From positions 62,001 to 126,000 of the forward strand of contig JADNRX010000144.1 of NCBI GenBank assembly GCA_015501595.1: a stretch of DNA of 64,000 bases, in the 5' to 3' direction. The DNA is from Hymenopellis radicata (taxonomy: Eukaryota > Basidiomycota > Agaricomycetes > Agaricales > Physalacriaceae). The notes under the pieces are model-generated. The model was not told where the DNA came from. It did not search any database and was given only the letters and a program-made list of their open reading frames with translations. Shown here in pieces: positions 1 to 64,000 of this stretch; within the stretch, counting starts at the first letter, position 1; every line of letters begins with the position of its first letter. The position numbers and the translations under genes are program-made.

Positions 1-760
1 GACGAGGAACGGGAAGGGCATCGTTTGAATACCGCGAATGAAGCTGCCACGGAAAGGTTTCCATGGTCGCGAGGCCTGACATGGCTTCCATGAGCGGCAG
101 GCCATCGGTGCAGAACACCATGCAAGAGTTCAGCTGGTGGAAGTTCTTCAAAAGACGCTTAATAGTAGCCCGGTTCTTTGGGTTAAAACGCTCAAGCTCC
201 TCTGCGGAAGGAGGAAACACCCCAAAAGCAAGGTTCTGAGAAGCGAATTCCTCTTTTATGAGGGTGGCTCTGAGATGAGCGGCGGGATCCATCCAATGGA
301 GCACCGTGAACAGTTTCGGCTGGGAGTTGTGAATGAGTACTTTCGATGCGACCTGTGTGGGTGCCATCCCTACGCCGGATGTTCGACGAAAGATAATGCC
401 AGGTGCGTCGGGGCCCCTTCGCAGAAGATCATCGGACTCCGTGTAAAAGTAAAACTGCGCATCATCTAGGGCGTCAAGTTGTTCCGCGAAGGAATCTAAA
501 GCACGGTAGAGGTCGACCTCCAAGGAAGGAAGGATTTTCACGCGCTTTAGAACCAAGTTTGTGGAAAGATGACAGTCCAGAAAGTGCAGAGGTGGCGATG
601 GCATTGGAGGGGAGAGTGTTTCGTTCGTCTCTATAGAAGGAGGATTGTAATCAAAGAGCTTCTGCCGTTCAGTGGGTAAAGGATCTGCTGGGGGTATGTC
701 CTCGGGCTCCGCAGGAGGGTTTGTCTCCAAGGCTGGATTCCATAGTGTCGGGGCGGGCAT
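1..760 (-). CDS. Unknown protein, 3' end cut by window edge
   Basis: An open minus-strand frame of about 253 codons runs from an ATG at 760 (MPAPTLWNPALE) without a stop to the window edge. The N-terminus is Pro/Glu-rich. The middle reads as a folded domain with alternating hydrophobic and charged residues (DLYRALDSFAEQLDALDD, then a Lys/Arg-rich helix NPKNRATIKRLLKNFHQL). I recognise no family. Just upstream of the ATG a pyrimidine tract ending in GTGCAG looks like a 3' splice site and the frame stays open back to it, so 760 may lie inside a second exon rather than be the true start. No intron is needed across the visible part. Function unknown. Confidence 0.7.
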   Translation of the reverse strand, partial: MPAPTLWNPALETNPPAEPEDIPPADPLPTERQKLFDYNPPSIETNETLSPPMPSPPLHFLDCHLSTNLVLKRVKILPSLEVDLYRALDSFAEQLDALDDAQFYFYTESDDLLRRGPDAPGIIFRRTSGVGMAPTQVASKVLIHNSQPKLFTVLHWMDPAAHLRATLIKEEFASQNLAFGVFPPSAEELERFNPKNRATIKRLLKNFHQLNSCMVFCTDGLPLMEAMSGLATMETFPWQLHSRYSNDALPVPR

Positions 761-1519
761 TCGTTCGACGCGGCAAGGACGAGACGCTCTGCACGGAAAG
801 AAAGAAAACCAACATGATCACGTTTGATCGCGTACCGCACACGGATCCGGGTACGTGATGGCAATTCCAAACGGAACCACAAGATTGGTCAGCCCCAACT
901 CATACTCATACTCATACTCAGCAGCCTCAGGGATGTTGTCTTCCTATCTCTTCATTTTGCCGCCATTTCATACGCATTACGACGTCCTGTCACTACTTAT
1001 TTTCATGACCACCAGCCAGATGAGTTTCGGGTCTGGCCTCTTCTTCCTCCTGACAGCGTCATTGGATGAGACTTCATCACTTCATCATTGTTGCTAGTTG
1101 GGTAGGTGCCTAGGCTTCATAGTGGGCGCCAGGGTGCCCGGTGTAGCCTCCCGAGCATCATTTACTCGAGCTATGGTTCACACTTCGGTTGAGTAACTTC
1201 CCATATATCGTCGGCGTTCGCCGCTAATTGTTTGGCTGCATTCGAGCTCCCAGTCTACAGATCGCAGTCACGCTACGAGCCTGAATTCTATTTCATTCCA
1301 TCAGATAGATTCCATGCGTTAGACATGCTACCCACAGCCTCCTCAGTGATTGCCGCCTAGTATGTTTATTGTCATTCTGGATGTTTGTGTGTCCAACGAC
1401 GCAAATGGAACAATAACGGCCTCCCCCAAACAATAAGCTGTTGTTCCTCTTCCGGTCTCGGACCTCTATAATAACTCGCACTGTCGGAAGAATCTCTAAC
1501 CTTTCTTTCCCGTCTCGCC
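761..1519. other. Spacer without a recognisable gene
   Basis: The divergent spacer between the partial gene at 1-760 (-) and the kinase-like gene at 1520 (+) holds an (ACTCAT)n tract at 898-920, next to a 26-bp segment repeated inverted at 7048-7073. No convincing open frame was seen. Confidence 0.5.
898..920. repeat. (ACTCAT)n microsatellite
   Basis: Almost four units of ACTCAT. Together with the preceding GGTCAGCCC (887-895) it forms a 26-bp segment found once more, inverted, at 7048-7073 with one mismatch. Confidence 0.8.
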
Positions 1520-3753
1520 ATGAATCCGCCTAATGTCACAGAGACCATGGCTAAGGCTCTGAACACCCCGTTACCGAGTTACCATTCCTCTCACGACTCC
1601 GCAGCTGCGACGTCTGTGGCGATGGCATCTTTGAAGAAGCCAACTTCGCCAGAGATCGTGACTGGCTCCAAGCGAATGTTTGAGACGACCGAGGAGGCCA
1701 CTCAGCCCCAGTATCGCATTCATAAACTTTTCCGAGGTGAGGCTGTCTCTACTCCTTTCTGTGCTTATCGTCTGAAAACACTGGCAGGGAGCTCGGAGAA
1801 GGTCAAGAATGCGGTGGCTGTAATCCTTTCAGGCGCCACAGACCTGCATGAAGCCATGCATTTAGCGCCAAAGTTGAATCTTCTACGACTCCAATCCATG
1901 TCGAACCTGCCTATTGCGGTTGTTGAACCGGTGTGGAGCTCCACGAATCTGAATTGCCCAATCTCTTCGCCGTTCACGGAGGATATCCTGGGACGCAAGA
2001 TAAAGCGAACTTTGGTCACAGCGGTGAACAGTCTGGCAGAAGTACGCGAACTGGGCACGACCATGCACCTGGAGAAGATGACAGCATCGTTTGCTTCCGC
2101 GATTGCTGGACATTCCGCGCGCGTGAACAACTCAGGGTTCCTCCGACTGTCAACAACCCCGACAACCGTCCGCCCTGGATGGAAAATATCCCCAGAGACG
2201 AGCTACACCTCCGTCGACTATGATCTACCAGGGGTCAATCCGTCCGACGCCATCAGGAAGCCGCTTGAGCGGGACCTGAAAGCTATGAAGCGCCTCGATC
2301 TATCTGACTTCCACGTCCGAGATGAACAGGCAGTGGCCGCCCCGCTCAACAGCGACTTTCCACTCTATGTCATTTCCCTGATGGCAAAGAACAGAACACC
2401 TCTTCATTCTTTCCGCTGCAAAGGACGTGGCGATCGTCATTATTTCTGTGGCTCGGAGCAGTGCAGTGTGCACAGACAATCTCGGACGGCTTACAGTAAC
2501 TGGCCGAGCCACTGGCGTCGATAGCACATGTACGCTGGCGCTCCTGCGCCAAGCTCTCAGGACTGATGTTCCAGATCTACCCGTCGCTAAGGAAGACATC
2601 AAGTTGATCTCGTTGCTTCTGTTGCTGGTGCGTATTCCTTTCCATATTTACGCCTCAAGCTCATGGCAAATACAGATATGGACCAAACTTGTAGCCTCCA
2701 ATGCTACCTGCTTCGTCCTCAGTGGCGTCAATAAAGAGGTGTTCTTCATCCGCAACCGTCTCACGCAAACCCTCTGGTCCTCAGATGTGCTCGACATTTC
2801 CCGTGCACCAATCCCGGGACCCAGCACTATCGCTACGCATGTAGGATTTAAACTGCATGCGTTCAACGATGCCCTCGAGCGAAGCCTTATGGACGAGAAC
2901 CTGCTTGAAAGGGGTGCCCTGCCCGTCACATTCCGACAGAAATTCGATATCACTATTGATTCGTTAAACTCGTCTCTCGACTTCTCTGCGCTGTCGTTGC
3001 TTTACAAGGTCTCTGCCGGTGGCTTTTTGCCGTCAGCTTGTAAAGTACGTCATCTCGTCTTGATGTTATCTTTTCCATTCTGATAGAATGCAGGACGGAT
3101 CTTACACAACATCGCAGATGCGGACGCTGTTCAGAGACGCGTTGCATATTGAATTGTACTGGGATGACGCCGTTGATATGTCCGGCATCTTTGCCCCTTT
3201 GGTTGTCAAATCACCGCTGACTCTGTCACTACTGCCCACGGAGAACCAGATGCGCTCGGATGTCACGCTACATGTGAAGATTCACTGCCAGAAGCTTCAC
3301 GGGACGAAGGCTTTCCTTTGTCACTTCTTTCATGATGAAAGCAACTCCATCCTAAGCGGGAAACCGTACGGAAAATCATTCCTATTAAAGCTTGCTCGTA
3401 AGGACTCGGAGCAGGCTGAGGCTATCGAGAGAGAAGTTACGAGCCTGAGCAGCCTTGAAGGTGATGAGCAGATTGAAGCTAGGATCCCGAAGGTGTACAG
3501 CATTGCTGAGAATTACGAACATGAAATCGTCGCGTCCTTTGTGGAGCACTTTGACGGCTGTTATCCGTTAGCTATAGCTGATAGTATCGGCAGCCTGGGG
3601 TACCTGCGTTTCTCATTCTGCCACAGTTCTTACTGATAGATTTGCAGATCCGATATGCACAAGTGGATGAATCGGTTATTCTTCAAGTTTAAGGCTGCAC
3701 ATTGTGACCTTGACGGTCACAACGTGCTCGCAAGAATTCGGACGTCCCAGTAG
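1520..3753 (+). pseudogene. Large protein ending in a kinase-like catalytic loop, frameshifted
   Basis: The reading starts at ATG 1520 and runs about 290 codons. It continues in another frame from about 2405, then passes introns at 2629-2676 (GTGCGT...ACAG), about 3048-3084 and 3600-3648. It ends at TAG 3751. The C-terminal exon has HCDLDGHNVLAR, which fits the HxDxxxxN catalytic loop of protein-kinase-like folds. It stops a few residues later, before any DFG-like metal-binding motif, so a complete kinase domain is absent. Two single-base frame changes, near 2405 (MAKNRTP to HLFILSAAKD) and near 3156 (extra T before ELYWDD), cannot be explained by introns. Fungal genes often pair a variable N-terminal region with a C-terminal kinase domain, and this looks like a decayed example. 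The kinase assignment rests on one motif. Confidence 0.55.
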
Positions 3754-3958
3754 AGAAGCGAGCGAGGCATCGATAGTTTCGTAGCGATAGCACGCTTCAT
3801 ATCATTTTGGAACGCATCAATAAATGTTTGATTTTACACTGACCGGGCGTCTTCAACTCCGCCTGGAGACACATCATCAACGTAAGCCTTGTAAACAAGG
3901 CGATGGACATACCTGGATAGCTCCGTGCAACAACAGCCAGAGGAGCCTTTATCCCGTC

Positions 3959-4367
3959 CTACCTAATCCCCACCATCCATCGGCAGAACCGCGTTCTGAC
4001 AAAACACACCATGTCGTCAACATTATGAGTCTCTCCTCCTCCAAGTCCGGATATGGATTGCTCAACCCAACGCACCGGTGCTCCCAAACGACTGAGGCGC
4101 CCGACCCGACCCGATCTTGCTTTGCATACCGTAATCGGCGATGAAAAGCTGCCAGGCACCTATGTTAACCTTCTACAGAACACAGATAGGAGCAAGCACG
4201 CTACCTGGCTCGTGGAGTTCCGCCGAGAAGTAGCACCGCTGCTGGAACTTGCCCAACGGCGAATCGTTGTGGTCGATGAGCTGGTCGAACCAGTACGTCG
4301 TCGTGTACGCGCGTAAATCTCTCTTCATCGGACGGGTGGGCAGGTCGCGGATGTGCATAGGACCCAT
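3959..4367 (-). pseudogene. Relic of an S28 serine peptidase
   Basis: The minus strand carries TTTYWFDQLIDHNDSPLGKF, closely matching NTTYWFDQLIDHANPSLGTF of the intact S28 peptidase at 31199-33302. After a gap corresponding to intron 1 it carries a second piece containing NVDDMVCFVRTR, matching NIDDMVYLAQNI of the same gene. The part with the catalytic serine, aspartate and histidine is missing. This is a 5' fragment of a paralogue, broken by stops and frame changes. It shows the S28 gene was once duplicated in this neighbourhood. Confidence 0.75.
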
Positions 4368-4387
4368 ACTTGAACAATTGGGGAGGC

Positions 4388-4410
4388 TAGGTAGGTAGGT
4401 AGGTAGGTAG
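4388..4410. repeat. (GTAG)n microsatellite
   Basis: Five to six tandem GTAG units between the S28 relic and the inverted repeat at 4426. Confidence 0.85.
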
Positions 4411-4425
4411 AAACCGGCACAAGGT

Positions 4426-4442
4426 TCCAGAGTAAAATATAA
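4426..4442 (+). repeat. 17-bp inverted repeat, left copy
   Basis: TCCAGAGTAAAATATAA is a perfect inverted copy of 6596-6612. A local imperfect hairpin (about 4427-4483, loop around GAGCGAAGCGAG) starts at the same place. The pair brackets the DOMON gene remnant. No target duplication could be identified at the outer edges. Confidence 0.8.
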
Positions 4443-5171
4443 ATAGGCACGAGCGAAGCGAGTGTCTATTTATAGAACTCTGGCCTTTACCTGACTTTTC
4501 TCGCCCCGAAACGTTGATCTTTTATCTTATCTTTCCGTTAATCTTATCTCGATAATATGTTTTTCTTGCTTTCTCGTTTGGAAGTTCAACTTGGAAATCT
4601 CGTCGCGAAAAACTAGTCTCTCGATGCACGTCTTAACGCGAATCAATTTTAAGCTTCATCTTATGGCGTCAGCGACCGGCCGTCATTTAAACCTTAACCC
4701 GAGGGGGACACTGGCCGGACAGCTGCCTCCCTTTTCCCCCTCCAACATGCCACTTTTGCGCCTGCACGACTCCCAGGCCATGACCAACAGGACGACGCGC
4801 CAAGGAGAACATGCGTGAGGCAGCGACCTGAACACGAACATTGACACCAGGACGGAGACTATCAGAACGAGCGGAGACGATGGGACAACACTTGGACAAC
4901 ACGGCCCAATGGCGTCCGAGTCCTACCACACCGGCGACCCAGCGGTAGCAAGATTAGGACGAGCAGCAACTACAGGACGACGGTAACAAGATTAAGAACG
5001 GACCACAGGCTAGGATGAGCGGGGCCGACTACAGGACGATCGACGGCGGCAACAGTCCAGAGCCAACACGAACCAGCCTAGCGTGGAGCGACGACCAGAC
5101 AACGCAGGATACCAGCGACCAGGAGGATGGTGCCAGCGACGATGAGGACGATATCGAAATCTCTTACCGCT
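4443..5171. other. Spacer without a recognisable gene
   Basis: Purine-rich sequence with many GGACGA/GACGAC words from about 4780 to 5160. Short open frames are present but none shows a domain, a clear start context or plausible splicing. Confidence 0.4.
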
Positions 5172-6050
5172 ATGACACCACTCCCTTGGTTTTTTCTTTA
5201 GCGCTTGGTGCGCTCGCCAGCCTACAGCATTCACGCGACTTAAGGCGGCCTTTCGTCTACCCGACGAGGCAGTCTTCCAATACGACGTCGACTGGGGACT
5301 CTCAATGCATCAGAGTGTGTTGTTACTCTCAAACTAAATCGACTCTAGCTGATGATTTGTGTCTCAACAGTACATGTGCATAACAGCCCTCGTCAACGAT
5401 ACAACCGTTGAATACACGTTCTGCTTCATTTTCCCATGGCGTAGTGCGTGCTGACCGTTTGCGCAGATAAACTAGCTTCCCGAGGAGGCGGAGAGGCTGG
5501 ATGGATGGCGACTCAGTGTACGTTCCCCGTTCGACTCGGCATGTCCACATTACTGATCTCTTGCAGGGGATTTGGGATGGACATGGTCGGCTCGCCCATG
5601 GTCATCGTGTGGAAAAACAGCGACAGCACCTTCACACTCTCGCAGCGTGAAGCCACAGCTGAAGTGCAGCCTGCTGTTGTCTCCAGTCCTCCTCGTGTTG
5701 CGAACCTTCAAAGCACACTCAGCTCCGTACGTTGTTTGCCTCATGGAGATGGAGAAACTGAATCGTCGCTTAGGCGTCTGGCACGGATGCCACGTTTGTT
5801 TTTACTATTGATGTGAGCATTGCGGGCGACTTTCCATTGCATCGCTAACTTGTTGTTTCAGGCCAATGACGACCCTCAACAGGACATCATATACGCCTTC
5901 CCGACGGCACTGCACTGTCGAAAACCTCAAAGTATATCCAAGAGTCTGACGATACTGGCGAAGCAACCACAGGGACGATGCCAGCAAAGCAACGACGAGG
6001 ACGATGCTCACAGGAACGAATCCAGAAACTCTCACATCGACCAACATACC
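5172..6050 (+). pseudogene. DOMON / cellobiose-dehydrogenase cytochrome-like gene, degraded
   Basis: The core is recognisable over three exons: MCITALVNDTTVEYTF (about 5370-5420), GFGMDMVGSPMVIVWKNSDS continuing to PPRVANLQSTLSS (about 5569-5728), and ANDDPQQDIIYAFPTAL (about 5862-5915). Introns with good borders lie between them (GTGTAC...TTGCAG, GTACGT...TTTCAG). The pattern GFG..M..SPMVI.W.NSD..TLSQR is typical of the haem-binding cytochrome/DOMON domain of fungal cellobiose dehydrogenases and related secreted proteins. A hydrophobic stretch (TTPLVFSLALGALASLQ, about 5177-5227) resembles a signal peptide, but its frame is shifted from the best ATG at 5172. The exon after MCITA runs into stops before AGWMAT. 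I read it as a pseudogene. A gene with unusual splicing is the alternative. Confidence 0.6.
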
Positions 6051-8760
6051 AAGGAGTGGTATGTCCTTTCATCTCGTCCTTTGCATTTCCGGGCACCTTA
6101 TGCCTTTGTATGAACGAAAATTTTATTTATTTGCTATTATATGCTGTGTCTAGTGTGATTGGAGAAATGGGTACTAGGTTTGGAGTGATTCGTAGCCATT
6201 CGGTAGCCGTTCGGAAAGCTATGGGAGGCTCTCTCAGTTCATCGTAGCGCTTCGTTGCGGGGATCTAGCAACGAGAGCTACGGTCCTACTGTTCCTCAGG
6301 AGTACTCAGTAACACTCCTGAGTGCATTTGGTTTTCCTGATGTGGCGTCCGCCAACTTTTTAATCCGTAGATTCTTCAACCGGCCAGCGTCATGACCCTA
6401 ACCCCGCGCGCCCTCTTGGATAGCCGCCGTCGTCCTATGTCTTCAAAATGTCCTTCATCGGTAGTCGTTCGTTCTGGGGCAAAAGGATTGGCGTATGATG
6501 GTATTCAGAATCCCATGGCTACACGTGATGGAACTTTGCCAGAAAACAGAGATCTAAGAACACAAGATTCACATTTATGGAATATTTTAAATTTCTTATA
6601 TTTTACTCTGGACTGAAATTGCGCGTGCGCAATTTACACCCTATAGATCCCTATCAGGAACGGCCGGGTGTGAAAGTGTTATAAGTGGCGAATTCCAGCT
6701 TTCACGCCATGCACTAAGTACTCGCGGGGATATCTCCGCATTTAAGAAGGTCGCCGCGCGCCTCTGGTGCACAGTCAGGAGCTCAAGGCTCCGAAACTGA
6801 CTCAAGAGTCAGTCGCCGAAAAGAGAAGTTCAAATGCAAATAAAATTTTGTTGTGACAATGCTCTGTTATGGTGTACAGTATAGTCTGAGTTGCTGTCGA
6901 CATCGCCGTAATTGGCAGGCGATACAGGACCCAGGAAGGACGCGAGGACAAAGACCACTTCATGACGACCGACTGCAGCATCTATAGAAAACACGCGTAT
7001 ATCAGAGCCGCGATAATGCGGCGTGACCCTCACTCCCGGCTATGAGGAGTATGAGTATGAGTTAGGGCTGACCACTTCTGCCGCATGTGCTCCACGGATA
7101 CCTAGACGGTTTAGTAAGTACGAGGGACATGCCGTCAACATTCGCACGTATACTCATAGGAATCTGAAATCAGCCAGCGAAAGCCATAGAGTCCGCCGCC
7201 ACAGGGGCGTCAGGTCCCCAGAAACGAGCATCGACGAGCTGGCCGCAGCCGAGGGCGATCCGCAGAGCCGAAGTTCACCATGCTTGGGCACACGAATCTG
7301 ACCCTTCTGAGAAAAACACGCCATGAACGTTGATACGGCAATGGAAACTGCATTGGACAAATGAAGTCGCGAGCCTGATACACAAGTCAAGAAATACAGC
7401 AGAGAAAGATTTGTCTACTGGAGCCGTAGGGTAGCTGAAGTAATCGAAGATGCAGGATCCAGTACCTGGGACGGGTGTCGACAGCCTATTGTCTTCATCA
7501 ATATGAGGATTTGGAAAGACACATTGTACCTTACCATCATGCTCGCAGTAGCACGTTTCTCCGTCCGTCCATTCTGAAAGCACAAGCCTTCGCATTGTAA
7601 ATACGACGAGTGGGTTCTTTAAACAAGAATGTAATCAGCCAAGATTCGAAACGGCATTGTACAGACACCCGGACGACTGTGTTGAGTTCGCATGCATCAC
7701 CTGGAGAACTCTTTTAATGAAAGTACCAGACAATGGCGTGCTATGAGTGATTGAGAATGAGTAGGGAGGTCTGGTCGAGAATTCATACCCAATGAGAGCA
7801 GCATGTATGCGCATATATGCGCCGATTACAGCCTACGCCTAGCAGCAGACGAATAGTAAAGACCAAAGTCGGCCAGCATCACCGGTTCGAAAACGTATCG
7901 GGGTGGATAGTACGAAGTGTATATGGGAGCCAATGTTTGGCGTATTGCGCAGATAAGCGGTCATATTGACGGGAAGGCGGACGCGCTATGTGAAACTTGA
8001 TATAGTAGGGCACGTAGGACACGCACCATCGGCTAGGCGCACCCAGGCTTGGGCGTATACATTTCCAGTCGACCGTCCAATCAGCGGCAGGCATCCAACT
8101 GTACGACCATAGCAGTGTCGGTAAGAGTGCAGAGCGCAAATGGCGGGACAGCTTAGGCGTCATCGCGACGACGGCGAGCATGGCACTAACGACAACATTG
8201 AGTACTATATGCGATAGTACAGGACGCGTACGTACTGCGTTCTGCATCGACTAGAGCGGCGTGAACAGCGAGAGAGGAGGTGGGACATCAACCTGCAGCC
8301 TGATCAGACGCTCTAGGCGTATCCGACGCGTTTGAAGGCATTGCCCGACGCGTCGACATGTTGGCGGGAAGAGAAAAGCGGCGATCAGATACACAAACAA
8401 ATAAACCGCACAGCATTGCTGCTTCCTCACAGCGATTATTTCCTCTTCTGCAACTCTTCTGGACGACCTGTAAAGTCATCGTTATTCGTCAATTAATGCT
8501 CCCTTTTAAGCACTCCGACGCATGTACCCTAGGGCTGCGCAGAATGGTCTAGAAGTTTCGTCCCAATTCGAAACAACATCATCAATGTTCACCTTTGATG
8601 AGCCGTGCCGACTACCTACGTTACGGGTCTTTTGTTCTCAGGAAGACTCTGTTGTTGTCATGGACGCATCTCCATATAAGGTCCTAGTTCTATATTTGTC
8701 TGCCCTAAGTCGCCCACCCTCCATTTCCCTTTGACAACCTTCGCGCGCCACCACCGCAGC
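6051..8760. other. Gene-poor region
   Basis: No confident gene. Seen here: a perfect 9-bp-arm palindrome AAATTGCGCGTGCGCAATTT at 6617-6636; a minus-strand frame 7275-7595 with a Cys-rich start (TCYCEHDGKVQC); and a minus-strand frame 7879-8247 with a hydrophobic N-terminal segment (SHIVLNVVVSAMLAVVA) that could be a small secreted or membrane protein. Neither has a supporting domain or clear intron structure. CCATATAAGG at about 8671 could be the TATA region of the gene starting at 8761. Confidence 0.35.
6596..6612 (-). repeat. 17-bp inverted repeat, right copy
   Basis: Perfect inverted partner of 4426-4442; the two are 2.15 kb apart. Confidence 0.8.
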
Positions 8761-9126
8761 ATGGTCCTCGAAAGCATTCGTGATCGCTATAAACAGCTGG
8801 ACAAGTCTCAGAGGGCTCTAGATACTCCACCAGTGGTACCCGCAAACAGAGGAGATCTTCTGCTGATTCTGAGGACTCTAGTCCAGGAATCTTCTCGACA
8901 ATCTCGCGACGTAACCATAGACAGGTACAATCTGCCGCCGCCGCTTCTTCACCTGGTCTAACAATCCCTTATAGCAACAAGTTCTACTATAAGTGGCGTG
9001 ATTTGAACAAGTGCGTTAGAGCAAGCCACGCTTGCCCCGACGGCGTTCCGACCGTCAAGCGCGCTAGATGCCAAGGTCCCCGGTGCTCGGCCGCTCTTGA
9101 TGAGTTCGGGAAATGGGACTCCCGGT
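8761..9126 (+). pseudogene. Host gene split by transposon, 5' part
   Basis: Exon 1 is 8761-8924, the intron 8925-8974 (GTACAA...TTATAG), and exon 2 starts at 8975. The protein begins MVLESIRDRYKQLDKSQRAL and contains a Cys-rich stretch (KCVRASHACPDG, then ARCQGPRC) that could bind zinc. At 9126 the reading enters the 15.9-kb element and stops at TAG 9139. Joining base 9126 to base 25021 restores the frame (FGKWDSR then SFVNAVNYIWDDD). The joined exons total 1,266 nt, exactly 422 codons with the stop. I do not recognise the family; it looks like a fungus-specific protein of about 421 residues. The allele here should be null, or produce only a short protein. Confidence 0.85.
9118..9126. repeat. 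Target-site duplication, left (ACTCCCGGT)
   Basis: ACTCCCGGT occurs on both sides of the element (9118-9126 and 25012-25020). With a 9-bp duplication both terminal repeats begin with GGGC and their 15-bp identical core lies 16 bp inside each end. Shorter duplications (5-8 bp) also fit parts of the sequence, so the exact length is not fixed. Confidence 0.8.
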
Positions 9127-9157
9127 GGGCCCAGATAATTTAGCGGGAAGCCTAGCG
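9127..9157 (+). repeat. Terminal inverted repeat, left
   Basis: It begins GGGCCCAGATAATTTA and ends in GCGGGAAGCCTAGCG (9143-9157). It pairs with 24981-25011: 25 of 31 positions match, with the inner 15 identical. Confidence 0.85.
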
Positions 9158-9895
9158 TGCTCGCGGGAGTGGCGGGTAGCGGGGTAGCGGGTATTACTCT
9201 GGTCCTAGCGGTCGTAACGCTGTGACATCCAGCACTAATTTAGGATATGACCGCTCTCGGTCTCTTCCCAGGACATAAATACAGCTACTGTGCGCTGTCC
9301 TCACCTTGTTGAATGCTCTCCCGAGAGCTCTGTATCCCGTAACTTTATCGCCGGCATCGCGCTCACGAATTGTCCTACATATGTCGATCGATGTATTTGA
9401 TCCCTGGAATGTCAAGTGGATGTCTGCAAGCCTTTGACTGGATACCCATGCTTATCGGCGAGTCGCGACTCTCATTCACTGTTTGCATGATTGTTTCTGG
9501 TGCCTGACTCGGAATTCTAAGAATGACCCAATATACCGGTGAGTAAGAACCGAACAGGATGACAGACAGGAACTCGACAGCAAGAATTTGGCTGTGGACA
9601 GCGCCAGGGGCGGCAGGACTCGATAACGCGCAGCCAGACGTTTGAGAGAAAGAGGCCAAATCTGAGTCCGAGGAGAGGATATCGTTGCAATGATGATGCT
9701 ATGTAAGTTAGACGTATTGACGCGTCACGTCGTCCTGCATCTGATCGCGCTTGAGATTTGTCGATGGTCGTAAAGTTCAGATATGATGCAGCATACGTGA
9801 CAACAATTTCACGCTAGCGGGATACTCAGATGCCTAGCGGGATGACCGTTAGCGGGCTAGCGAGACCGCTAGCGGGAAGGTAACGAGACCTAGCG
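9143..9895. repeat. Left subterminal CTAGCGGG motif array
   Basis: Copies of CTAGCGGG and close variants (TAGCGGG, CTAGCGGT) cluster at 9143-9220 and again at 9788-9895. The same motif clusters at the right end (23878-23965 and 24900-24985). Short repeated motifs near both ends are usual binding sites for a cognate transposase. Between the clusters I see no gene. Confidence 0.7.
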
Positions 9896-9912
9896 CACCT
9901 ATAGAAATTGTT

Positions 9913-10035
9913 AGGATATCCTATCCCCGATTTTTCGAAGGATAGGATTCGATAGGATTGTGCCAAATCTACCACCCCCGTACCGTACCCATGTCCAATA
10001 CTGCTATCTTATCTTATCCTATCTTATCCTATCTC
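9913..10035 (+). repeat. Inner inverted repeat, left
   Basis: About 123 bp starting AGGATATCCTATCCCCGA and running through a (TATCT/TATCC) array. It is the near-identical inverted copy of 23731-23859 (a one-base indel, a few substitutions and one array-unit difference). The two arms bracket all four element genes. Confidence 0.85.
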
Positions 10036-10188
10036 TGGTCAGTGTGTAGTTGAAAGCGATGTATTTCTATCCTATCCTATCCTGTGCACATGAGATACAT
10101 AAAACAATCCTATCCTATCGTAAGTTCGCATGTGAATCCCATGCTATCCTATCCCCTTCGCGAAGATCATCCCATCGAATCGCACTAA

Positions 10189-12491
10189 CTAACGACGCCG
10201 TGACCTTCGCGCCGTCGTCTTCGTACCTTTCTTCTCTTCGTCTGCCTTCTTCTTTGCTGCCGCGGCAGATCTCTTCTCTTTGGCAAGCCTGCTTCTTCTG
10301 TAACTCGGCTTCTTCCTCCGCCTTCCTGTTAGATGCGCGTGTCATTCGGGTGCTCCTTTTGACAGCTTTCGCTGCGGGCTCATCGGCTGGCGCCTCCACT
10401 GCCTTTCGCTTCGTCGAACGAGTACCCCTCTTCTTGCCGATATCTTCAACGGTCTCTGCCTCTACACTTGCGTCATCCACTTCGTCCTGAGCGTCATCCA
10501 CGTCGTCCTGAGGCGCCGACTCAGGAACGCTTTGCTCGTCGCCCGCATGAACAACCTCAGGCGCCTTCGCGGTCGAAGCGTCAACATGAGCTGGCGCAGG
10601 AGGGGGAGGCATAAGTGGTTCAGCTGCCTTCTTGCCTGTAGGTCTTGGGCGAGGCGAGGGGGAGGTTGGGGTACAGAAGGCTCCTCCTCGTCATCGATAA
10701 GTCCAGCTCCATCTCCACTGCCCTGAGCTTGGCTTCAAAATCTTCGCCGTCGCTGGCCTCGTCGTCGTCGTCCTTGGATAAGTCCATGTCCGCTGCCTTG
10801 AGTTTGGCTTCAACGTCCTCGTTGGCGCTGGATACAGGCCCTGCCAGTTCTCCCGTTTCGTTGGAGCTAGTAGCATCGGCGAGTGCCGATGCGAGGTTCG
10901 CTGCATCCGATACCAACATGTCCCGGGTCTTCTTCGCCTGTGCTTGCCTTTTCTTCTCCATGACAGCTTGTATCTTCGTCTGCTTCGCGGCAGCCTCCTC
11001 AATCCCCTTCTTCATCTTCATTTCCTCCGCCTCACGAATGGCGAGCTCACGCTCCTTGGCTTCTGCCTCACGACGCGCAGCTAGAGTCTCGTCGTTCGAT
11101 GACGTGTGGAGGGCGGCTTGGGAGAGGAAGGGGTGACAGGAGCGACGTCCATAGGACCAGATGGCGGGTCAGCAGGGGCTATGGGCGTACTTGTAGCAGG
11201 GGAAGATGCCTTGGTCGTACTTGTGTCTTGCGGAGCAGGGGTTCCTTTCAGCTGGCCGTCCGTCGGCTCTGGATTCTTCGCCACTGCAAACAAATGTCAT
11301 TCGCATGTTCATCCAGTCAATTAACAACGACTTACATGAAAAACCCGCAGTGACCATGTCAGCGAAGTTCTTCCGAGTGTCCTCCGTAATGATATTCCCA
11401 GTAGGTGTCAGCTTCAGCCAGTCCGGGTCTGGTAAGATGAATTGACTGAACATATTATTAATATACATCGCGAAAGAGCAAAATCAGCTTACTCGTGATA
11501 CTGGTAATGTCCCTGAGCATCTTCGTAGCCCACTTGAACTCCAAATGCAATCTTGCCAACACCGTTATGCCCAAAACCAATGAGAGGTTTGAGGACGGAC
11601 TCGATGATGGCGCCGAGCATGCCCTGACGGCTGTAAAGGACCTCTCAGAAACAACCATTATTCATCAATGAATCACTTACGCATAGACGCTGGAGAGTTC
11701 GGGTCCGTCCTTGATGCTGTCGTTGAACGCGCGCGCTTCATCCTCGTACTTCTTTTGGTCGGGACAATCATTCCACGCCGCAAGCAGACCGCGATGGTGC
11801 CAGCCTTCCTCCGAGCGAGGATCCTTGGCCACCTCCTTGCCCGACGCCTGTGCCTCAGCAATCCTCGCCTCATGTTCCTTCTTCAGCAGGCGAGCACGAC
11901 GCTCCACCAGCTCCTTATTAGCGAGCTGGTAGGCACGCTTCCCACTAATACATCGCGGCTTCGGCTTCACCAACGTCGTATCCCTCAGCCCAGCCCAATT
12001 CTTGTGAGAATTATAGAAATGGCGGCAAATACACTATAATAAACATTAGCACTTCACCGACAGAGACATGAGCATCAACGTACCTTTGAAATCGCCTCGA
12101 TCGGCGGGGACATTTCTCCCTCGTAGAACTTGTCGAGGAAGGGCAGCAAGACAGTCTGGACTATCCACTTTTTCTGCGAGCCCTTCTTGGAGCTATCCTG
12201 AACGAACGTCATGTATTCCTGAGCGAACTCCAGTCGCAGGTATTCCTTCTCCAACTTCGACAGGGAATATCCCTGGCCAGTGGGCTCTGCCACACCGGTG
12301 GTGGTCGTAGTCGAAGTCGTCTGGGACTGCGCGGAATCTCCGCCACTGTTGTCGGTGACGGCCTCGTCGTTGCTGCTGATGGTCTCCGCTGAGTTCTTGG
12401 GCGCCGTAATAGGCTGCGCGATGGTACTCGTCGTGGTAGGATCGGTGGGAGGAGTGGTGTGAGCGCCCTCGCTCGGCATAGTCGTGGACAT
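10189..12491 (-). pseudogene. Element gene A: accessory protein, paralogue of gene C, frameshifted
   Basis: It starts at ATG 12491 (MSTTMPSEGAHTT). A Thr/Ser-rich N-terminus precedes a conserved segment (LRLEFAQEYMTF ... VQTVLLPFLDKFYEGE) shared with gene C (FLENFATEYLNA ... IDNVLLPFREKFKPD). An intron follows ISK at the same position as in gene C, then ICRHFYNSHKNWAGL (gene C: LVSFFKNSKKTGRF). Further exons encode QGMLGAIIESVLKPLIGFGH and a charged region (DMDLSKDDDDEASDGEDFEAK) with a Lys/Arg-rich tail (AKEKRSAAAAKKKADEEKK) ending at 10189. This suggests a nuclear protein. Frame changes near 11120, 10690, 10640 and 10275 break the reading. Function unknown. Confidence 0.6.
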
Positions 12492-12853
12492 CGTGTTGAC
12501 AAGAGGAAATGATGATGATGGTGAAAGATAGACAGATCTAAAGGCGGCGGTCAGTTCAAACCAAAGGATGTCAACAAACACAAACACTCACGCAGCCCTG
12601 CCCTGACAAAGGTCCACGTCTATTGTCCATTGTTCTCTGTAAATATTCCGCGACGCCACAGTGGATGATCAATGTACCAACCTTATTGATCTATCTCGAT
12701 CGACACCGGATCAGCGGTATTCGTCCCGCGTCCAAAAGTAGTAATGCTAAAAGAATGACCGATCGCGAGCAAAGTTCAAAGTAGCTTAACGGTAGAGGTA
12801 AAACAGTGCATAGCATCATAATGTAGTATTGTATGTCATCCGTAATGTAAATT

Positions 12854-13460
12854 CTAAAGTGGTTCTGCGTACTCGACGATGTCGTTCATCCAATTCTGTG
12901 GTAAAGGTTCGTTGGTGGACTGGATGAAGACCGGCTTCGTGTGATCTGGAGGCGCGTCAAAGACCTCACACCATCCGATCGTCTGCCAACCATCCGCGTG
13001 TACCACTGTCAAATCGACGGTCTGGTAGATCTTCACGTATGGGCGCCGAGAGATCCCAAGGCCCTCAGCAATGCGGTGTGGTCGAATAGTCTGATGCGAG
13101 GTCCGACGTTGTGTAAAAACACTGTCTGTTTGCGGTTATCCTAAGGTGTAGCATCAGCAATGTTCAGTAGGCAACGCATCAAGCACCGCACCCGCAAGTA
13201 AAATACAAGCATAATGGTTCGTCTAGAACGATCTTGAGGCAGTTGAATGGCTTTGCGCTCAACCGTTAAAAAGCGCGTGATGCAAGGCTGGAAGTTCTCG
13301 CGAGGTTTGGTAGCGGGCGCCATGACGAAGAGCAGCTGCGAGAGTGAGTGATAGGATGAGGACAAGGTAGCAAATGAACAAAGAGCACGTACCGTGACTT
13401 TGACACCAGCGTTGCCCCTCACGTTCTCGATCACGCGGGGGGCTACAGTGAAAAAATATG
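12854..13460 (-). CDS. Terminal exons of element gene B, or a separate small gene
   Basis: Minus-strand exon-like pieces: NVRGNAGVKVT, then after an intron (GTACGTGCTC...TCGCAG) FVMAPATKPRENFQPCITRF continuing to IMLVFYLR. Then another intron (GTGCGG...CCTTAG) and DNRKQTVFLHNVGPRIRLFD, ending with YVKIYQTVDLTVVHADGWQT through NDIVEYAEPL and TAG at 12854. One frame change sits near 13065. It lies 60 bp downstream of the stop that closes the KOW gene, on the same strand, and could be its original C-terminus. A TATATATA at about 13476 would fit a separate promoter. No family recognised. Confidence 0.4.
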
Positions 13461-13517
13461 ATACATTCGTATATATACAAACCACACATTACAGTACATA
13501 AACGACATTATTATACA

Positions 13518-16500
13518 CTACGACGCGAATGGATCATACAGAGTTTTGCCTTTACTGCTAAGCCTTCTACTACGAAACACCTCGTTTGCGATAAGGTCCG
13601 CCTTGTTGTCCGACAACATCACCAAGTCCGCATCTAAAACGTTGAACAATCCGGGAATCTCTTCGTCTTCGCGTCCAAACCGAGGTTTCACTGCGATTGC
13701 TCGCCATTGACCCACACTCGCCGTTCCGTGGTCATCGTCAACATCGACGGTTGCTGTCGCGGACCACTGAATACCTCTAAAGAAGTATCCTTTGTAAGGC
13801 CCGTTCCAACAGTACCATCGACTGTGGTCATGCGGATTTGAACCGGGCGACTTGGGGGAGTAGTGACTCGGGGTATGTGTCTTCGACGATTCTTTAGCAT
13901 TGCCGTGCTTGACTCGATAAAGCTTGGTTACTCCGTTCTCTTCGAATTGACGTAGTAACCAGACGCGCCTTTTCTTGCTGGTGGTCTTGTCCCAAAAGAC
14001 GCATATGTTGTGGCCCTTCAAGTCCGGATGCAGCAGCCAGTGGTGTTCTTCGGCAGGTGCAGCGTCAGAGGAAGTAATGGCAGCTAACGGAAGTACCGGC
14101 TTTTGGGAGCGTCGTGTTGACCAAGCGCGGTCCATTTCCTCCTTGAAATGTTGAAGGTTTCCCTTGTATCCGTTACGCTCGTGCAAAGGACTTAGAGGGT
14201 ATGCCACGCGTAACGGCCACCCAGTGCTACAAGTTCGTCAGGAAGACGTCTCAATGCAACGATGATAACACTTACTGCTCATCGACCACATGCAGATAAC
14301 TCACGACGACTTCCACCGATCCCAAACCGCTTTGTCCACTAGCCCCGTAAAGCTGCACACGCACTCTCAGGCCACTCTCATCCGCTCGGTCGAACTCAAC
14401 ATCCACAACATTTCCTCTCCGTCCCTTGTAAGAACCTGCACGCACTCTCAATCCACTGTCATCCGCAAAATCTAACTCAACATCCTCAACATTCCCTCTC
14501 CGTCCCTTGTAAGAACCTGTGTCTCCAACGTTCGGAGAATGTACGATTACCACATCAGCACCCTTCCAAGGCGCGTTTCCAGTATAATAGTCTGGACGGC
14601 GCATGTACTCGGGTACGAGAAATTCGGTTTTAGTGCGACCAGGCTGAGCCACAGCGCGGGGGTGGTGGGGCATCACATCGATGTTCGGGGATGAGTCGCC
14701 TGCCCATCGTCTGCACGAGTTCCTATGGACAGTGATCGTCTATAGATTTGGTTAGTACAATATTGCCGGCTAAACATGATCTTTCACGTACCCGAGCAAC
14801 TTTGCCATCGATGTTGTCAGTGTGGGTGAAGACATCAACTTCTTTCCCAAAGACTGAAAGTACCCAGCCTGCCGCCAGCAAGTACTTTGAGTGAACGACT
14901 AGGACGTACTCCATTATCCTCCAAACCTTCAACAACCTAGTACCGTCAATTTCCACGCCCTCATTTCCTTCAGAAGCGACCACCACCTTCGTACCCCGAA
15001 TCTCTGTAACCCGCCCTTGGACACCTGCTCTCGCAACCTGCTCGACGCCATCGACTTTCACCGGCCTGACCACCTCCTCCACAAAGTCTCCGATTTCAAG
15101 ACGCCAATCGGCCGAAGGAGGCAGGGAATGTTTGTTGATATGATGAGATTTCGAATCTAGGAAGGCGGTCCTCAGATTGGTGGGATGCAAACGGCCGGTT
15201 TGAGGCAATCACGCCTGCAGCGGAGCACCAGGAGGTCCTCGTCGAAACATCTTCTGGGCAACTGGTCAAACACCGACCACTCGCTCGAGGACACTTCAGG
15301 ACTCGTGTCACTCAAACCTTCAATGGCATTGTTATAAAACTTCAGGTCCTTGGCTGGTGTCTTCTTGCGCAGGATCAGCTGAGAGGAGTCCAGAAGTCGT
15401 GCTCGTGGTCGCAAACCCCGTCGGCCCCACTTCTTCAGGTCCTTCTCAAGGTCCTTTTGGTGGGCTAATCCTCGAGAGCGATCTTCGGGAGGGGCAAGAG
15501 ACACGCGCTTCCCGTTCGCGTTCAGTTCATACCCGTATTCCAGCGTGCGAGCATCTACGATGACACGCGGGACCAACAGCACGTCGTAATAAAGGTCGCC
15601 CTGGACAGCGAATCCAACATCTCCAGCATAAGCGCCGCCGCGAACAGTAACCCAACTATCAACCAAGTTGATGTGATGCGTTTTGCGCGCACGAAGACAG
15701 GCAGAACGTTCCGATATGTCCAGGATGCGGCGGCGGGAGGCAAGGCTGATCGTAAGAAACTCTGAGGCGAGGAATTTCTCCACATCGACCAAGGTTGTCC
15801 GGTCAGTTCTCGACACCTTGCGTTCGTCGGAGGGAAGACTTTTCAGGATGCGGTGGGGGTCAAAGTCGAGGAGGAGGTATATGCGCCACTGTTTTTTGTT
15901 GTTCTGAACGCTGGGCAACAGCCATGCATCAATGACGTCGAAAGGGAGGCGGGAATGATCCTGGTGAATGCGGGACAGGCGCCTGCGAACTTCGTGGGCT
16001 GTGCCATACTAAAAAACATTGTAAGTGAGTATAATTATAACAGACAATTCTCCTACCTGTTTAAACGCGTAGCTGACCACCTCCCTATTAAGGTCCTGAG
16101 CCAAAGCTCTAATGGCGCGTTCGTGCGCTCCGTCGCCCGCCGTCCAGTGATGAGTCGCCCCAATGTCAATATCTTCATCAACCATATCCTGTTCCGAAGA
16201 GTCTGGAGATGCCAGGGTTTCCGCGCTTGTCAGCGAGGCAGATGGGCTACTTGATGATGGCACTGCGCTGCTGCTGCTGCTGGAAGATGGATCCGCAGCA
16301 CGCTCCTCGTAACGAAAGGCGATGTCCGCTAAGTCGGCCAGAAGGTGCGCCTTGGCTCCATGGACTTGAGGCGCCTCAATATTTTGGGTCTGCTGCATAG
16401 CGGTGGGCTGCGCCGCCCCGTCCTCATCCTGATCCACATCGTCGAAGAAATCTGGGTAGGTAAGTTAGTGCAAATTCATCATGATTCCAGCTTCAATCAC

Positions 16501-16609
16501 CTTCAATCTGGGCCTCATCATCGGAAATCTCTTCCTCTTCGTCGGAGTCAGCGGTGACGGCGGCGAGATCGAGGAAATGATCCACTGAGCTGGACAACGG
16601 GGCGGGCAT
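13518..16609 (-). pseudogene. Element gene B: KOW-domain, SPT5-like protein
   Basis: It starts at ATG 16609 with an acidic N-terminus (DSDEEEEISDDEAQ, DFFDDVDQDED), as in eukaryotic SPT5. It is spliced at about 16454-16501 and 16025-16073 (GTAGGA...TTTTAG). A 240-residue exon follows with a KOW-type turn, DSWVTVRGGAYAGDVGFAVQ. A second KOW region is GDFVEEVVRPVKVDG...GVQGRVTEIRGTKV, and a third is two tandem SYKGRRGNVxDVE units (14358-14519). SPT5 and NusG family proteins bind RNA polymerase and tune elongation through NGN and KOW domains; the NGN part is not clear here. Frame changes near 15200 and 14215 break the reading, so the copy may be inactive. The SPT5 label is inferred from domain style; a generic KOW protein is the alternative. 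Confidence 0.55.
14358..14519 (-). repeat. In-frame 81-bp tandem duplication inside a KOW segment
   Basis: Two 81-bp units, 14358-14438 and 14439-14519, each encode 27 residues beginning GSYKGRRGNV. They differ at about ten bases. The duplication keeps frame and doubles one KOW loop. Confidence 0.9.
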
Positions 16610-17519
16610 AACTTGACCTGAAAATGACATTAGCGACCTGGATTTTCCCTGCATCTTTTAACAGCTTTTCGAGCGAGCGATGACTCTCAATAATTTTTTT
16701 TCATTGACGGCGGCACACGATACTATCTACGCTCATTTACTGAAGGCGCGAAAAGACTTACAGAGGGCGGCTAGCGACTTGACGGTCTTGAGGAAACAAG
16801 GAAAGGCTTAGTCATCAGCCGAGATGCTACGGATACAGGCCTCTGATGGCGACACCTCGGGCATCGGGAAACTTTCAGACGTCGCAAAGTTTCCCGATGC
16901 CCGAGGTGTCGCCATCAGAGGCCTGTATCCGTAGCATCTCGGCTGATGACTAAGCCTTTCCTTGTTTCCTCAAGACCGTCAAGTCGCTAGCCGCTGCCGC
17001 CTTCGTGGGACCGAAGGCGGCGGCGACGCCTTGGCGCGCGCGAAAGCAGAGCGCCTAACGAGCAGTCAACGGCAAGTTTATTATTGCTCGGCGCTGCAGC
17101 TGGCTGACTAGCCGTCAAGGTCACTATCGCCGCTCATCGACACGTTGCCCACCCCCCGCCTTGTCGTGGTGCCAATTGTGGTGAGGTCCATTATTCTCGT
17201 TCCCAACCGATCTCATCGTTTATCTCAGTGGCCACGCAAAATGGCGTCGTCTGAACAAATCTTCCGTATGTCTTTGTCCTCTTTTTGACGGACAATAACA
17301 TTTAATGCTCTTGAATAGACCAAGGCCCAATTCCCTTGTTATGCCTCCCAAAATTAGTAATGTGGACCGAGCGGTGAGTAGTCCGTCCTGCTGCGGGGCA
17401 TGATATTCATTGTTAGAGGATAGGATCTGACGTGCCATTTGTTTCTATAATTTGGATCTGAGATACGATAGGTTTGTGTTATTTAATCGCGTTCTGAAAC
17501 GGTCGTAACCGACCACTTC
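16610..17519. promoter_or_regulatory. Divergent intergenic region of the element
   Basis: About 0.9 kb between the start of gene B (-) and gene C (+). It contains the 109-bp-arm palindrome, immediately followed by a small GC hairpin (GCCGCCTTCG/CGAAGGCGGC, about 16996-17021) and a GCGCGCGC-rich stretch. No supported gene here; it probably holds both promoters. Confidence 0.5.
16767..16994. repeat. Perfect palindrome, 109-bp arms, 10-nt loop
   Basis: The arms 16767-16875 and 16886-16994 are exact reverse complements, separated by CAGACGTCGC. Pairing stops abruptly on both sides. A diverged third copy of the arm sequence lies at about 19174-19240. Confidence 0.95.
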
Positions 17520-18936
17520 ATGGCAGGCCCCACCTCTTTCGCACTCTTGCCATCCAATCTCAAGGTTAAACCTCCCGAACACCTACCAGCGTTGCCGTCA
17601 GCGCCCAGCGAGCAAAGAAATGCGATCATCGTTCACTGCAACAGCCATCTCCGGCATATCCTCACCCATGCCAATGACCAAGAACACGGAGGACGCTCAC
17701 TATCCCAAATGTGTTCGCGGTGCAAGCAAGCTACAATTATTGTCATCACCGACGTTGGTGCCAGCGCGAAACATGGCGGAGCTTTGGTTGGCGGACCGGA
17801 CGACGCGACTTTTGATCAAGTAGGATGCCAATTCACAAAGGTGTGTATTACTTTTGTCTTCCTACTTCTTAAACTCACGATTGTACAGTGTCGAAATTCC
17901 ACATGTGGAGACTTCAAGGGCATTGACCCAAGTGGTTTCACGGCTGCTCAGCTTGAACGCATGCCTAGCGTCATCTATTGGCTACGCGAGAGAGAACGTT
18001 TACTGGCTACAGTCCCCCCACCCGCTCATATAATCGAAAACCACGCCCCTCTGCACCGACTCGTTCATCGTCTCCGGTTCCTCGTTCTTCCCCTACTCCA
18101 GCACCCCGGCCACGTCCCAAACGCGCTGCAGAAGATCATGCCGAGGCGTCTGTTCCGAAGAAACACAGGCTAGACGTCTCTGCGACTACACCTCGCGCGC
18201 GGTGGACGGCCAATGAGAAGCTTTTCTTGGAGAACTTTGCGACTGAATACTTGAATGCTCCTCATGGTGATGGCAAGGCGTTTGTTATCGACAACGTTCT
18301 ATTACCTTTTCGCGAAAAGTTCAAACCAGACTTCACAATCAGTGAATTACAAGAGGTACGTGACCGACACTTCGATGAACTGACATTTCGCTGATGGCCC
18401 CACTTGTAGAAACTTGTCAGCTTTTTCAAGAATTCTAAGAAGACTGGGCGCTTCGTGTGCCGGCCCCGCCTCGGGCTCGTCAACCGCCGCGTCCCGTTTC
18501 GCCGACGACCTCCGTAACTGTGATCGACGAGACAGACGATGACGAGGTTGTCATTATGGACGCCGTGGCGCAGCGTCGCTTGACATTCGCTGTGTTCCTC
18601 AACGTATGTCATGATGTCGCCGGCGCGGTATTCAGCTCATTAGTGATTTCATAGGACAATGCTCCTCCTCAGGTCTTTGAACTGGAGGTCGCCGCAACAG
18701 GCCCTATCAAACCGACAAACTATCTCAAAAAGTTCGGCCGAAATGGTGTTCATGCTGGTCTTCACCTCGAGCAGTATATCCCGGAACTGATGGAGTTCAG
18801 GCCGTTCCTTTGGCAAAGTGCGCTGACTATCCCCAAAGCGGAACTTTGGATCGCTCTGAAGGATGCTCGGGTGTCGATTGCTCCCAGCGAGTGGGATGGC
18901 TTGACATCACATATATTGTCCCCGTTTTTCGAGTGA
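17520..18936 (+). pseudogene. Element gene C: accessory protein, paralogue of gene A
   Basis: ATG 17520 opens an exon with zinc-ribbon-like cysteines (MCSRCKQA; after the intron at 17841-17888, KCRNSTCGDFKG). It then moves to a Ser/Pro-rich region with a nuclear-signal-like stretch (RPKRAAEDHAEASVPKKHR). The segment shared with gene A follows (FLENFATEYLNA...NVLLPFREKFKPD), then an intron at about 18356-18410 matching gene A, an acidic patch (VIDETDDDEVV) and a last exon (18656-18936) ending LTSHILSPFFE. The frame changes near 17990 and, by a GT duplication, near 18457. The first could be an unrecognised intron. Likely nuclear; function unknown. Confidence 0.6.
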
Positions 18937-19173
18937 ACCGATCCCACACGCTGTATCTACTCGGCATGTACCTATACTAGCTTTGTTTCCAATATAAGTC
19001 GAATTTATTACGCCACATTTGTTTGTAAAAAAATGTTTTGCTACGATGCTGGAAAACTAGAAGTATTATGGTACATTTATGTCAGTCATGGAAAGCGAAT
19101 AACATTTAAAATTATCGTACCATTACATACCGTTAGAGCGAAGTCAATTAATTGCGCCACTCATGGCCCATCG

Positions 19174-19240
19174 CCGATGCCCGAGGTGTCGCCATCAGCG
19201 GGCCTATCAGTCGAGGCTCGCTGCTTAGTAAGACTTTCCA
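19174..19240 (+). repeat. Third, diverged copy of the palindrome arm
   Basis: 25 bases at 19174-19198 are identical to the right palindrome arm. The following 40 or so bases are recognisably similar with substitutions and small gaps. It sits about 300 bp before the transposase ATG. Confidence 0.75.
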
Positions 19241-19535
19241 CCTCTGCTTCTGACCACTACCACACGACGCACCTAGGGCGCCGCCCTACGATGGGCGGCG
19301 GCGCTGTGGCGAGCAGCAGGTTTCGATGGTAACAGGCCGATCCCCGTAAGTGCGCAGTGTCGTTGGATGGAGACTTGAATGATTTATTGTGACAGATTAG
19401 GCGTGGACGCGTCTTTGTTGTCTGTCTTTGTTGTCCCAAACAAGGCAGGTGGGTTGTGTGGCCCTTTGTTTGTATATTCTCATTATTGACCATCCTATCG
19501 CTAGCCTCCTTGTTCTCTACCCCACCTACATTGCG

Positions 19536-22500
19536 ATGAAACCCCTCAATCTGAAGAAGATCCAGAAATACGCCGCGAAGCATCCACCCATTATCGCCAA
19601 CGCTTTCACAATACTATCGTCTCCTCCCGCCCCAGCTGCAGAGACCTCGAGCGCCGCCTATGCCCCAGCCACTTCCATTGCTGCTGCCGACGGCAAGGAC
19701 GATATACAGGCGGCCAGCACTTCTGCGGCGGACTCTTCGGCGGACAACTCGTTGGATCCCGAAGAGGATTGGGAGGATCTGGAGGTAGAAAACTCGACGA
19801 AGTCCACCTATGAGCTAGCGCGTAAGCGATACCAGGTACGTTCCCGGCTGTTTTGGAAGCTCAGTATGCTAACCGTCCTGCTAGGGTGTTAGCGTGAAAA
19901 TACAGCCCTTCTTGGATTTCGGTGCCTACATACAAGAAGCGGAATTCGACTCCCAATACCATGACGCTGTCATCGGTGATTGTCGTCGCTGCGGACAGCC
20001 CGAAAAAGCGATATTCCGTTGCCAGCAGTGTCGCACACGACCTGTTTGCAGTTCCTGCATCGTCCAATGTCACCAGCACTGCCACTTCCACCGTATCCAG
20101 CGCTGGAACCTCCAATTCTTCGGGGTCGCTTCCTTGCACGACCTTGGTCTCGTCTTCAACCTGGGACACGATGGAGACAAGTGCCCTGCCTCAGAAACTG
20201 CTCGAACCATAACAGTTGTCGACGTTAATGGGTACCATAGTGTTAACATCTTATATTGTCGCTGCCGCTGTCGACTCGAACTGGCGGCCAAGCACTCGGC
20301 CGACGGTAGACTGGGCCTATTCCACGATGAGGCTCATCAATTATTCACCTCTCGGCTGTGGCCAGTGACCCTCGAGGACCCAAAAACCGCCATCACTTAC
20401 GAAGCCCTGGAGAATTTCAACATTCACGCCAACACCTCGAAGAAGTCAGCCTACGATTACTGTTATGCTTTACAACGCTTAACGGATGCAGTTGAGCCAG
20501 ACAAAGTCTCCGTGAGTATCATTTCGAATGATCGCAGGGTTTTGGACTGATTGAATTGCAGGACTGTTACCGATCGTTCATGCGTGCAATCCGCGTGAAG
20601 CGCCGCCTGGAATATCGTCGGCGCAGTGGACAGGAACAGGGAATCGACGCGTTCATCACACATCGGCGACCCGGTAGCATGTCAATATACTGTCCAGCCT
20701 GTCCGGACCCTGGATGGAACGTGCCAATGAAGGAAGTCTGGGAAGCAAAGGAATGCGACGCGTCAGTCGATTCGTTTAATTGACTGGCGACTTTATTTAA
20801 CAGAGGAAAATAGGCACAAGTATACGAAGTTCGAACAGAACGATGGAACCTTCAATGCGCCGCGCCTCAAGAAGAAAGAGGACCCAGATGACGAAGCAAT
20901 CACTGCCGGTCTCTCATATATGGCGGAGGAGAAGGAGTACCAAGCATATTTAGACAGATGCGAAGGAGAGGAGCCAGACGTAAGTCCTTTCTTGAGGTTG
21001 TCATCGCGTGCCCTTAGGCGTATTTGTGCAGGCGAATACCTGCGCTCGACTGAGGGCGATGAAGTTGCAGTCGCTCCTCAAGTTTGTGAACTTGATCGTG
21101 TCCGGGATTGTAGGGACAACGTGTTCAAGGCACGTATTCTTCGAAGACAATTCCGTTGTCGATATGTACGGCGGCGAAAGGTAAGCAATATCTGCTTGGC
21201 GAAAAGATTGATAGTAGCTGACTTGCTCAACAGATTTGCCTATGCTACGCGGAGTCTATTTGGCACACTTCGGTATCAGCTCCACCAACGCTGGATTCGC
21301 TGGGCTTACGACATCTGGTGTCAATTTGTGAAGAATTTGTCGAAGCGTTTGTTTGAGGATGGCAAGTTCCCCGAGCTGGACAACGACAAGGAACTGCGGG
21401 AGAAGATGAGATCGCTGATTGGGCGATTGAAGGGCGGCATTCCCCCTCTTCACGTCTTGGGACACATCTCGTTGTGTCGTACTCTTTATGGGTACTCACA
21501 CCAGAAGAACGTAGGGAAAACCTGTCCCGAAACGGTCGAAACGCCCTGGGCAGCCACGAGGATTTGCGGTGGAAGCGTCAAACATCAAAATCATGGGCAA
21601 CGACAGGATAGTCTCAACGCCGCTTTCGATGATTGGAATTATAACAAGTTGATCAAGCTCGGTAAGTGTTTCGACCGTATAAGATGCTGATTACTGAATG
21701 GATTACGAACTTGTAGCCTGTAGCATCAGCAAGGCGTATGTCAAGGCGAAGAAGACACACTCCCGGTTGCGGCACGAATTCGACCTGGCGTCCAAGGCTA
21801 TATCCCACGACCTGCGCGCGAAGTGGGAGCGTGAATATGCCGAGCCGCTTCCAGAAGCTGACGACAACCACATTGTCGACAGGTTTGAAGTTAACTTTAA
21901 AGGGATTGGTTAGTGGACAGTTTGTTGAACGTTCGATGACTGACAACGTATTCCATCAGATGTTCCAACTATGCAACAGTTCATGAAGGACCAGCTGGAA
22001 CGAGAGCGAGCTGAAGCCCTTTCGAAGACTCCAACTCCGGGATTCGCTGATGGATTGAGAGAGTTATTGGAGGAAGGTGTCCGCTTGGACCATGATCAGT
22101 AAGTTGATCTTATACGGTGCTTAATGGATGCTCAAGTGATTGCAGGAAAGTGGTTAGTCTCCTCGCCGAGGCAGAGGACGATGAGTGGGACGATAGGGAC
22201 GCCTTAGATACGACGCGCGAGCGGCTGTACGCCGCCATCTGCACCTTCATGGAGTCTTTCGTGGGATTCTTCCCCGCTTTATCGCCCCTCACCAAGACTG
22301 TTGATCCCAACTCCCCTGAGGATGCCTTCCTTCCCCTCCCAAGTCGACTCTCGCCCGCAAAACGCCATGACAGCCGATACAATCTACAGTATGCGACAGA
22401 GGTGGAGTACGGCCTGCGAAAGGTCCAGGCCCACGAAATCCTGACGGAGATCCGAGGACTTATCATCCTACAAGTGGAAAATTTACGTGCCAAGAAAGAA

Positions 22501-23547
22501 CATCTTCATGGACAAGGAGCTACTACGCGGGCGCATCGCATACTCAAGCGATTTGAGCGCGAGAAGAAGGAGGCGATGATTCGCTACAACTTCGTTCGTG
22601 GTCGCCTGTTGCGTTTGGGATTGGCCGAGGATGACACGACCTTACGGCACTTGGAGGCGACTCACATGAAGGGGAAGGATGCAACGAAAGTCGCTCAGCC
22701 TGGTGAAGCCCGCATGGGTGATTCTTGGCTGTGGTCGGTTTCTAAGCCGGGCGGGCTCACTGAAGAGGACGAACAAGACTGGTATCTTGAGAGTAAGTCA
22801 TTTTAATCTACATCATGATGCTCCTAATAAAAAGTTGTAGTTCGACGTGTCAAGTGGTTCCGCGAGAAGGATGAGTGCGAGCATTGGAGAGAGGAGACGG
22901 AGATACTTGAGGCTGAGAGGCCCCGAGTCGAGACTCATCACGAAAAGACTGCGACAGTGTGGGCCAAGATTGCAAACAAGGCGGAGACGCCCGGACGCAA
23001 AGCTTACGCATTTCGACAACGTGCCTCACATATGAGGTGGCGTGATCGCATGGTGACAGAATGGAAAGAGGCGTTAGCAAAGGTGAAGAGGAATGAGGAG
23101 GTGATGCAGAAAAAGCGGGAGCGTGAGGCTGAGATGGAGTCGGCAGATATTGAGCGGGAACGTCGTGCTGAAGAGATGGCGAAAGCTGAGTCGTCTGCGC
23201 GTGGTGGGACCAACCGGCGGAATATGCGGATCGATCACGAGCTTGAACAGCAGGCGGCACGAAGCAAGAAGTCACAGGCTAAACGGAAGCGTGTGCCGGT
23301 TGATGATGACGAGGAGGATAGCGACGATTCTGAGGAGGAGGTTCACGAGGCGGACCACGGCGATGATGATGAGACAGGCAGGCCTCGGCCGAAGAAGAAA
23401 GCACGGGCTTCAGGTAGCCCAACCAAGGGAAAGGGAAAGGCCCCAGGGGCGGGAAGTAGCAGAGGTCGGGGCGGAAGAGGTCGGGGTGGAAGAGGCAGAG
23501 GCGGTAGAGGGCGGGGGACACGTGGGAAAGCTCGCGGGACGCATTAG
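19536..23547 (+). CDS. KDZ transposase with CxC2-like cysteine cluster
   Basis: Ten exons (19536-19835, 19885-20511, 20562-20765, 20806-20979, 21032-21180, 21234-21661, 21717-21908, 21960-22098, 22146-22792, 22841-23547) give 3,567 nt, exactly 1,188 codons plus stop, with no internal stop. Residues about 133-165 form the cysteine cluster (DCRRCGQPEKAIFRCQQCR, VCSSCIVQCHQHC) associated with KDZ transposases. SIYCPACPDPGWN precedes the catalytic core. Likely acidic residues are D390 in NDGTF, D511 in AYDIWCQ, and E584 or E587 in CPETVETPWA. VDMYGGER and DWNYNK match family hallmarks. The C-terminus is a charged coiled region with basic signals and RGRGG repeats. It should cut and join the element ends. 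It is the only uninterrupted gene of the element. Confidence 0.95.
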
Positions 23548-23560
23548 GATACGATGGGCT

Positions 23561-23686
23561 GTGATGGACTCGCTAGGATTGGATAGGCTGACTACGCCAC
23601 GGTAGGCTGGGATAGGATAAGTTGTGATGGACTTGGTAGGATTCGATAGGCTGACTACGGTATGGTAGGCTAGGATAGGATGGGAT
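23561..23686. repeat. Two 63-bp tandem units behind the transposase gene
   Basis: Units starting GTGATGGACT at 23561 and 23624 share most positions and contain repeated GGATAGG words that grade into the AGGATA array of the inner inverted repeat. Confidence 0.75.
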
Positions 23687-23730
23687 ATAGTATGCGGAAT
23701 ATCTAATTTTTTTGTGCTGTTGACTGGCGT

Positions 23731-23859
23731 GAGATAGGATAAGATAGGATAAGATAGGATAAGATAGCAGTATTGGACATGGGTAGGGTACGGGGGTGGT
23801 AGATTTGGCACAATCCTATCGAATCCTATCCCTTCGAAAAATCGGGGATAGGATATCCT
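23731..23859 (-). repeat. Inner inverted repeat, right
   Basis: Inverted partner of 9913-10035, from GAGATAGGAT through CGGGGATAGGATATCCT. Confidence 0.85.
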
Positions 23860-23877
23860 ATCAGATTCGGTTCCTGC

Positions 23878-24985
23878 CTAGCGGGGTAGCGGGGTAGCGG
23901 GACCCGCTAGCGGGAAACCTTTACAGACTGCTAGCGGGAAGTATCGCTAGCGGGAATTGTGTAGCGGGACTAATACAGACTAATACCAAACACCATAGTA
24001 CCTTACAGCCTTATAGCATGTTTCAAACGCTGCTTTGTGTCTCCAAGTGGCCTGTTCGCCGTTCGCGGAGATACGACAGATGGTAGACTCAGAAAACCTC
24101 ATGCTTGAAAGAAGAACTCCAGCTCTTGACTGTTTCGATGTGTCTGTGCTTTAGTCGATGAAGTACTGATGATAGTAGCTCTTGGCTTCAGTGTTGTCAT
24201 TAAAGGCCTTTTAAAGGCCTCAAATTTTATCAAAGACCTTTAAGAGTTTAAAGGCTTTATAAAGCTTTAATATTAAAGGCCTATTAAAGGTCTATTAAAC
24301 TATTTTTGCGGGCTCAAAAAATTTCTTTTTAAGTGAGGTGACCCTGAAAATGCTAGCCGTGATGTAATATTTAGTATGTATAGCTTCACTTCATAAGGCT
24401 CAGAGAGGAGAGGTACTAAGATATTAAAGCCTTTATAAGGCCTTTAATTAAAATTTCTAATAATTAAAGATCTTTATTAAACCCTAATTAAAGGCCTTTA
24501 ATTATTAAAGCCTTTACCTTTAATGACAACACTGCTTGGCTTAGTGCCAGTGGCGATTAGTCGAGTCATCGACGAAGGAACAATTTCAGATGAGGTCGAT
24601 GAACAGATCCTCCAGGCATTTGGGGCTCTACGATTATGAGCTAGCACTCAGACAAGGATGGCAGCTAGGGTCTTATCACACCAGAAAAATGCAGATGAAG
24701 GCAATATTAATAAGTTTATTCAACATTCTCCTGGTTACTCGGTGACTTCGGCACTACTGACTACCTTTAAATACCTACAGAGCCTTGACTGAGGGGCGCT
24801 CCAGGTGACGGGAAAGCCTGCCTTCTGGTGCGTTTGTCGTTCACGATGTGTCCAGCGACGTCCGTGAAGGAATTCACCGCAAGTGCAGTCTTACCCTGGT
24901 CCTAGCGGTAACCCTAAAGAGGGCCTAGCGGTAACCCTAACGGGTGTAGCGGGGTAGCGAGAACCGCTAGCGGTCAGTCCCGCTA
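23878..24985. repeat. Right subterminal CTAGCGGG motif array
   Basis: Motif copies cluster at 23878-23965 and 24900-24985, interrupted by the nested MITE at 24189-24534 and by sequence with no recognisable gene. With the MITE and its target copy removed, the stretch outside the inner repeat is about 0.8 kb, nearly the same as on the left. Confidence 0.7.
24189..24534. mobile_element. hAT-like MITE, 346 bp, nested
   Basis: 18-bp perfect terminal inverted repeats (CAGTGTTGTCATTAAAGG and its complement) are flanked by an 8-bp duplication CTTGGCTT (24181-24188 and 24535-24542). The start CAGTG and the 8-bp duplication are hallmarks of hAT elements. The interior is AT-rich, made largely of AAAGGCCTTT-type words, with no coding capacity. 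It inserted into the right end of the KDZ element, so it is younger. Confidence 0.93.
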
Positions 24986-25011
24986 GGCTTCCCGCCACTT
25001 TCTATGTGCCC
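24981..25011 (-). repeat. Terminal inverted repeat, right
   Basis: CGCTAGGCTTCCCGC (24981-24995) followed by 16 bases ending GTGCCC; inverted partner of 9127-9157. Confidence 0.85.
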
Positions 25012-25020
25012 ACTCCCGGT
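25012..25020. repeat. Target-site duplication, right (ACTCCCGGT)
   Basis: Second copy of the 9 bp found at 9118-9126. Confidence 0.8.
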
Positions 25021-26068
25021 CCTTCGTCAATGCCGTGAATTACATCTGGGATGACGACCTCAAGATACTCTGCTGGTCGATCATATTCAATATGAATAAC
25101 GGGCAGGGGCGCTTCTACGGCTACGAAGATGAACGTTTTCATCGCGTCCTCCCATCATTCAGAGAGGATCTCAAGCAGTTTAGCAATAGCCTTCTTAATG
25201 TGCACCACATGACATCGGGTACGTCGATTCCCTCGTTCTCTCCCGACAGGTGCTGAGCAATTCTCTTACCCTTTAGGGATTACCGAAAGGGCCGACTTTC
25301 AGTACCAGGTTAATGGCCTGTTTGAACTATTCAAACTCCTGGTTGTTCTAATTAGCAACCGTCTATCGAGAAGGCAGTATGTTTCCTATGACAAGGAGAT
25401 AGAGCCCGAGGACGTCAAGGACCTGTTCCTCCAGATGCAGAATGACATGATGGCTCTCTCCCAGTCAACGTCCCCAGTTTTCCGTTTTGTCATGGGGTGG
25501 AACGTGAATGAGGTGCTCCACAGTGCCAACACGAACACAACTGTGATTCAACTGCTGCATCCCAACATCATCTGGCGTCATTTCCACTACATGGAACGGT
25601 ACAATAGGCGTTTTCCATGTGGGAAGGAAGTGAGGCAGTTCTATGATGTTTCGACCGCCGTCGTAAATTTGCACTCCAAGATCGGGGTTCTGCGACGAGA
25701 CGGAGTAATCGAGGGCTTCTGGGAAGGTACGTGGTCACTCGACTCCTGGGCACGATGCTAACGCAGGACCGCTCACAGCGCAAGACCGTCTTCGGGGTAT
25801 GATGAGTGCCCTTGAAAGGGCGGCATTAAAGCTGGCTGCCATTGTCGTTCTTCAGAGGCAAGAACATAAGGGAGCCGCGGGTCCTATGAGTAACGACCAG
25901 CAAACCCTGTTCATGCTCGTAGTCCTTGGGGTGAAGAGTATCTCCACAGCAGTGGCGGAGATAGAACAAAGTTTGAAAGACAACGAGAAGCGGTTGATGA
26001 AGCAGCGTCAGCGTCCAGCTCAACGTCCGACATCTAGGCCCAGCGGACATGCAAGAGGACTCTGGTGA
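25021..26068 (+). pseudogene. Host gene split by transposon, 3' part
   Basis: This continues the gene begun at 8761: rest of exon 2 25021-25218, intron 25219-25276, exon 3 25277-25726, intron 25727-25766, exon 4 25767-26068 ending at TGA. The part is mostly helical in character (LFELFKLLVVLISNRLSRRQ, VKDLFLQMQNDMMALSQS) and ends in a Lys/Gln/Arg-rich tail (KRLMKQRQRPAQRPTS). All exons are uninterrupted and phases agree. Without the 5' part it lacks its own start. Confidence 0.85.
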
Positions 26069-26607
26069 TCAGAAGTCAGAATAACAATGTTCATTAGCTT
26101 GCAAAGGACACGATTCCTAGTCCGATTACTTCTGTCCATAAATGAACCGATTTTCAAGTGCAACAGACACAGTGGCGTACTGCGTAGTCTGTAATAGTCA
26201 GATGCAGGTGAGAGAACGAAGGGAAAAATGATTGAAGGACTTAGGATCCATCCCTGTCAACCAGCGAGGTTTGTTGTCTTGTGGAGGGTCGAGTTCCGGC
26301 GGCGGCGGGAACACGAGCGGCGGAAGCACCAACAGCGAAGGCGGAGCGAGTAGCTGACTTACGCCGTTCCCATCACGCCATGAGCGTCGTATACTGCCAC
26401 TCGTATGTCTTGTCTAGTTTTGTAAGTTCATAAGTAATCGGAGCGAGACAGACTGCAAGACGGGAACGAGATAGTACATTCATTGGTAAGTTGGCACTCC
26501 AATGCCATGAGGGCTGACGATAGTTTGGACGATATTCGATGGCTTCGCATTCTAAAAGCACCAATACGGGGACGAGTCCCGGAAGACGAACGATAGACCA
26601 TCATTAT
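26069..26607. other. Spacer without a recognisable gene
   Basis: Convergent spacer between the split host gene (+) and the APH gene (-). No feature seen beyond a GGCGGCGGGAACACGAGCGG-type GC patch around 26300. Confidence 0.4.
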
Positions 26608-27990
26608 CTACGACGTAGCGTACTCCTGTTTGGACAGAACCTGGTCCAGCATATTAGCTATCGTTGCTGGACTCACAACCATACTGATTGCCTGACACGC
26701 AGCCTCCAACCAGAACATCAAGACAGCCTTATTGCACTGAGCTCGCCAAAGAACAGGATCGGGAAACCGTTCTGCACATTCCGCATGAAATGCATCCCGG
26801 AGTTCGCTGGTCTCTTCGCTGACAAGGAATTCGGGAGTAGCGGTCAGGCTCCACAACGGTGTCGTCCTTGCGCAATCCCAGTCCAGCAGCGCCAACCGTG
26901 ACGGATCGTCCGCAGATATCATGATATTCATGTTGGTTAGATCAGGATGAGATAGGACGAAGGGCCCGAAAGGGTGAGGAAGAGGCTGATCGAGCCCACG
27001 CAAGGCGGAGACAACTTCCGCGAGCCTATCGTAGGTCGAGAGGTAACCTGATAGGATGGATTCCCATCCAAGGGCAACAAGATCTTCGTTTCGCCATTTG
27101 CCATCTAGCTCGCACTGGCGAGACAGAGTCGCTACACGTTCTCGGGCAATACTCGCTAATAAATACTCGCGCTCAGTACGCCATGGACCGCCTGTGAGAG
27201 AGGCATCTCGCGTAAAGAACCAAGGAGCACAAGGAGGGAGCATTGGTCCGATGATCGGTGCTTTAGAACTATTGTCGGGCGAAGGGTACAGGCTTCCTAT
27301 TCTGTCGAATCGTGTCTGGGCAAGAGAAACAATGAGTTTCGCAAGAGCTTTGACTGCTGTCCCCTTTTCTTCAAGAGACATTGTTTGCCATCTCTTCTCT
27401 AGCGTCATATCGATAACCTGGGAAGAGGATTAGGAACGGCGAAGAAAGCGAAAGAAAGTAAACGACCTTTTCCATAATCATGAAGGGCGTATGGGCCTCG
27501 TTTTCTGCCGTTGGGTCGTAATATAGGACTTGGGGAACCGGGATATCCGTGTTTTCCGCTAACCAAGTAATCGTGGCGACCTAAAAACACGATGAGTCTA
27601 ACAACCATGCAATGCAAACAAAAGAGTACCTCCGATTCCATTTTATCATAACCACGGTATGTGACATGGTCGTAGGCAACACGAGCCACAAATTCTTTAC
27701 CCCCATCGCAATGGGCAATATAGATCTGTAAACGACGCTTGAGCTCGCCATTCATTGGCGTGTTAATATAGAACTGACGCGATGAAATCCGCCTGGAAAC
27801 GTTTCAGTAATATAACGGTGAAAGGCCTTCATGATCCACCTTCAGCCTTTAATGTCAGGCCAGAGCAGTGGAACCCCATCGCCCTAGAAAGTGCAGTTTT
27901 TAAGCCCTCGACTTTCAGTTGTGCATTGAGAGCCTGGCATCTATCCGAGCGGGACTCGATGGCGAGCACTTCGGCGCTGGTCCGGTACAT
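26608..27990 (-). CDS. Aminoglycoside-phosphotransferase (APH) family kinase-like protein
   Basis: The main exon (from about 27419) contains VLSHPDLTNMNIMIS, the HxDxxxxN catalytic loop, followed by LALLDWDCA in the metal-binding position, as in APH/choline-kinase-like enzymes. Upstream exons carry EFVARVAYD (ATP-site lysine region less clear) and ATITWLAENTDIPVPQVLYY, typical of fungal APH proteins, joined by introns at about 27585-27630 and 27420-27470. A first exon starting at ATG 27990 ends with TLKAEGG. Between it and FYINTPMNGELK the frame is off by two bases near 27757, so the N-terminus is uncertain or broken. Fungal members phosphorylate unknown small molecules and are not resistance genes by default. 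Confidence 0.75.
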
Positions 27991-28071
27991 ATCGGGAGTG
28001 AAAGTGCAATGAGGGTGGCGAGCTTAGTCAGGCGTGAGATCAGGGAAGAATGATCACCCGGTCGAAAGTCC

Positions 28072-28984
28072 GCGTGATAGAGTAATATGCCCGGAGTGAG
28101 CACTAACACTGCTGTACAGCAGTGTACACCACTGCACAGTGATGGTCGGTGGTGTCCGGTGAGGTCCGTCACCATATAGGGTAATCCGGCATCTCACATT
28201 GAATGCCGGTGTTTGGCACCGCTGGTCCGTTCATCGTGCCCCCCGCCGTCATACACTGTAATGTAGTGGTGTTCACTCCCCAACGCCGGTGGCCCAAAAC
28301 CTCGCCAATGATCATGATGGCCATTGGCGCTCTCAAGCGCCCTGGTTCCTTCTGCGCGCTCATTCCACGCCTTGATGTTTTGGATACGCTCGTCGCTGGT
28401 ATGATCGGGCGGGAGTGAAACGGTCACCACACTGAGGACGCCACTTCGAATTCGTGTGGCGTAGGGACCATTTGCGACCGACCAGCCCATCATATCATGG
28501 CAATATCCTCAGTGTCATCTTGCGGCACATGCAATCCTGCCTTCAAGGACAGTGTAACGTAGGGGACACCTGAACGTTGGTTGGGTGACTGTCCATATGA
28601 AAAGAAATGTTTTCTTCCTTTTATAGCTTGATTTCAAGAAATCTGCAATCTGAAGTGTCGCCTCGCACCCGGAAGTGAAGTTTTTTGAGTTGTTTGGGCG
28701 GTGGCGGTCGCTTCGCACCGCCACATCCACTGCGTTATAGTGGTGTACACTGTATTATTCACTACCTACACTGTACTGTAATACTGAAATACATCGAAAT
28801 TTGTGCTGTGATACACCGTATTCCAGTGGACTACGATGTCCTGACTCAGTGTGGATGAGTGCGTGAAATAACAGTGAAATACACTAGATTGCACTAGAAC
28901 TCACCAAGCCACAGCATGTGTAGCACACTGTATCTCAGTGAACTGTACTGATCTGCTCACTCCGGGCTTATAACTGGCGTGATA
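28072..28984. mobile_element. hAT-like non-autonomous element, 897 bp (28080-28976)
   Basis: An 8-bp duplication GCGTGATA flanks the element (28072-28079 and 28977-28984). Terminal inverted repeats of 23 bp (20 matching) share the core GCCCGGAGTGAGCA. The right end read inward begins CAGTTATAAG. Inside both ends are many CACTGTA/ACAGTG words in both orientations (28100-28150, 28735-28960). No transposase is encoded. It sits about 90 bp upstream of the APH first exon and may influence its promoter. Confidence 0.9.
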
Positions 28985-29126
28985 CCGTTTTCTTCCTGAC
29001 CACTATCATAATCGCGCCGAATCCTTCGCGTCTCTCTGCACAGACCGTACGTACTCAGTTATTGCCCTCCATACAGTCCATTTAATGCTGACCGTGACTA
29101 TTGACCAGTATACTGCCTTGTGACTT

Positions 29127-30704
29127 ATGGACGTGCGACCAAACAGTCCCAGTCGCGATCTGGTCGCTCTAGTCGAGTCTCATGGCGTCCGAAATCTCCT
29201 AGAGTCCAATGATACTCCGACTGATGATGCCCGCCGTCATCTGGAAGCGTCCCGGGCGACAGGTCGCGCCCATTTCGCGTCCTTGAGCGAGACCATCGAT
29301 TCCCTGACTATACAGCTTGCCATAATGAAGGCCGATGCTGTGCAAGTCTCGAAAGGACTCACAGTTTTGGATACCGTCCTTAACCCAGTACGGATGGTGC
29401 CACACGAGATTATTGGCCGCATCTGCGAGCTTGCCGTGGAAGACCTCCCCGAAGTCACGTTGGAGTATCTCCAGTCTCCCGAGGTCGTCGACTCCCTATC
29501 CATGCGACATCCGTCATGGACGCTCTCCCATGTATGTCGCCAGTGGCGTCACGCCATTCAAAATTATCCCCCCTGCTGGACAAATGTTGTCCTTTCGTTC
29601 GACCGTCCCGCGCAGTCGATAAAACTAGCGCTTCTGCTCATGGAGGTCATGAAGCATGTCCGAAGTTTTCCGTTATCCTTCTCGCTGCACAGTCGCAACC
29701 CGATATCCCCTCATTGCATTCCTTTGATCCTTCAGACCTGTTCTCGTTGGAGACACGCCTGCCTATCGCTCATCGTCAGTGAATTCCTCGTCCTCGCGGA
29801 GATGAAGCACGCCTTGGTGGGCTTGAAAACCCTGGCCATAGACATGCACGACCTTGCGCGCTACGCTTTCCCGCTTCGCATTGATACTTTCGATGAGGTA
29901 GCGCAGTTGGACCAGTTGACAGCCCGCAGACACGTCGGGTCCTTACCGATTGTGCTCCCAGGCCTGTCTTCCCGTGTACGACATTTCGTTCACGAAGGTG
30001 ACTGGGTGTCTACCGATGCAACGGGAGCTTGTCGCTTCCTCTGCGCTAGTGTTCTGTTAGAGTCTGCAAGCCTCGCACTATCACCCGAGATTATTCCTAT
30101 GCTCCCCCATTTACCACCAGAGAGTGCAGGCGTGCGAAGACTAACGCTACGCGAGGGACACGGGTACCCATCCTTCACGTTTCCTACTTTTCTCCAGGGT
30201 ATCACTCTTCCCAATTTGACCGAGTTGACTCTCGACACGATCTCATTTCGTGCGATGAGCGATGATCAATTCGCATTCGGCATAGGTTCCTCTGTGCACA
30301 CACTCAACCTCGTCGTTGACGATTTCCTCAACCGCGATTCCACTGCGCTGGCGACCGTCCTTAAATATACTACGTCGCTGAAACACCTCGCTGTGCACAT
30401 CCGGAATACTGGGAACATTGAGGCGGTTTTCAGTTTCGCTGGAAGCGTCTTGGAAGATCGACCGATTGAGAGTTTTACCTTCTCTTCGGACGACTCCCTC
30501 GACATCTGGCAGACGTTCGATACCGGTGGTGTTGTGCGCACGAACTCGTCTCTGTGGCGTAGAGGCGTGTTGAAATCCGTTTCGATGCGCCCTCTCAACG
30601 ATGTTCAGGATGGGGCTGCTACGGCACTCAAGGGTCTTACACAGAGTGGGCTAGCCTTGGACGTGCGAGGTGTTGATGGACGATCTTTACTTGACGAATG
30701 GTAG
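29127..30704 (+). CDS. F-box-like protein, 525 residues
   Basis: A single uninterrupted exon. After an N-terminal helical region (ARRHLEASRATGRAHFASLS), residues about 90-150 match the F-box-like pattern of agaricomycete proteins: VRMVPHEIIGRICELAVEDL, then WTLSHVCRQWRHAIQNYPPC, where the conserved W/C pattern marks the end of the F-box. The remaining 370 residues are leucine-rich and would form LRR-like repeats (LPNLTELTLDTISF, SVHTLNLVVDDFL). F-box proteins recruit substrates to SCF ubiquitin ligases through Skp1. The target cannot be inferred. It is the only fully intact F-box gene of those in the window. Confidence 0.9.
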   Translation: MDVRPNSPSRDLVALVESHGVRNLLESNDTPTDDARRHLEASRATGRAHFASLSETIDSLTIQLAIMKADAVQVSKGLTVLDTVLNPVRMVPHEIIGRICELAVEDLPEVTLEYLQSPEVVDSLSMRHPSWTLSHVCRQWRHAIQNYPPCWTNVVLSFDRPAQSIKLALLLMEVMKHVRSFPLSFSLHSRNPISPHCIPLILQTCSRWRHACLSLIVSEFLVLAEMKHALVGLKTLAIDMHDLARYAFPLRIDTFDEVAQLDQLTARRHVGSLPIVLPGLSSRVRHFVHEGDWVSTDATGACRFLCASVLLESASLALSPEIIPMLPHLPPESAGVRRLTLREGHGYPSFTFPTFLQGITLPNLTELTLDTISFRAMSDDQFAFGIGSSVHTLNLVVDDFLNRDSTALATVLKYTTSLKHLAVHIRNTGNIEAVFSFAGSVLEDRPIESFTFSSDDSLDIWQTFDTGGVVRTNSSLWRRGVLKSVSMRPLNDVQDGAATALKGLTQSGLALDVRGVDGRSLLDEW

Positions 30705-31198
30705 TCGAATCTAGCTGATGATCTGCTGAGTGCATCTGTACTTTACTTTCATCTCTTTCATACGTTCTGCGATTGCATTTATATGTAAGTTAATGTATTA
30801 TGGGTGGTCAATCTATTCTCTATTATAAAGGTATTCAATGTTCGTCCTCAAATTACCTGTCAAACCAAGGATCAGCTTCGCCAATAATGTTGGCGAGTTC
30901 AACGTATTCTCGGGGTATGAAGCTATCCAACAGCTCCTTCTCAACGATGTAGTCGTAGCTCTTTCTGCGAAGATCGCCTCTGTCAGAATTCGCGCATCCT
31001 GTACGTGGCTTGTCCTGCATGACGTCGGCACTTGCACGGTAAATACTTGCTCAAGCATGCTAGAATAGTATAAAACCCATGGCAAATAAGTACCATCAGG
31101 AGAATTACTAAAGTCCACTTGGTAATTACAGTATCGGTAGTAGTTGCAATACCGCGGACGTCTAAATGCAGTCCTAGCCTCCATCAAGAGAAATCATT
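30705..31198. other. Spacer without a recognisable gene
   Basis: Convergent 3' region between the F-box gene (+) and the S28 peptidase (-). Short frames only. Confidence 0.4.
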
Positions 31199-33302
31199 TC
31201 AAATCTGAGGCGTCCAATCAGCGAGCCAGGCCAGCATATACGCGACCGCCTGCTCCTGAACGTACGCAATCGTCGGTTCAACCTCTGCATTCTCAATGAT
31301 CATGTCCGCCGTGTGTGATCCCTTGCCGAGAAGGACCGGTGTCAGGGAGGTCGATTGGAAGTCGATCAAGCGACTCGAGACTGTGGCGTCTATCCAGGGA
31401 TCATCTAAGAGTAGCAGCCGGAATGAGCTGTTATGCATTCGTGCGTCGGTGAGGAAGAAACGCACTAAGGCCATTAGCGAAGAAGACTCGATCGACGTGA
31501 ACGTTCCATCCGCCGAATTTGGTGTTGGTGGCGTCGACGGCGGGATACGCGGACATGGGCTTGTCGCCAAAGGTTTTCGGGAAGAACATTTGACACACGG
31601 AGCGCTACGGGGATGTGAGTGGTGTCAGCACGTTCTCATGGACAATAGCTTCATGTACCTTGGAATATTCGAGATCGACAAAGCGAGAAACGATGGTGGG
31701 ATGGCCTTCGGGCGTACCGGTCTAGAGAAAAGTGTGCGTTAGAACGAGATTATACGCAACATGAAGAGGCATGGCACCCACCTGGAACCATCCGAATTCA
31801 TTGCATCTGTTCTTATTTTAGGGTGGCGCAGAAATCGGAAGAAGGAGCTTACACCATCCAACTCCAAGAACGCGCTCCATTGTCAACGCTGATGTTCCTG
31901 TATTGAGGTAGGGTATCATCGTGAGTGCTGATGTCCGCACTAGAGGAAAAATAAGTCTCTCATTACAATGCACAAACCCGGTCGAACGGCTCACTCTGAG
32001 ATTAAGGGATTTTGCTCTCGCATCCACGAGCCGAATGCTTCGAGCGCATGATCAAGACCCCATCCGCTCTCCGGGGCGCTGGTGTTCTTCCCGTCGACCT
32101 CGCAGACCTCCAAGTAGTCGCAGAACTCGTAAAAGGGCTGATTAGGACCTCTATATTGCTGAAGCTCCTGCCACAAGCCCATTGGTTGGCTAACTAATCA
32201 CGGTCCTTGAGAAAACACGAGGGGCTGTGAAAGGAAGACAACATACGCGTGTTTGCAACATCGTCGACGTAGGTGACGTTTCCCATACCAAAGTTTTCCT
32301 TCAAGGCTTGTATTGCGAGGTCGTCATCGCTGGAGAAGACCTCGTCGACGTGAGAGATGACGGCTTGGAAATCGCTGGAGCAGTTGGCGGGCATGCGGGT
32401 GCGGACGGCGTCTCCGTATTGCCAGAAGTCTCTGGGGAGGGTGTTAACTAGTGGCGGTCAGGCGAGGGGATAACCGACTCAATAGCTTCAACTACGGCCG
32501 ACGAAGCGTAGCCGGCGTAGAAGATCTCGGGGCGTCTAGCAGAGAGTCAGGAGGTACAGTAAGGAAATAGGACGAATATAGTTACTGGTAGACGGCCCAG
32601 TTAACCACCGCGCCTAAGACACATCGTCAATAACCTCCATCAAAGACAGAAGCAACTCTGTGTTCTTACCTGGATAACTTCCGCCAAAAAGAATCCACGG
32701 AGCCTTATCCGGTCCAACCGAGTCGCCTCCTTCCATAGGTAACACAATATTTTGTGCTAGGTACACCATGTCGTCGATATTTTGTTGGAGGGTAAGATAC
32801 TGGAGACTCTCTTCGGAGAGATCTGGGTACGGATTGCTCTGACCGAAGAAGCGGTGCTCGAGGGCGATTGAGGCGCTGGTTGTGGCTTGCGCGACCAGGT
32901 CTATTATGCTGTCATTCGCACTGAGGATTTGCCAGAAGCCTGTGGTCGTGATAGATATGCATCAAGTTGAAGAGAGGAGACTTGCCGTCTGCGTTCTGTT
33001 CTCCGACGTTCTCCAGAAGAATTGGTCCGCCTTTGGGTATGTTGGGAAAGTTGAGAGGAAAGAAATTAAGGAGGAATCTCACCTGGTTGGTAGAATTCTC
33101 CGGAGAAGAAATAACGCTGCTTGAATGTGCCCAAAGAGGGATTGGCGTGGTCGATGAGCTGATCGAACCAATACGTCGTATTGTATTTCTCGGGGTTTGG
33201 GATGTCTCGTGTATCCAACAGTCGTCGATGTATACCAGGCTGATATGCATATATACCGCTGACGAATGCAGAGCTGGAAAGCAAGAGAGAAGTCCACAGC
33301 AT
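31199..33302 (-). CDS. S28 serine peptidase (prolyl/serine carboxypeptidase family)
   Basis: Eleven exons give about 507 residues. A signal peptide (MLWTSLLLSSSAFVSGIYA) precedes NTTYWFDQLIDHANPSLGTF. The catalytic serine is in FGGSYPG, the aspartate in NDPWID, and the histidine in GKGSHTAD, giving a complete Ser-Asp-His set in family order. EHRFFGQSNPYPDLS and CNEFGWFQ are other family signatures. Intron 2 (32940-32985) starts GCAAGT, a GC-AG intron; the rest are GT-AG. It is secreted, or delivered to the vacuole, and should cleave after proline in acidic conditions. A TATA box lies 54 nt before the ATG. A fragment of a paralogue is at 3959-4367. Confidence 0.95.
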
Positions 33303-33355
33303 TTTAGCCTCCTAAAGAAGGGACGGGCGCGAGGATGTCGAGCAGACGGCGCTGC

Positions 33356-33364
33356 TTTTATATA
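33356..33364 (-). promoter_or_regulatory. TATA box of the S28 peptidase gene
   Basis: TATATAAAA on the minus strand, 54 nt upstream of the ATG at 33302. Confidence 0.7.
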
Positions 33365-34269
33365 GAGGGCGCGCTCTCGTATCGTAAACATAGATCGACA
33401 TCGCTTTTGCACCGGATTCCTTTTCATGTTTTAAAACCGGTTCCGCGTAACATCCATAAAGGATGAGAAACGGAAGTCTGAGATCTGAACGCGGTGGATG
33501 TCCGATTCCTGTTCGGTGATTGTATTATGAACGTAACATGACAGGGAGAGTAAAAAACTCGACTGACTTTTGGAACAGCATGAATTGAGGAAGCAGGCCG
33601 TAGAGAAGTAAGGTCTAATTGGGCATTTCGGGAGATACGGGCAATCAACGGACTAGTGCAACGGCAGGATGAGGCCGCACACATGAGAGTGTGAGCACTT
33701 CCTGCCTTGAAGAGTATGATGTATCCGTTGATCCAGGAGTCGGGAAATGCGTGTCCGGATTGAAGTCGCCTAGAAGAACTCTCTACGCGGGATCTGAGAA
33801 AGAGATACGTTCAACGATTATCTCGGGTTCCAGCCATACAGCATCAAGGGTGCAATAATTTCTTTACCGAGTATGATGTGTCAAGAAGAGACACGTACGG
33901 AAGCAGCCAGCAATGCGGTGCTATTGATTTGTTTATGTATCCGATCGGCGCTTCTCTGCAGAGGACGGCTCCGATAAAATGGCCGCGATGGAGGGAGATG
34001 CTGGGAAGCTTTGGATCGTGAGGTTTTCGCGTTGATGTCCAGAGGTGCGTCTTTCCATGTGTCATTTCGCCTTGCTGACGTTTTAATTAGCATTGTTACC
34101 CGAGGCTACCTCCACGGCCGTGTTTCCCCGTCGCTCTCCAGGCAGTCAATATCCCAACCATTATGGCTCCCATATGTCCGGCCTGACTAGGAGTGATTTG
34201 CGCGTTTATGTATGTCTCACTGTGTCGGCCGGACTTCTTCCCTTGGCTGCCATTGCTTGGGATGACGCG
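33365..34269. other. Spacer without a recognisable gene
   Basis: Upstream of the S28 gene. Several short frames but no domain, no repeated block and no clear splice pattern. Confidence 0.4.
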
Positions 34270-35112
34270 TTCCATGTCGCTGGAGAACGCCCATTACGGA
34301 GATGCCGCTACAGAACGTAGTTGTAAGCGAGCGCAGGCAGCAGGTGAGCCAGTTGAAAGTCTACTTCATCTTATTCTTGATAGACAAAGAGCACAGCCGC
34401 CATGCTTCTTGCTTCCTAGAGTTTGGACAGCAAATCGAAACCGACCTAAAACCCCAATGCGGACGGCCTAGCATCACGTCTACGATCCAATCTCAGGTCT
34501 ACTCGTGCCCATTTGGACTTTGACCTCCCGAGCTACTCGATCTGATCATATCCCACTTCGGCGCTTGTGCATCCCACCTGGACGCGCATCAGTCGACGTC
34601 ATCTCCCGCCTCTAATGCTCTCTTCATCCCGTGCCAAAGAGCTCAACGAGCTGCTTTGTTCATCTTGGAAGATGCCCTCCCCGACATACGTCTTGACCGC
34701 GGTACTGGGGGCACCACGATCGTATAGGAAACTCATTAACACTATAAATGCGAAGGAGCACATGAGGACGCGGCGGAGGCCTTTCTTCGTACAGGCGCTC
34801 CCAAAATATTCCGGTAATGTCCCATACGCGTCAACATATTGGGTTGCCTTGAAGTTCTGTGTTGGTTCCGTGCATTTCGCGCTGTGGGTTCGGCGTCGAT
34901 GTATCGTTAGCGGAACTGTGTCGATTCTCAAGATGCTCTCTGGATATTATTGTGGTGAGTTCCGCCGCGTATATTCGTTAATCGCCCGCATGACGTGGTT
35001 GTTTGGGTGGCCGAAAATGCGTCGTCACATTTTAATGGCCTTTCTTCGTTTGGTACCATTGTTTCTCTACCTAGCCATCACGAATGTGTTACAAATGTTC
35101 ATTCCCACTTAG
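34270..35112 (+). pseudogene. F-box gene relic
   Basis: Degenerate sequence with TTTGACCTCCCG followed by a frame reading ELLDLIISHFGACASHLDAH, which resembles an F-box start. Then comes a piece containing ALPDIRLD. Blocks of it recur at 42740-43400 (for example around CGGCCTAGCATCACGT at 34466 and 43371, and CTGGACGCGCATCAG at 34579 and 42800), but in a different order. Multiple stops and frame changes. The open frame 34567-35112 is probably not real coding. Confidence 0.5.
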
Positions 35113-36302
35113 AGATTTTGAAATATCCCTCATCATCTGTTCCGACTTCAACACAAAAATTCTTGACCTAAACAATGTCATGTTGCTGGAAAGAAACTGA
35201 GAAGGGCACACATACCCAATGGTGAACAACACCGACGACGAAATCCGGACTTGAGATAAGGTCATAGGAGCGAATGACGCCACTATGAGAATGGCCGTAC
35301 AGGAACAACTCATCCCAGGTAACAGACATCGCTTCCCACTGAAGGCCGTCAGTCGCCACACCGCGCAGTGTCCGACTTCTGATGGAAGAGCTTGAATAAG
35401 CATAAGGAGATTGACATAAACGAGCGCGACCCACTGGCTCTTTTTGGCAAATTTCGCCAGTTCAAGGGTTGCTTGATGAAGATCGAGGAAATCCATGTAT
35501 ATGACGAGAAAACCACGGAAGTGAGGGATGGCGTCCTCATTCGCAATGATCTGATGGGCATCTAAGGGTCCAAGTCAGTGCCGTTGATTGCAAGTACTGG
35601 TGACAGGCGTACGGGCATGGGCTAATGGACACAGGCACAGCACGTAAAGCTTCATCGAAGTTGACCGTGTCGGTGTGATCTCGTGGGTTGTACTCTCGTA
35701 GCCGGGACGTATTACCAACGTATGATTGGGGTGAGACTCCGAAAACATCCCGACCACGCGATACAAATACAGTTCTACCCAGCAATGCGCCGACCTTGAC
35801 TGACAAAAAATGAGTGAGGGACACGAACGATGGGAGGGAGCATACCGAAGCCAAGAGGTTGCTTTTGAGGGAGGTCAAAGCCCCGTTGAACCATTCGGAG
35901 GAGAAGGCATGTTTGTTGCCGAGAGCACGCGACTGGTCGGAAAGAGCTTTCATGTTTTCAGTTCTGAATTGCAGTGTGTACATGCTTTCGAGGTCGAATA
36001 GCGCGCCCTCTAACGGATCCGCAATCATTCGTTTAGGCTGGCTCGGCTTCCTTGTCAATGTTGGTAGATGGGGCGTCCGAGTGACACACCTCGGGACGGG
36101 GCTGCCAGTGGCGACGCAGTTTCCTGGACAAACGGGCGAGCTGCCTCAGCATGTCTTCGTCAGCGACGTCAGGTAAGCTCTCTAACTGGTCCTGCAGGTC
36201 GGAAAGCGCATCAAGAGTAGCGCTGTAGTCGATGCAGAGAGACTGGGGTCGTTTCCTTCGGTCTTCGAGGAGAGTATCGCAGGTCATGGTCGGGGAGGTC
36301 AT
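35089..36302 (-). CDS. Unknown multi-exon gene, structure unresolved
   Basis: Minus-strand pieces with coding character: MTCDTLLEDRRKRPQSLCID through SATLDALSDLQDQLESLPDV (36302-36033), then, after a frame change, ADPLEGALFDLESMYTLQFR (to about 35850), an intron GTATGC...GTCAG near 35805-35850, and further frames down to 35100 including HFRGFLVIYMDFLDLHQATL. I could not find one set of splices joining all pieces. No family recognised. It may be a decayed gene. Confidence 0.35.
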
Positions 36303-36940
36303 GGAGGTGAGAAGAAAGGGGTGTTTGAGCTGTGATGCAGCCGCGAAGAGTTGATCGGACTAAGTCATTTCCTGGTAACAGCTCTCGCAGTTCTTCGAGG
36401 ACCTTGTCGAGAATTGTAAACCTTCAGTGTATGACAGCTTTTCGAACTCAGGCTTTCGTCGCTGCAAATTGCAACGAGTACTCGCCACAAAAAATGAAAA
36501 GCCCGACTTGCGGCGCAGCCCCCATGATCATGTGATCGCGATTCGCAATCTGTGTTCCATTGGTATGCGGCTCAGACGGCTCCCCAATTGTCCGCAGCTG
36601 CTGATCTTGGATGCCGACAAGCTGCTTGACGTGGAGCGTAGAATCGTGTTGCGGTCCTGGTACTTGGTGGACGATTATAAGCGTATCACCAGTGACCACC
36701 TCTGGAGTGAGTAAAGAGGACTTTAGTTGCTACATGGCGCCGCCTTCTGGGACACCGTTATGTTCTGTTTCGTTTTTTATGGCCTCAGGTTCGCCGGCAA
36801 TCAACATAGATTCATCGTTCATGGCGGCGTATGCGAGAACTAGACTAGAATATATGGTTCATCCTAAGCTTAACGCCCAGTAGACGAATCCCAGTATTTG
36901 TCTCAGTTGAGTGGGCATAACCACTGCCCCAACACAGAGT
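36303..36940. other. Spacer without a recognisable gene
   Basis: Open frames on both strands near 36430-36720 overlap each other and show no domain. Homology to the other ligase copies begins near 36947, in the 3' flank of the ligase. Confidence 0.35.
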
Positions 36941-37039
36941 AGGAATGTATCTGATTGATACCATACGTCGGTATATGAGAATGTCCGGGCAAAGGTACTG
37001 TACTGTCCCGTGGTATATAGAGAAGTCGAGTATGAAACT

Positions 37040-38228
37040 TCATTCATCGTCCGCAGCAGGCTTCGCCCCAGGCTTCCTATGCTCGGGTACCTCTGCGTCC
37101 TTGGGCGCGTCCTTGTCTGCGGCTTCTCCGACGAACGTGGGGAACCGCGGCACCCCGTCGCGCGTAAGCTCCTGGAACCGATACGTGATGATGGTCCCAA
37201 CCTTGGGCGGGTTCTTGCGCTGCTTGTCGTTCAACCCCGAGCCGACCTTGAACGCCTTTCCAGACTCCATTTTGCATAGAAGCGCCCCACAGACGCCGAC
37301 GTTGCGACCGTGGCCTTCGTTATGTCCAGTCACGATGGCCTCGGCGTCGTAAAATGTCTATCATCACCGTGAGGATTTAAAATAAACCGAGTAATAGACG
37401 AACACAAACCTTGACTTTGAGCAGAGTGGCAGATCGACGTCCTTCGTATCGTGAGCCAGGCTTGCGGAGCATCAAGCCCTCGCCACCGAGAGTCTCCACC
37501 TTCTTGAGCTCCTCGAGAACATGCTCCCGGCTTTTGGCGGCGATGTGCTCGACCACCTCGACTTTATCCGATGCATGCGTGCCTTTCTCGCCAAACAATC
37601 GCTCCAGGTGTTTAATCCGCGTTTCGAATGGCTCGTTGCCTTTGGATGGAATGTCGAATACCTGGAACGTAATTCCGCTCCAGTGTGGCGAGTTCATGGT
37701 CTTGACGATGGATATTGTATCCTGGAATTTGCCTCGTCCGCCAAAGAGCTCGCCATCGAGCGTCACGTCCCTGGGCAGTTCTTATGTGGGGGTTCGACGA
37801 ATTGTGTAGATGAGCGGTGTAGAGACGTACTGTCGAGGAACCATTTGGGAGGCGTGAAGGGATTTCCGTGGCGACTGTACATATGCTTGCCATCGTAAAA
37901 TGTCCTAACCGTAAATTAGAATTAACACTTGATATGAAGAGCCCGCACACCGAACGCCATCCAACTTCTCGGAAATGAGCCACCCTGTTGGATCAGGACC
38001 CTTCTCGATATCCCATTTGTTAGCTAAGAGTAGCTCAGGTGCAATCTTAGACGATGGGGGCCGCGAGTCATCGGAAATCGCGTCGTATGAGCCTAGACGC
38101 ATCAATCTCGTCAGTAGCACACCTGTGCAAAAAAGTGAGCGGTGCTCACCGTTCTCAGCTGCAGTAGCCATGGTGGGCAGTATCCAGTACCAGACGTACA
38201 CGGCTGACACATATAGCACATATCCCAC
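37040..38228 (-). pseudogene. ATP-dependent DNA ligase, copy 1, lacking the SWIM part
   Basis: All catalytic motifs are present in order: adenylation lysine in SEKLDGVR, RHGNPF, TLDGELFGGRGKF, EGLMLRKPGSRYEG and LLKVK. A C-terminal OB-fold part (VTGHNEGHGRNVGVCGALLC ... TFVGEA) ends ADDE at 37040. Introns lie at about 37365-37410, 37780-37830 and 37905-37950. Upstream of PELLLANKWDIEKG the sequence no longer matches the other copies: the SWIM zinc finger and the Lys/Ala-rich linker are missing, replaced by an unrelated N-terminus (possible ATG at 38176 in MATAAENG). It may still make a minimal ligase if that start is used. Confidence 0.75.
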
Positions 38229-38567
38229 CCCATGTCATGCTGAATGGAAGCGTAAACGTGGGGTTCTCCATGACAGATATAAAGCGACGTGGTGGTGCGA
38301 AAGCAAAGGCGAGTTGATTTTGATCGATCATGCACATGATGATCATGCCATTCTTCCACAATCTCACTAACGCGCTTTCTCAGCATTAGCTCTAGGCGCC
38401 TGTCATTACTCTTCAAATGGACACCCTACTTACGGCCTTGGTGCCCGCAGAGCTTTATGTTAACCGGACAACTTCGTATCACAACACTATTCGAATCGCT
38501 TGTCCTGAAAAAACAAATTGTACGTCAAAGTTGCGGATTGATTTCGCTGATACCCCGCACGTATCTA

Positions 38568-39395
38568 CTAAAAACCTTCGATGTACATGCCTTCCTCGCA
38601 CTTCTTCATAAACTGTCCAAACTCAATCGCCACCTCCTCGAAGGACGCAATTTCCTCTTCCGTCTCAAGCGCGGCCTTGGCTTTGGGCAAGAGCCTATCC
38701 ACGATCCTCCCTATCATCTGCGCTTCCTCGCTAAAAACCAACGCGTCGTTATCGACCGTGCGCATGAGGTGATACATCCCCCGCATATCGACCCTCTCGA
38801 GCGCAATGGGACACCCAGGCGAGTTAATAACCTTCAGCATATGATATGGCGTATCGAGCATGTCATCGATGTTCGCATTACGGTCGGGGAAGCCGCCTCG
38901 AAATGCAGCGCGCAGCGCGAGCGGGTCGCTGCCAGTGCCCCGTTCCTCGCGCTTCCACTCATTCAGTACCTGCAAGGCCTCTCTGATCACAACTTCAGCG
39001 CCCTTCACTGCAGTCGCATCGTCTTTGGCATCCACGACGGCTTTGATGCCTGCGTCGAGGAAGAACTGCTTTGCGCCTTCGGATGCTACCTCTTTCTCCA
39101 TGGCACTGGTGTGCAGATGCTCGAGGTATGCGATAATGACGCGGAGTGCCGCGCCCTTGAACCAACAGAACCCGGAATAATTGTAACACCAGAACTCGAC
39201 GTCCTCGTCTGTGTCGAAATCATCGGGGTCCTCTCGGATGCCTGTACGAATGTATTTGAGATTTAGTTGACCGCCCATGATGGTGAGAATAGAGGAGGAG
39301 TCTGAAACCTGTATGACTTGTCTTATGTTGCCGCCCGTCACTCCCACACCCAACATGTGATGCGCGCGCCACAGCCCAATTAGGCATGACGCCAC
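38568..39395 (-). CDS. Unknown acidic protein, about 260-275 residues
   Basis: One open frame with strongly protein-like composition (YIRTGIREDPDDFDTDEDVE, FWCYNYSGFCWFKGAALRVI, GAEVVIREALQVLNEWKREE), ending CEEGMYIEGF. A 41-nt segment after MASCLIGLWRAHHML begins GTGTGG and ends ACAG. It could be an intron, but as its length is not a multiple of three it would change the phase of the first codons. Alternatively translation starts at MGGQLNLKYIRTGI. No family recognised. Confidence 0.7.
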   Translation of the reverse strand: MASCLIGLWRAHHMLGVGVTGGNIRQVIQVSDSSSILTIMGGQLNLKYIRTGIREDPDDFDTDEDVEFWCYNYSGFCWFKGAALRVIIAYLEHLHTSAMEKEVASEGAKQFFLDAGIKAVVDAKDDATAVKGAEVVIREALQVLNEWKREERGTGSDPLALRAAFRGGFPDRNANIDDMLDTPYHMLKVINSPGCPIALERVDMRGMYHLMRTVDNDALVFSEEAQMIGRIVDRLLPKAKAALETEEEIASFEEVAIEFGQFMKKCEEGMYIEGF

Positions 39396-39426
39396 CAGCC
39401 TGGCTTCCTTGCACTTCTAGTCGTCG

Positions 39427-40785
39427 TCATGCATGAAGGGAAGATTCTGCTTTATTCGTCATAGAAGTTGATACAGCCTGAGTGCCTATGCATGCACAAA
39501 GTATCGTTGGTCCGACCGTCGTCTTCGAGCCACTCTCCATTTGGCAGTCAGATTCCGCATCAGCGTGCTCCGGCTCTCGCTGGCGCTTATGATCATCCGC
39601 CCCATCCGCCAATGGCTTTTCCGATCTGCAGAACGCCGCGCGCTCCAAGCCCGGGCAATCCTTGATGATCGTGCTTTGCCACTCCTCGAAGCAGACGAGG
39701 CGAAAAATCTTCAGTTCAGGGAGATATGTAGTAGCCAGGTCATCAAACAGCTTGAACACAGATGGTGTCGTGCCGTGATATTGTCCAAAAAACCGTACGG
39801 TAACGGTCTGAAGCTGTGGCATTCCTAGTGGAATGGAATCACAGAGCCATTTGAAGTAGGCGTAGGTGATACACAATGTCTCGAGATGGCGAAGAGCTAG
39901 TGGAGTGGGGTCTCCTTAAGCAAACACTTTAACCTTGAATCTGTAAGGAGGAAGAAGGCACTAACGATTTCGAGGCGAATCATCAAATTTCACGTCAGCC
40001 ATGTCCAGTGCTCTGAGAGGAGACTTCTGAAGCAGCGGAGCAAAGCATGCTGCACTCATCGACACACAGGAAAGCTTCAGAGTCCGCAGATTCTTTGCTT
40101 CAATTCCGTCGAAGAAGCTACCCATATCGGACACAGAGCACGTCAGCGTCTCTAGGGAATCAAGGGAGAGAACCGCCGTTTCTTGGGACTCCGACGAGGG
40201 CATGAGGTCAGTGAAATCGAATTCGCATCCCCTAAATTCAAGATTTTCCGGATGAGGGAAACATTGCGCAAGGCACGACACCAAATGATTGAGGTGGGAA
40301 AACGGAACAGAAGCGAAAAGCACCCGAGTGAGAGGCATGTCCGCGAAGACACCTGAGATAGTGGGCCTCCAATGAGCAAGCGCAGTACCCCATACCTCGA
40401 CGGACTTGACGTGCACGAGTAACGACATGATATGCACCGCCTGGGCCCGATATATGGCCGGAGGACTTCCTTCGCTCTGGAGGATGATACTGGTAAAGGA
40501 ACGGGCGATAAGGGGGGATCTGGAAAGCATCTCGTCCAGTCTTTCCCAACCACGAGATTCCAACACAGGGGTCATATCAGCCGGGCAGAAGCGACGGAAA
40601 AGATGTCGGATGGCGCGGGGACGGAAAGAATGTGAGGCTAAGGAGCATGCAACGAGAGCTTCGCGAGAATCGTGTCGAAGAGCACCACTCCGATTAATTG
40701 ACACGAGCTCATCGATTATTTTGTCTATGAGCTCCTGGGGAAACGAGGCTGGTGCTGCACAGACCGAAGACATTGTCTTCAGCAC
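39427..40785 (-). CDS. F-box-like protein, two exons
   Basis: Exon 1 (40785 to about 39963) has ASFPQELIDKIIDELVSINR followed by ALVACSLASHSFRPRAIRHL, the standard fungal F-box-like start (FPxELIDxIIDxL ... CSLxxxxxRPRAxxxLF). Leucine-rich segments follow (SLETLTCSVSDMGSFFDGIE). The intron runs GTTAGT...CTTAAG, and exon 2 resumes as DPTPLALRHLETLCITYAYF through MPQLQTVTVRFFGQY to LERAAF. The last 50 residues are low-complexity, so the true stop may differ. A likely SCF ubiquitin-ligase adaptor of unknown target. Confidence 0.8.
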
Positions 40786-41963
40786 CCATTAGGCGATTAA
40801 AAACAATGAACAGTGACGAACTTGCCTTCGGATAGAAAATCGTTTTGGTGGGACTGCTTTCGAAAAACAAGCGCGAATCTGCCCGAAGATACGGTAAGTT
40901 GACACTCTGGCTGGCGCAGGCTGAGAGCGTTGACTCACGAACGTTTTACGAATGCAGAACAAGAGACGTCGCGGCGAGTTGGCGCCTTGGGTTTGTTAAC
41001 GATGATGGTTGAGAGCAAGGAACCGGCAGATGCCGATCCTTGATTACCCACCCATGGACCTCCATCACATCGCTTGGATACATACTGCAATACGCTCCCA
41101 CTTAGATTGATGGGTATCTGCGGAGAGAACTCTAGTCTTTTTTCATCAATTCAAGAGTTCGGCGTCTGCCGAAACGGCTTGTCTTCCCACCACGACCACC
41201 AATTTTCTTGTCAGCCGGTGAATTTTCTCTGCCGTTGTGGTAAGGAAGGCTCCCGGGTTCATCTGACGAGCCAATGGTGTACTGTCTTCTTTAATATCTC
41301 GATCTCAGGCAGAGCGTTGGTCGATACCGTGGGTGCCTTCGTCGTGGTATCTGTTTGGACTGGCATGAACTCGCAAACTTGCAGTACGGCCGGGGTGGAT
41401 GTGCGCATAGGGATCTGTCACCGCTATTGCTTTTTGGGGACGGGGGTTCCCGTACGTCAGAAATCCAAGGCTTGTACCGCGAGAGCTTCTGGATTTCATA
41501 TAATTTAAAGGAGATTGATGGTTGGCTCCAGGCAGGAGCACAGCCACAGCACCTCTTTCTTCCTACCACTATGGTCAACAATATTTGGAAATCTGTATCC
41601 CCCCGCAACCCGTGCAATATCCCAACGCTTCTGTGGATACGGTCAAGAATGATTCTACGCACTGGAAGAGCTCGCCAATCCTGCGTTTAGGCGCAGAGAG
41701 GGTCATTCAACGCGACTCGCATGGATATCAAGCTTTCCTGGGCACAACCTGACGGACTTGCCAATGCAGCACGCGCACGAGAAAGAGGTGAGTTTTGTCT
41801 GTCTCGTCAATGCTGCAGGCGATGATATGACCGTAGTTGTACTCAGACTGTAAATGCCCTAATATGCGAACGGCGTCGTACTAAGCTTGCCCTTCTCGAC
41901 CTGGTGCGTCGTCCCTCTAACGGATACTTCATCACAGTCTCATGCTGCTGTAACAGCCGTTCC
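40786..41963. other. Spacer, possible fragment on the plus strand
   Basis: A plus-strand frame near 41560-41750 (YHYGQQYLEICIPPQPVQYP) has protein-like composition but no neighbouring exon I can join. The rest shows nothing. Confidence 0.3.
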
Positions 41964-42461
41964 CTACATCCTCTTTACCGCCGTAGGATCACTCCAATGC
42001 AACACGCCCGCCATTATCAGATGATTCATCCCCGTCCAAAGCACCGTCGCGCTCCCTAGCTCCCTCGACGCGGCGCATGTTGCGAGACTAAGCACGCCCC
42101 ATGTTCCCCACATCGCCACTAGGCCCCTAGTCAGCCGCGTTTGGATGAAGGATAACGGAAGACGACACACGGATGGACGGCGTCACAGCGGGCCCTGACC
42201 TAGCTGCAACAATGTGCCCGACGCCAACGGCGGCGGTCATGCACGCGATAGCTTGGTTGAATCCTGGTGCCGCTGCGGCGTCAGAGATGTGCTGCAGACG
42301 ATGGTGAATTCCAAGTGATCAGGACGAAAACCGACGTACGAGTCCGCTGTACGATCCGACGACGCGCGTGATGGCGTTGTTGTATATCGTGCTCGGGCTG
42401 ATTGTGAGCAGGACAGCGACGAGGAGGTCGCGTAGCCTTTAATTGCGATTATGGTGCTCAT
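41964..42461 (-). pseudogene. Small multi-pass membrane protein, degraded
   Basis: Minus-strand pieces of hydrophobic character: DLLVAVLLTISPSTIYNNAI, then CMTAAVGVGHIVAARS, then VAMWGTWGVLSLATCAASRE and WTGMNHLIMAGVLHWSDPTA ending at 41964. They lie in different frames with no introns that join them cleanly. Probably a decayed gene for a four-helix membrane protein of about 150 residues. Confidence 0.45.
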
Positions 42462-42739
42462 GGTGGTCGTAGAGGAAGAGGGCTCAGGGGATTGAGAAGC
42501 AGGGCTGTCGAGACTGGGTCTTAGACGAGCGCTGTGTTTCAGACATCGGTCGTCGACGGTATGGACTCCTTTCGTTCGTATTACAGTAGTTCTGAATGCT
42601 TTTTATTTAGATTCTACGCGCTCAGTGCTCAGCCACCGAGCTCTGTCTATAATCATGACCTCCAAAACCATTCCAATATCTTCTCCAAACGGACACTCCC
42701 GGCTACATACTACGACCTTCACGTTTGAGCGTGTACCCA

Positions 42740-43400
42740 CAAGCTGCTCGACCTCCTGTCACGACACATCCACCCTTCTTGCGCGCTCATGCATCCCATC
42801 TGGACGCGCATCAGCCGGCGTCATCTTCCACCTCTAATGCTCGTCGTATCCTTCCTGGCCCGTGCTAGTGAGCTCGCCAAGCTCCTTTGCTCACTGCGGG
42901 ATACACTCTCCCTTCCATCGCAGCCATCACACTTACCGACTATACTTATGCGTGCCTCTTTGACGGCGGTACGGGGATGTCGTCCGTGGTACACACGACC
43001 TTACAGAAGCTGATCTAGCTCTGACATACACACGAAGAGGTTGAGGATGATGCTCTGGCTTTCGTCCTATCGGTCGCTTCTTCTTATTGATGTTGCACGA
43101 TTGCCATTGCTTGCGGCGGCAGCCGCCAAAAAACTTCACGCGCTCGGGGTGATGGGTGGAATGACGCGTCCCGCTCGCTGGAGGACTCCTGCATTGCGGA
43201 GATGCCTCTACAGAACAGCTAAGCGTGCGCGCGCAGCAGATGAGCCAGTCGAAAGGCGACGGATGGCTACTTTATCTTATTGACGATTGAGCAGCTTGCT
43301 TCCTACCATCACTTGGACTTTTGACAGCATTTGTTGCAAATCGAAACCGACCTCAAACCCCAACGCGGACGGCCTAGCATCACGTATACAGATCCGCTTT
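42740..43400 (+). pseudogene. F-box gene relic, related to 34270-35112
   Basis: CTCGACCTCCTGTCACGACA reads LDLLSRHIHPSCALMHPIW, matching the relic at 34.5 kb. A second block (43168-43400) matches 34275-34480, but here it lies downstream rather than upstream of the first. Neither copy is intact. Confidence 0.5.
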
Positions 43401-43770
43401 GAGCTCAACTCTCCATCCCTCTCGCCTTGTCAAGCAGCACAGCCACCGATCGTTTCTTTTGCTTGAACTAGCGTCTCATTGGAAGAGATGTTCGTTACAT
43501 CCATCAAGACATCTCTTTTTCGAACTTTCGGATTGTGGACTCTTCGAAATGTGGACGGGACCTGTGGCCGCCTTTGTGTCGTTTCACCCTATTCGACAGG
43601 AACAATGGGCGAACACAATGGTGAACCCATTCAGGACGCCAGTGGCCTGACGCGGGTGACGCCTTAAAGAGGAGCGCCGACGATTGTTGAACCCCCACTA
43701 TTACGACGCCTACAAGCCTTTCCTTTCAACGCGACATAGAACTCAAATTTCCTCGTTCATTTTTTTCAGC

Positions 43771-45297
43771 CATGGCAGCCCAGTACGTGTCCTTATCGAG
43801 CATCGTGTCGAAGTTCTAATATTCTTATAGGTCCACTCTGAAAACATGCTCTTCGTGCGAAAGCGCCTTCAGGTCTTATATCCAACATTTACCCGTCGTC
43901 ATCAAAGCCCAGGAGAAAGTCCCGTTCCGGTCTCTCACGAACTTGGCGTTTAACAGCCATGGTTTCGAGCGTGATCGCAGATCAGCGAAATCTGTGTGGC
44001 GTCCAAAACTCGTTGGACGATGCCTCTATTTCTACGTTCGTGTCATGCAGCCTTGACCCCCGTATCCAGATGCGTACACCTTCAAGCCGGGTGTCGTCAT
44101 CGCATCCGTACCCACCAGACCCCCCATCTCTGGCCTCCCTACCGAGCTGATGATCCTCGTCTTTCAATATGCTTGTGATGACGTCAATACTGGCTCACCG
44201 CGCTCACCCTCAGTCTCGTCTCTCGCGAATGGCGCTCTATCGCACACGCACTCCAGAGCTCTGGACACATATCTCCCTGGACGCCAAACATGCGGGACCG
44301 TTTGAGATTGTGTGGTGGTACTTGCACCTGTCTCGCGACGCACCGCTGGACGTGAAGATGGAATCTCCTAGTGACGGGGAATTTGAGCAAGCAGCTGGTT
44401 TGCTTGTAAAGAACGCGACGAGGTGGCGGTGGGCGGATATCCGATGTGCGTCTGAGGATCTCCCCATCTTCAAAGGGATCAAGAAGACGGGGGTGCCGAT
44501 GTTGGAGAGTCTAAAGTTCGATGTCGCAGGTAGCGGGTGGGATATGAAGAGGTGCAAGGCGTTTAGGGATGCGCCGCGGTTACGGGAGTATGCGCCTGGA
44601 GGCGTGAGCCCGAGCGAATGTGCTGGTGGCTTGGGATCAGCTCAAGGCGGTGGTGATCAGAGATTTCTTCGATGCAGATCTCTATGAGTATCTGCGCGAT
44701 GCCGAGGCGATGGAGGAACTGGTCATGGATGAAGAGTGTTTTTTCGGCACTGCGTTTGGGGCTGGCATGTCGATCCCGCTGTCGGCTTCGAGGTTGACGA
44801 TGAGGTCTGTCCCGCGTCTTGTGGATAGTACGTTCATGGGGGCGTTCGTGCTTCGTTCTCTTACGGTCGTCAACATTTCTCTCGCGGATGGAAGCGCCGT
44901 GGACGCGCGTTTCCTCCCGAGCTTCGTTGGGTTGTTGAAGCGCTCGGGTTGTTCGCTTATGCAGCTCACGCTCCACAATGTTCCTCTCGACGATGAAGCG
45001 ATTCTGGATATCCTGGCGTGTACACCTCAGCTTTGGGGATTAACGATTCATGAGCCGGCGAAGGAGCATTGCATTACGAACGCATTTGTGTCTACTGTGT
45101 TGCTGCCCAAGCTGCGAAGGTTGGAATTGGTTTGGAGCTATGATGCGTGTGAAGAGCGTATTCTGGATATGGTTGAGCGGATGAAGGGACTGGAATATGT
45201 TGTCTTGGGCAGGCGGTTTGGGTTGGAGTTGAGTGAGGGTTGTGTTGAGAGGATGAATGTCCTTAGAGAGGGCGGCGTGAGTGTTAGTCAGTGGTAA
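43771..45297 (+). pseudogene. F-box gene with several frameshifts
   Basis: A short first exon (MAAQ, ATG 43771) and an intron (GTACGT...TTATAG) lead to KTCSSCESAF. The F-box proper is PISGLPTELMILVFQYACDD (about 44115-44175), followed by TALTLSLVSREWRSIAHALQ in another frame, then PELWTHISLDAKHAGPFEIV in a third. From about 44615 the frame changes again to VAWDQLKAVVIRDFFDADLY and stays open to 45297 with LRR-like content (CTPQLWGLTIHEPAKEHCIT). At least three indels without room for introns mark it as broken. Its F-box region recurs as a short relic at 57060-57180. Confidence 0.7.
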
Positions 45298-46251
45298 TTT
45301 GGTTATCATCAATGGCTTTATGATTCTCATGTAGGATTATTCTCTGTGTTCTTGTTCGTATGGCTGTTCTACTTGGTTAATATGTACTTATTTTTTCGCT
45401 CGACTATATGCACTATAAGTCTCGACGTTCTTACTAACCCGCTGAAAGTTGTATCTTAGCGGATAGCTTCCCGTTCATATTCCGTAGCCGTTTCTTTCCC
45501 TCCCTCGTTTCGCATGCGCTAAGAGTAGGACGTATTACACTATCGCCATCTTGGGCACTCCGAAGTTTGAGGACAGGTGGGTCCAACGGGATGACCATAG
45601 CCAATAACTGTTTGATGTGGCGTTTGGTGACCATCGATTGTTCCAGAGCAAATATACCGAGGAACGAGCGCCGAAGCGAGCTGATATGTATAGTTCTGGC
45701 TTTCATAAATCCACGATTCGTTAGGCTGTCTGTGACATGGCCCAGGTGAGTTTCGATGTGTACCCATCCCTACGACATCAATTGGACACTCTGTGGCGTA
45801 GCTCTATGTTCTGTGTTCAAGTTCTCGATAAATAGTACTACTAAATGGTGTCACAGGCGAACTTTTCTACCGAAGTAGGGAATCTGTAGCCAGCCGTCTA
45901 CTTTGGAAGTATCTCTACGCTTTGATCACGCTGAACCGCTGTATGTTGGATTTTGGCGGATAACGTTCCGTCGGCGCTGATAGACGGCTCGGGGCCGGAT
46001 CCGTGGAACACACGTTGCCGTATATTTGCTCCGACCGCGTTTCGAGTCGACCGTGACGCTACTCAGCGCGGGAGCGCGTATTGAACATTCTTACTACGCG
46101 TCTAATCATTCAATATATTTCAAGGATATCTATCTTGTGGCTCGCTGATGTATAACAGTCCATTTCAATTGGATGACTCGGGAATGGAAGAATGCATTAT
46201 AATTTAATCGGACGAAGAACTTTGCAGACGGGGTAGGGCCGAACAGCCCCC
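45298..46251. other. Spacer with a repeat word shared with the insertion in unit 2
   Basis: No gene seen. A 23-base word around TTTGATGTGGCGTTTGGTG (about 45610) recurs at about 47052, inside the extra 580 bp that separates the secreted protein and ligase of unit 2. Confidence 0.4.
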
Positions 46252-46434
46252 AACGTATTCGTTACGACAATTTGGGATAGGAAACATACAAATACCCGTC
46301 CTTCTCGAGGGTTTTCACTCAGCTCCTCTTCCACCTTCAACCAGGTCAGCTCTCCTCTCCAATCCTCCCCTGCGTATCCCCTGCGTATAATTTTCAACTC
46401 ACCCCACTTTTTTCGGTCATTTAGAAGCTACATC

Positions 46435-46821
46435 ATGCAATTCAACGTCTTCGTTGCCACTGCCGCTCTCCTTGCTTCCGCCTCTCTGGCGATGTCGGCC
46501 CAAATCAACGGCTTCGCCGGGGCCGACTGCACCGGCTCTCTCGTCTTCAGCAGCGGCGCATCGTCCAACGAATGTCTCACTCTCGGCGGCGCGTCGGTCA
46601 AGTCCATCGGCTATTCCGGTGTCCCCAGTCAAATCCAGTTCTTCGAATCTGGCGGGCAGCACGATGCCTGCACTAATGGCGCGCAATCGGTGCTTGGTGG
46701 CGGCTCTGGATGTTCAAACGCGCCTGTCGGGTAAGTGAACTTTGTTTGATGCAGTGGAACTAATGTCTAATGTTTGTTTGTTGGTCGCAGGTTCAATTGG
46801 GAGAGCGTTGCGGTCTTTTAA
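46435..46821 (+). CDS. Small secreted cysteine protein, copy 1 (108 residues)
   Basis: Signal peptide MQFNVFVATAALLASASLAM with cleavage likely after SLAMSA, then QINGFAGADCTGSLVFSSGA. Four cysteines (DC, EC, AC, GC) can form two disulfides. One intron (GTAAGT...TCGCAG, about 46733-46790) precedes a last exon FNWESVAVF. The start has a short 5' leader with a pyrimidine tract. The pattern fits effector-like or structural small secreted proteins of basidiomycetes; function unknown. It lies tail-to-tail with the ligase copy at 47687-49142, and the pair is duplicated at 57.2-59.7 kb. Confidence 0.9.
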
Positions 46822-46937
46822 ATCCCTAGGAGTGATAGTAGCCACAGAGACAGCTCTCGGTCATGATATGTGAAGCGATGTGTATTGAACTGTAATTGCT
46901 CAGCGGATTTGTCAAAGTCAAATGAAACTGTGTTTTG

Positions 46938-47518
46938 AGATATGTCGTCTGAGAACTAGCATTTCCACTTCTGGATGAGGCAAAGACTTTAGGGCTCTGA
47001 CCCTTAGCCCCGTCCTTTGATTCTAGCCATTGATTGCCGCCGCATCCTACGCTTTGATGTGGCGTTTGGTGACCAGGGATCGTTTGAATGATCATTACGG
47101 TTTGTTCGTCATCGCTACAGTCCTACTTGCGTGCGGTGTAGCGACGATATTTTGGTCTGATGGTGCCTACCCGGTACATGTAGCAAGGAAGGCGTGGTTC
47201 CCATCCAAAGGTCAATTCAATGGTCAATGTAGCCGTGTCCGTTGTTCATGTGTCGCTTCCGCCTAGAATTTCCCAGGTCATTGAGCAAAATACACATGCT
47301 CGTTTTCGTGTCCGCGTGTTAATTGCGTGTGGCGTAGGGGAAATTTCTGCTCGGGGTTCTCATGGTGGTCAAGTGGCGCGGCTTTTGGGCAAGTACTCGT
47401 GTGACAATAATCAACTCGGGCTTCTTATGAACTTTGTGGCCGAGGCGGACTCAACTACAGCATCTTGTTTTTCCAAACTGCCCGAGGCCTAGCGTGCTAG
47501 TATGTTTTCCAAAGAAAT
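46938..47518. repeat. About 580-bp insertion between the genes of unit 2
   Basis: Sequence around GAAATGAAACTG is continuous with AAACGTTAG in the second unit (57805-57850) but separated here. TTTTG occurs at both edges. The insertion shares a 23-base word with 45610. No ends typical of a known element were found. Confidence 0.5.
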
Positions 47519-47686
47519 TTTGTAAAACGTTAGACCCATTGTGTCAGCCCGTCGCCACAATCCCACTCAACACAGAGGAGAAATGGATCCGATTGATATC
47601 ATACGGTATAAGAGAATGTCCAGGCAAAGGTACTGTACTGTCCAGTGGTATATACAGAAGTCGAGTATGAGTAAAGAGAATGTCGT

Positions 47687-49142
47687 TCATTCATCGTCCG
47701 CGTCAGGCTTGGCCCCAGGCTTCCTATGCTCTGGTACCTCTGCATCCTTGGGCTCGTCCTTGTCCACGGCTTCTCCGACGAACGTGGGGAACCGCGGCAC
47801 CCCGTCGCGCGTAAGCTCCTGGAACCGATACGTGATGATGGTCCCAACTTTGGGCGGGTTCTTGCGCTGCTTGTCGTTCAACCCCGAGCCAACCTTGAAC
47901 GCCTTTCCAGACTCCATTTTGCATAGAAGCGCCCCACAGACGCCGACGTTGCGACCGTGGCCTTCGTTATGTCCAGTCACGATGGCCTCGGCGTCGTAGA
48001 ATGTCTATGACCACCGTGAGGATTTAGAATAAGCCTAGTAATAGACGAACGCGAACCTTGACTTTTAGCAGAGTGGCAGATCGACGTCCTTCGTATCGTG
48101 AGCCAGGCTTGCGGAGCATCAAGCCTTCGCCACCGAGAGTCTCCACCTTCTTGAGCTCCTCGAGAACATGCTCCCGGCTTTTGGCGGCGATGTGCTCGAC
48201 TACCTCGACTTTATCAGACGCATGCGTGCCTTTCTCGCCAAACAATCGCTCCAGGTGTTTAATCCGCTTCTCGAACGGCTCGTTGCCCTTGGAGGGAATG
48301 TCGAATACCTGGAACGTGATATCCCTCCAGTGTGGCGAGTTCATGGTCTTGACGATGGATATAGTATCCTGGAATTTGCCTCGTCCGCTAAAGAGCTCGC
48401 CATCGAGCGTCACGTCCTTGGGCAGTTCTAGTTGGGGGTTCAACAAATTGTTTAGATGGGCGGTGGCGATACGTACTGTCGAGGAACCATTTGGGAGGCG
48501 TGAAGGGATTTCCGAGGCGACTGTACATTTGCTTGCCGTCGTAATAGGTCCTGAGCACGAATTAGGAGAAACACTTGATATGAAGAGCCCGCATACCGAA
48601 CGCCATCTAACTTCTCGGAAATGAGCCACCCTGTTGGATCAGGACCCTTCTCGATATCCCATTTGTTAGCTAAGAGTAGCTCAGGTGCAGCCTTGTACGC
48701 TGTGGGCCCCGAGTCGTCATCGTCGTCGCTCTTCTTCTTTCTCGCAGGCTGTGTACGCGTCTTTTTGGCCGGTTGTCCGTCCTCGTCCTCGTCCTCTTCG
48801 TCCTCATCTTCGTCGTCATCGCGCTTTCTTTTGCTGGGAGTCCTCGCGCCCTTGCTGGCTGGCTTGCTGGCTTTGCTCGCCGGCTTAGCAGTCTTGCTAG
48901 CGGGCTTAGATTTGCTGGCCGGCTTCGACTTGGCCTTGGACGAGGTGGGTGCGGGTCCGTCAGGGTTCTTGAGCTTGAGACGCGCGATCTCGTACGCATC
49001 GCCGAGGAGCTCCTTGAGGTGTTTGCAAGTGCGCGCATTAACCGGAAATCCGCCTTGGTTTCTCCATGCCTATTGCAATCAGTCCAGGAAGAGGGGGAAT
49101 ACTTGCAATCAGTCCAGGAAGAGGGGGAATACACGTACAGGG
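47687..49142 (-). pseudogene. ATP-dependent DNA ligase with SWIM finger, copy 2, 5'-truncated
   Basis: The body is uninterrupted: AWRNQGGFPVNARTCKHLKE (second half of the SWIM finger), GDAYEIARLKLKNPDGPAPT, a Lys/Ala/Ser linker, an acidic stretch (KRKRDDDEDEDEE), KKTRTQPARKKK, PELLLANKWDIEKG, SEKLDGVR, TLDGELFSGRGKF, EGLMLRKPGSRYEG, LLKVK, and the OB-fold end at 47687. Homology to copy 3 stops at about 49143, inside the micro-exon that carries the first SWIM cysteines, so exon 1, exon 2 and the start codon are missing. A 30-bp tandem duplication (49073-49132) lengthens the adjoining intron. It is probably not expressed as a full protein. Confidence 0.8.
49073..49132. repeat. 30-bp direct tandem duplication
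   Basis: Two identical units, 49073-49102 and 49103-49132, in the intron next to the truncated end of ligase copy 2. Confidence 0.95.
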
Positions 49143-49558
49143 CAAAGGAGAGAATGGTCCCGTCTTCGTGGAGTGTCGTGTGGTCATCTTCTCTTCATGG
49201 GCAGGGTGTCGTGTCGTCTTCGTGGGCGGGTCATCTCCTTGTATGCTTCGTGTGGCTGTGCATACTGGCTCTTCGTGGGTTGGCCTTCTTCGGGTGTGGT
49301 GTCCTCTTGGTCGTGTTGTGGGTGTCCTCTTGGTCGTGCTGACGGGGCGTCATGCTGCTCAAAGTTCGGGTCGCGGGTTCAATTCAGACGCGTGCAATAT
49401 ATTTTGTACTAGACTCGTCCTAATATAGTAATTACAAGCTAATCTCAATAAATCGCATGTACGAGCATAGTGCCCTGCTAAGTCGAGCTGGTCTTCTCGG
49501 CCGAGATCCAAACCGGAAGAGGTCCGTTACCCAGGCATGGGGCTGGTGAGTGCAGCAA
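49143..49558. other. Spacer, TCTTCGTGG/GTGTCCTCTTGG repeats
   Basis: Low-complexity GT/TC-rich sequence with recurrent GTCGTGT and TCTTCGTGG words. GGTTCAATTC at about 49376 fits the tRNA B-box consensus, but no A-box or cloverleaf was found. Confidence 0.4.
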
Positions 49559-50060
49559 TCAAATCATCTCACATCTAGAATTTAAAAAAAAGGTGTCTCG
49601 GGTGCTGATTACGCTGCTCCAGGGAGGGCGGGCAGGATACCAGGCTAAATACCAACTGTGCCCAAGGTCGGTTCGGATGGAGGCAAAATGACCCCCATCA
49701 TCCCAAAACCTGGCTGGCACAGTCCCCGTCTTGGGCAGCCGAAGCTGTGGTGTTTGCCCCAGCACACACGGATGGCTAAAATGTTGAATGAGTGAATATG
49801 ATGCCAGTCACTGCGACGTACCGTGCTGCCATCGAATTCGTAGCACTTAAGCACGCGAATCGAGACAGAATCGGTCACGAGTCAGAGATCTAGACGTCAG
49901 CACAAGAACCTACTACAGTCAACCGAAAACAAGAGGCCTACACAAACAAGTCAGACGATGATGGCGGTAAAATGCACCAGACACTCACTTGAACATCAAG
50001 GTCGAGAGAGAACTGGGCGTGAAGAGAAGACAGTCGACAGCATGGAAAGGAAGAGAACAT
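49559..50060 (-). CDS. Possible small cysteine-rich protein
   Basis: From ATG 50060 (MFSSFPCCRLSSLHAQFSLD) an intron GTGAGT...TGTAG follows. A later exon reads VSIRVLKCYEFDGST, then after GTACGT...TTTTAG a piece in two possible frames, one Cys-rich (VCWGKHHSFGCPRRGLCQPG), the other open to 49559. TATAAAGACC lies 70 nt before the ATG. Exon joining is only partly consistent, so the product is uncertain. Confidence 0.4.
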
Positions 50061-50130
50061 CGGTCGAGCATCACGACAGCATAACGGCAAGGAGGAAAGA
50101 TGGGTGATGGAAATCAAAACGAACTCTCGA

Positions 50131-50140
50131 GGTCTTTATA
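50131..50140 (-). promoter_or_regulatory. TATA-like box before the 50-kb small gene
   Basis: TATAAAGACC on the minus strand, 70 nt upstream of ATG 50060. Confidence 0.5.
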
Positions 50141-51644
50141 CCTCTCGCAATTGGAGTGTGATATAGTGGGCCGGCGTCTGGACCCGAAATCACTAAGCCA
50201 CTGACTCATGCGCAGTACGGACGCGCCGTCGCATCAAAAGGAGGTGGTGTGGCCAAAGTTTTGCTCCGCATGAAATCATGTCCCTCTCGTGTCAGTCGAC
50301 GCGCTTGAAGAGCAGCATTCGATACATATAGATATCATGGTAGTACAAAGCATGTACAGCTCTCTATTTCGAAAACAAGACCGAGCCATTAGCCGCCATT
50401 CGTAATCTGGAGAATGATGCTGCAGGGTGATACTGGTCACTGATGTGAGGAATATTGAAGGATGAAGGCACATACCTCTGTTCTACATAGCATATACACT
50501 GTCTGAACGCTTGAACTTGCGCGTTTATACGACTGCACCGAGTCCAAGCGAATATGAATACTTGCGGGAAATTACCTTCACAAGACGACGCCACGGCACA
50601 ACTTCAAGACGCGGAAACCAAGCCAACGATCGGGCGCTAGAACGCATCTTACACACGGGAAGATTCATCCGGCGGGGACCTGAATTCGATCTGTGAACGA
50701 ATGTCAGTTTAGACTTCCCATTCTGTCTTTCCCTCTTACCGTCACTGTCGTCGTCGCCGTTGCTGCCAGAAACAGCGCATTTTTGAGATGAGCTCATATT
50801 CACCTTCACTCCGCTCGCCCGTTGAGATTCTATCGTCTCAGCGCGTTCTTGGGATTGGAGTCGCGCCAGTATCGTCCGCACGCGGGATGGAGGAGTCGAC
50901 CTGATAGTGGTAAGCGTGCCGTCCTCTTTGCAAAGATTGTCGTCTTACAAGGCGTCACAGAAGAGAAAATAGAGCGGGTATCGACGATGGTAAGCACAAG
51001 TCGTATCCATAGAGTATCCGTGCTGAAGAACATCTTGCACATTGTCTCAGCATCGCTTCAGGGGTTAGAGGCGCTGTACACGTTGAGAAGTGGTGCGTAT
51101 TCGTCTCCTAGTCCGCGTGAACTACTAACCTTTCTTCTAGACGTCGCCAGGAGCCGCGAAGGTCGAAGAAGGACACCCCCGTATCCTCGCCGTACGGAGA
51201 GCCCTAGTCGCTCAATCGGTCCAGAACCGAGGTCAGATTTCTAGAGAAGTGGAAAGCGAAGACAGCAACGAGAAGTATTCGGACAGTGGGTATCCAGAGG
51301 TGCGTGGTTGTCTTGCAGGCAATTCGACAAAGACTGACGAAGACTGGACCCATAGAACACTATCAGGGGCAGCAGGAACAGAATCTCCAACCATAGAAGG
51401 GTCGAATCCATGAGACGCCGGAGCGACACTGACGCGACATGATGGGACGGAACCAAGAACGTCGATCATCCCAATCCGGCAAGTTGACACTTTCCTTCTG
51501 ACCTCCATCACCTTCATCCTGGAGATCAGATTCCTCACATCAGCGACGCGTCGGCACCTTCGGCGCCCCCAGAATGGAGAATTCGGCTCATTTTGAAGTT
51601 CAAAACGCGAAGAACGGAACCAAAGGCACCGTGGACGGCCTCGC
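50141..51644. other. Region with intron-like borders but no resolved gene
   Basis: Several GTACGT/GTAAGC...TAG segments occur on the plus strand (for example 50990-51058, 51094-51141), suggesting an intron-rich gene. I could not assemble a continuous reading frame. Confidence 0.3.
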
Positions 51645-52590
51645 CTCGCCGGCGAGGCATGGATTTTGGGAAAAAGTACGTCTTTCAACGTGTTTTTTTC
51701 ACGGATTTGATGCTCATTTAATGTTAGATAACGGTCTCGAACGTGCCTGAAGCTTGTGAGTTTTGATTTCCCCGCGACATGAATATCTGAGCTGATTGTG
51801 AATGCAGCGCACTTCTATCACAAATCTGTTTCTATTCAGACTCGACTCGTCGGCGCCTGCGGCGCCTGTGGTATAAACGAATTAACTACATCTGGAGGGC
51901 TGAATGCGAAGAACGAAGCGGTGGAGATGAGAACAGCGTGGACGGCCTCGCCGGCCAGGCTTGGATTCCGGGGGGGAAAGTGCGTTTTTCTTCCTTTCTT
52001 TACAGCATTTTGATGCTTATTCGCTGCTATAGATTATCGTTAATCTGCTCAGAATAGCGCGCGTTGTGATTTCTCGACGACCTTGGTCTCCGTGCTGATG
52101 GGAGAACTGAGTGTGAATGCGCCATGGGCGGTGGCTTCGCCACCGCCTCTATGGGCGTTTTGAACGAAGGAAGACGACGCCGTTGCCATGGGAACGGAGT
52201 GTTCAAACTGAGGCTGAGGATGACCTCGCCGGACCGGCTTTTGGGTCTGGGTAATGGTACGTGTTTTGGTTCGTTTTGATCTGCAATTACTGACCCGTCT
52301 TGATCAGGATTCCACCAGATCTTGGATCAACCGCGGTACGTTTCGCCCTGGAATTCGCGTTACTTTGACCTGACGACTTTCCCTTAGGTGGCGTGATGCC
52401 GCTTCGCCGCCACGCAAGCTTGGACGAGTCTTGACGCGAAAAGCAAATACCACGGCCTTATGACTGGAACAAACTCGACCCGACTACAGTGACTACTGCC
52501 CTCGCCGGCCCAGCTTTTCGTCTGATCAAAAGGTACGCGTATTTGCTGTGACTTTTTTAAAAATTTTGACTCCATGTCATTAGATTCATC
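51645..52590 (+). repeat. Four tandem exon/intron-like modules with hairpins
   Basis: CTCGCCGG recurs at 51645, 51947, 52225 and 52501 (spacings 302, 278, 276). Each is followed 20-40 bp later by a donor-like GTACGT, GTGCGT, GTACGT or GTACGC and about 45-55 bp later by TAG or CAG. Between them lie GC hairpins such as GGCGCCTGCGGCGCC (51852) and GGCGGTGGCTTCGCCACCGC (52127). Conservation outside these points is low. Confidence 0.55.
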
Positions 52591-55500
52591 ATCACATTAC
52601 GACTTCTCACCTGCCGCGGGGACGATAATCGCCCGTCGATGGTGATCTGCATCCTGCGGCATTCGGATTTATTGACGGATTGGGACGGTTTCGGCGGCGA
52701 CCTTGTCCAGGTACGTTATATCGGCCTGTTTGTATTCTCGCGCTAATTCCCGCCTATATCTTTTGTTTACAGCAGTGAGTAGCGGCGCTTCCGCCGCTGC
52801 GCTCGCGCTCCGAGCTTCTTACTGCTTTGATAACGACGTAAACGCCCTACTTCAACTCGCGTGTCCCGACCTGACACTTCCTCGAGGGATCCCTACCATC
52901 TTCTACAGGACTTCTTCGAAGCCATCCTCGTCGCTCCGCTGGTATTACACCTTCTCGACCTACCCTGTACGCTACCAATACGAAACCTGCGCACACTTGC
53001 CCAGCCTCAGGTTTCGGATAATCGTCGCCATTGATGGCGATTTGGATCTGACGGCGCTCGGGTTTATGACCTGATTTGGATTCGTTGACGATAGGTCCGT
53101 CACCCTTCTATTCTGGACTTCTCAGTGACAGTACTAACTGTTTGCTGCAGTGGCTTGATATTAACTCCGATACGAGGGGCTGAGCTACCGACGCTGCCCT
53201 CGAGCTGCGAGTTTCTGACTGTAGTGCTAACGACGTCTTGCCGATAGGAACTCTACGCCACACTTGGAACTTTCCGCCACATACACACAGGATAATGCGG
53301 GCGTCGTCCAACATGCGACTTGCAATGAATGCAGTACCCGATTTGTCCGCAGCCGGCGAACCACGAGAAGCTCAGGACCGAGCATGCAATTTTTGGGTGT
53401 AATGAGGTACAGCGTTGTTGTGATCATTCCCCGGAGCTAACTCATTTGTAGTTCGTCTCTATGGCGTTTCATTGCCATCTTCTGACGCCTTCAGCATTTC
53501 GCTCTGGGGATGAGCCGGCTGGATGTGGCGAGGGGAGACTTGGGAGAGGGTAGGTCCCGTAGATTTTCCTTCTAGAGCGCGTCGTCTTCTAGATGTTCTG
53601 TAGTACATACGTTCTTCTGAAATATAAACTCCTTACATCTCTAATTGCCTGAGAATGAACAATATGTAGTCAAATTACTTACCGTAGACTTAGAAGATGA
53701 TACGTAGCATAATCGGCAAATGTGTATATCGAGAATTCGACGTCGTTGAGGCTCTCTACAGCCGTCAAAATACCTCCTAGTGTCTAGGACAAGATACTAC
53801 TATAACATGAGAATCACCCAAAGTTGGGGCAAAAGACACACATGAAGATACTCGACCTCCTGACACTTACGGAGAAGTAAGTATCCCCGAAACGTCCATG
53901 AAAACTTCTTTAGACGACGCCATCAGACGGCCGTAAAAACTTTCGTGAGTCATAGAATACACCCTGGAGCTGATGTCCGTCGGCTCGCCAAGTTGATTTC
54001 AGGCATTCTCCAATGGGGGTTCGCTCCGCTTTGTGAGCGGGTAACGCAAGTCCTACAAACGTTCCAGGCGTCCAATCTGCTCGGAGTAAGCGGCAAAACA
54101 TCGTGATTGAATGTGGCTAAACGGAGCTGGTATCCCCAAGTGATCGAGATCCCTTAAACTCGAACCACCACATGTCCGAGTCCAAGGCGCTTACACCAGC
54201 GCGCCGTCGTGTCCTCTCACTCTCTCTGGCATCTGGCGACCTTGATTTTACCTGGAGATTGCTGTTTGACTTATGTAAGGCACATTCCGATGGTCGCTGA
54301 GCCTGATAACACGTCCTGAAGCCGACTTTTCGCGTCAAACGCTCTGGGAGGCGTCTAGGACCCTGCACATCGATAGCACGAGGATTTCCGGAACCCTATG
54401 ACGTCTCTGGGGCATCAACAATCTTATCTAGTCAACCTCGGATGCGGGGAAATGACGCCAGTGGTCGTCTTCCTCCTCCGTCCCTCTGAAACTTTTGACT
54501 AAAACTCGTTTCCCGCTCTCTGTTATTAAATCTGACAACTGTACTAGGTGTATATACCCTGAATACACTATCTGCGACTATTTACTCGTTTCTGCAGGAC
54601 ATCAATTCAACGTTAACGCGCGATTCGCGCTGTGTCACTCGTATGCTGAAAAGGTTCGTACCTTTTCCGTGTTTCAACCGGCTTGACTTTGTGCTGACTG
54701 ATATGACATGATATCAGAACGTCACCGGATGTCTTGCTCCGTTCTCGAAAGGGTTTAATTGGCAACGCGAAGCGTTGCGCCCATCCGGGTGAAAAGTCCA
54801 ATGTGTAAGTTTTCATTAGCTCCGTGCCCAGGCGCTCCAGTATGACTCCCATCAGATTCTCAGGGGTAGACCCTTCACCTAATTCCGGTGGTTTGGCTGC
54901 TGGAAGCTTGACTCGAGGACGGGAAAGTCGCAATAGTGCATTCTGGAGGAGGAGGTAAGTTTCATTTGCTTCGGGTTCACTACGTGTCTTGAGGTCTGAC
55001 TATTTCCAAGTTCAGTTATTACACCTACTTTGTTTATATCCGCTTCGCTGTCTTTTGTACAGGGCGGCGAATCGACAACAAGCGAGATTGTGTGGCGGGG
55101 CAGAATGCGCCCGAATATTGGAAAGATTTCGTGTTGTCCGACGGTCGCGCACGGTTGTGGTTGACTACCCGGATGTATTTACGTCTCTGATGGACCCTTG
55201 GGGGCTGGAAACCTGGATAAAAGGCGATGGGATTTGGTTAGAGCCCATCATTCCCTCTCTCCCATTCTTCCCTCCTCCTCCACTAGTCTTACTTCGGTCT
55301 ACATGGCCATACTCTACCCATCATCTCCTACTTTCCTTCTACTATTATTTCTCTCTGCGTCGTCGTCGCCGCTGCTCTCGCCAGCGCGTTCCCGACGCAT
55401 TTATAACGTGACCGACATCGTGATCGTGACAGGTCCGTTTCCTCTTCCCACCATCATCGTTGATTTCCTCGCTCACTGCTGCCCTCCCTCAGCGCCTTTT

Positions 55501-57059
55501 ATGTCGCCCTATCACGCTCTGGTATGTCTGTTTGTTTGTTGTCGTCGTTAATTGGCTTGCTGACAACATTTTACAGATTTTTTTGTGTACGCTGTCCAGC
55601 GCGATGTGGACGACATTGTCGCGCCTGGCTTCCTTGATTATTTCCGCCTCCTATTTGCACCTTGGTTCGTCGCCTTCTGGACCGTTGTAACCCTACTCAC
55701 CCCCCCCCCCATCCTTTTACCAGATGTTGAGCAGGCTGTCGGGAACTTGTTTTGAGCTTGGAAGGTTCGTTCTCTTGTGCTCTTTCTACTCCCCCATTCT
55801 TTAACGTCGTTCTAGATTCACACCATTATCGCCATGGACACGAACCCCCGACGACGACTTAGTCTGGCGCGCTCGTCTGAACCAGCGCCGACGGCGTGGA
55901 TCTTCGGTCTTACATTGTAAGTATACCACGTTGATTCTTTGCTCAGGCTTTGCTGATATTTATGACAGAACTTCGGACTGCGGGATGCCTTGTTTGTCGC
56001 TGGCCGACGTTCGGGACGTTGTCTTCGCGACGCGTCCTTGTCCCATTTGGCTTCGCGCCGGTGGGAAGGGTCCGATGATAAGGCTGCTCCCGATACTGGA
56101 GGGCGACAGATTACTACCCGTCCTTCGACACCCGAATGGGCGTCTTGACCAAGACCGCTGCCATATCCCGCAGGATACGTCTTGGGACCGCATTTCAAGG
56201 ACAACCTGCGAGCGCTATAGCCGCTTCACGATTGCATGGCCTTGATCCCATGGACACCTGGTACGAAGTATGGACGGCGTCTCTTTTATGGTTGGTCTTT
56301 GGTAAAGTTGACGTGAACTCCCTTGTACTAATGACATTATCCAGTCTTTGAATCCCTTCAGGAATCAACAACGACGGTACTTCTCATGATGGGCCAGCTA
56401 CATCGTTTCTATCTGCTACTGGACTTGCTGCGTATGACTGGGGATCGCCTGACGTTGTTCCACCACGATGTAGCGTGCGACGTCCGGATTGTGAACCCCG
56501 ACGCAGAGGAAGCTTCGAGGGCTGACGACTCAAGGACCGTCTTTACCCAGCGGGGACATCGCTGACTGCGTTGTCATGCGAAGGTAAGAGTGTTAAATTT
56601 TCGCAATTCCTTCATAAGCTGATCTTATCCGTTAGATGAGAGTGGGAGGCGTATGACGACTGGAGTCGGAGGAATCTGACCGTACCATGGAGGATACGCC
56701 ATCGTCGGGGTCCTACGACATGCGCCGAACCCGCAAGACGTGGCGCGAGTGGGGGGCGGGAGGTCGGGATGATCCTCAACTTCAAGGCGGCGGGTGGAGC
56801 ATATGGATGGCGGGTATTTATTGTTGTGAACCGTCTCGCACGACGTGGAGGACCAGTGCGCTCTCGTCACGCCATGGTGGGCTTTTCAAATTTAAGTCTA
56901 TTCTTACTCAGTTGACCTTTTGTTCTTAGGACTTGTATTTTGGCGAGTGTCGACGTCGGCTAGACTTCTCCTCGGTTCGAACAACGACGGCGTTGCTCGG
57001 TAAGTCTTCCGCAATGCTTGTTGACATCGAGGATGTACTAATGATACCCAGCGACGACA
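52591..57059. other. Long stretch without a supported gene
   Basis: Short frames on both strands and scattered splice-like borders (for example GTAAGTATACC at 55918, GTAAGTCTTCC at 57000). There is a run of ten C at about 55702, and small GCGAAGCG-type hairpins (54763). A frame at 55198-55551 is Leu/Ser-rich and hydrophobic but without a domain. I see no gene I can defend. Confidence 0.35.
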
Positions 57060-57176
57060 TCCTCATGCGGCCTTGAACACCGTATCCGGACACCTCCAAG
57101 CGTAGGCGCGTCTGTACCCACGAACCCCCTCCCTACCGAGCTGATAATCCTCATATTCCAATATGCCTGCGATGAC
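57060..57176 (+). pseudogene. F-box fragment cut by the duplicated unit
   Basis: LPTELIILIFQYACDD matches the F-box of the gene at 43771-45297. The match ends exactly where the duplicated secreted-protein/ligase unit begins (AACGTATTC at 57177; the same word starts the other unit at 46252). Confidence 0.75.
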
Positions 57177-57349
57177 AACGTATTCCTTACGACAATTTGG
57201 GATAGGAAACATACAAATACCCTCCTTCTCGAGGGTTTTCACTCAGCTCTCTTCCACCTTGAACCAGGTCAGCTCTCCTCTCCAATCCTCCCCTGCACCC
57301 ACCTTTCAACTCACCCCACTTTTTCGGACATTTAGAAGCTACGATCATC

Positions 57350-57723
57350 ATGCAATTCAACGTCTTCGTTCTCCTTGCTTCCGCCTCTCTGGCGATGTCG
57401 GCCCAAATCAACGGCTTCGCCGGGGCCGACTGCACTGGCTCTCTCGTCTTCAGCAGCGGCGCATCGTCCAACGAATGTCTCACTCTCGGCGGCGCGTCGG
57501 TCAAGTCCATCGGCTATTCTGGTGTCCCCAGTCAAATCCAGTTCTTCGAATCTGGCGGGCAGCACGATTCGTGCACTAATGGCGCGCAGTCGGTGCTTGG
57601 TGGCGGCTCTGGATGTTCAAACGCGCCTGTCGGGTAAGTGAACTTTGTTTGATGAAGTGGAACTACTAATGATGTTTGTTTGTTGGTCGCAGGTTCAATT
57701 GGGAGAGCGTTGCGGTCTTTTAA
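57350..57723 (+). CDS. Small secreted cysteine protein, copy 2 (104 residues)
   Basis: Nearly identical to copy 1 (46435-46821), with a 12-nt in-frame deletion in the signal peptide (MQFNVFVLLASASLAM) and one Ala-to-Ser change at DSCTNG. Same intron and last exon. The shortened signal core is still hydrophobic enough to work. Confidence 0.9.
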
Positions 57724-57999
57724 ACCCCTAGTAGTGATAGTAGCCACAGAGAGATATGTGAAGCGATGTGGATTGAACTGTAATTCCTCAACGGATTTGT
57801 TAAAGTGAAATGAAACTGCGTCTTGTACCTTCTCACCAAACGTTAGGCCAATTGTATCAACCCGTCGGCACAATCCCACGCAACACAGAGGAGAAATGGA
57901 TCTGATTGATATCATACGGTATAAGAGAATGTCCAGGCAAAGGTACTGTACTGTCCCGTGGTATATACAAAAGTCGAGTATGAGTAAAGAAAATGACGT

Positions 58000-59707
58000 T
58001 CATTCATCGTCCGCGTCAGGCTTGGCCCCAGGCTTCCTATGCTCTGGTACCTCTGCGTCCTTGGGCTCGTCCTTGTCCACGGCTTCTCCGACGAACGTGG
58101 GGAACCGCGGCACCCCGTCGCGCGTAAGCTCCTGGAACCGATACGTGATGATGGTCCCAACCTTGGGCGGGTTCTTGCGCTGCTTGTCGTTCAACCCCGA
58201 GCCGACCTTGAACGCCTTTCCAGACTCCATTTTGCATAGAAGCGCCCCACAGACGCCGACGTTGCGACCGTGGCCTTCGTTATGTCCAGTCACGATGGCC
58301 TCGGCGTCGTAGAATGTCTATCACCACCGTGAGGATTTAAAATACATCGACTAACAGACGAATGCGAACCTTGACTTTGAGCAGAGTGGCAGATCGACGT
58401 CCCTCGTATCGTGAGCCAGGCTTGCGGAGCATCAAGCCCTCGCCACCGAGAGTCTCCACCTTCTTGAGCTCCTCGAGAACATGCTCCCGGCTTTTGGCGG
58501 CGATGTGCTCGACCACCTTGACCTTATCAGATTCATACGGGCCCTCCTCGCCAAACAGTCGCTCCAGGTGTTTAATCCGCTTCTCGAACGGCTCGTTGCC
58601 CTTGGAGGGAATGTCGAATACCTGGAACGTGATATCCTTCCAGTGTGGCGAGTTGATGGTCTTGACGATGGATATAGTATCCTGGAATTTGCCTCGTCCG
58701 CTAAAGAGCTCGCCATCGAGCGTCACGTCCTTGGGCAGTTCTAGTTGGGGGTTCAACAAATTGTTTTAGATGGGCGGTGGCGATACGTACTGTCGAGGAA
58801 CCATTTGGGAGGCGTGAAGGGATTTCCGAGGCGACTATACATTTGCTTGCCGTCGTAATAGGTCCTGAGCACAAATTAGGAGAAACACTTGATATGAAGA
58901 GCCCGCATACCGAACGCCATCCAACTTCTCGGAAATAAGCCACCCTGTTGGATCAGGACCCTTCTCGATATCCCATTTGTTGGCTAAGAGCAGTTCAGGT
59001 GCAGCTTTGTACGCTGTGGGCCCCGAGTCGTCATCGTCGTCGCTCTTCTTCTTTCTCGCAGGCTGTGTACGCGTCTTTTTGGCCGTTGTCCGTCCTCGTC
59101 CTCGTCCTCTTCGTCCTCATCTTCGTCGTCATCGCGCTTTCTTTTGCTGGGAGTCCTCGCGCCCTTGCTGGCTGGCTTGCTGGCTTTGCTCGCCGGCTTA
59201 GCAGTCTTGCTAGCAGGCTTGGATTTGCTAGCCGGCTTCGACTTGGCCTTGGACGAGGTGGGTGCGGGTCCGTCAGGGTTCTTGAGCTTGAGACGCGCGA
59301 TCTCGTAGGCATCGCGAGGAGCTCCTTGAGTGTTTGCAAGTGCGCGCATTAACCGGAAATCCGCCTTGATTTCTCCATGCCTATTGCAATCAGTCCCAGT
59401 CGGAGAGGAAGAGGGGAATACACGTACAGGGCAAGTACTACGTAGGAGCATGAGCATTCAGATATAGGTAGAAACCGGGGGACGTACCAATAATAATGAT
59501 CCCAGGTGCGCTTGACTTTGTACACGGAGGAGCTGGTCAAGGATCAGGGTATTACTTTAGGCGCCTGCTTAATTCGGTCACGAACCTCGTAAGCGACTTT
59601 ACCTCTCGCTCCTCGCCGTCTTTAAGGGTCACTTTGGGCTTGATTCCGTTAATCTCAGCCAGTTCATCGTTGGAGGAGGAGGGACATGTTTGCTGGTTGA
59701 CAGGCAT
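58000..59707 (-). pseudogene. ATP-dependent DNA ligase with SWIM finger, copy 3, frameshifted
   Basis: The only copy with its 5' exons: ATG 59707 (MPVNQQTCPSSSNDELAEIN), an intron ending GACCAG, then VYKVKRTWDHYY. A 10-nt micro-exon (TACTTGCCCT) completes the SWIM motif C-T-C-P, followed by AWRNQGGFPVNARTCKH. SWIM fingers (CxC...CxH) bind DNA or protein. Relative to copy 2, single bases are deleted just after CKH (two sites near 59310-59335) and once in the acidic linker (near 59085), so the ligase domain is out of frame. Downstream motifs (TLDGELFSGRGKF, EGLMLRKPGSRYEG, LLKVK, OB part) are intact. The family seals nicked DNA in an ATP-dependent reaction. Confidence 0.8.
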
Positions 59708-60433
59708 CGGAGCGCCCACGTTATATATGGGCCGCCCTGACTCCTAGCCCCTTCGAACGCTTACCGAAATAAGATAAAGAGTCGGGACCGCCTAAGCGCA
59801 GCCGTCGGGAATGATCGGGATGACTCAAATTGGGTAAGACGCTGTCGGGCGGGTCGCCATTTCGGACACCTTCCCGCTCCATCAGATCTTTATCCTCACG
59901 ACGAGATCAAAGACTGTCAAGAATGAAGAATTGCAAAAACCGGCCCGCGCTGCTGCCGGATGAAATAAGGACTGCAGTGTCTGTTGGACGCACAGTAGTC
60001 TTCGTTCCACAAAAGCGAGAATATGGTCAAGGAAAGGCACGAGTGTGTACGGACGTGGTATCTCGCCCTATCTAGGTATCCATTGAATATGATTGAGCTA
60101 AATAGAGAACTACGCACGTTGCACGGAACATTGTAAATCGCCGCAATTATGAGAACGCTAGATGATCCGAAAACCATGATACGTCGAGAGGTGTTCATGG
60201 TTTCCCGACATGAAAAACTTGGGAGTTGCTCAAAACTTGTCTGATGTGGTGTGAAGAGAAGAGGTTGTGGTCACGGTAACGTCACTCAACTCACTCCACC
60301 AAACTTTCTTCATAGTATCTAGTCTGCAGAAAGAACAAGTTAACGCGAACATGAGCAGCGTCGTTCCGACTAAATTTTCAGTTTAAACCACATTCCTATT
60401 GTCTAAATGCTACCTGTCGACAATCATATCGAT
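59708..60433. other. Spacer without a recognisable gene
   Basis: Between ligase copy 3 and the 3' end of the P450 gene. Nothing identified. Confidence 0.4.
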
Positions 60434-62340
60434 TCACCGAGGCGTCATAACAACCTCCATCCGCGGCCTCAGCAGATTAAAGTAATCCCGAAGCCCACTC
60501 GGCCACTGCCTATAATCAAACCCCGGCGCGAACCTCACATCAAACTTCTGCAGCAGCGCCACCGTCAGCGTCAGCATCTCCTGCATAGCCAGCTGCTTCC
60601 CCACGCAGTTGGCATATCCATACGAAAACGGGATGAACGCATCGCGGTTCATGACTTCGCCTGGCTCGGTAACGAGCCATCGCTCCGGCTTGAACACCTC
60701 GGGGTGGAGAAGTATTGCGGGTTGCGGTGGAGGGAGTATAAAGGGAGGTAGACTTGGGTGCCTTCAGGTACCATACTATGTCGGATCAGTCGTCGCGCAG
60801 AGTGTATACGAAGAGGAACGACGCACATATCTCCAACCATATGGCCTCCGCTGCCCATAGACACCTCCCGTGGCCCATTCGTCGGAAGTGGAGGGTACAT
60901 CCGCAGAGCTTCGTTACTAACTAGGAGTCAGTTTCGTGCCGGAATAAAGTTGGGAGAAACACGAACATGCAGGCTGTAACATATGTAAATGCAGCTTGTG
61001 CTGTCGTTCCGATAACTTGTGTATCGTGCAGCGCGACCTTGTCCACTTCCTCCTGCGCGCGTTTATAGCACTGCGGGTCGGAGAGAAGACAGTAAAAGAG
61101 CGAGCACATGACTCCGGCGGATGTATCGGTTCCAGCAAGGATAGCGAGGACACCGTCGCGTACGACGTCCTTGTGATCAGGTTTGATTTCCTCGATACCG
61201 GCTTCGTCCATCTATAAAAGCGAAGTTACGACCTACGCTCTGCATGAAGGACGACGAGACGTACGAGATGATACCATAGATCCTTCGACTTGGTACCACG
61301 CGCAACACGCTCTGTCGCCGTCTTGACGCCGAATGTGACCATACCTATCATATTCTTCGACAAGAAGGAGAGCTTGGCACAGAAATTGTATGCCCACGGG
61401 ACCTGGCATATTGTTGTGAACGACCTGTTCAAACCAGTAATCGTCAGACAGGTGTTAAGCATTAAATAGTATTCCTGACCGATGATAGCGCTCGCAAAGA
61501 GTCCAAAATGGATCATCCCCGCATTGGGATCTTTCATCATCTCAATGCCGCCTCCGAATCTAAGAGCATCATGACCTTGTTCAGCATCATCACCACAAAC
61601 GAAATGGAATGTACTAACGCAAAATCACCCATCAAGTCGATGCTGTGGGAGCCGCTCGGAATCAGCGCTTTGCCGTCAGAAAAAATTTAATATAACTCAC
61701 GCAACAAAGTTCATCCAACTGGCGAAATCTACTGCTTCTCCGTGCTTCGATTCAAGCTGGTCCGTGAGCTGCTTCGTCCGATTCAAAAGACTCTCTTGAT
61801 ACTCTTTGAGGGACTGCCCGTTCAGTCCCCTAGCCCATCGCTTCCTCCGTACCGTGTGCGCCTCACCCGTAAGCAAGAGCAAACTGCCGAATTTGTCGGG
61901 CGCCCGGATCGTGTAGACTGGAGACGAGTTGAGTGTTACACTGGAGTACGCAGTAGAGGTCATGAAACAACACACATGGTCCCTTGGGGAGCTGTCCTAG
62001 CACGGGTTTGATTGCTGCGACGTCGATGATGGAGATTTCGTTCGGAGCTGTGTGACTATGCTAAGAATATATTGCCCCATAGACGGGGACGACTGACCTG
62101 TCCTAACAACGGGCCCGTACTTTCGTGAAGCCGCCTAGTGTGCTCGTGCCTATATCCGCAGAATACGACATACGTGTCGTAGAGCTTTGTTACCTTGTTG
62201 ATCGCAGGCCCAGGTATGTGCGCAAGAGGATGGAATGGCGATAATCTGTACAAGCAGATCGAGGCTGCAAGGGACAACCAAAAGGTTGCGGAGATGAAAG
62301 CTACATTGACGAACGATGCTGCAGCCCGTGGAAAGAGATT
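60434..62340 (-). CDS. Cytochrome P450 monooxygenase
   Basis: Recognisable in order: membrane anchor (AFISATFWLSLAASICLYRL), proline hinge (SPFHPLAHIPGP), C-helix (RRKRWARGLN), IDLMGDFA and GGGIEMMKDPNAGM, I-helix oxygen-binding AGTDTSA, ExxR as NEALRMYPPLP, and the haem-cysteine loop FSYGYANCVGKQ with its axial Cys. These identify a microsomal class II P450 of the fungal type. At least seven introns. The start codon is not resolved. A one-base loss in a C-run near 60700 puts YFSTP out of frame with EVFKPERWL, and another change lies near 61985, so this copy may be broken or the sequence may carry indels. Substrate unknown. Confidence 0.85.
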
Positions 62341-63717
62341 ATGAGGAGCGGTTCCAGGGCGAGTAGGGGTACGACGAAGCGCATCCCAGTTGGGGGATAC
62401 ATGTTGAAGAAGACATGATTCACCTAGAATACAACACCGTTGGGGAAACGTGAACAGGAGATGGCAGATTGTGACTCACGATAGCAAGTACGCCTGTCGA
62501 AAGGTAAGGGATGTGACAGCTCATCATGGGAAAAGGCATGCAGGTCCTTGGACTTTTTAAAGCGCTTGGGATGCATCAACCTGTGAAAGGCGCATTGAAA
62601 TCGGCTTTGATCGCCGGCCCTATTGACCGTCAAGCCAGACTAAATTCGGAGCGGCCTAGCTATTCTCGTTAAGACGTAGTCAGGTGTATGGGGAAAAGTC
62701 TTCACCGAGCGACTCGATAGGCCTAATGGGTTGCGCCGCCAATTCGAGGGGAGTAGGGCTCCATCACAACGCATTTCCTCCATCCAGGGCGCTCCGATCG
62801 TCTGTAACAGTTGTAGACACGACTCGTTTAGGAAGGCAACGACTCAATATTCAATGACGATATACAGCGAACAATCCATGATGAAAAGGTCGAGGGTCAT
62901 GAAAAAAGGTCAATCGTAACCATGAAGGCGAGTAGTGCATGAAGGCATCGAAGTAGCTTCGATACACATGACCAGCCTTGGTAAACAACGCGACATACGC
63001 GACATGGACATCAACGTGATGCACAACTTACAACCAATGTGAATTCTGTAGGAAGCATCACGGCATTCTTTCAGACAGACTATTTCCGACGAGATCTAGG
63101 CGTAGTCTCCCTTAGGCAGACTCGATCAAAGCTGACACTTTGGTGTGGCGTCAATCGTTCAAGCTAGGCGTGCTATATGAAACGACAATCATTAGCGCGT
63201 GTCCGGAATCATGCGGCAACGACACCTTGAAATTCACCTATCCCATCCCCTTCGTCCAAGGATTACTTGGGTGAATAGTCTGAGTAGCAAGTCTGCAGAT
63301 TGGAGAACGCTTTACTCGGGCGTCATATACGACAGGTCATTGCACTTGATCAGCAGAATACCTGAGCTTGAAACCATGTCCACGAGAGGCGACCAGAAGA
63401 ACTGTCATGCCTGTCAAAAGGAGGAAAACAAGGTGAAAGCTCAGGATAACATGTCAAAACAAATAAACGCGTCCATCCTTTCTTAGAATTTCGCGTTAGC
63501 CCTAACGATATACTACATGTATAATACAAAGTTCGAAGTGTTCTGATGTACAAGCGATGTGTCTATGCGGATCTGTGAAATCTAAGATTATGAATATGCA
63601 GTTCGGAAGGAAGTACTGGATGGATGTCGTCGGCAGTAGCAATGGTATCATCTAAGGTTGTGGGGGCAAGCAATAGGGCGAGTCCAAAGGATATAAATGT
63701 GATGATCGAGACGGTGA
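62341..63717. other. Spacer without a recognisable gene
   Basis: Upstream of the P450. Short frames only; no repeat or domain seen. Confidence 0.4.
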
Positions 63718-64000
63718 TCAGTCGTCCCAACTCCGCGACAGTGAGCCGATCTTAAGACTAAGACGCTCGACGGCCTTCTGCACAAGACCAGTTAGTCGAC
63801 ATATCCCACCAAAACAGTAGATCCACGCACCTTAGTCTCCTCCTTTGCCACCGGCGACGCGCTGCCCAAAGTTATAAGCTGCGCGGATAGAGCCATACTG
63901 GGCGTGCGCCGGGGCCGTTCTACAGAGCGCGAACTCGAGCGAGATGCCTCCCTCCGGAAAGCCTGGATATCCGGTATTTGCTGCTCAGGGTACGCCTGGG
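63718..64000 (-). CDS. Unknown protein, C-terminal part only
   Basis: The frame enters from the right edge (QAYPEQQIPDIQAFRREASR), continues SSRSVERPRRTPSMALSAQL to KEETK, is spliced at 63778-63830 (GTGCGT...GTGCAG), and ends KAVERLSLKIGSLSRSWDD at 63718. Ser/Arg-rich tail. The 5' part lies outside the window. Family not recognisable. Confidence 0.7.

Follow-up and report, generated by a model that had tools for sequence, protein, structure and literature searches.

How a gene of the edible mushroom Hymenopellis radicata came to be interrupted by about 15.9 kb of foreign sequence, and whether this sequence is one transposon or several, is the question raised by the window, i.e., the whole 64,000-nucleotide stretch analysed here from the 75.5-Mb assembly. 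We answer with near certainty that the insert is three nested cut-and-paste elements, an outer element of about 1.5 kb, a KDZ element and a MITE, each of which has its own terminal features and its own target-site duplication.

The split gene lies on the plus strand. Its left part (8761..9126) consists of an exon at 8761-8910 and the start of exon 2 (8982-9126), which includes the left copy of a 9-bp duplication, and its right part (25021..26068) consists of 25021-25218, 25277-25726 and 25779-26068 with the stop codon. When the two parts are rejoined, our five-segment gene model has 410 codons plus the stop, and its reading frame is unbroken over 9126/25021, as the initial annotation had stated; the coding length of 1,266 nt given there was not reproduced, our model having 1,233 nt. 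That annotation proposed a search for uninterrupted homologues spanning the junction, and these were found: the junction is gap-free in relatives at five other loci (C514, C654, C463, C1228 and C869), and the joined host protein aligns over its full length (100%) with the annotated paralogue BDZ89DRAFT_1116476 (405 aa) at 60% identity. The deposited protein P0001 (292 aa) falls entirely within the right part. This copy of the gene is presumably no longer active.

Sequence comparison places the 9-bp repeat ACTCCCGGT at 9118..9126 and 25012..25020, and between its copies lies the outer element (9127..25011), now 15,885 bp long with its two inserts and their duplications. Its terminal inverted repeats (9127..9157 on the plus and 24981..25011 on the minus strand) are imperfect, GGGCCCAGATAATTTAGCGGGAAGCCTAGCG / GGGCACATAGAAAGTGGCGGGAAGCCTAGCG, and share the core GCGGGAAGCCTAGCG, which begins 16 bp in from each end; the 9-bp repeat and these identical cores had both been described before and stand as described. 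A degenerate 30-base pattern built from the two ends, with up to 3 mismatches allowed, has 58 matches in the assembly, including the window's own two, versus 0 for the reversed control, and these repeats are therefore not due to chance. Among the sequence matches to the two ends elsewhere, 18 of 20 left ends lacking the host flank start at the base corresponding to 9127 (the exceptions begin 1 bp earlier on C586 and 8 bp earlier on C519), and 26 of 33 right ends stop at that corresponding to 25011, while six of the remaining seven end within 7 bp of it and one is 9 bp short. Of 18 further copies whose two ends were both read, 11 are flanked by exact duplications of 9 bp, four by exact ones of 10 bp and two by duplications with one mismatch, and C519 has none.

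A transposon with a 9-bp duplication and with both borders exact thus does split the gene, but the borders 9127 and 25011 belong to the outer element and not to the KDZ element. The initial annotation took them as the ends of one full-length 15.9-kb KDZ transposon, a reading to which the matching flank and terminal repeats and the KDZ transposase lying between them gave support, but which we now regard as extremely improbable. Were these ends the KDZ element's own, they would recur with KDZ sequence; in 16 of the 18 further copies read from one end to the other they enclose elements of 1,350-2,032 bp, which could not contain it, and the KDZ insertion site is uninterrupted on four contigs, two of which (C627 and C1154) share one duplication. 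In addition, a duplication of 9 bp fits none of the KDZ lengths given in the available part of PMC12730594, namely 7 bp for Kyakuja and 8 bp for Zisupton and the Dileera element named there. Longer relatives of the outer element are present on C999 (4.3 kb, viewed by its list of open reading frames) and C803 (7.8 kb).

The four contigs on which the outer element is uninterrupted, C525, C627, C1154 and C482, represent at least three loci, C627 and C1154 having an identical duplication. They align contiguously to window positions 9127-9895, 23877-24193 and 24535-25011 and are without 9896-23876 and 24189-24534, and both the KDZ and the MITE inserts were checked against them. The outer element's own sequence is accordingly 1,543 bp (9127-9895, 23884-24188 and 24543-25011), and the real KDZ element is the plus-strand insert of 13,981 bp at 9896..23876. 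Comparison with the uninterrupted copies also assigned its 7-bp target-site duplication, CCTAGCG, at 9889..9895 and 23877..23883; this sequence is present singly in C525, C627 and C1154, and in C482 with one changed base. The element begins CACCTA and ends TTCCTG, i.e., it has 5'-CA...TG-3' termini, and carries subterminal inverted repeats whose arms (9904..10043, plus strand; 23723..23868, minus strand) are 90-92% complementary. In three different sequence contexts, those of the window, C1275 and C914, the right end falls exactly at 23876, and the left-end CACCTA is common to relatives on C741, C443 and C675; related elements start with CACCTA and end with CAGCAACCG. We also tried to pair the C741 ends at 43596 (left) and 60593 (right) as one element, but rejected this because they have no common duplication. 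At 16767..16994 the KDZ element contains a palindrome of two 114-nt arms with no spacer and 98% complementarity, which is present in C1275 and C914 too.

C1275 and C914 match window positions 7542-23876 at 99.4% and 99.2%, respectively, and then diverge exactly at 23876 into other flanks, so that the assembly is imperfect around this repeat of 14 kb. We did not accept either contig as a complete duplicate of the locus, because their flanks past 23876 differ and begin in high-copy repeats, and used both only for the right border of the KDZ element. They show the same left junction as the window, but this may come from the same reads and is not independent support. The assembler seemingly switched flanks at the KDZ repeat in both, and single-base indels between contigs point to imperfectly corrected reads, both of which suggest that the assembler could have put KDZ sequence into a small element from which it is physically absent. 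We give such a chimera very little credence: in the window, the sequences on either side of the KDZ element together make up a single copy of the small element and are marked by a perfect 7-bp duplication, an arrangement that no random misjoin would create. The tract at about 13.75-15.0 kb of the window, which is closer to the element on C741 than to C1275, may reflect either conversion or a consensus error.

The KDZ transposase gene (19536..23547, plus strand) has 10 predicted exons that splice into an open reading frame of 1,177 aa, and the earlier finding of an intact transposase within the insert is upheld insofar as the frame is open. The product matches the KDZ transposase domain PF18758 with 3.6e-34 over profile positions 6-217 of 217, and has a CxC2 cysteine cluster beside it (2.2e-26). 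We aligned 16 transposases, i.e., the window's sequence and 15 of 52 found by similarity search; D379 and E576 are invariant and D500 is at least 90% conserved, and all three, which we take to be the catalytic residues, are present in the window. Kyakuja elements are described in section 3.2.1 of PMC12730594 as having 7-bp duplications and CA...TG ends, and both features are found here. In these two features the element appears to be Kyakuja-like, its transposase having been compared by similarity search. A further multi-exon gene on the minus strand (10115..12491; 666 aa in the automatic model) is a weakly supported prediction of a script gene model only. No TET/JBP domain was found by Pfam among the window proteins scanned, and no Rfam family matched at gathering scores in 8000-27000.

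The second insert, at 24189..24534, is a hAT-like MITE of 346 bp that is absent from the four contigs with the uninterrupted outer element. MITEs of the hAT class are characterized by 8-bp duplications and CAGTG-type terminal inverted repeats. At this site CTTGGCTT occurs twice (24181..24188 and 24535..24542), and the terminal inverted repeat CAGTGTTGTCATTAAAGG agrees at 18/18 positions.

The outer element is probably Mutator-like and non-autonomous, a class assignment made because of its duplication length, its ends and a GCM domain in C803. Mutator-like elements have 8-10-bp duplications according to the available part of PMC5225508; 15 of the 18 other copies have exact ones of 9 or 10 bp, and the window has 9 bp. 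The 7.8-kb relative on C803 contains a GCM zinc finger (PF03615) with 7.9e-7, above its cut-off. That the outer element is instead a non-autonomous KDZ derivative or a member of another superfamily seems unlikely to us, even though a Pfam scan of four reading frames of C803, where the coding sequence is spread over several frames and was used unspliced, detected no MULE domain, and none of the 14 MULE-domain matches in the genome is enclosed by ends of this type, those on end-carrying contigs (C482 and C458) lying more than 40 kb away from such ends. Against this alternative are the 9-10-bp duplications, the GGGC ends and the GCM zinc finger, and the KDZ relatives in H. radicata begin with CA, unlike the outer element.

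The history of the probably Mutator-like outer element and its two inserts is as follows. The non-autonomous element of about 1.5 kb first entered exon 2 of a mushroom gene present in multiple copies, duplicating 9 bp; the transposase that mobilised it was probably provided in trans. The Kyakuja-type transposon of 13,981 bp later entered it at CCTAGCG, duplicating 7 bp, presumably mobilised by the D-D-E transposase that it encodes, which would act on the CA...TG ends and the subterminal repeats, and the 346-bp MITE entered it at another point with an 8-bp duplication. Both inserts postdate the outer element and could have arrived in either order. What was called a dated insertion is thus dated only in relative terms.

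The KDZ element probably carries at least one further gene, and the candidate is a weakly Spt5/KOW-like gene of 6 exons and 945 aa on the minus strand (13518..16630). In Pfam its KOW5_SPT5 match has E 6e-4 and 19.7 bits versus a cut-off of 27, no NGN domain was found, and its single exons gave no Spt5/KOW match; neither NGN nor KOW, the domains that would define an Spt5, was thus found above its curated cut-off. Profile comparison gave 67% over 53 columns, Spt5 is absent among its PDB matches, and a protein search with the 945 aa gave nothing at E 0.001 among 8,000 candidates scored. A single-sequence structure prediction for part of the protein had a mean pLDDT of 37.9 and was left out of the analysis. 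At 5 of 17 loci a distant relative of this gene is no more than 10 kb away from a KDZ match, whereas at most 2.6% of the genome is that close to one. In two other mushrooms, gene models (P0031 of Leucocoprinus and P0050 of Leucoagaricus, the latter with a partial KDZ domain) join an Spt5 NGN-KOW region to CxC2 and KDZ sequence. Both models may have arisen because annotators fused adjacent genes, but even then linkage would follow. On the basis of the 5 loci and the two models, we tentatively suggest, while considering it somewhat doubtful, that CxC2-type mushroom KDZ transposons recurrently carry an Spt5-like transcription-elongation gene, which might sustain transcription or counter silencing, and of which the window's element would be a far-diverged example. 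If this holds up, the linked gene would be a new type of cargo. No paper mentioning KDZ and Spt5 together was found among those searched, which did not include Iyer et al. 2014, reportedly the founding KDZ paper, and such a link may already be in print.

The KDZ insert is cleanly delimited, uninterrupted copies of its target having fixed both borders to the base, and its 7-bp duplication agrees independently with the published Kyakuja length. The locus also shows how the ends of a nested target can be mistaken for those of the larger element inside it; a KDZ reference taken as 9127-25011 would have the wrong termini and would add 1.9 kb of foreign sequence to repeat libraries. As regards known systems, the KDZ element resembles Kyakuja-1_LB and Kyakuja-2_LB of Laccaria bicolor, as presented in the available part of PMC12730594, in its KDZ-type transposase, CA...TG termini and 7-bp duplications, and also in its Agaricomycotina host and in carrying an extra gene. 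It differs from them in its weakly Spt5-like gene and in its clear subterminal inverted repeats, the Laccaria elements being reported there as without TIRs. The outer element resembles Mutator-like elements such as Muta1, as far as these are covered in the available part of PMC5225508, in its 9-10-bp duplications and in having non-autonomous copies with the same ends as a longer coding copy, whereas its terminal repeats are short and imperfect (about 31 bp) and a Pfam MULE domain was not identified in its coding relative on C803. The MITE, known here from one copy, resembles hAT MITEs in its 8-bp duplication and in a terminal inverted repeat starting with CAGTG.

The 9-bp repeat claimed in the initial annotation, ACTCCCGGT, is present at 9118-9126 and 25012-25020, an imperfect pair of terminal inverted repeats starts at 9127 and 25011, and the reading frame of the split host gene runs, as proposed, from 9126 into 25021. 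The observation was therefore correct, but the borders have another owner: they were read as the ends of one KDZ transposon (KDZ being a transposase family), and in 16 of 18 other copies such ends lie only 1,350-2,032 bp apart. We searched the 75.5-Mb assembly of Hymenopellis radicata (Physalacriaceae), in which the window is C457:62001-126000 (C numbers denote contigs). The left end gave at least 23 matches, three of them with the host flank (C457, C1275 and C914), and an exact start at 9127 was found in 18 of the 20 listed without it; the right end gave at least 34, with an exact end at 25011 in 26 of the 33 listed besides that of the window. A pattern written for these ends had 58 genome matches, and its reversed control 0. 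From 24 other copies taken, a script recognised both ends in 18, those on C1087, C752, C575, C737, C1195 and C874 being left out. Longer copies occur on C999 (4.3 kb) and C803 (7.8 kb), and the outer element of the window, without its inserts and their duplications, measures 1,543 bp. Target duplications in the 18 copies are exact with 9 bp in 11 and 10 bp in four, and have a single mismatch in two (C482, 8 bp; C1189, 9 bp); none was found for the C519 copy.

Copies on C525, C627, C1154 and C482 align without a break to 9127-9895, 23877-24193 and 24535-25011, the left block ending at 9893 and the last starting at 24537 in C482. In the window, the insert 9896-23876 lies between two copies of CCTAGCG; at the corresponding place C525, C627 and C1154 carry AACGAGACCTAGCGGGGTAG, which C482 matches except for one change. 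Because C627 and C1154 have one duplication in common, these uninterrupted sites represent at least three loci. The segment 24189-24534, a hAT-like MITE of 346 bp, is absent from all four copies, is flanked by CTTGGCTT twice and has an inverted repeat of 18/18. Three elements, all of common kinds, are nested at this locus, each layer with unusually clean sequence evidence. On C1087 (minus strand, about 3145-3130), the copy of the outer element also passes into other sequence at this CCTAG, which is possibly a preferred target.

The KDZ element (9896-23876, 13,981 bp) starts with CACCTATAG and ends with TTCCTG, and its subterminal repeats begin about 8-13 bp in from the ends. The right border falls at exactly the same base in the window, C1275 and C914, although what follows it differs in each, and relatives in the genome carry a CACCTA start on C741, C443 and C675 and the other end, CAGCAACCG, on C1063, C651, C9 and C741. 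The intact transposase that had been claimed is upheld by prediction: the spliced gene (19536-23547; ten exons, nine introns all GT-AG) would read open for 1,177 aa without a stop, with KDZ (3.6e-34) and CxC2 (2.2e-26) domains. Scoring of 7,999 candidates gave 52 related proteins, those listed being named from organisms that we take to be mushrooms and related fungi; an alignment of 16 transposases (that of the window and 15 of the 52) shows no variation at D379 and E576 and conservation of at least 90% at D500. KDZ-domain matches number at least 166 in the genome. Within the KDZ element, a near-perfect palindrome at 16767-16994, with two 114-nt arms and no spacer, is present in three contigs, and 28 nt of it are found again at 19174-19201.

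C1275 and C914 have 7542-23876 in common with the window (99.4% and 99.2% identity) and, past the KDZ right end, enter two different flanks starting in high-copy repeats. The assembly contains three near-identical KDZ left ends, all with the same left flank; reuse of this flank by the assembler is suggested, and the switch at the right end is likely to represent assembly artefacts at a 14-kb repeat. The junctions of the window are independent of such reuse: the KDZ element is bordered by the two halves of a single outer element, and its 7-bp duplication is perfect. In a tract at about 13.75-15.0 kb, identity of the window is 99.6-100% to an element on C741 and 94-98% to C1275, whose bases C914 also has in this tract, and on either side the relation is reversed; the tract reflects either gene conversion or consensus error.

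For the host gene, the 1,266 coding nt given in the initial annotation were not reproduced, our model having 1,233 nt. The uninterrupted homologues sought were found as relatives at five other loci with no gap at the junction; that on C463 has an in-frame TAG near the junction in the alignment, and the relatives are thus not all intact. The dN/dS against the C514 paralogue is 0.77 (396 codons), which is weak constraint. Because the joined product matched only two proteins among 5,565 candidates, both of H. radicata and none from outside it, the host gene is a member of a multicopy family without a relative found elsewhere, and not a gene of known function. The deposited protein BDZ89DRAFT_1116476 (405 aa) is an unsplit paralogue, and BDZ89DRAFT_1041820 (292 aa), encoded entirely by the right-hand part of the split gene (25021-26068), is probably a gene fragment annotated as a gene.

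The KDZ element also has a cargo gene on the minus strand (16630-13518; six exons, 945 aa), which is predicted to read open and weakly resembles Spt5. Pfam gave no match over cut-off, KOW5_SPT5 reaching 6e-4 (19.7 bits; cut-off 27) and KOW and Spt5_N being weaker. Parts of this gene recur at seven loci of the same KDZ family, and all but that on C675 have a KDZ match no more than 10 kb away. Among 17 loci of more distant relatives, five are this close to a KDZ match from a set of 108 and 12 are not, seven of the 17 being on contigs without any of the set; the genome share near the 108 is at most 2.6%, giving P = 5e-5, or 6e-4 when C816 and C1175 are counted once. The 108 were picked by hand among those KDZ-domain matches that were listed, with neighbouring fragments dropped and some positions rounded. 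Proteins of Leucocoprinus leucothites (P0031; Spt5-NGN, KOW5_SPT5, CxC2 and KDZ, all over cut-off) and Leucoagaricus (P0050; Spt5-NGN and CxC2 over cut-off, part of KDZ under it) have an NGN-KOW1 part matching solved SPT5 at 1e-9. Profile comparison of one conserved part of the cargo protein with these NGN-KOW1 regions gave 67% probability over 53 columns, and the profile of that part did not find Spt5 in PDB. Since P0031 and P0050, each one annotated gene model, may fuse neighbouring genes, and BLASTP of the cargo gene against them was not significant (best E 0.05), the KDZ-Spt5 association is a lead and not a result.

A 7.8-kb relative of the outer element (C803:20057-27856), with the same ends and the 9-bp duplication AATCACGCA, encodes a GCM zinc finger protein (PF03615; 7.9e-7, 29.5 bits, cut-off 25), a kind of finger that occurs in Mutator transposases; the GGGC ends of the outer element also fit Mutator-like elements. 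The C803 element is a candidate autonomous partner. Because no Pfam MULE domain was found in the four C803 reading frames scanned, and 0 of 14 MULE-domain matches in the genome lie between such ends, a Mutator-like class for the outer element is only probable. Its duplication length fits the 8-10 bp given for Mutator-like elements in PMC5225508. For the KDZ insert, PMC12730594 gives 8-bp duplications for Zisupton and a Dileera element, and its section 3.2.1 describes two Laccaria Kyakuja families with 7-bp duplications and CA..TG termini. In its termini and duplication the insert thus agrees with Kyakuja, but it differs in having inverted repeats, whereas that section reports the Laccaria families without TIRs.
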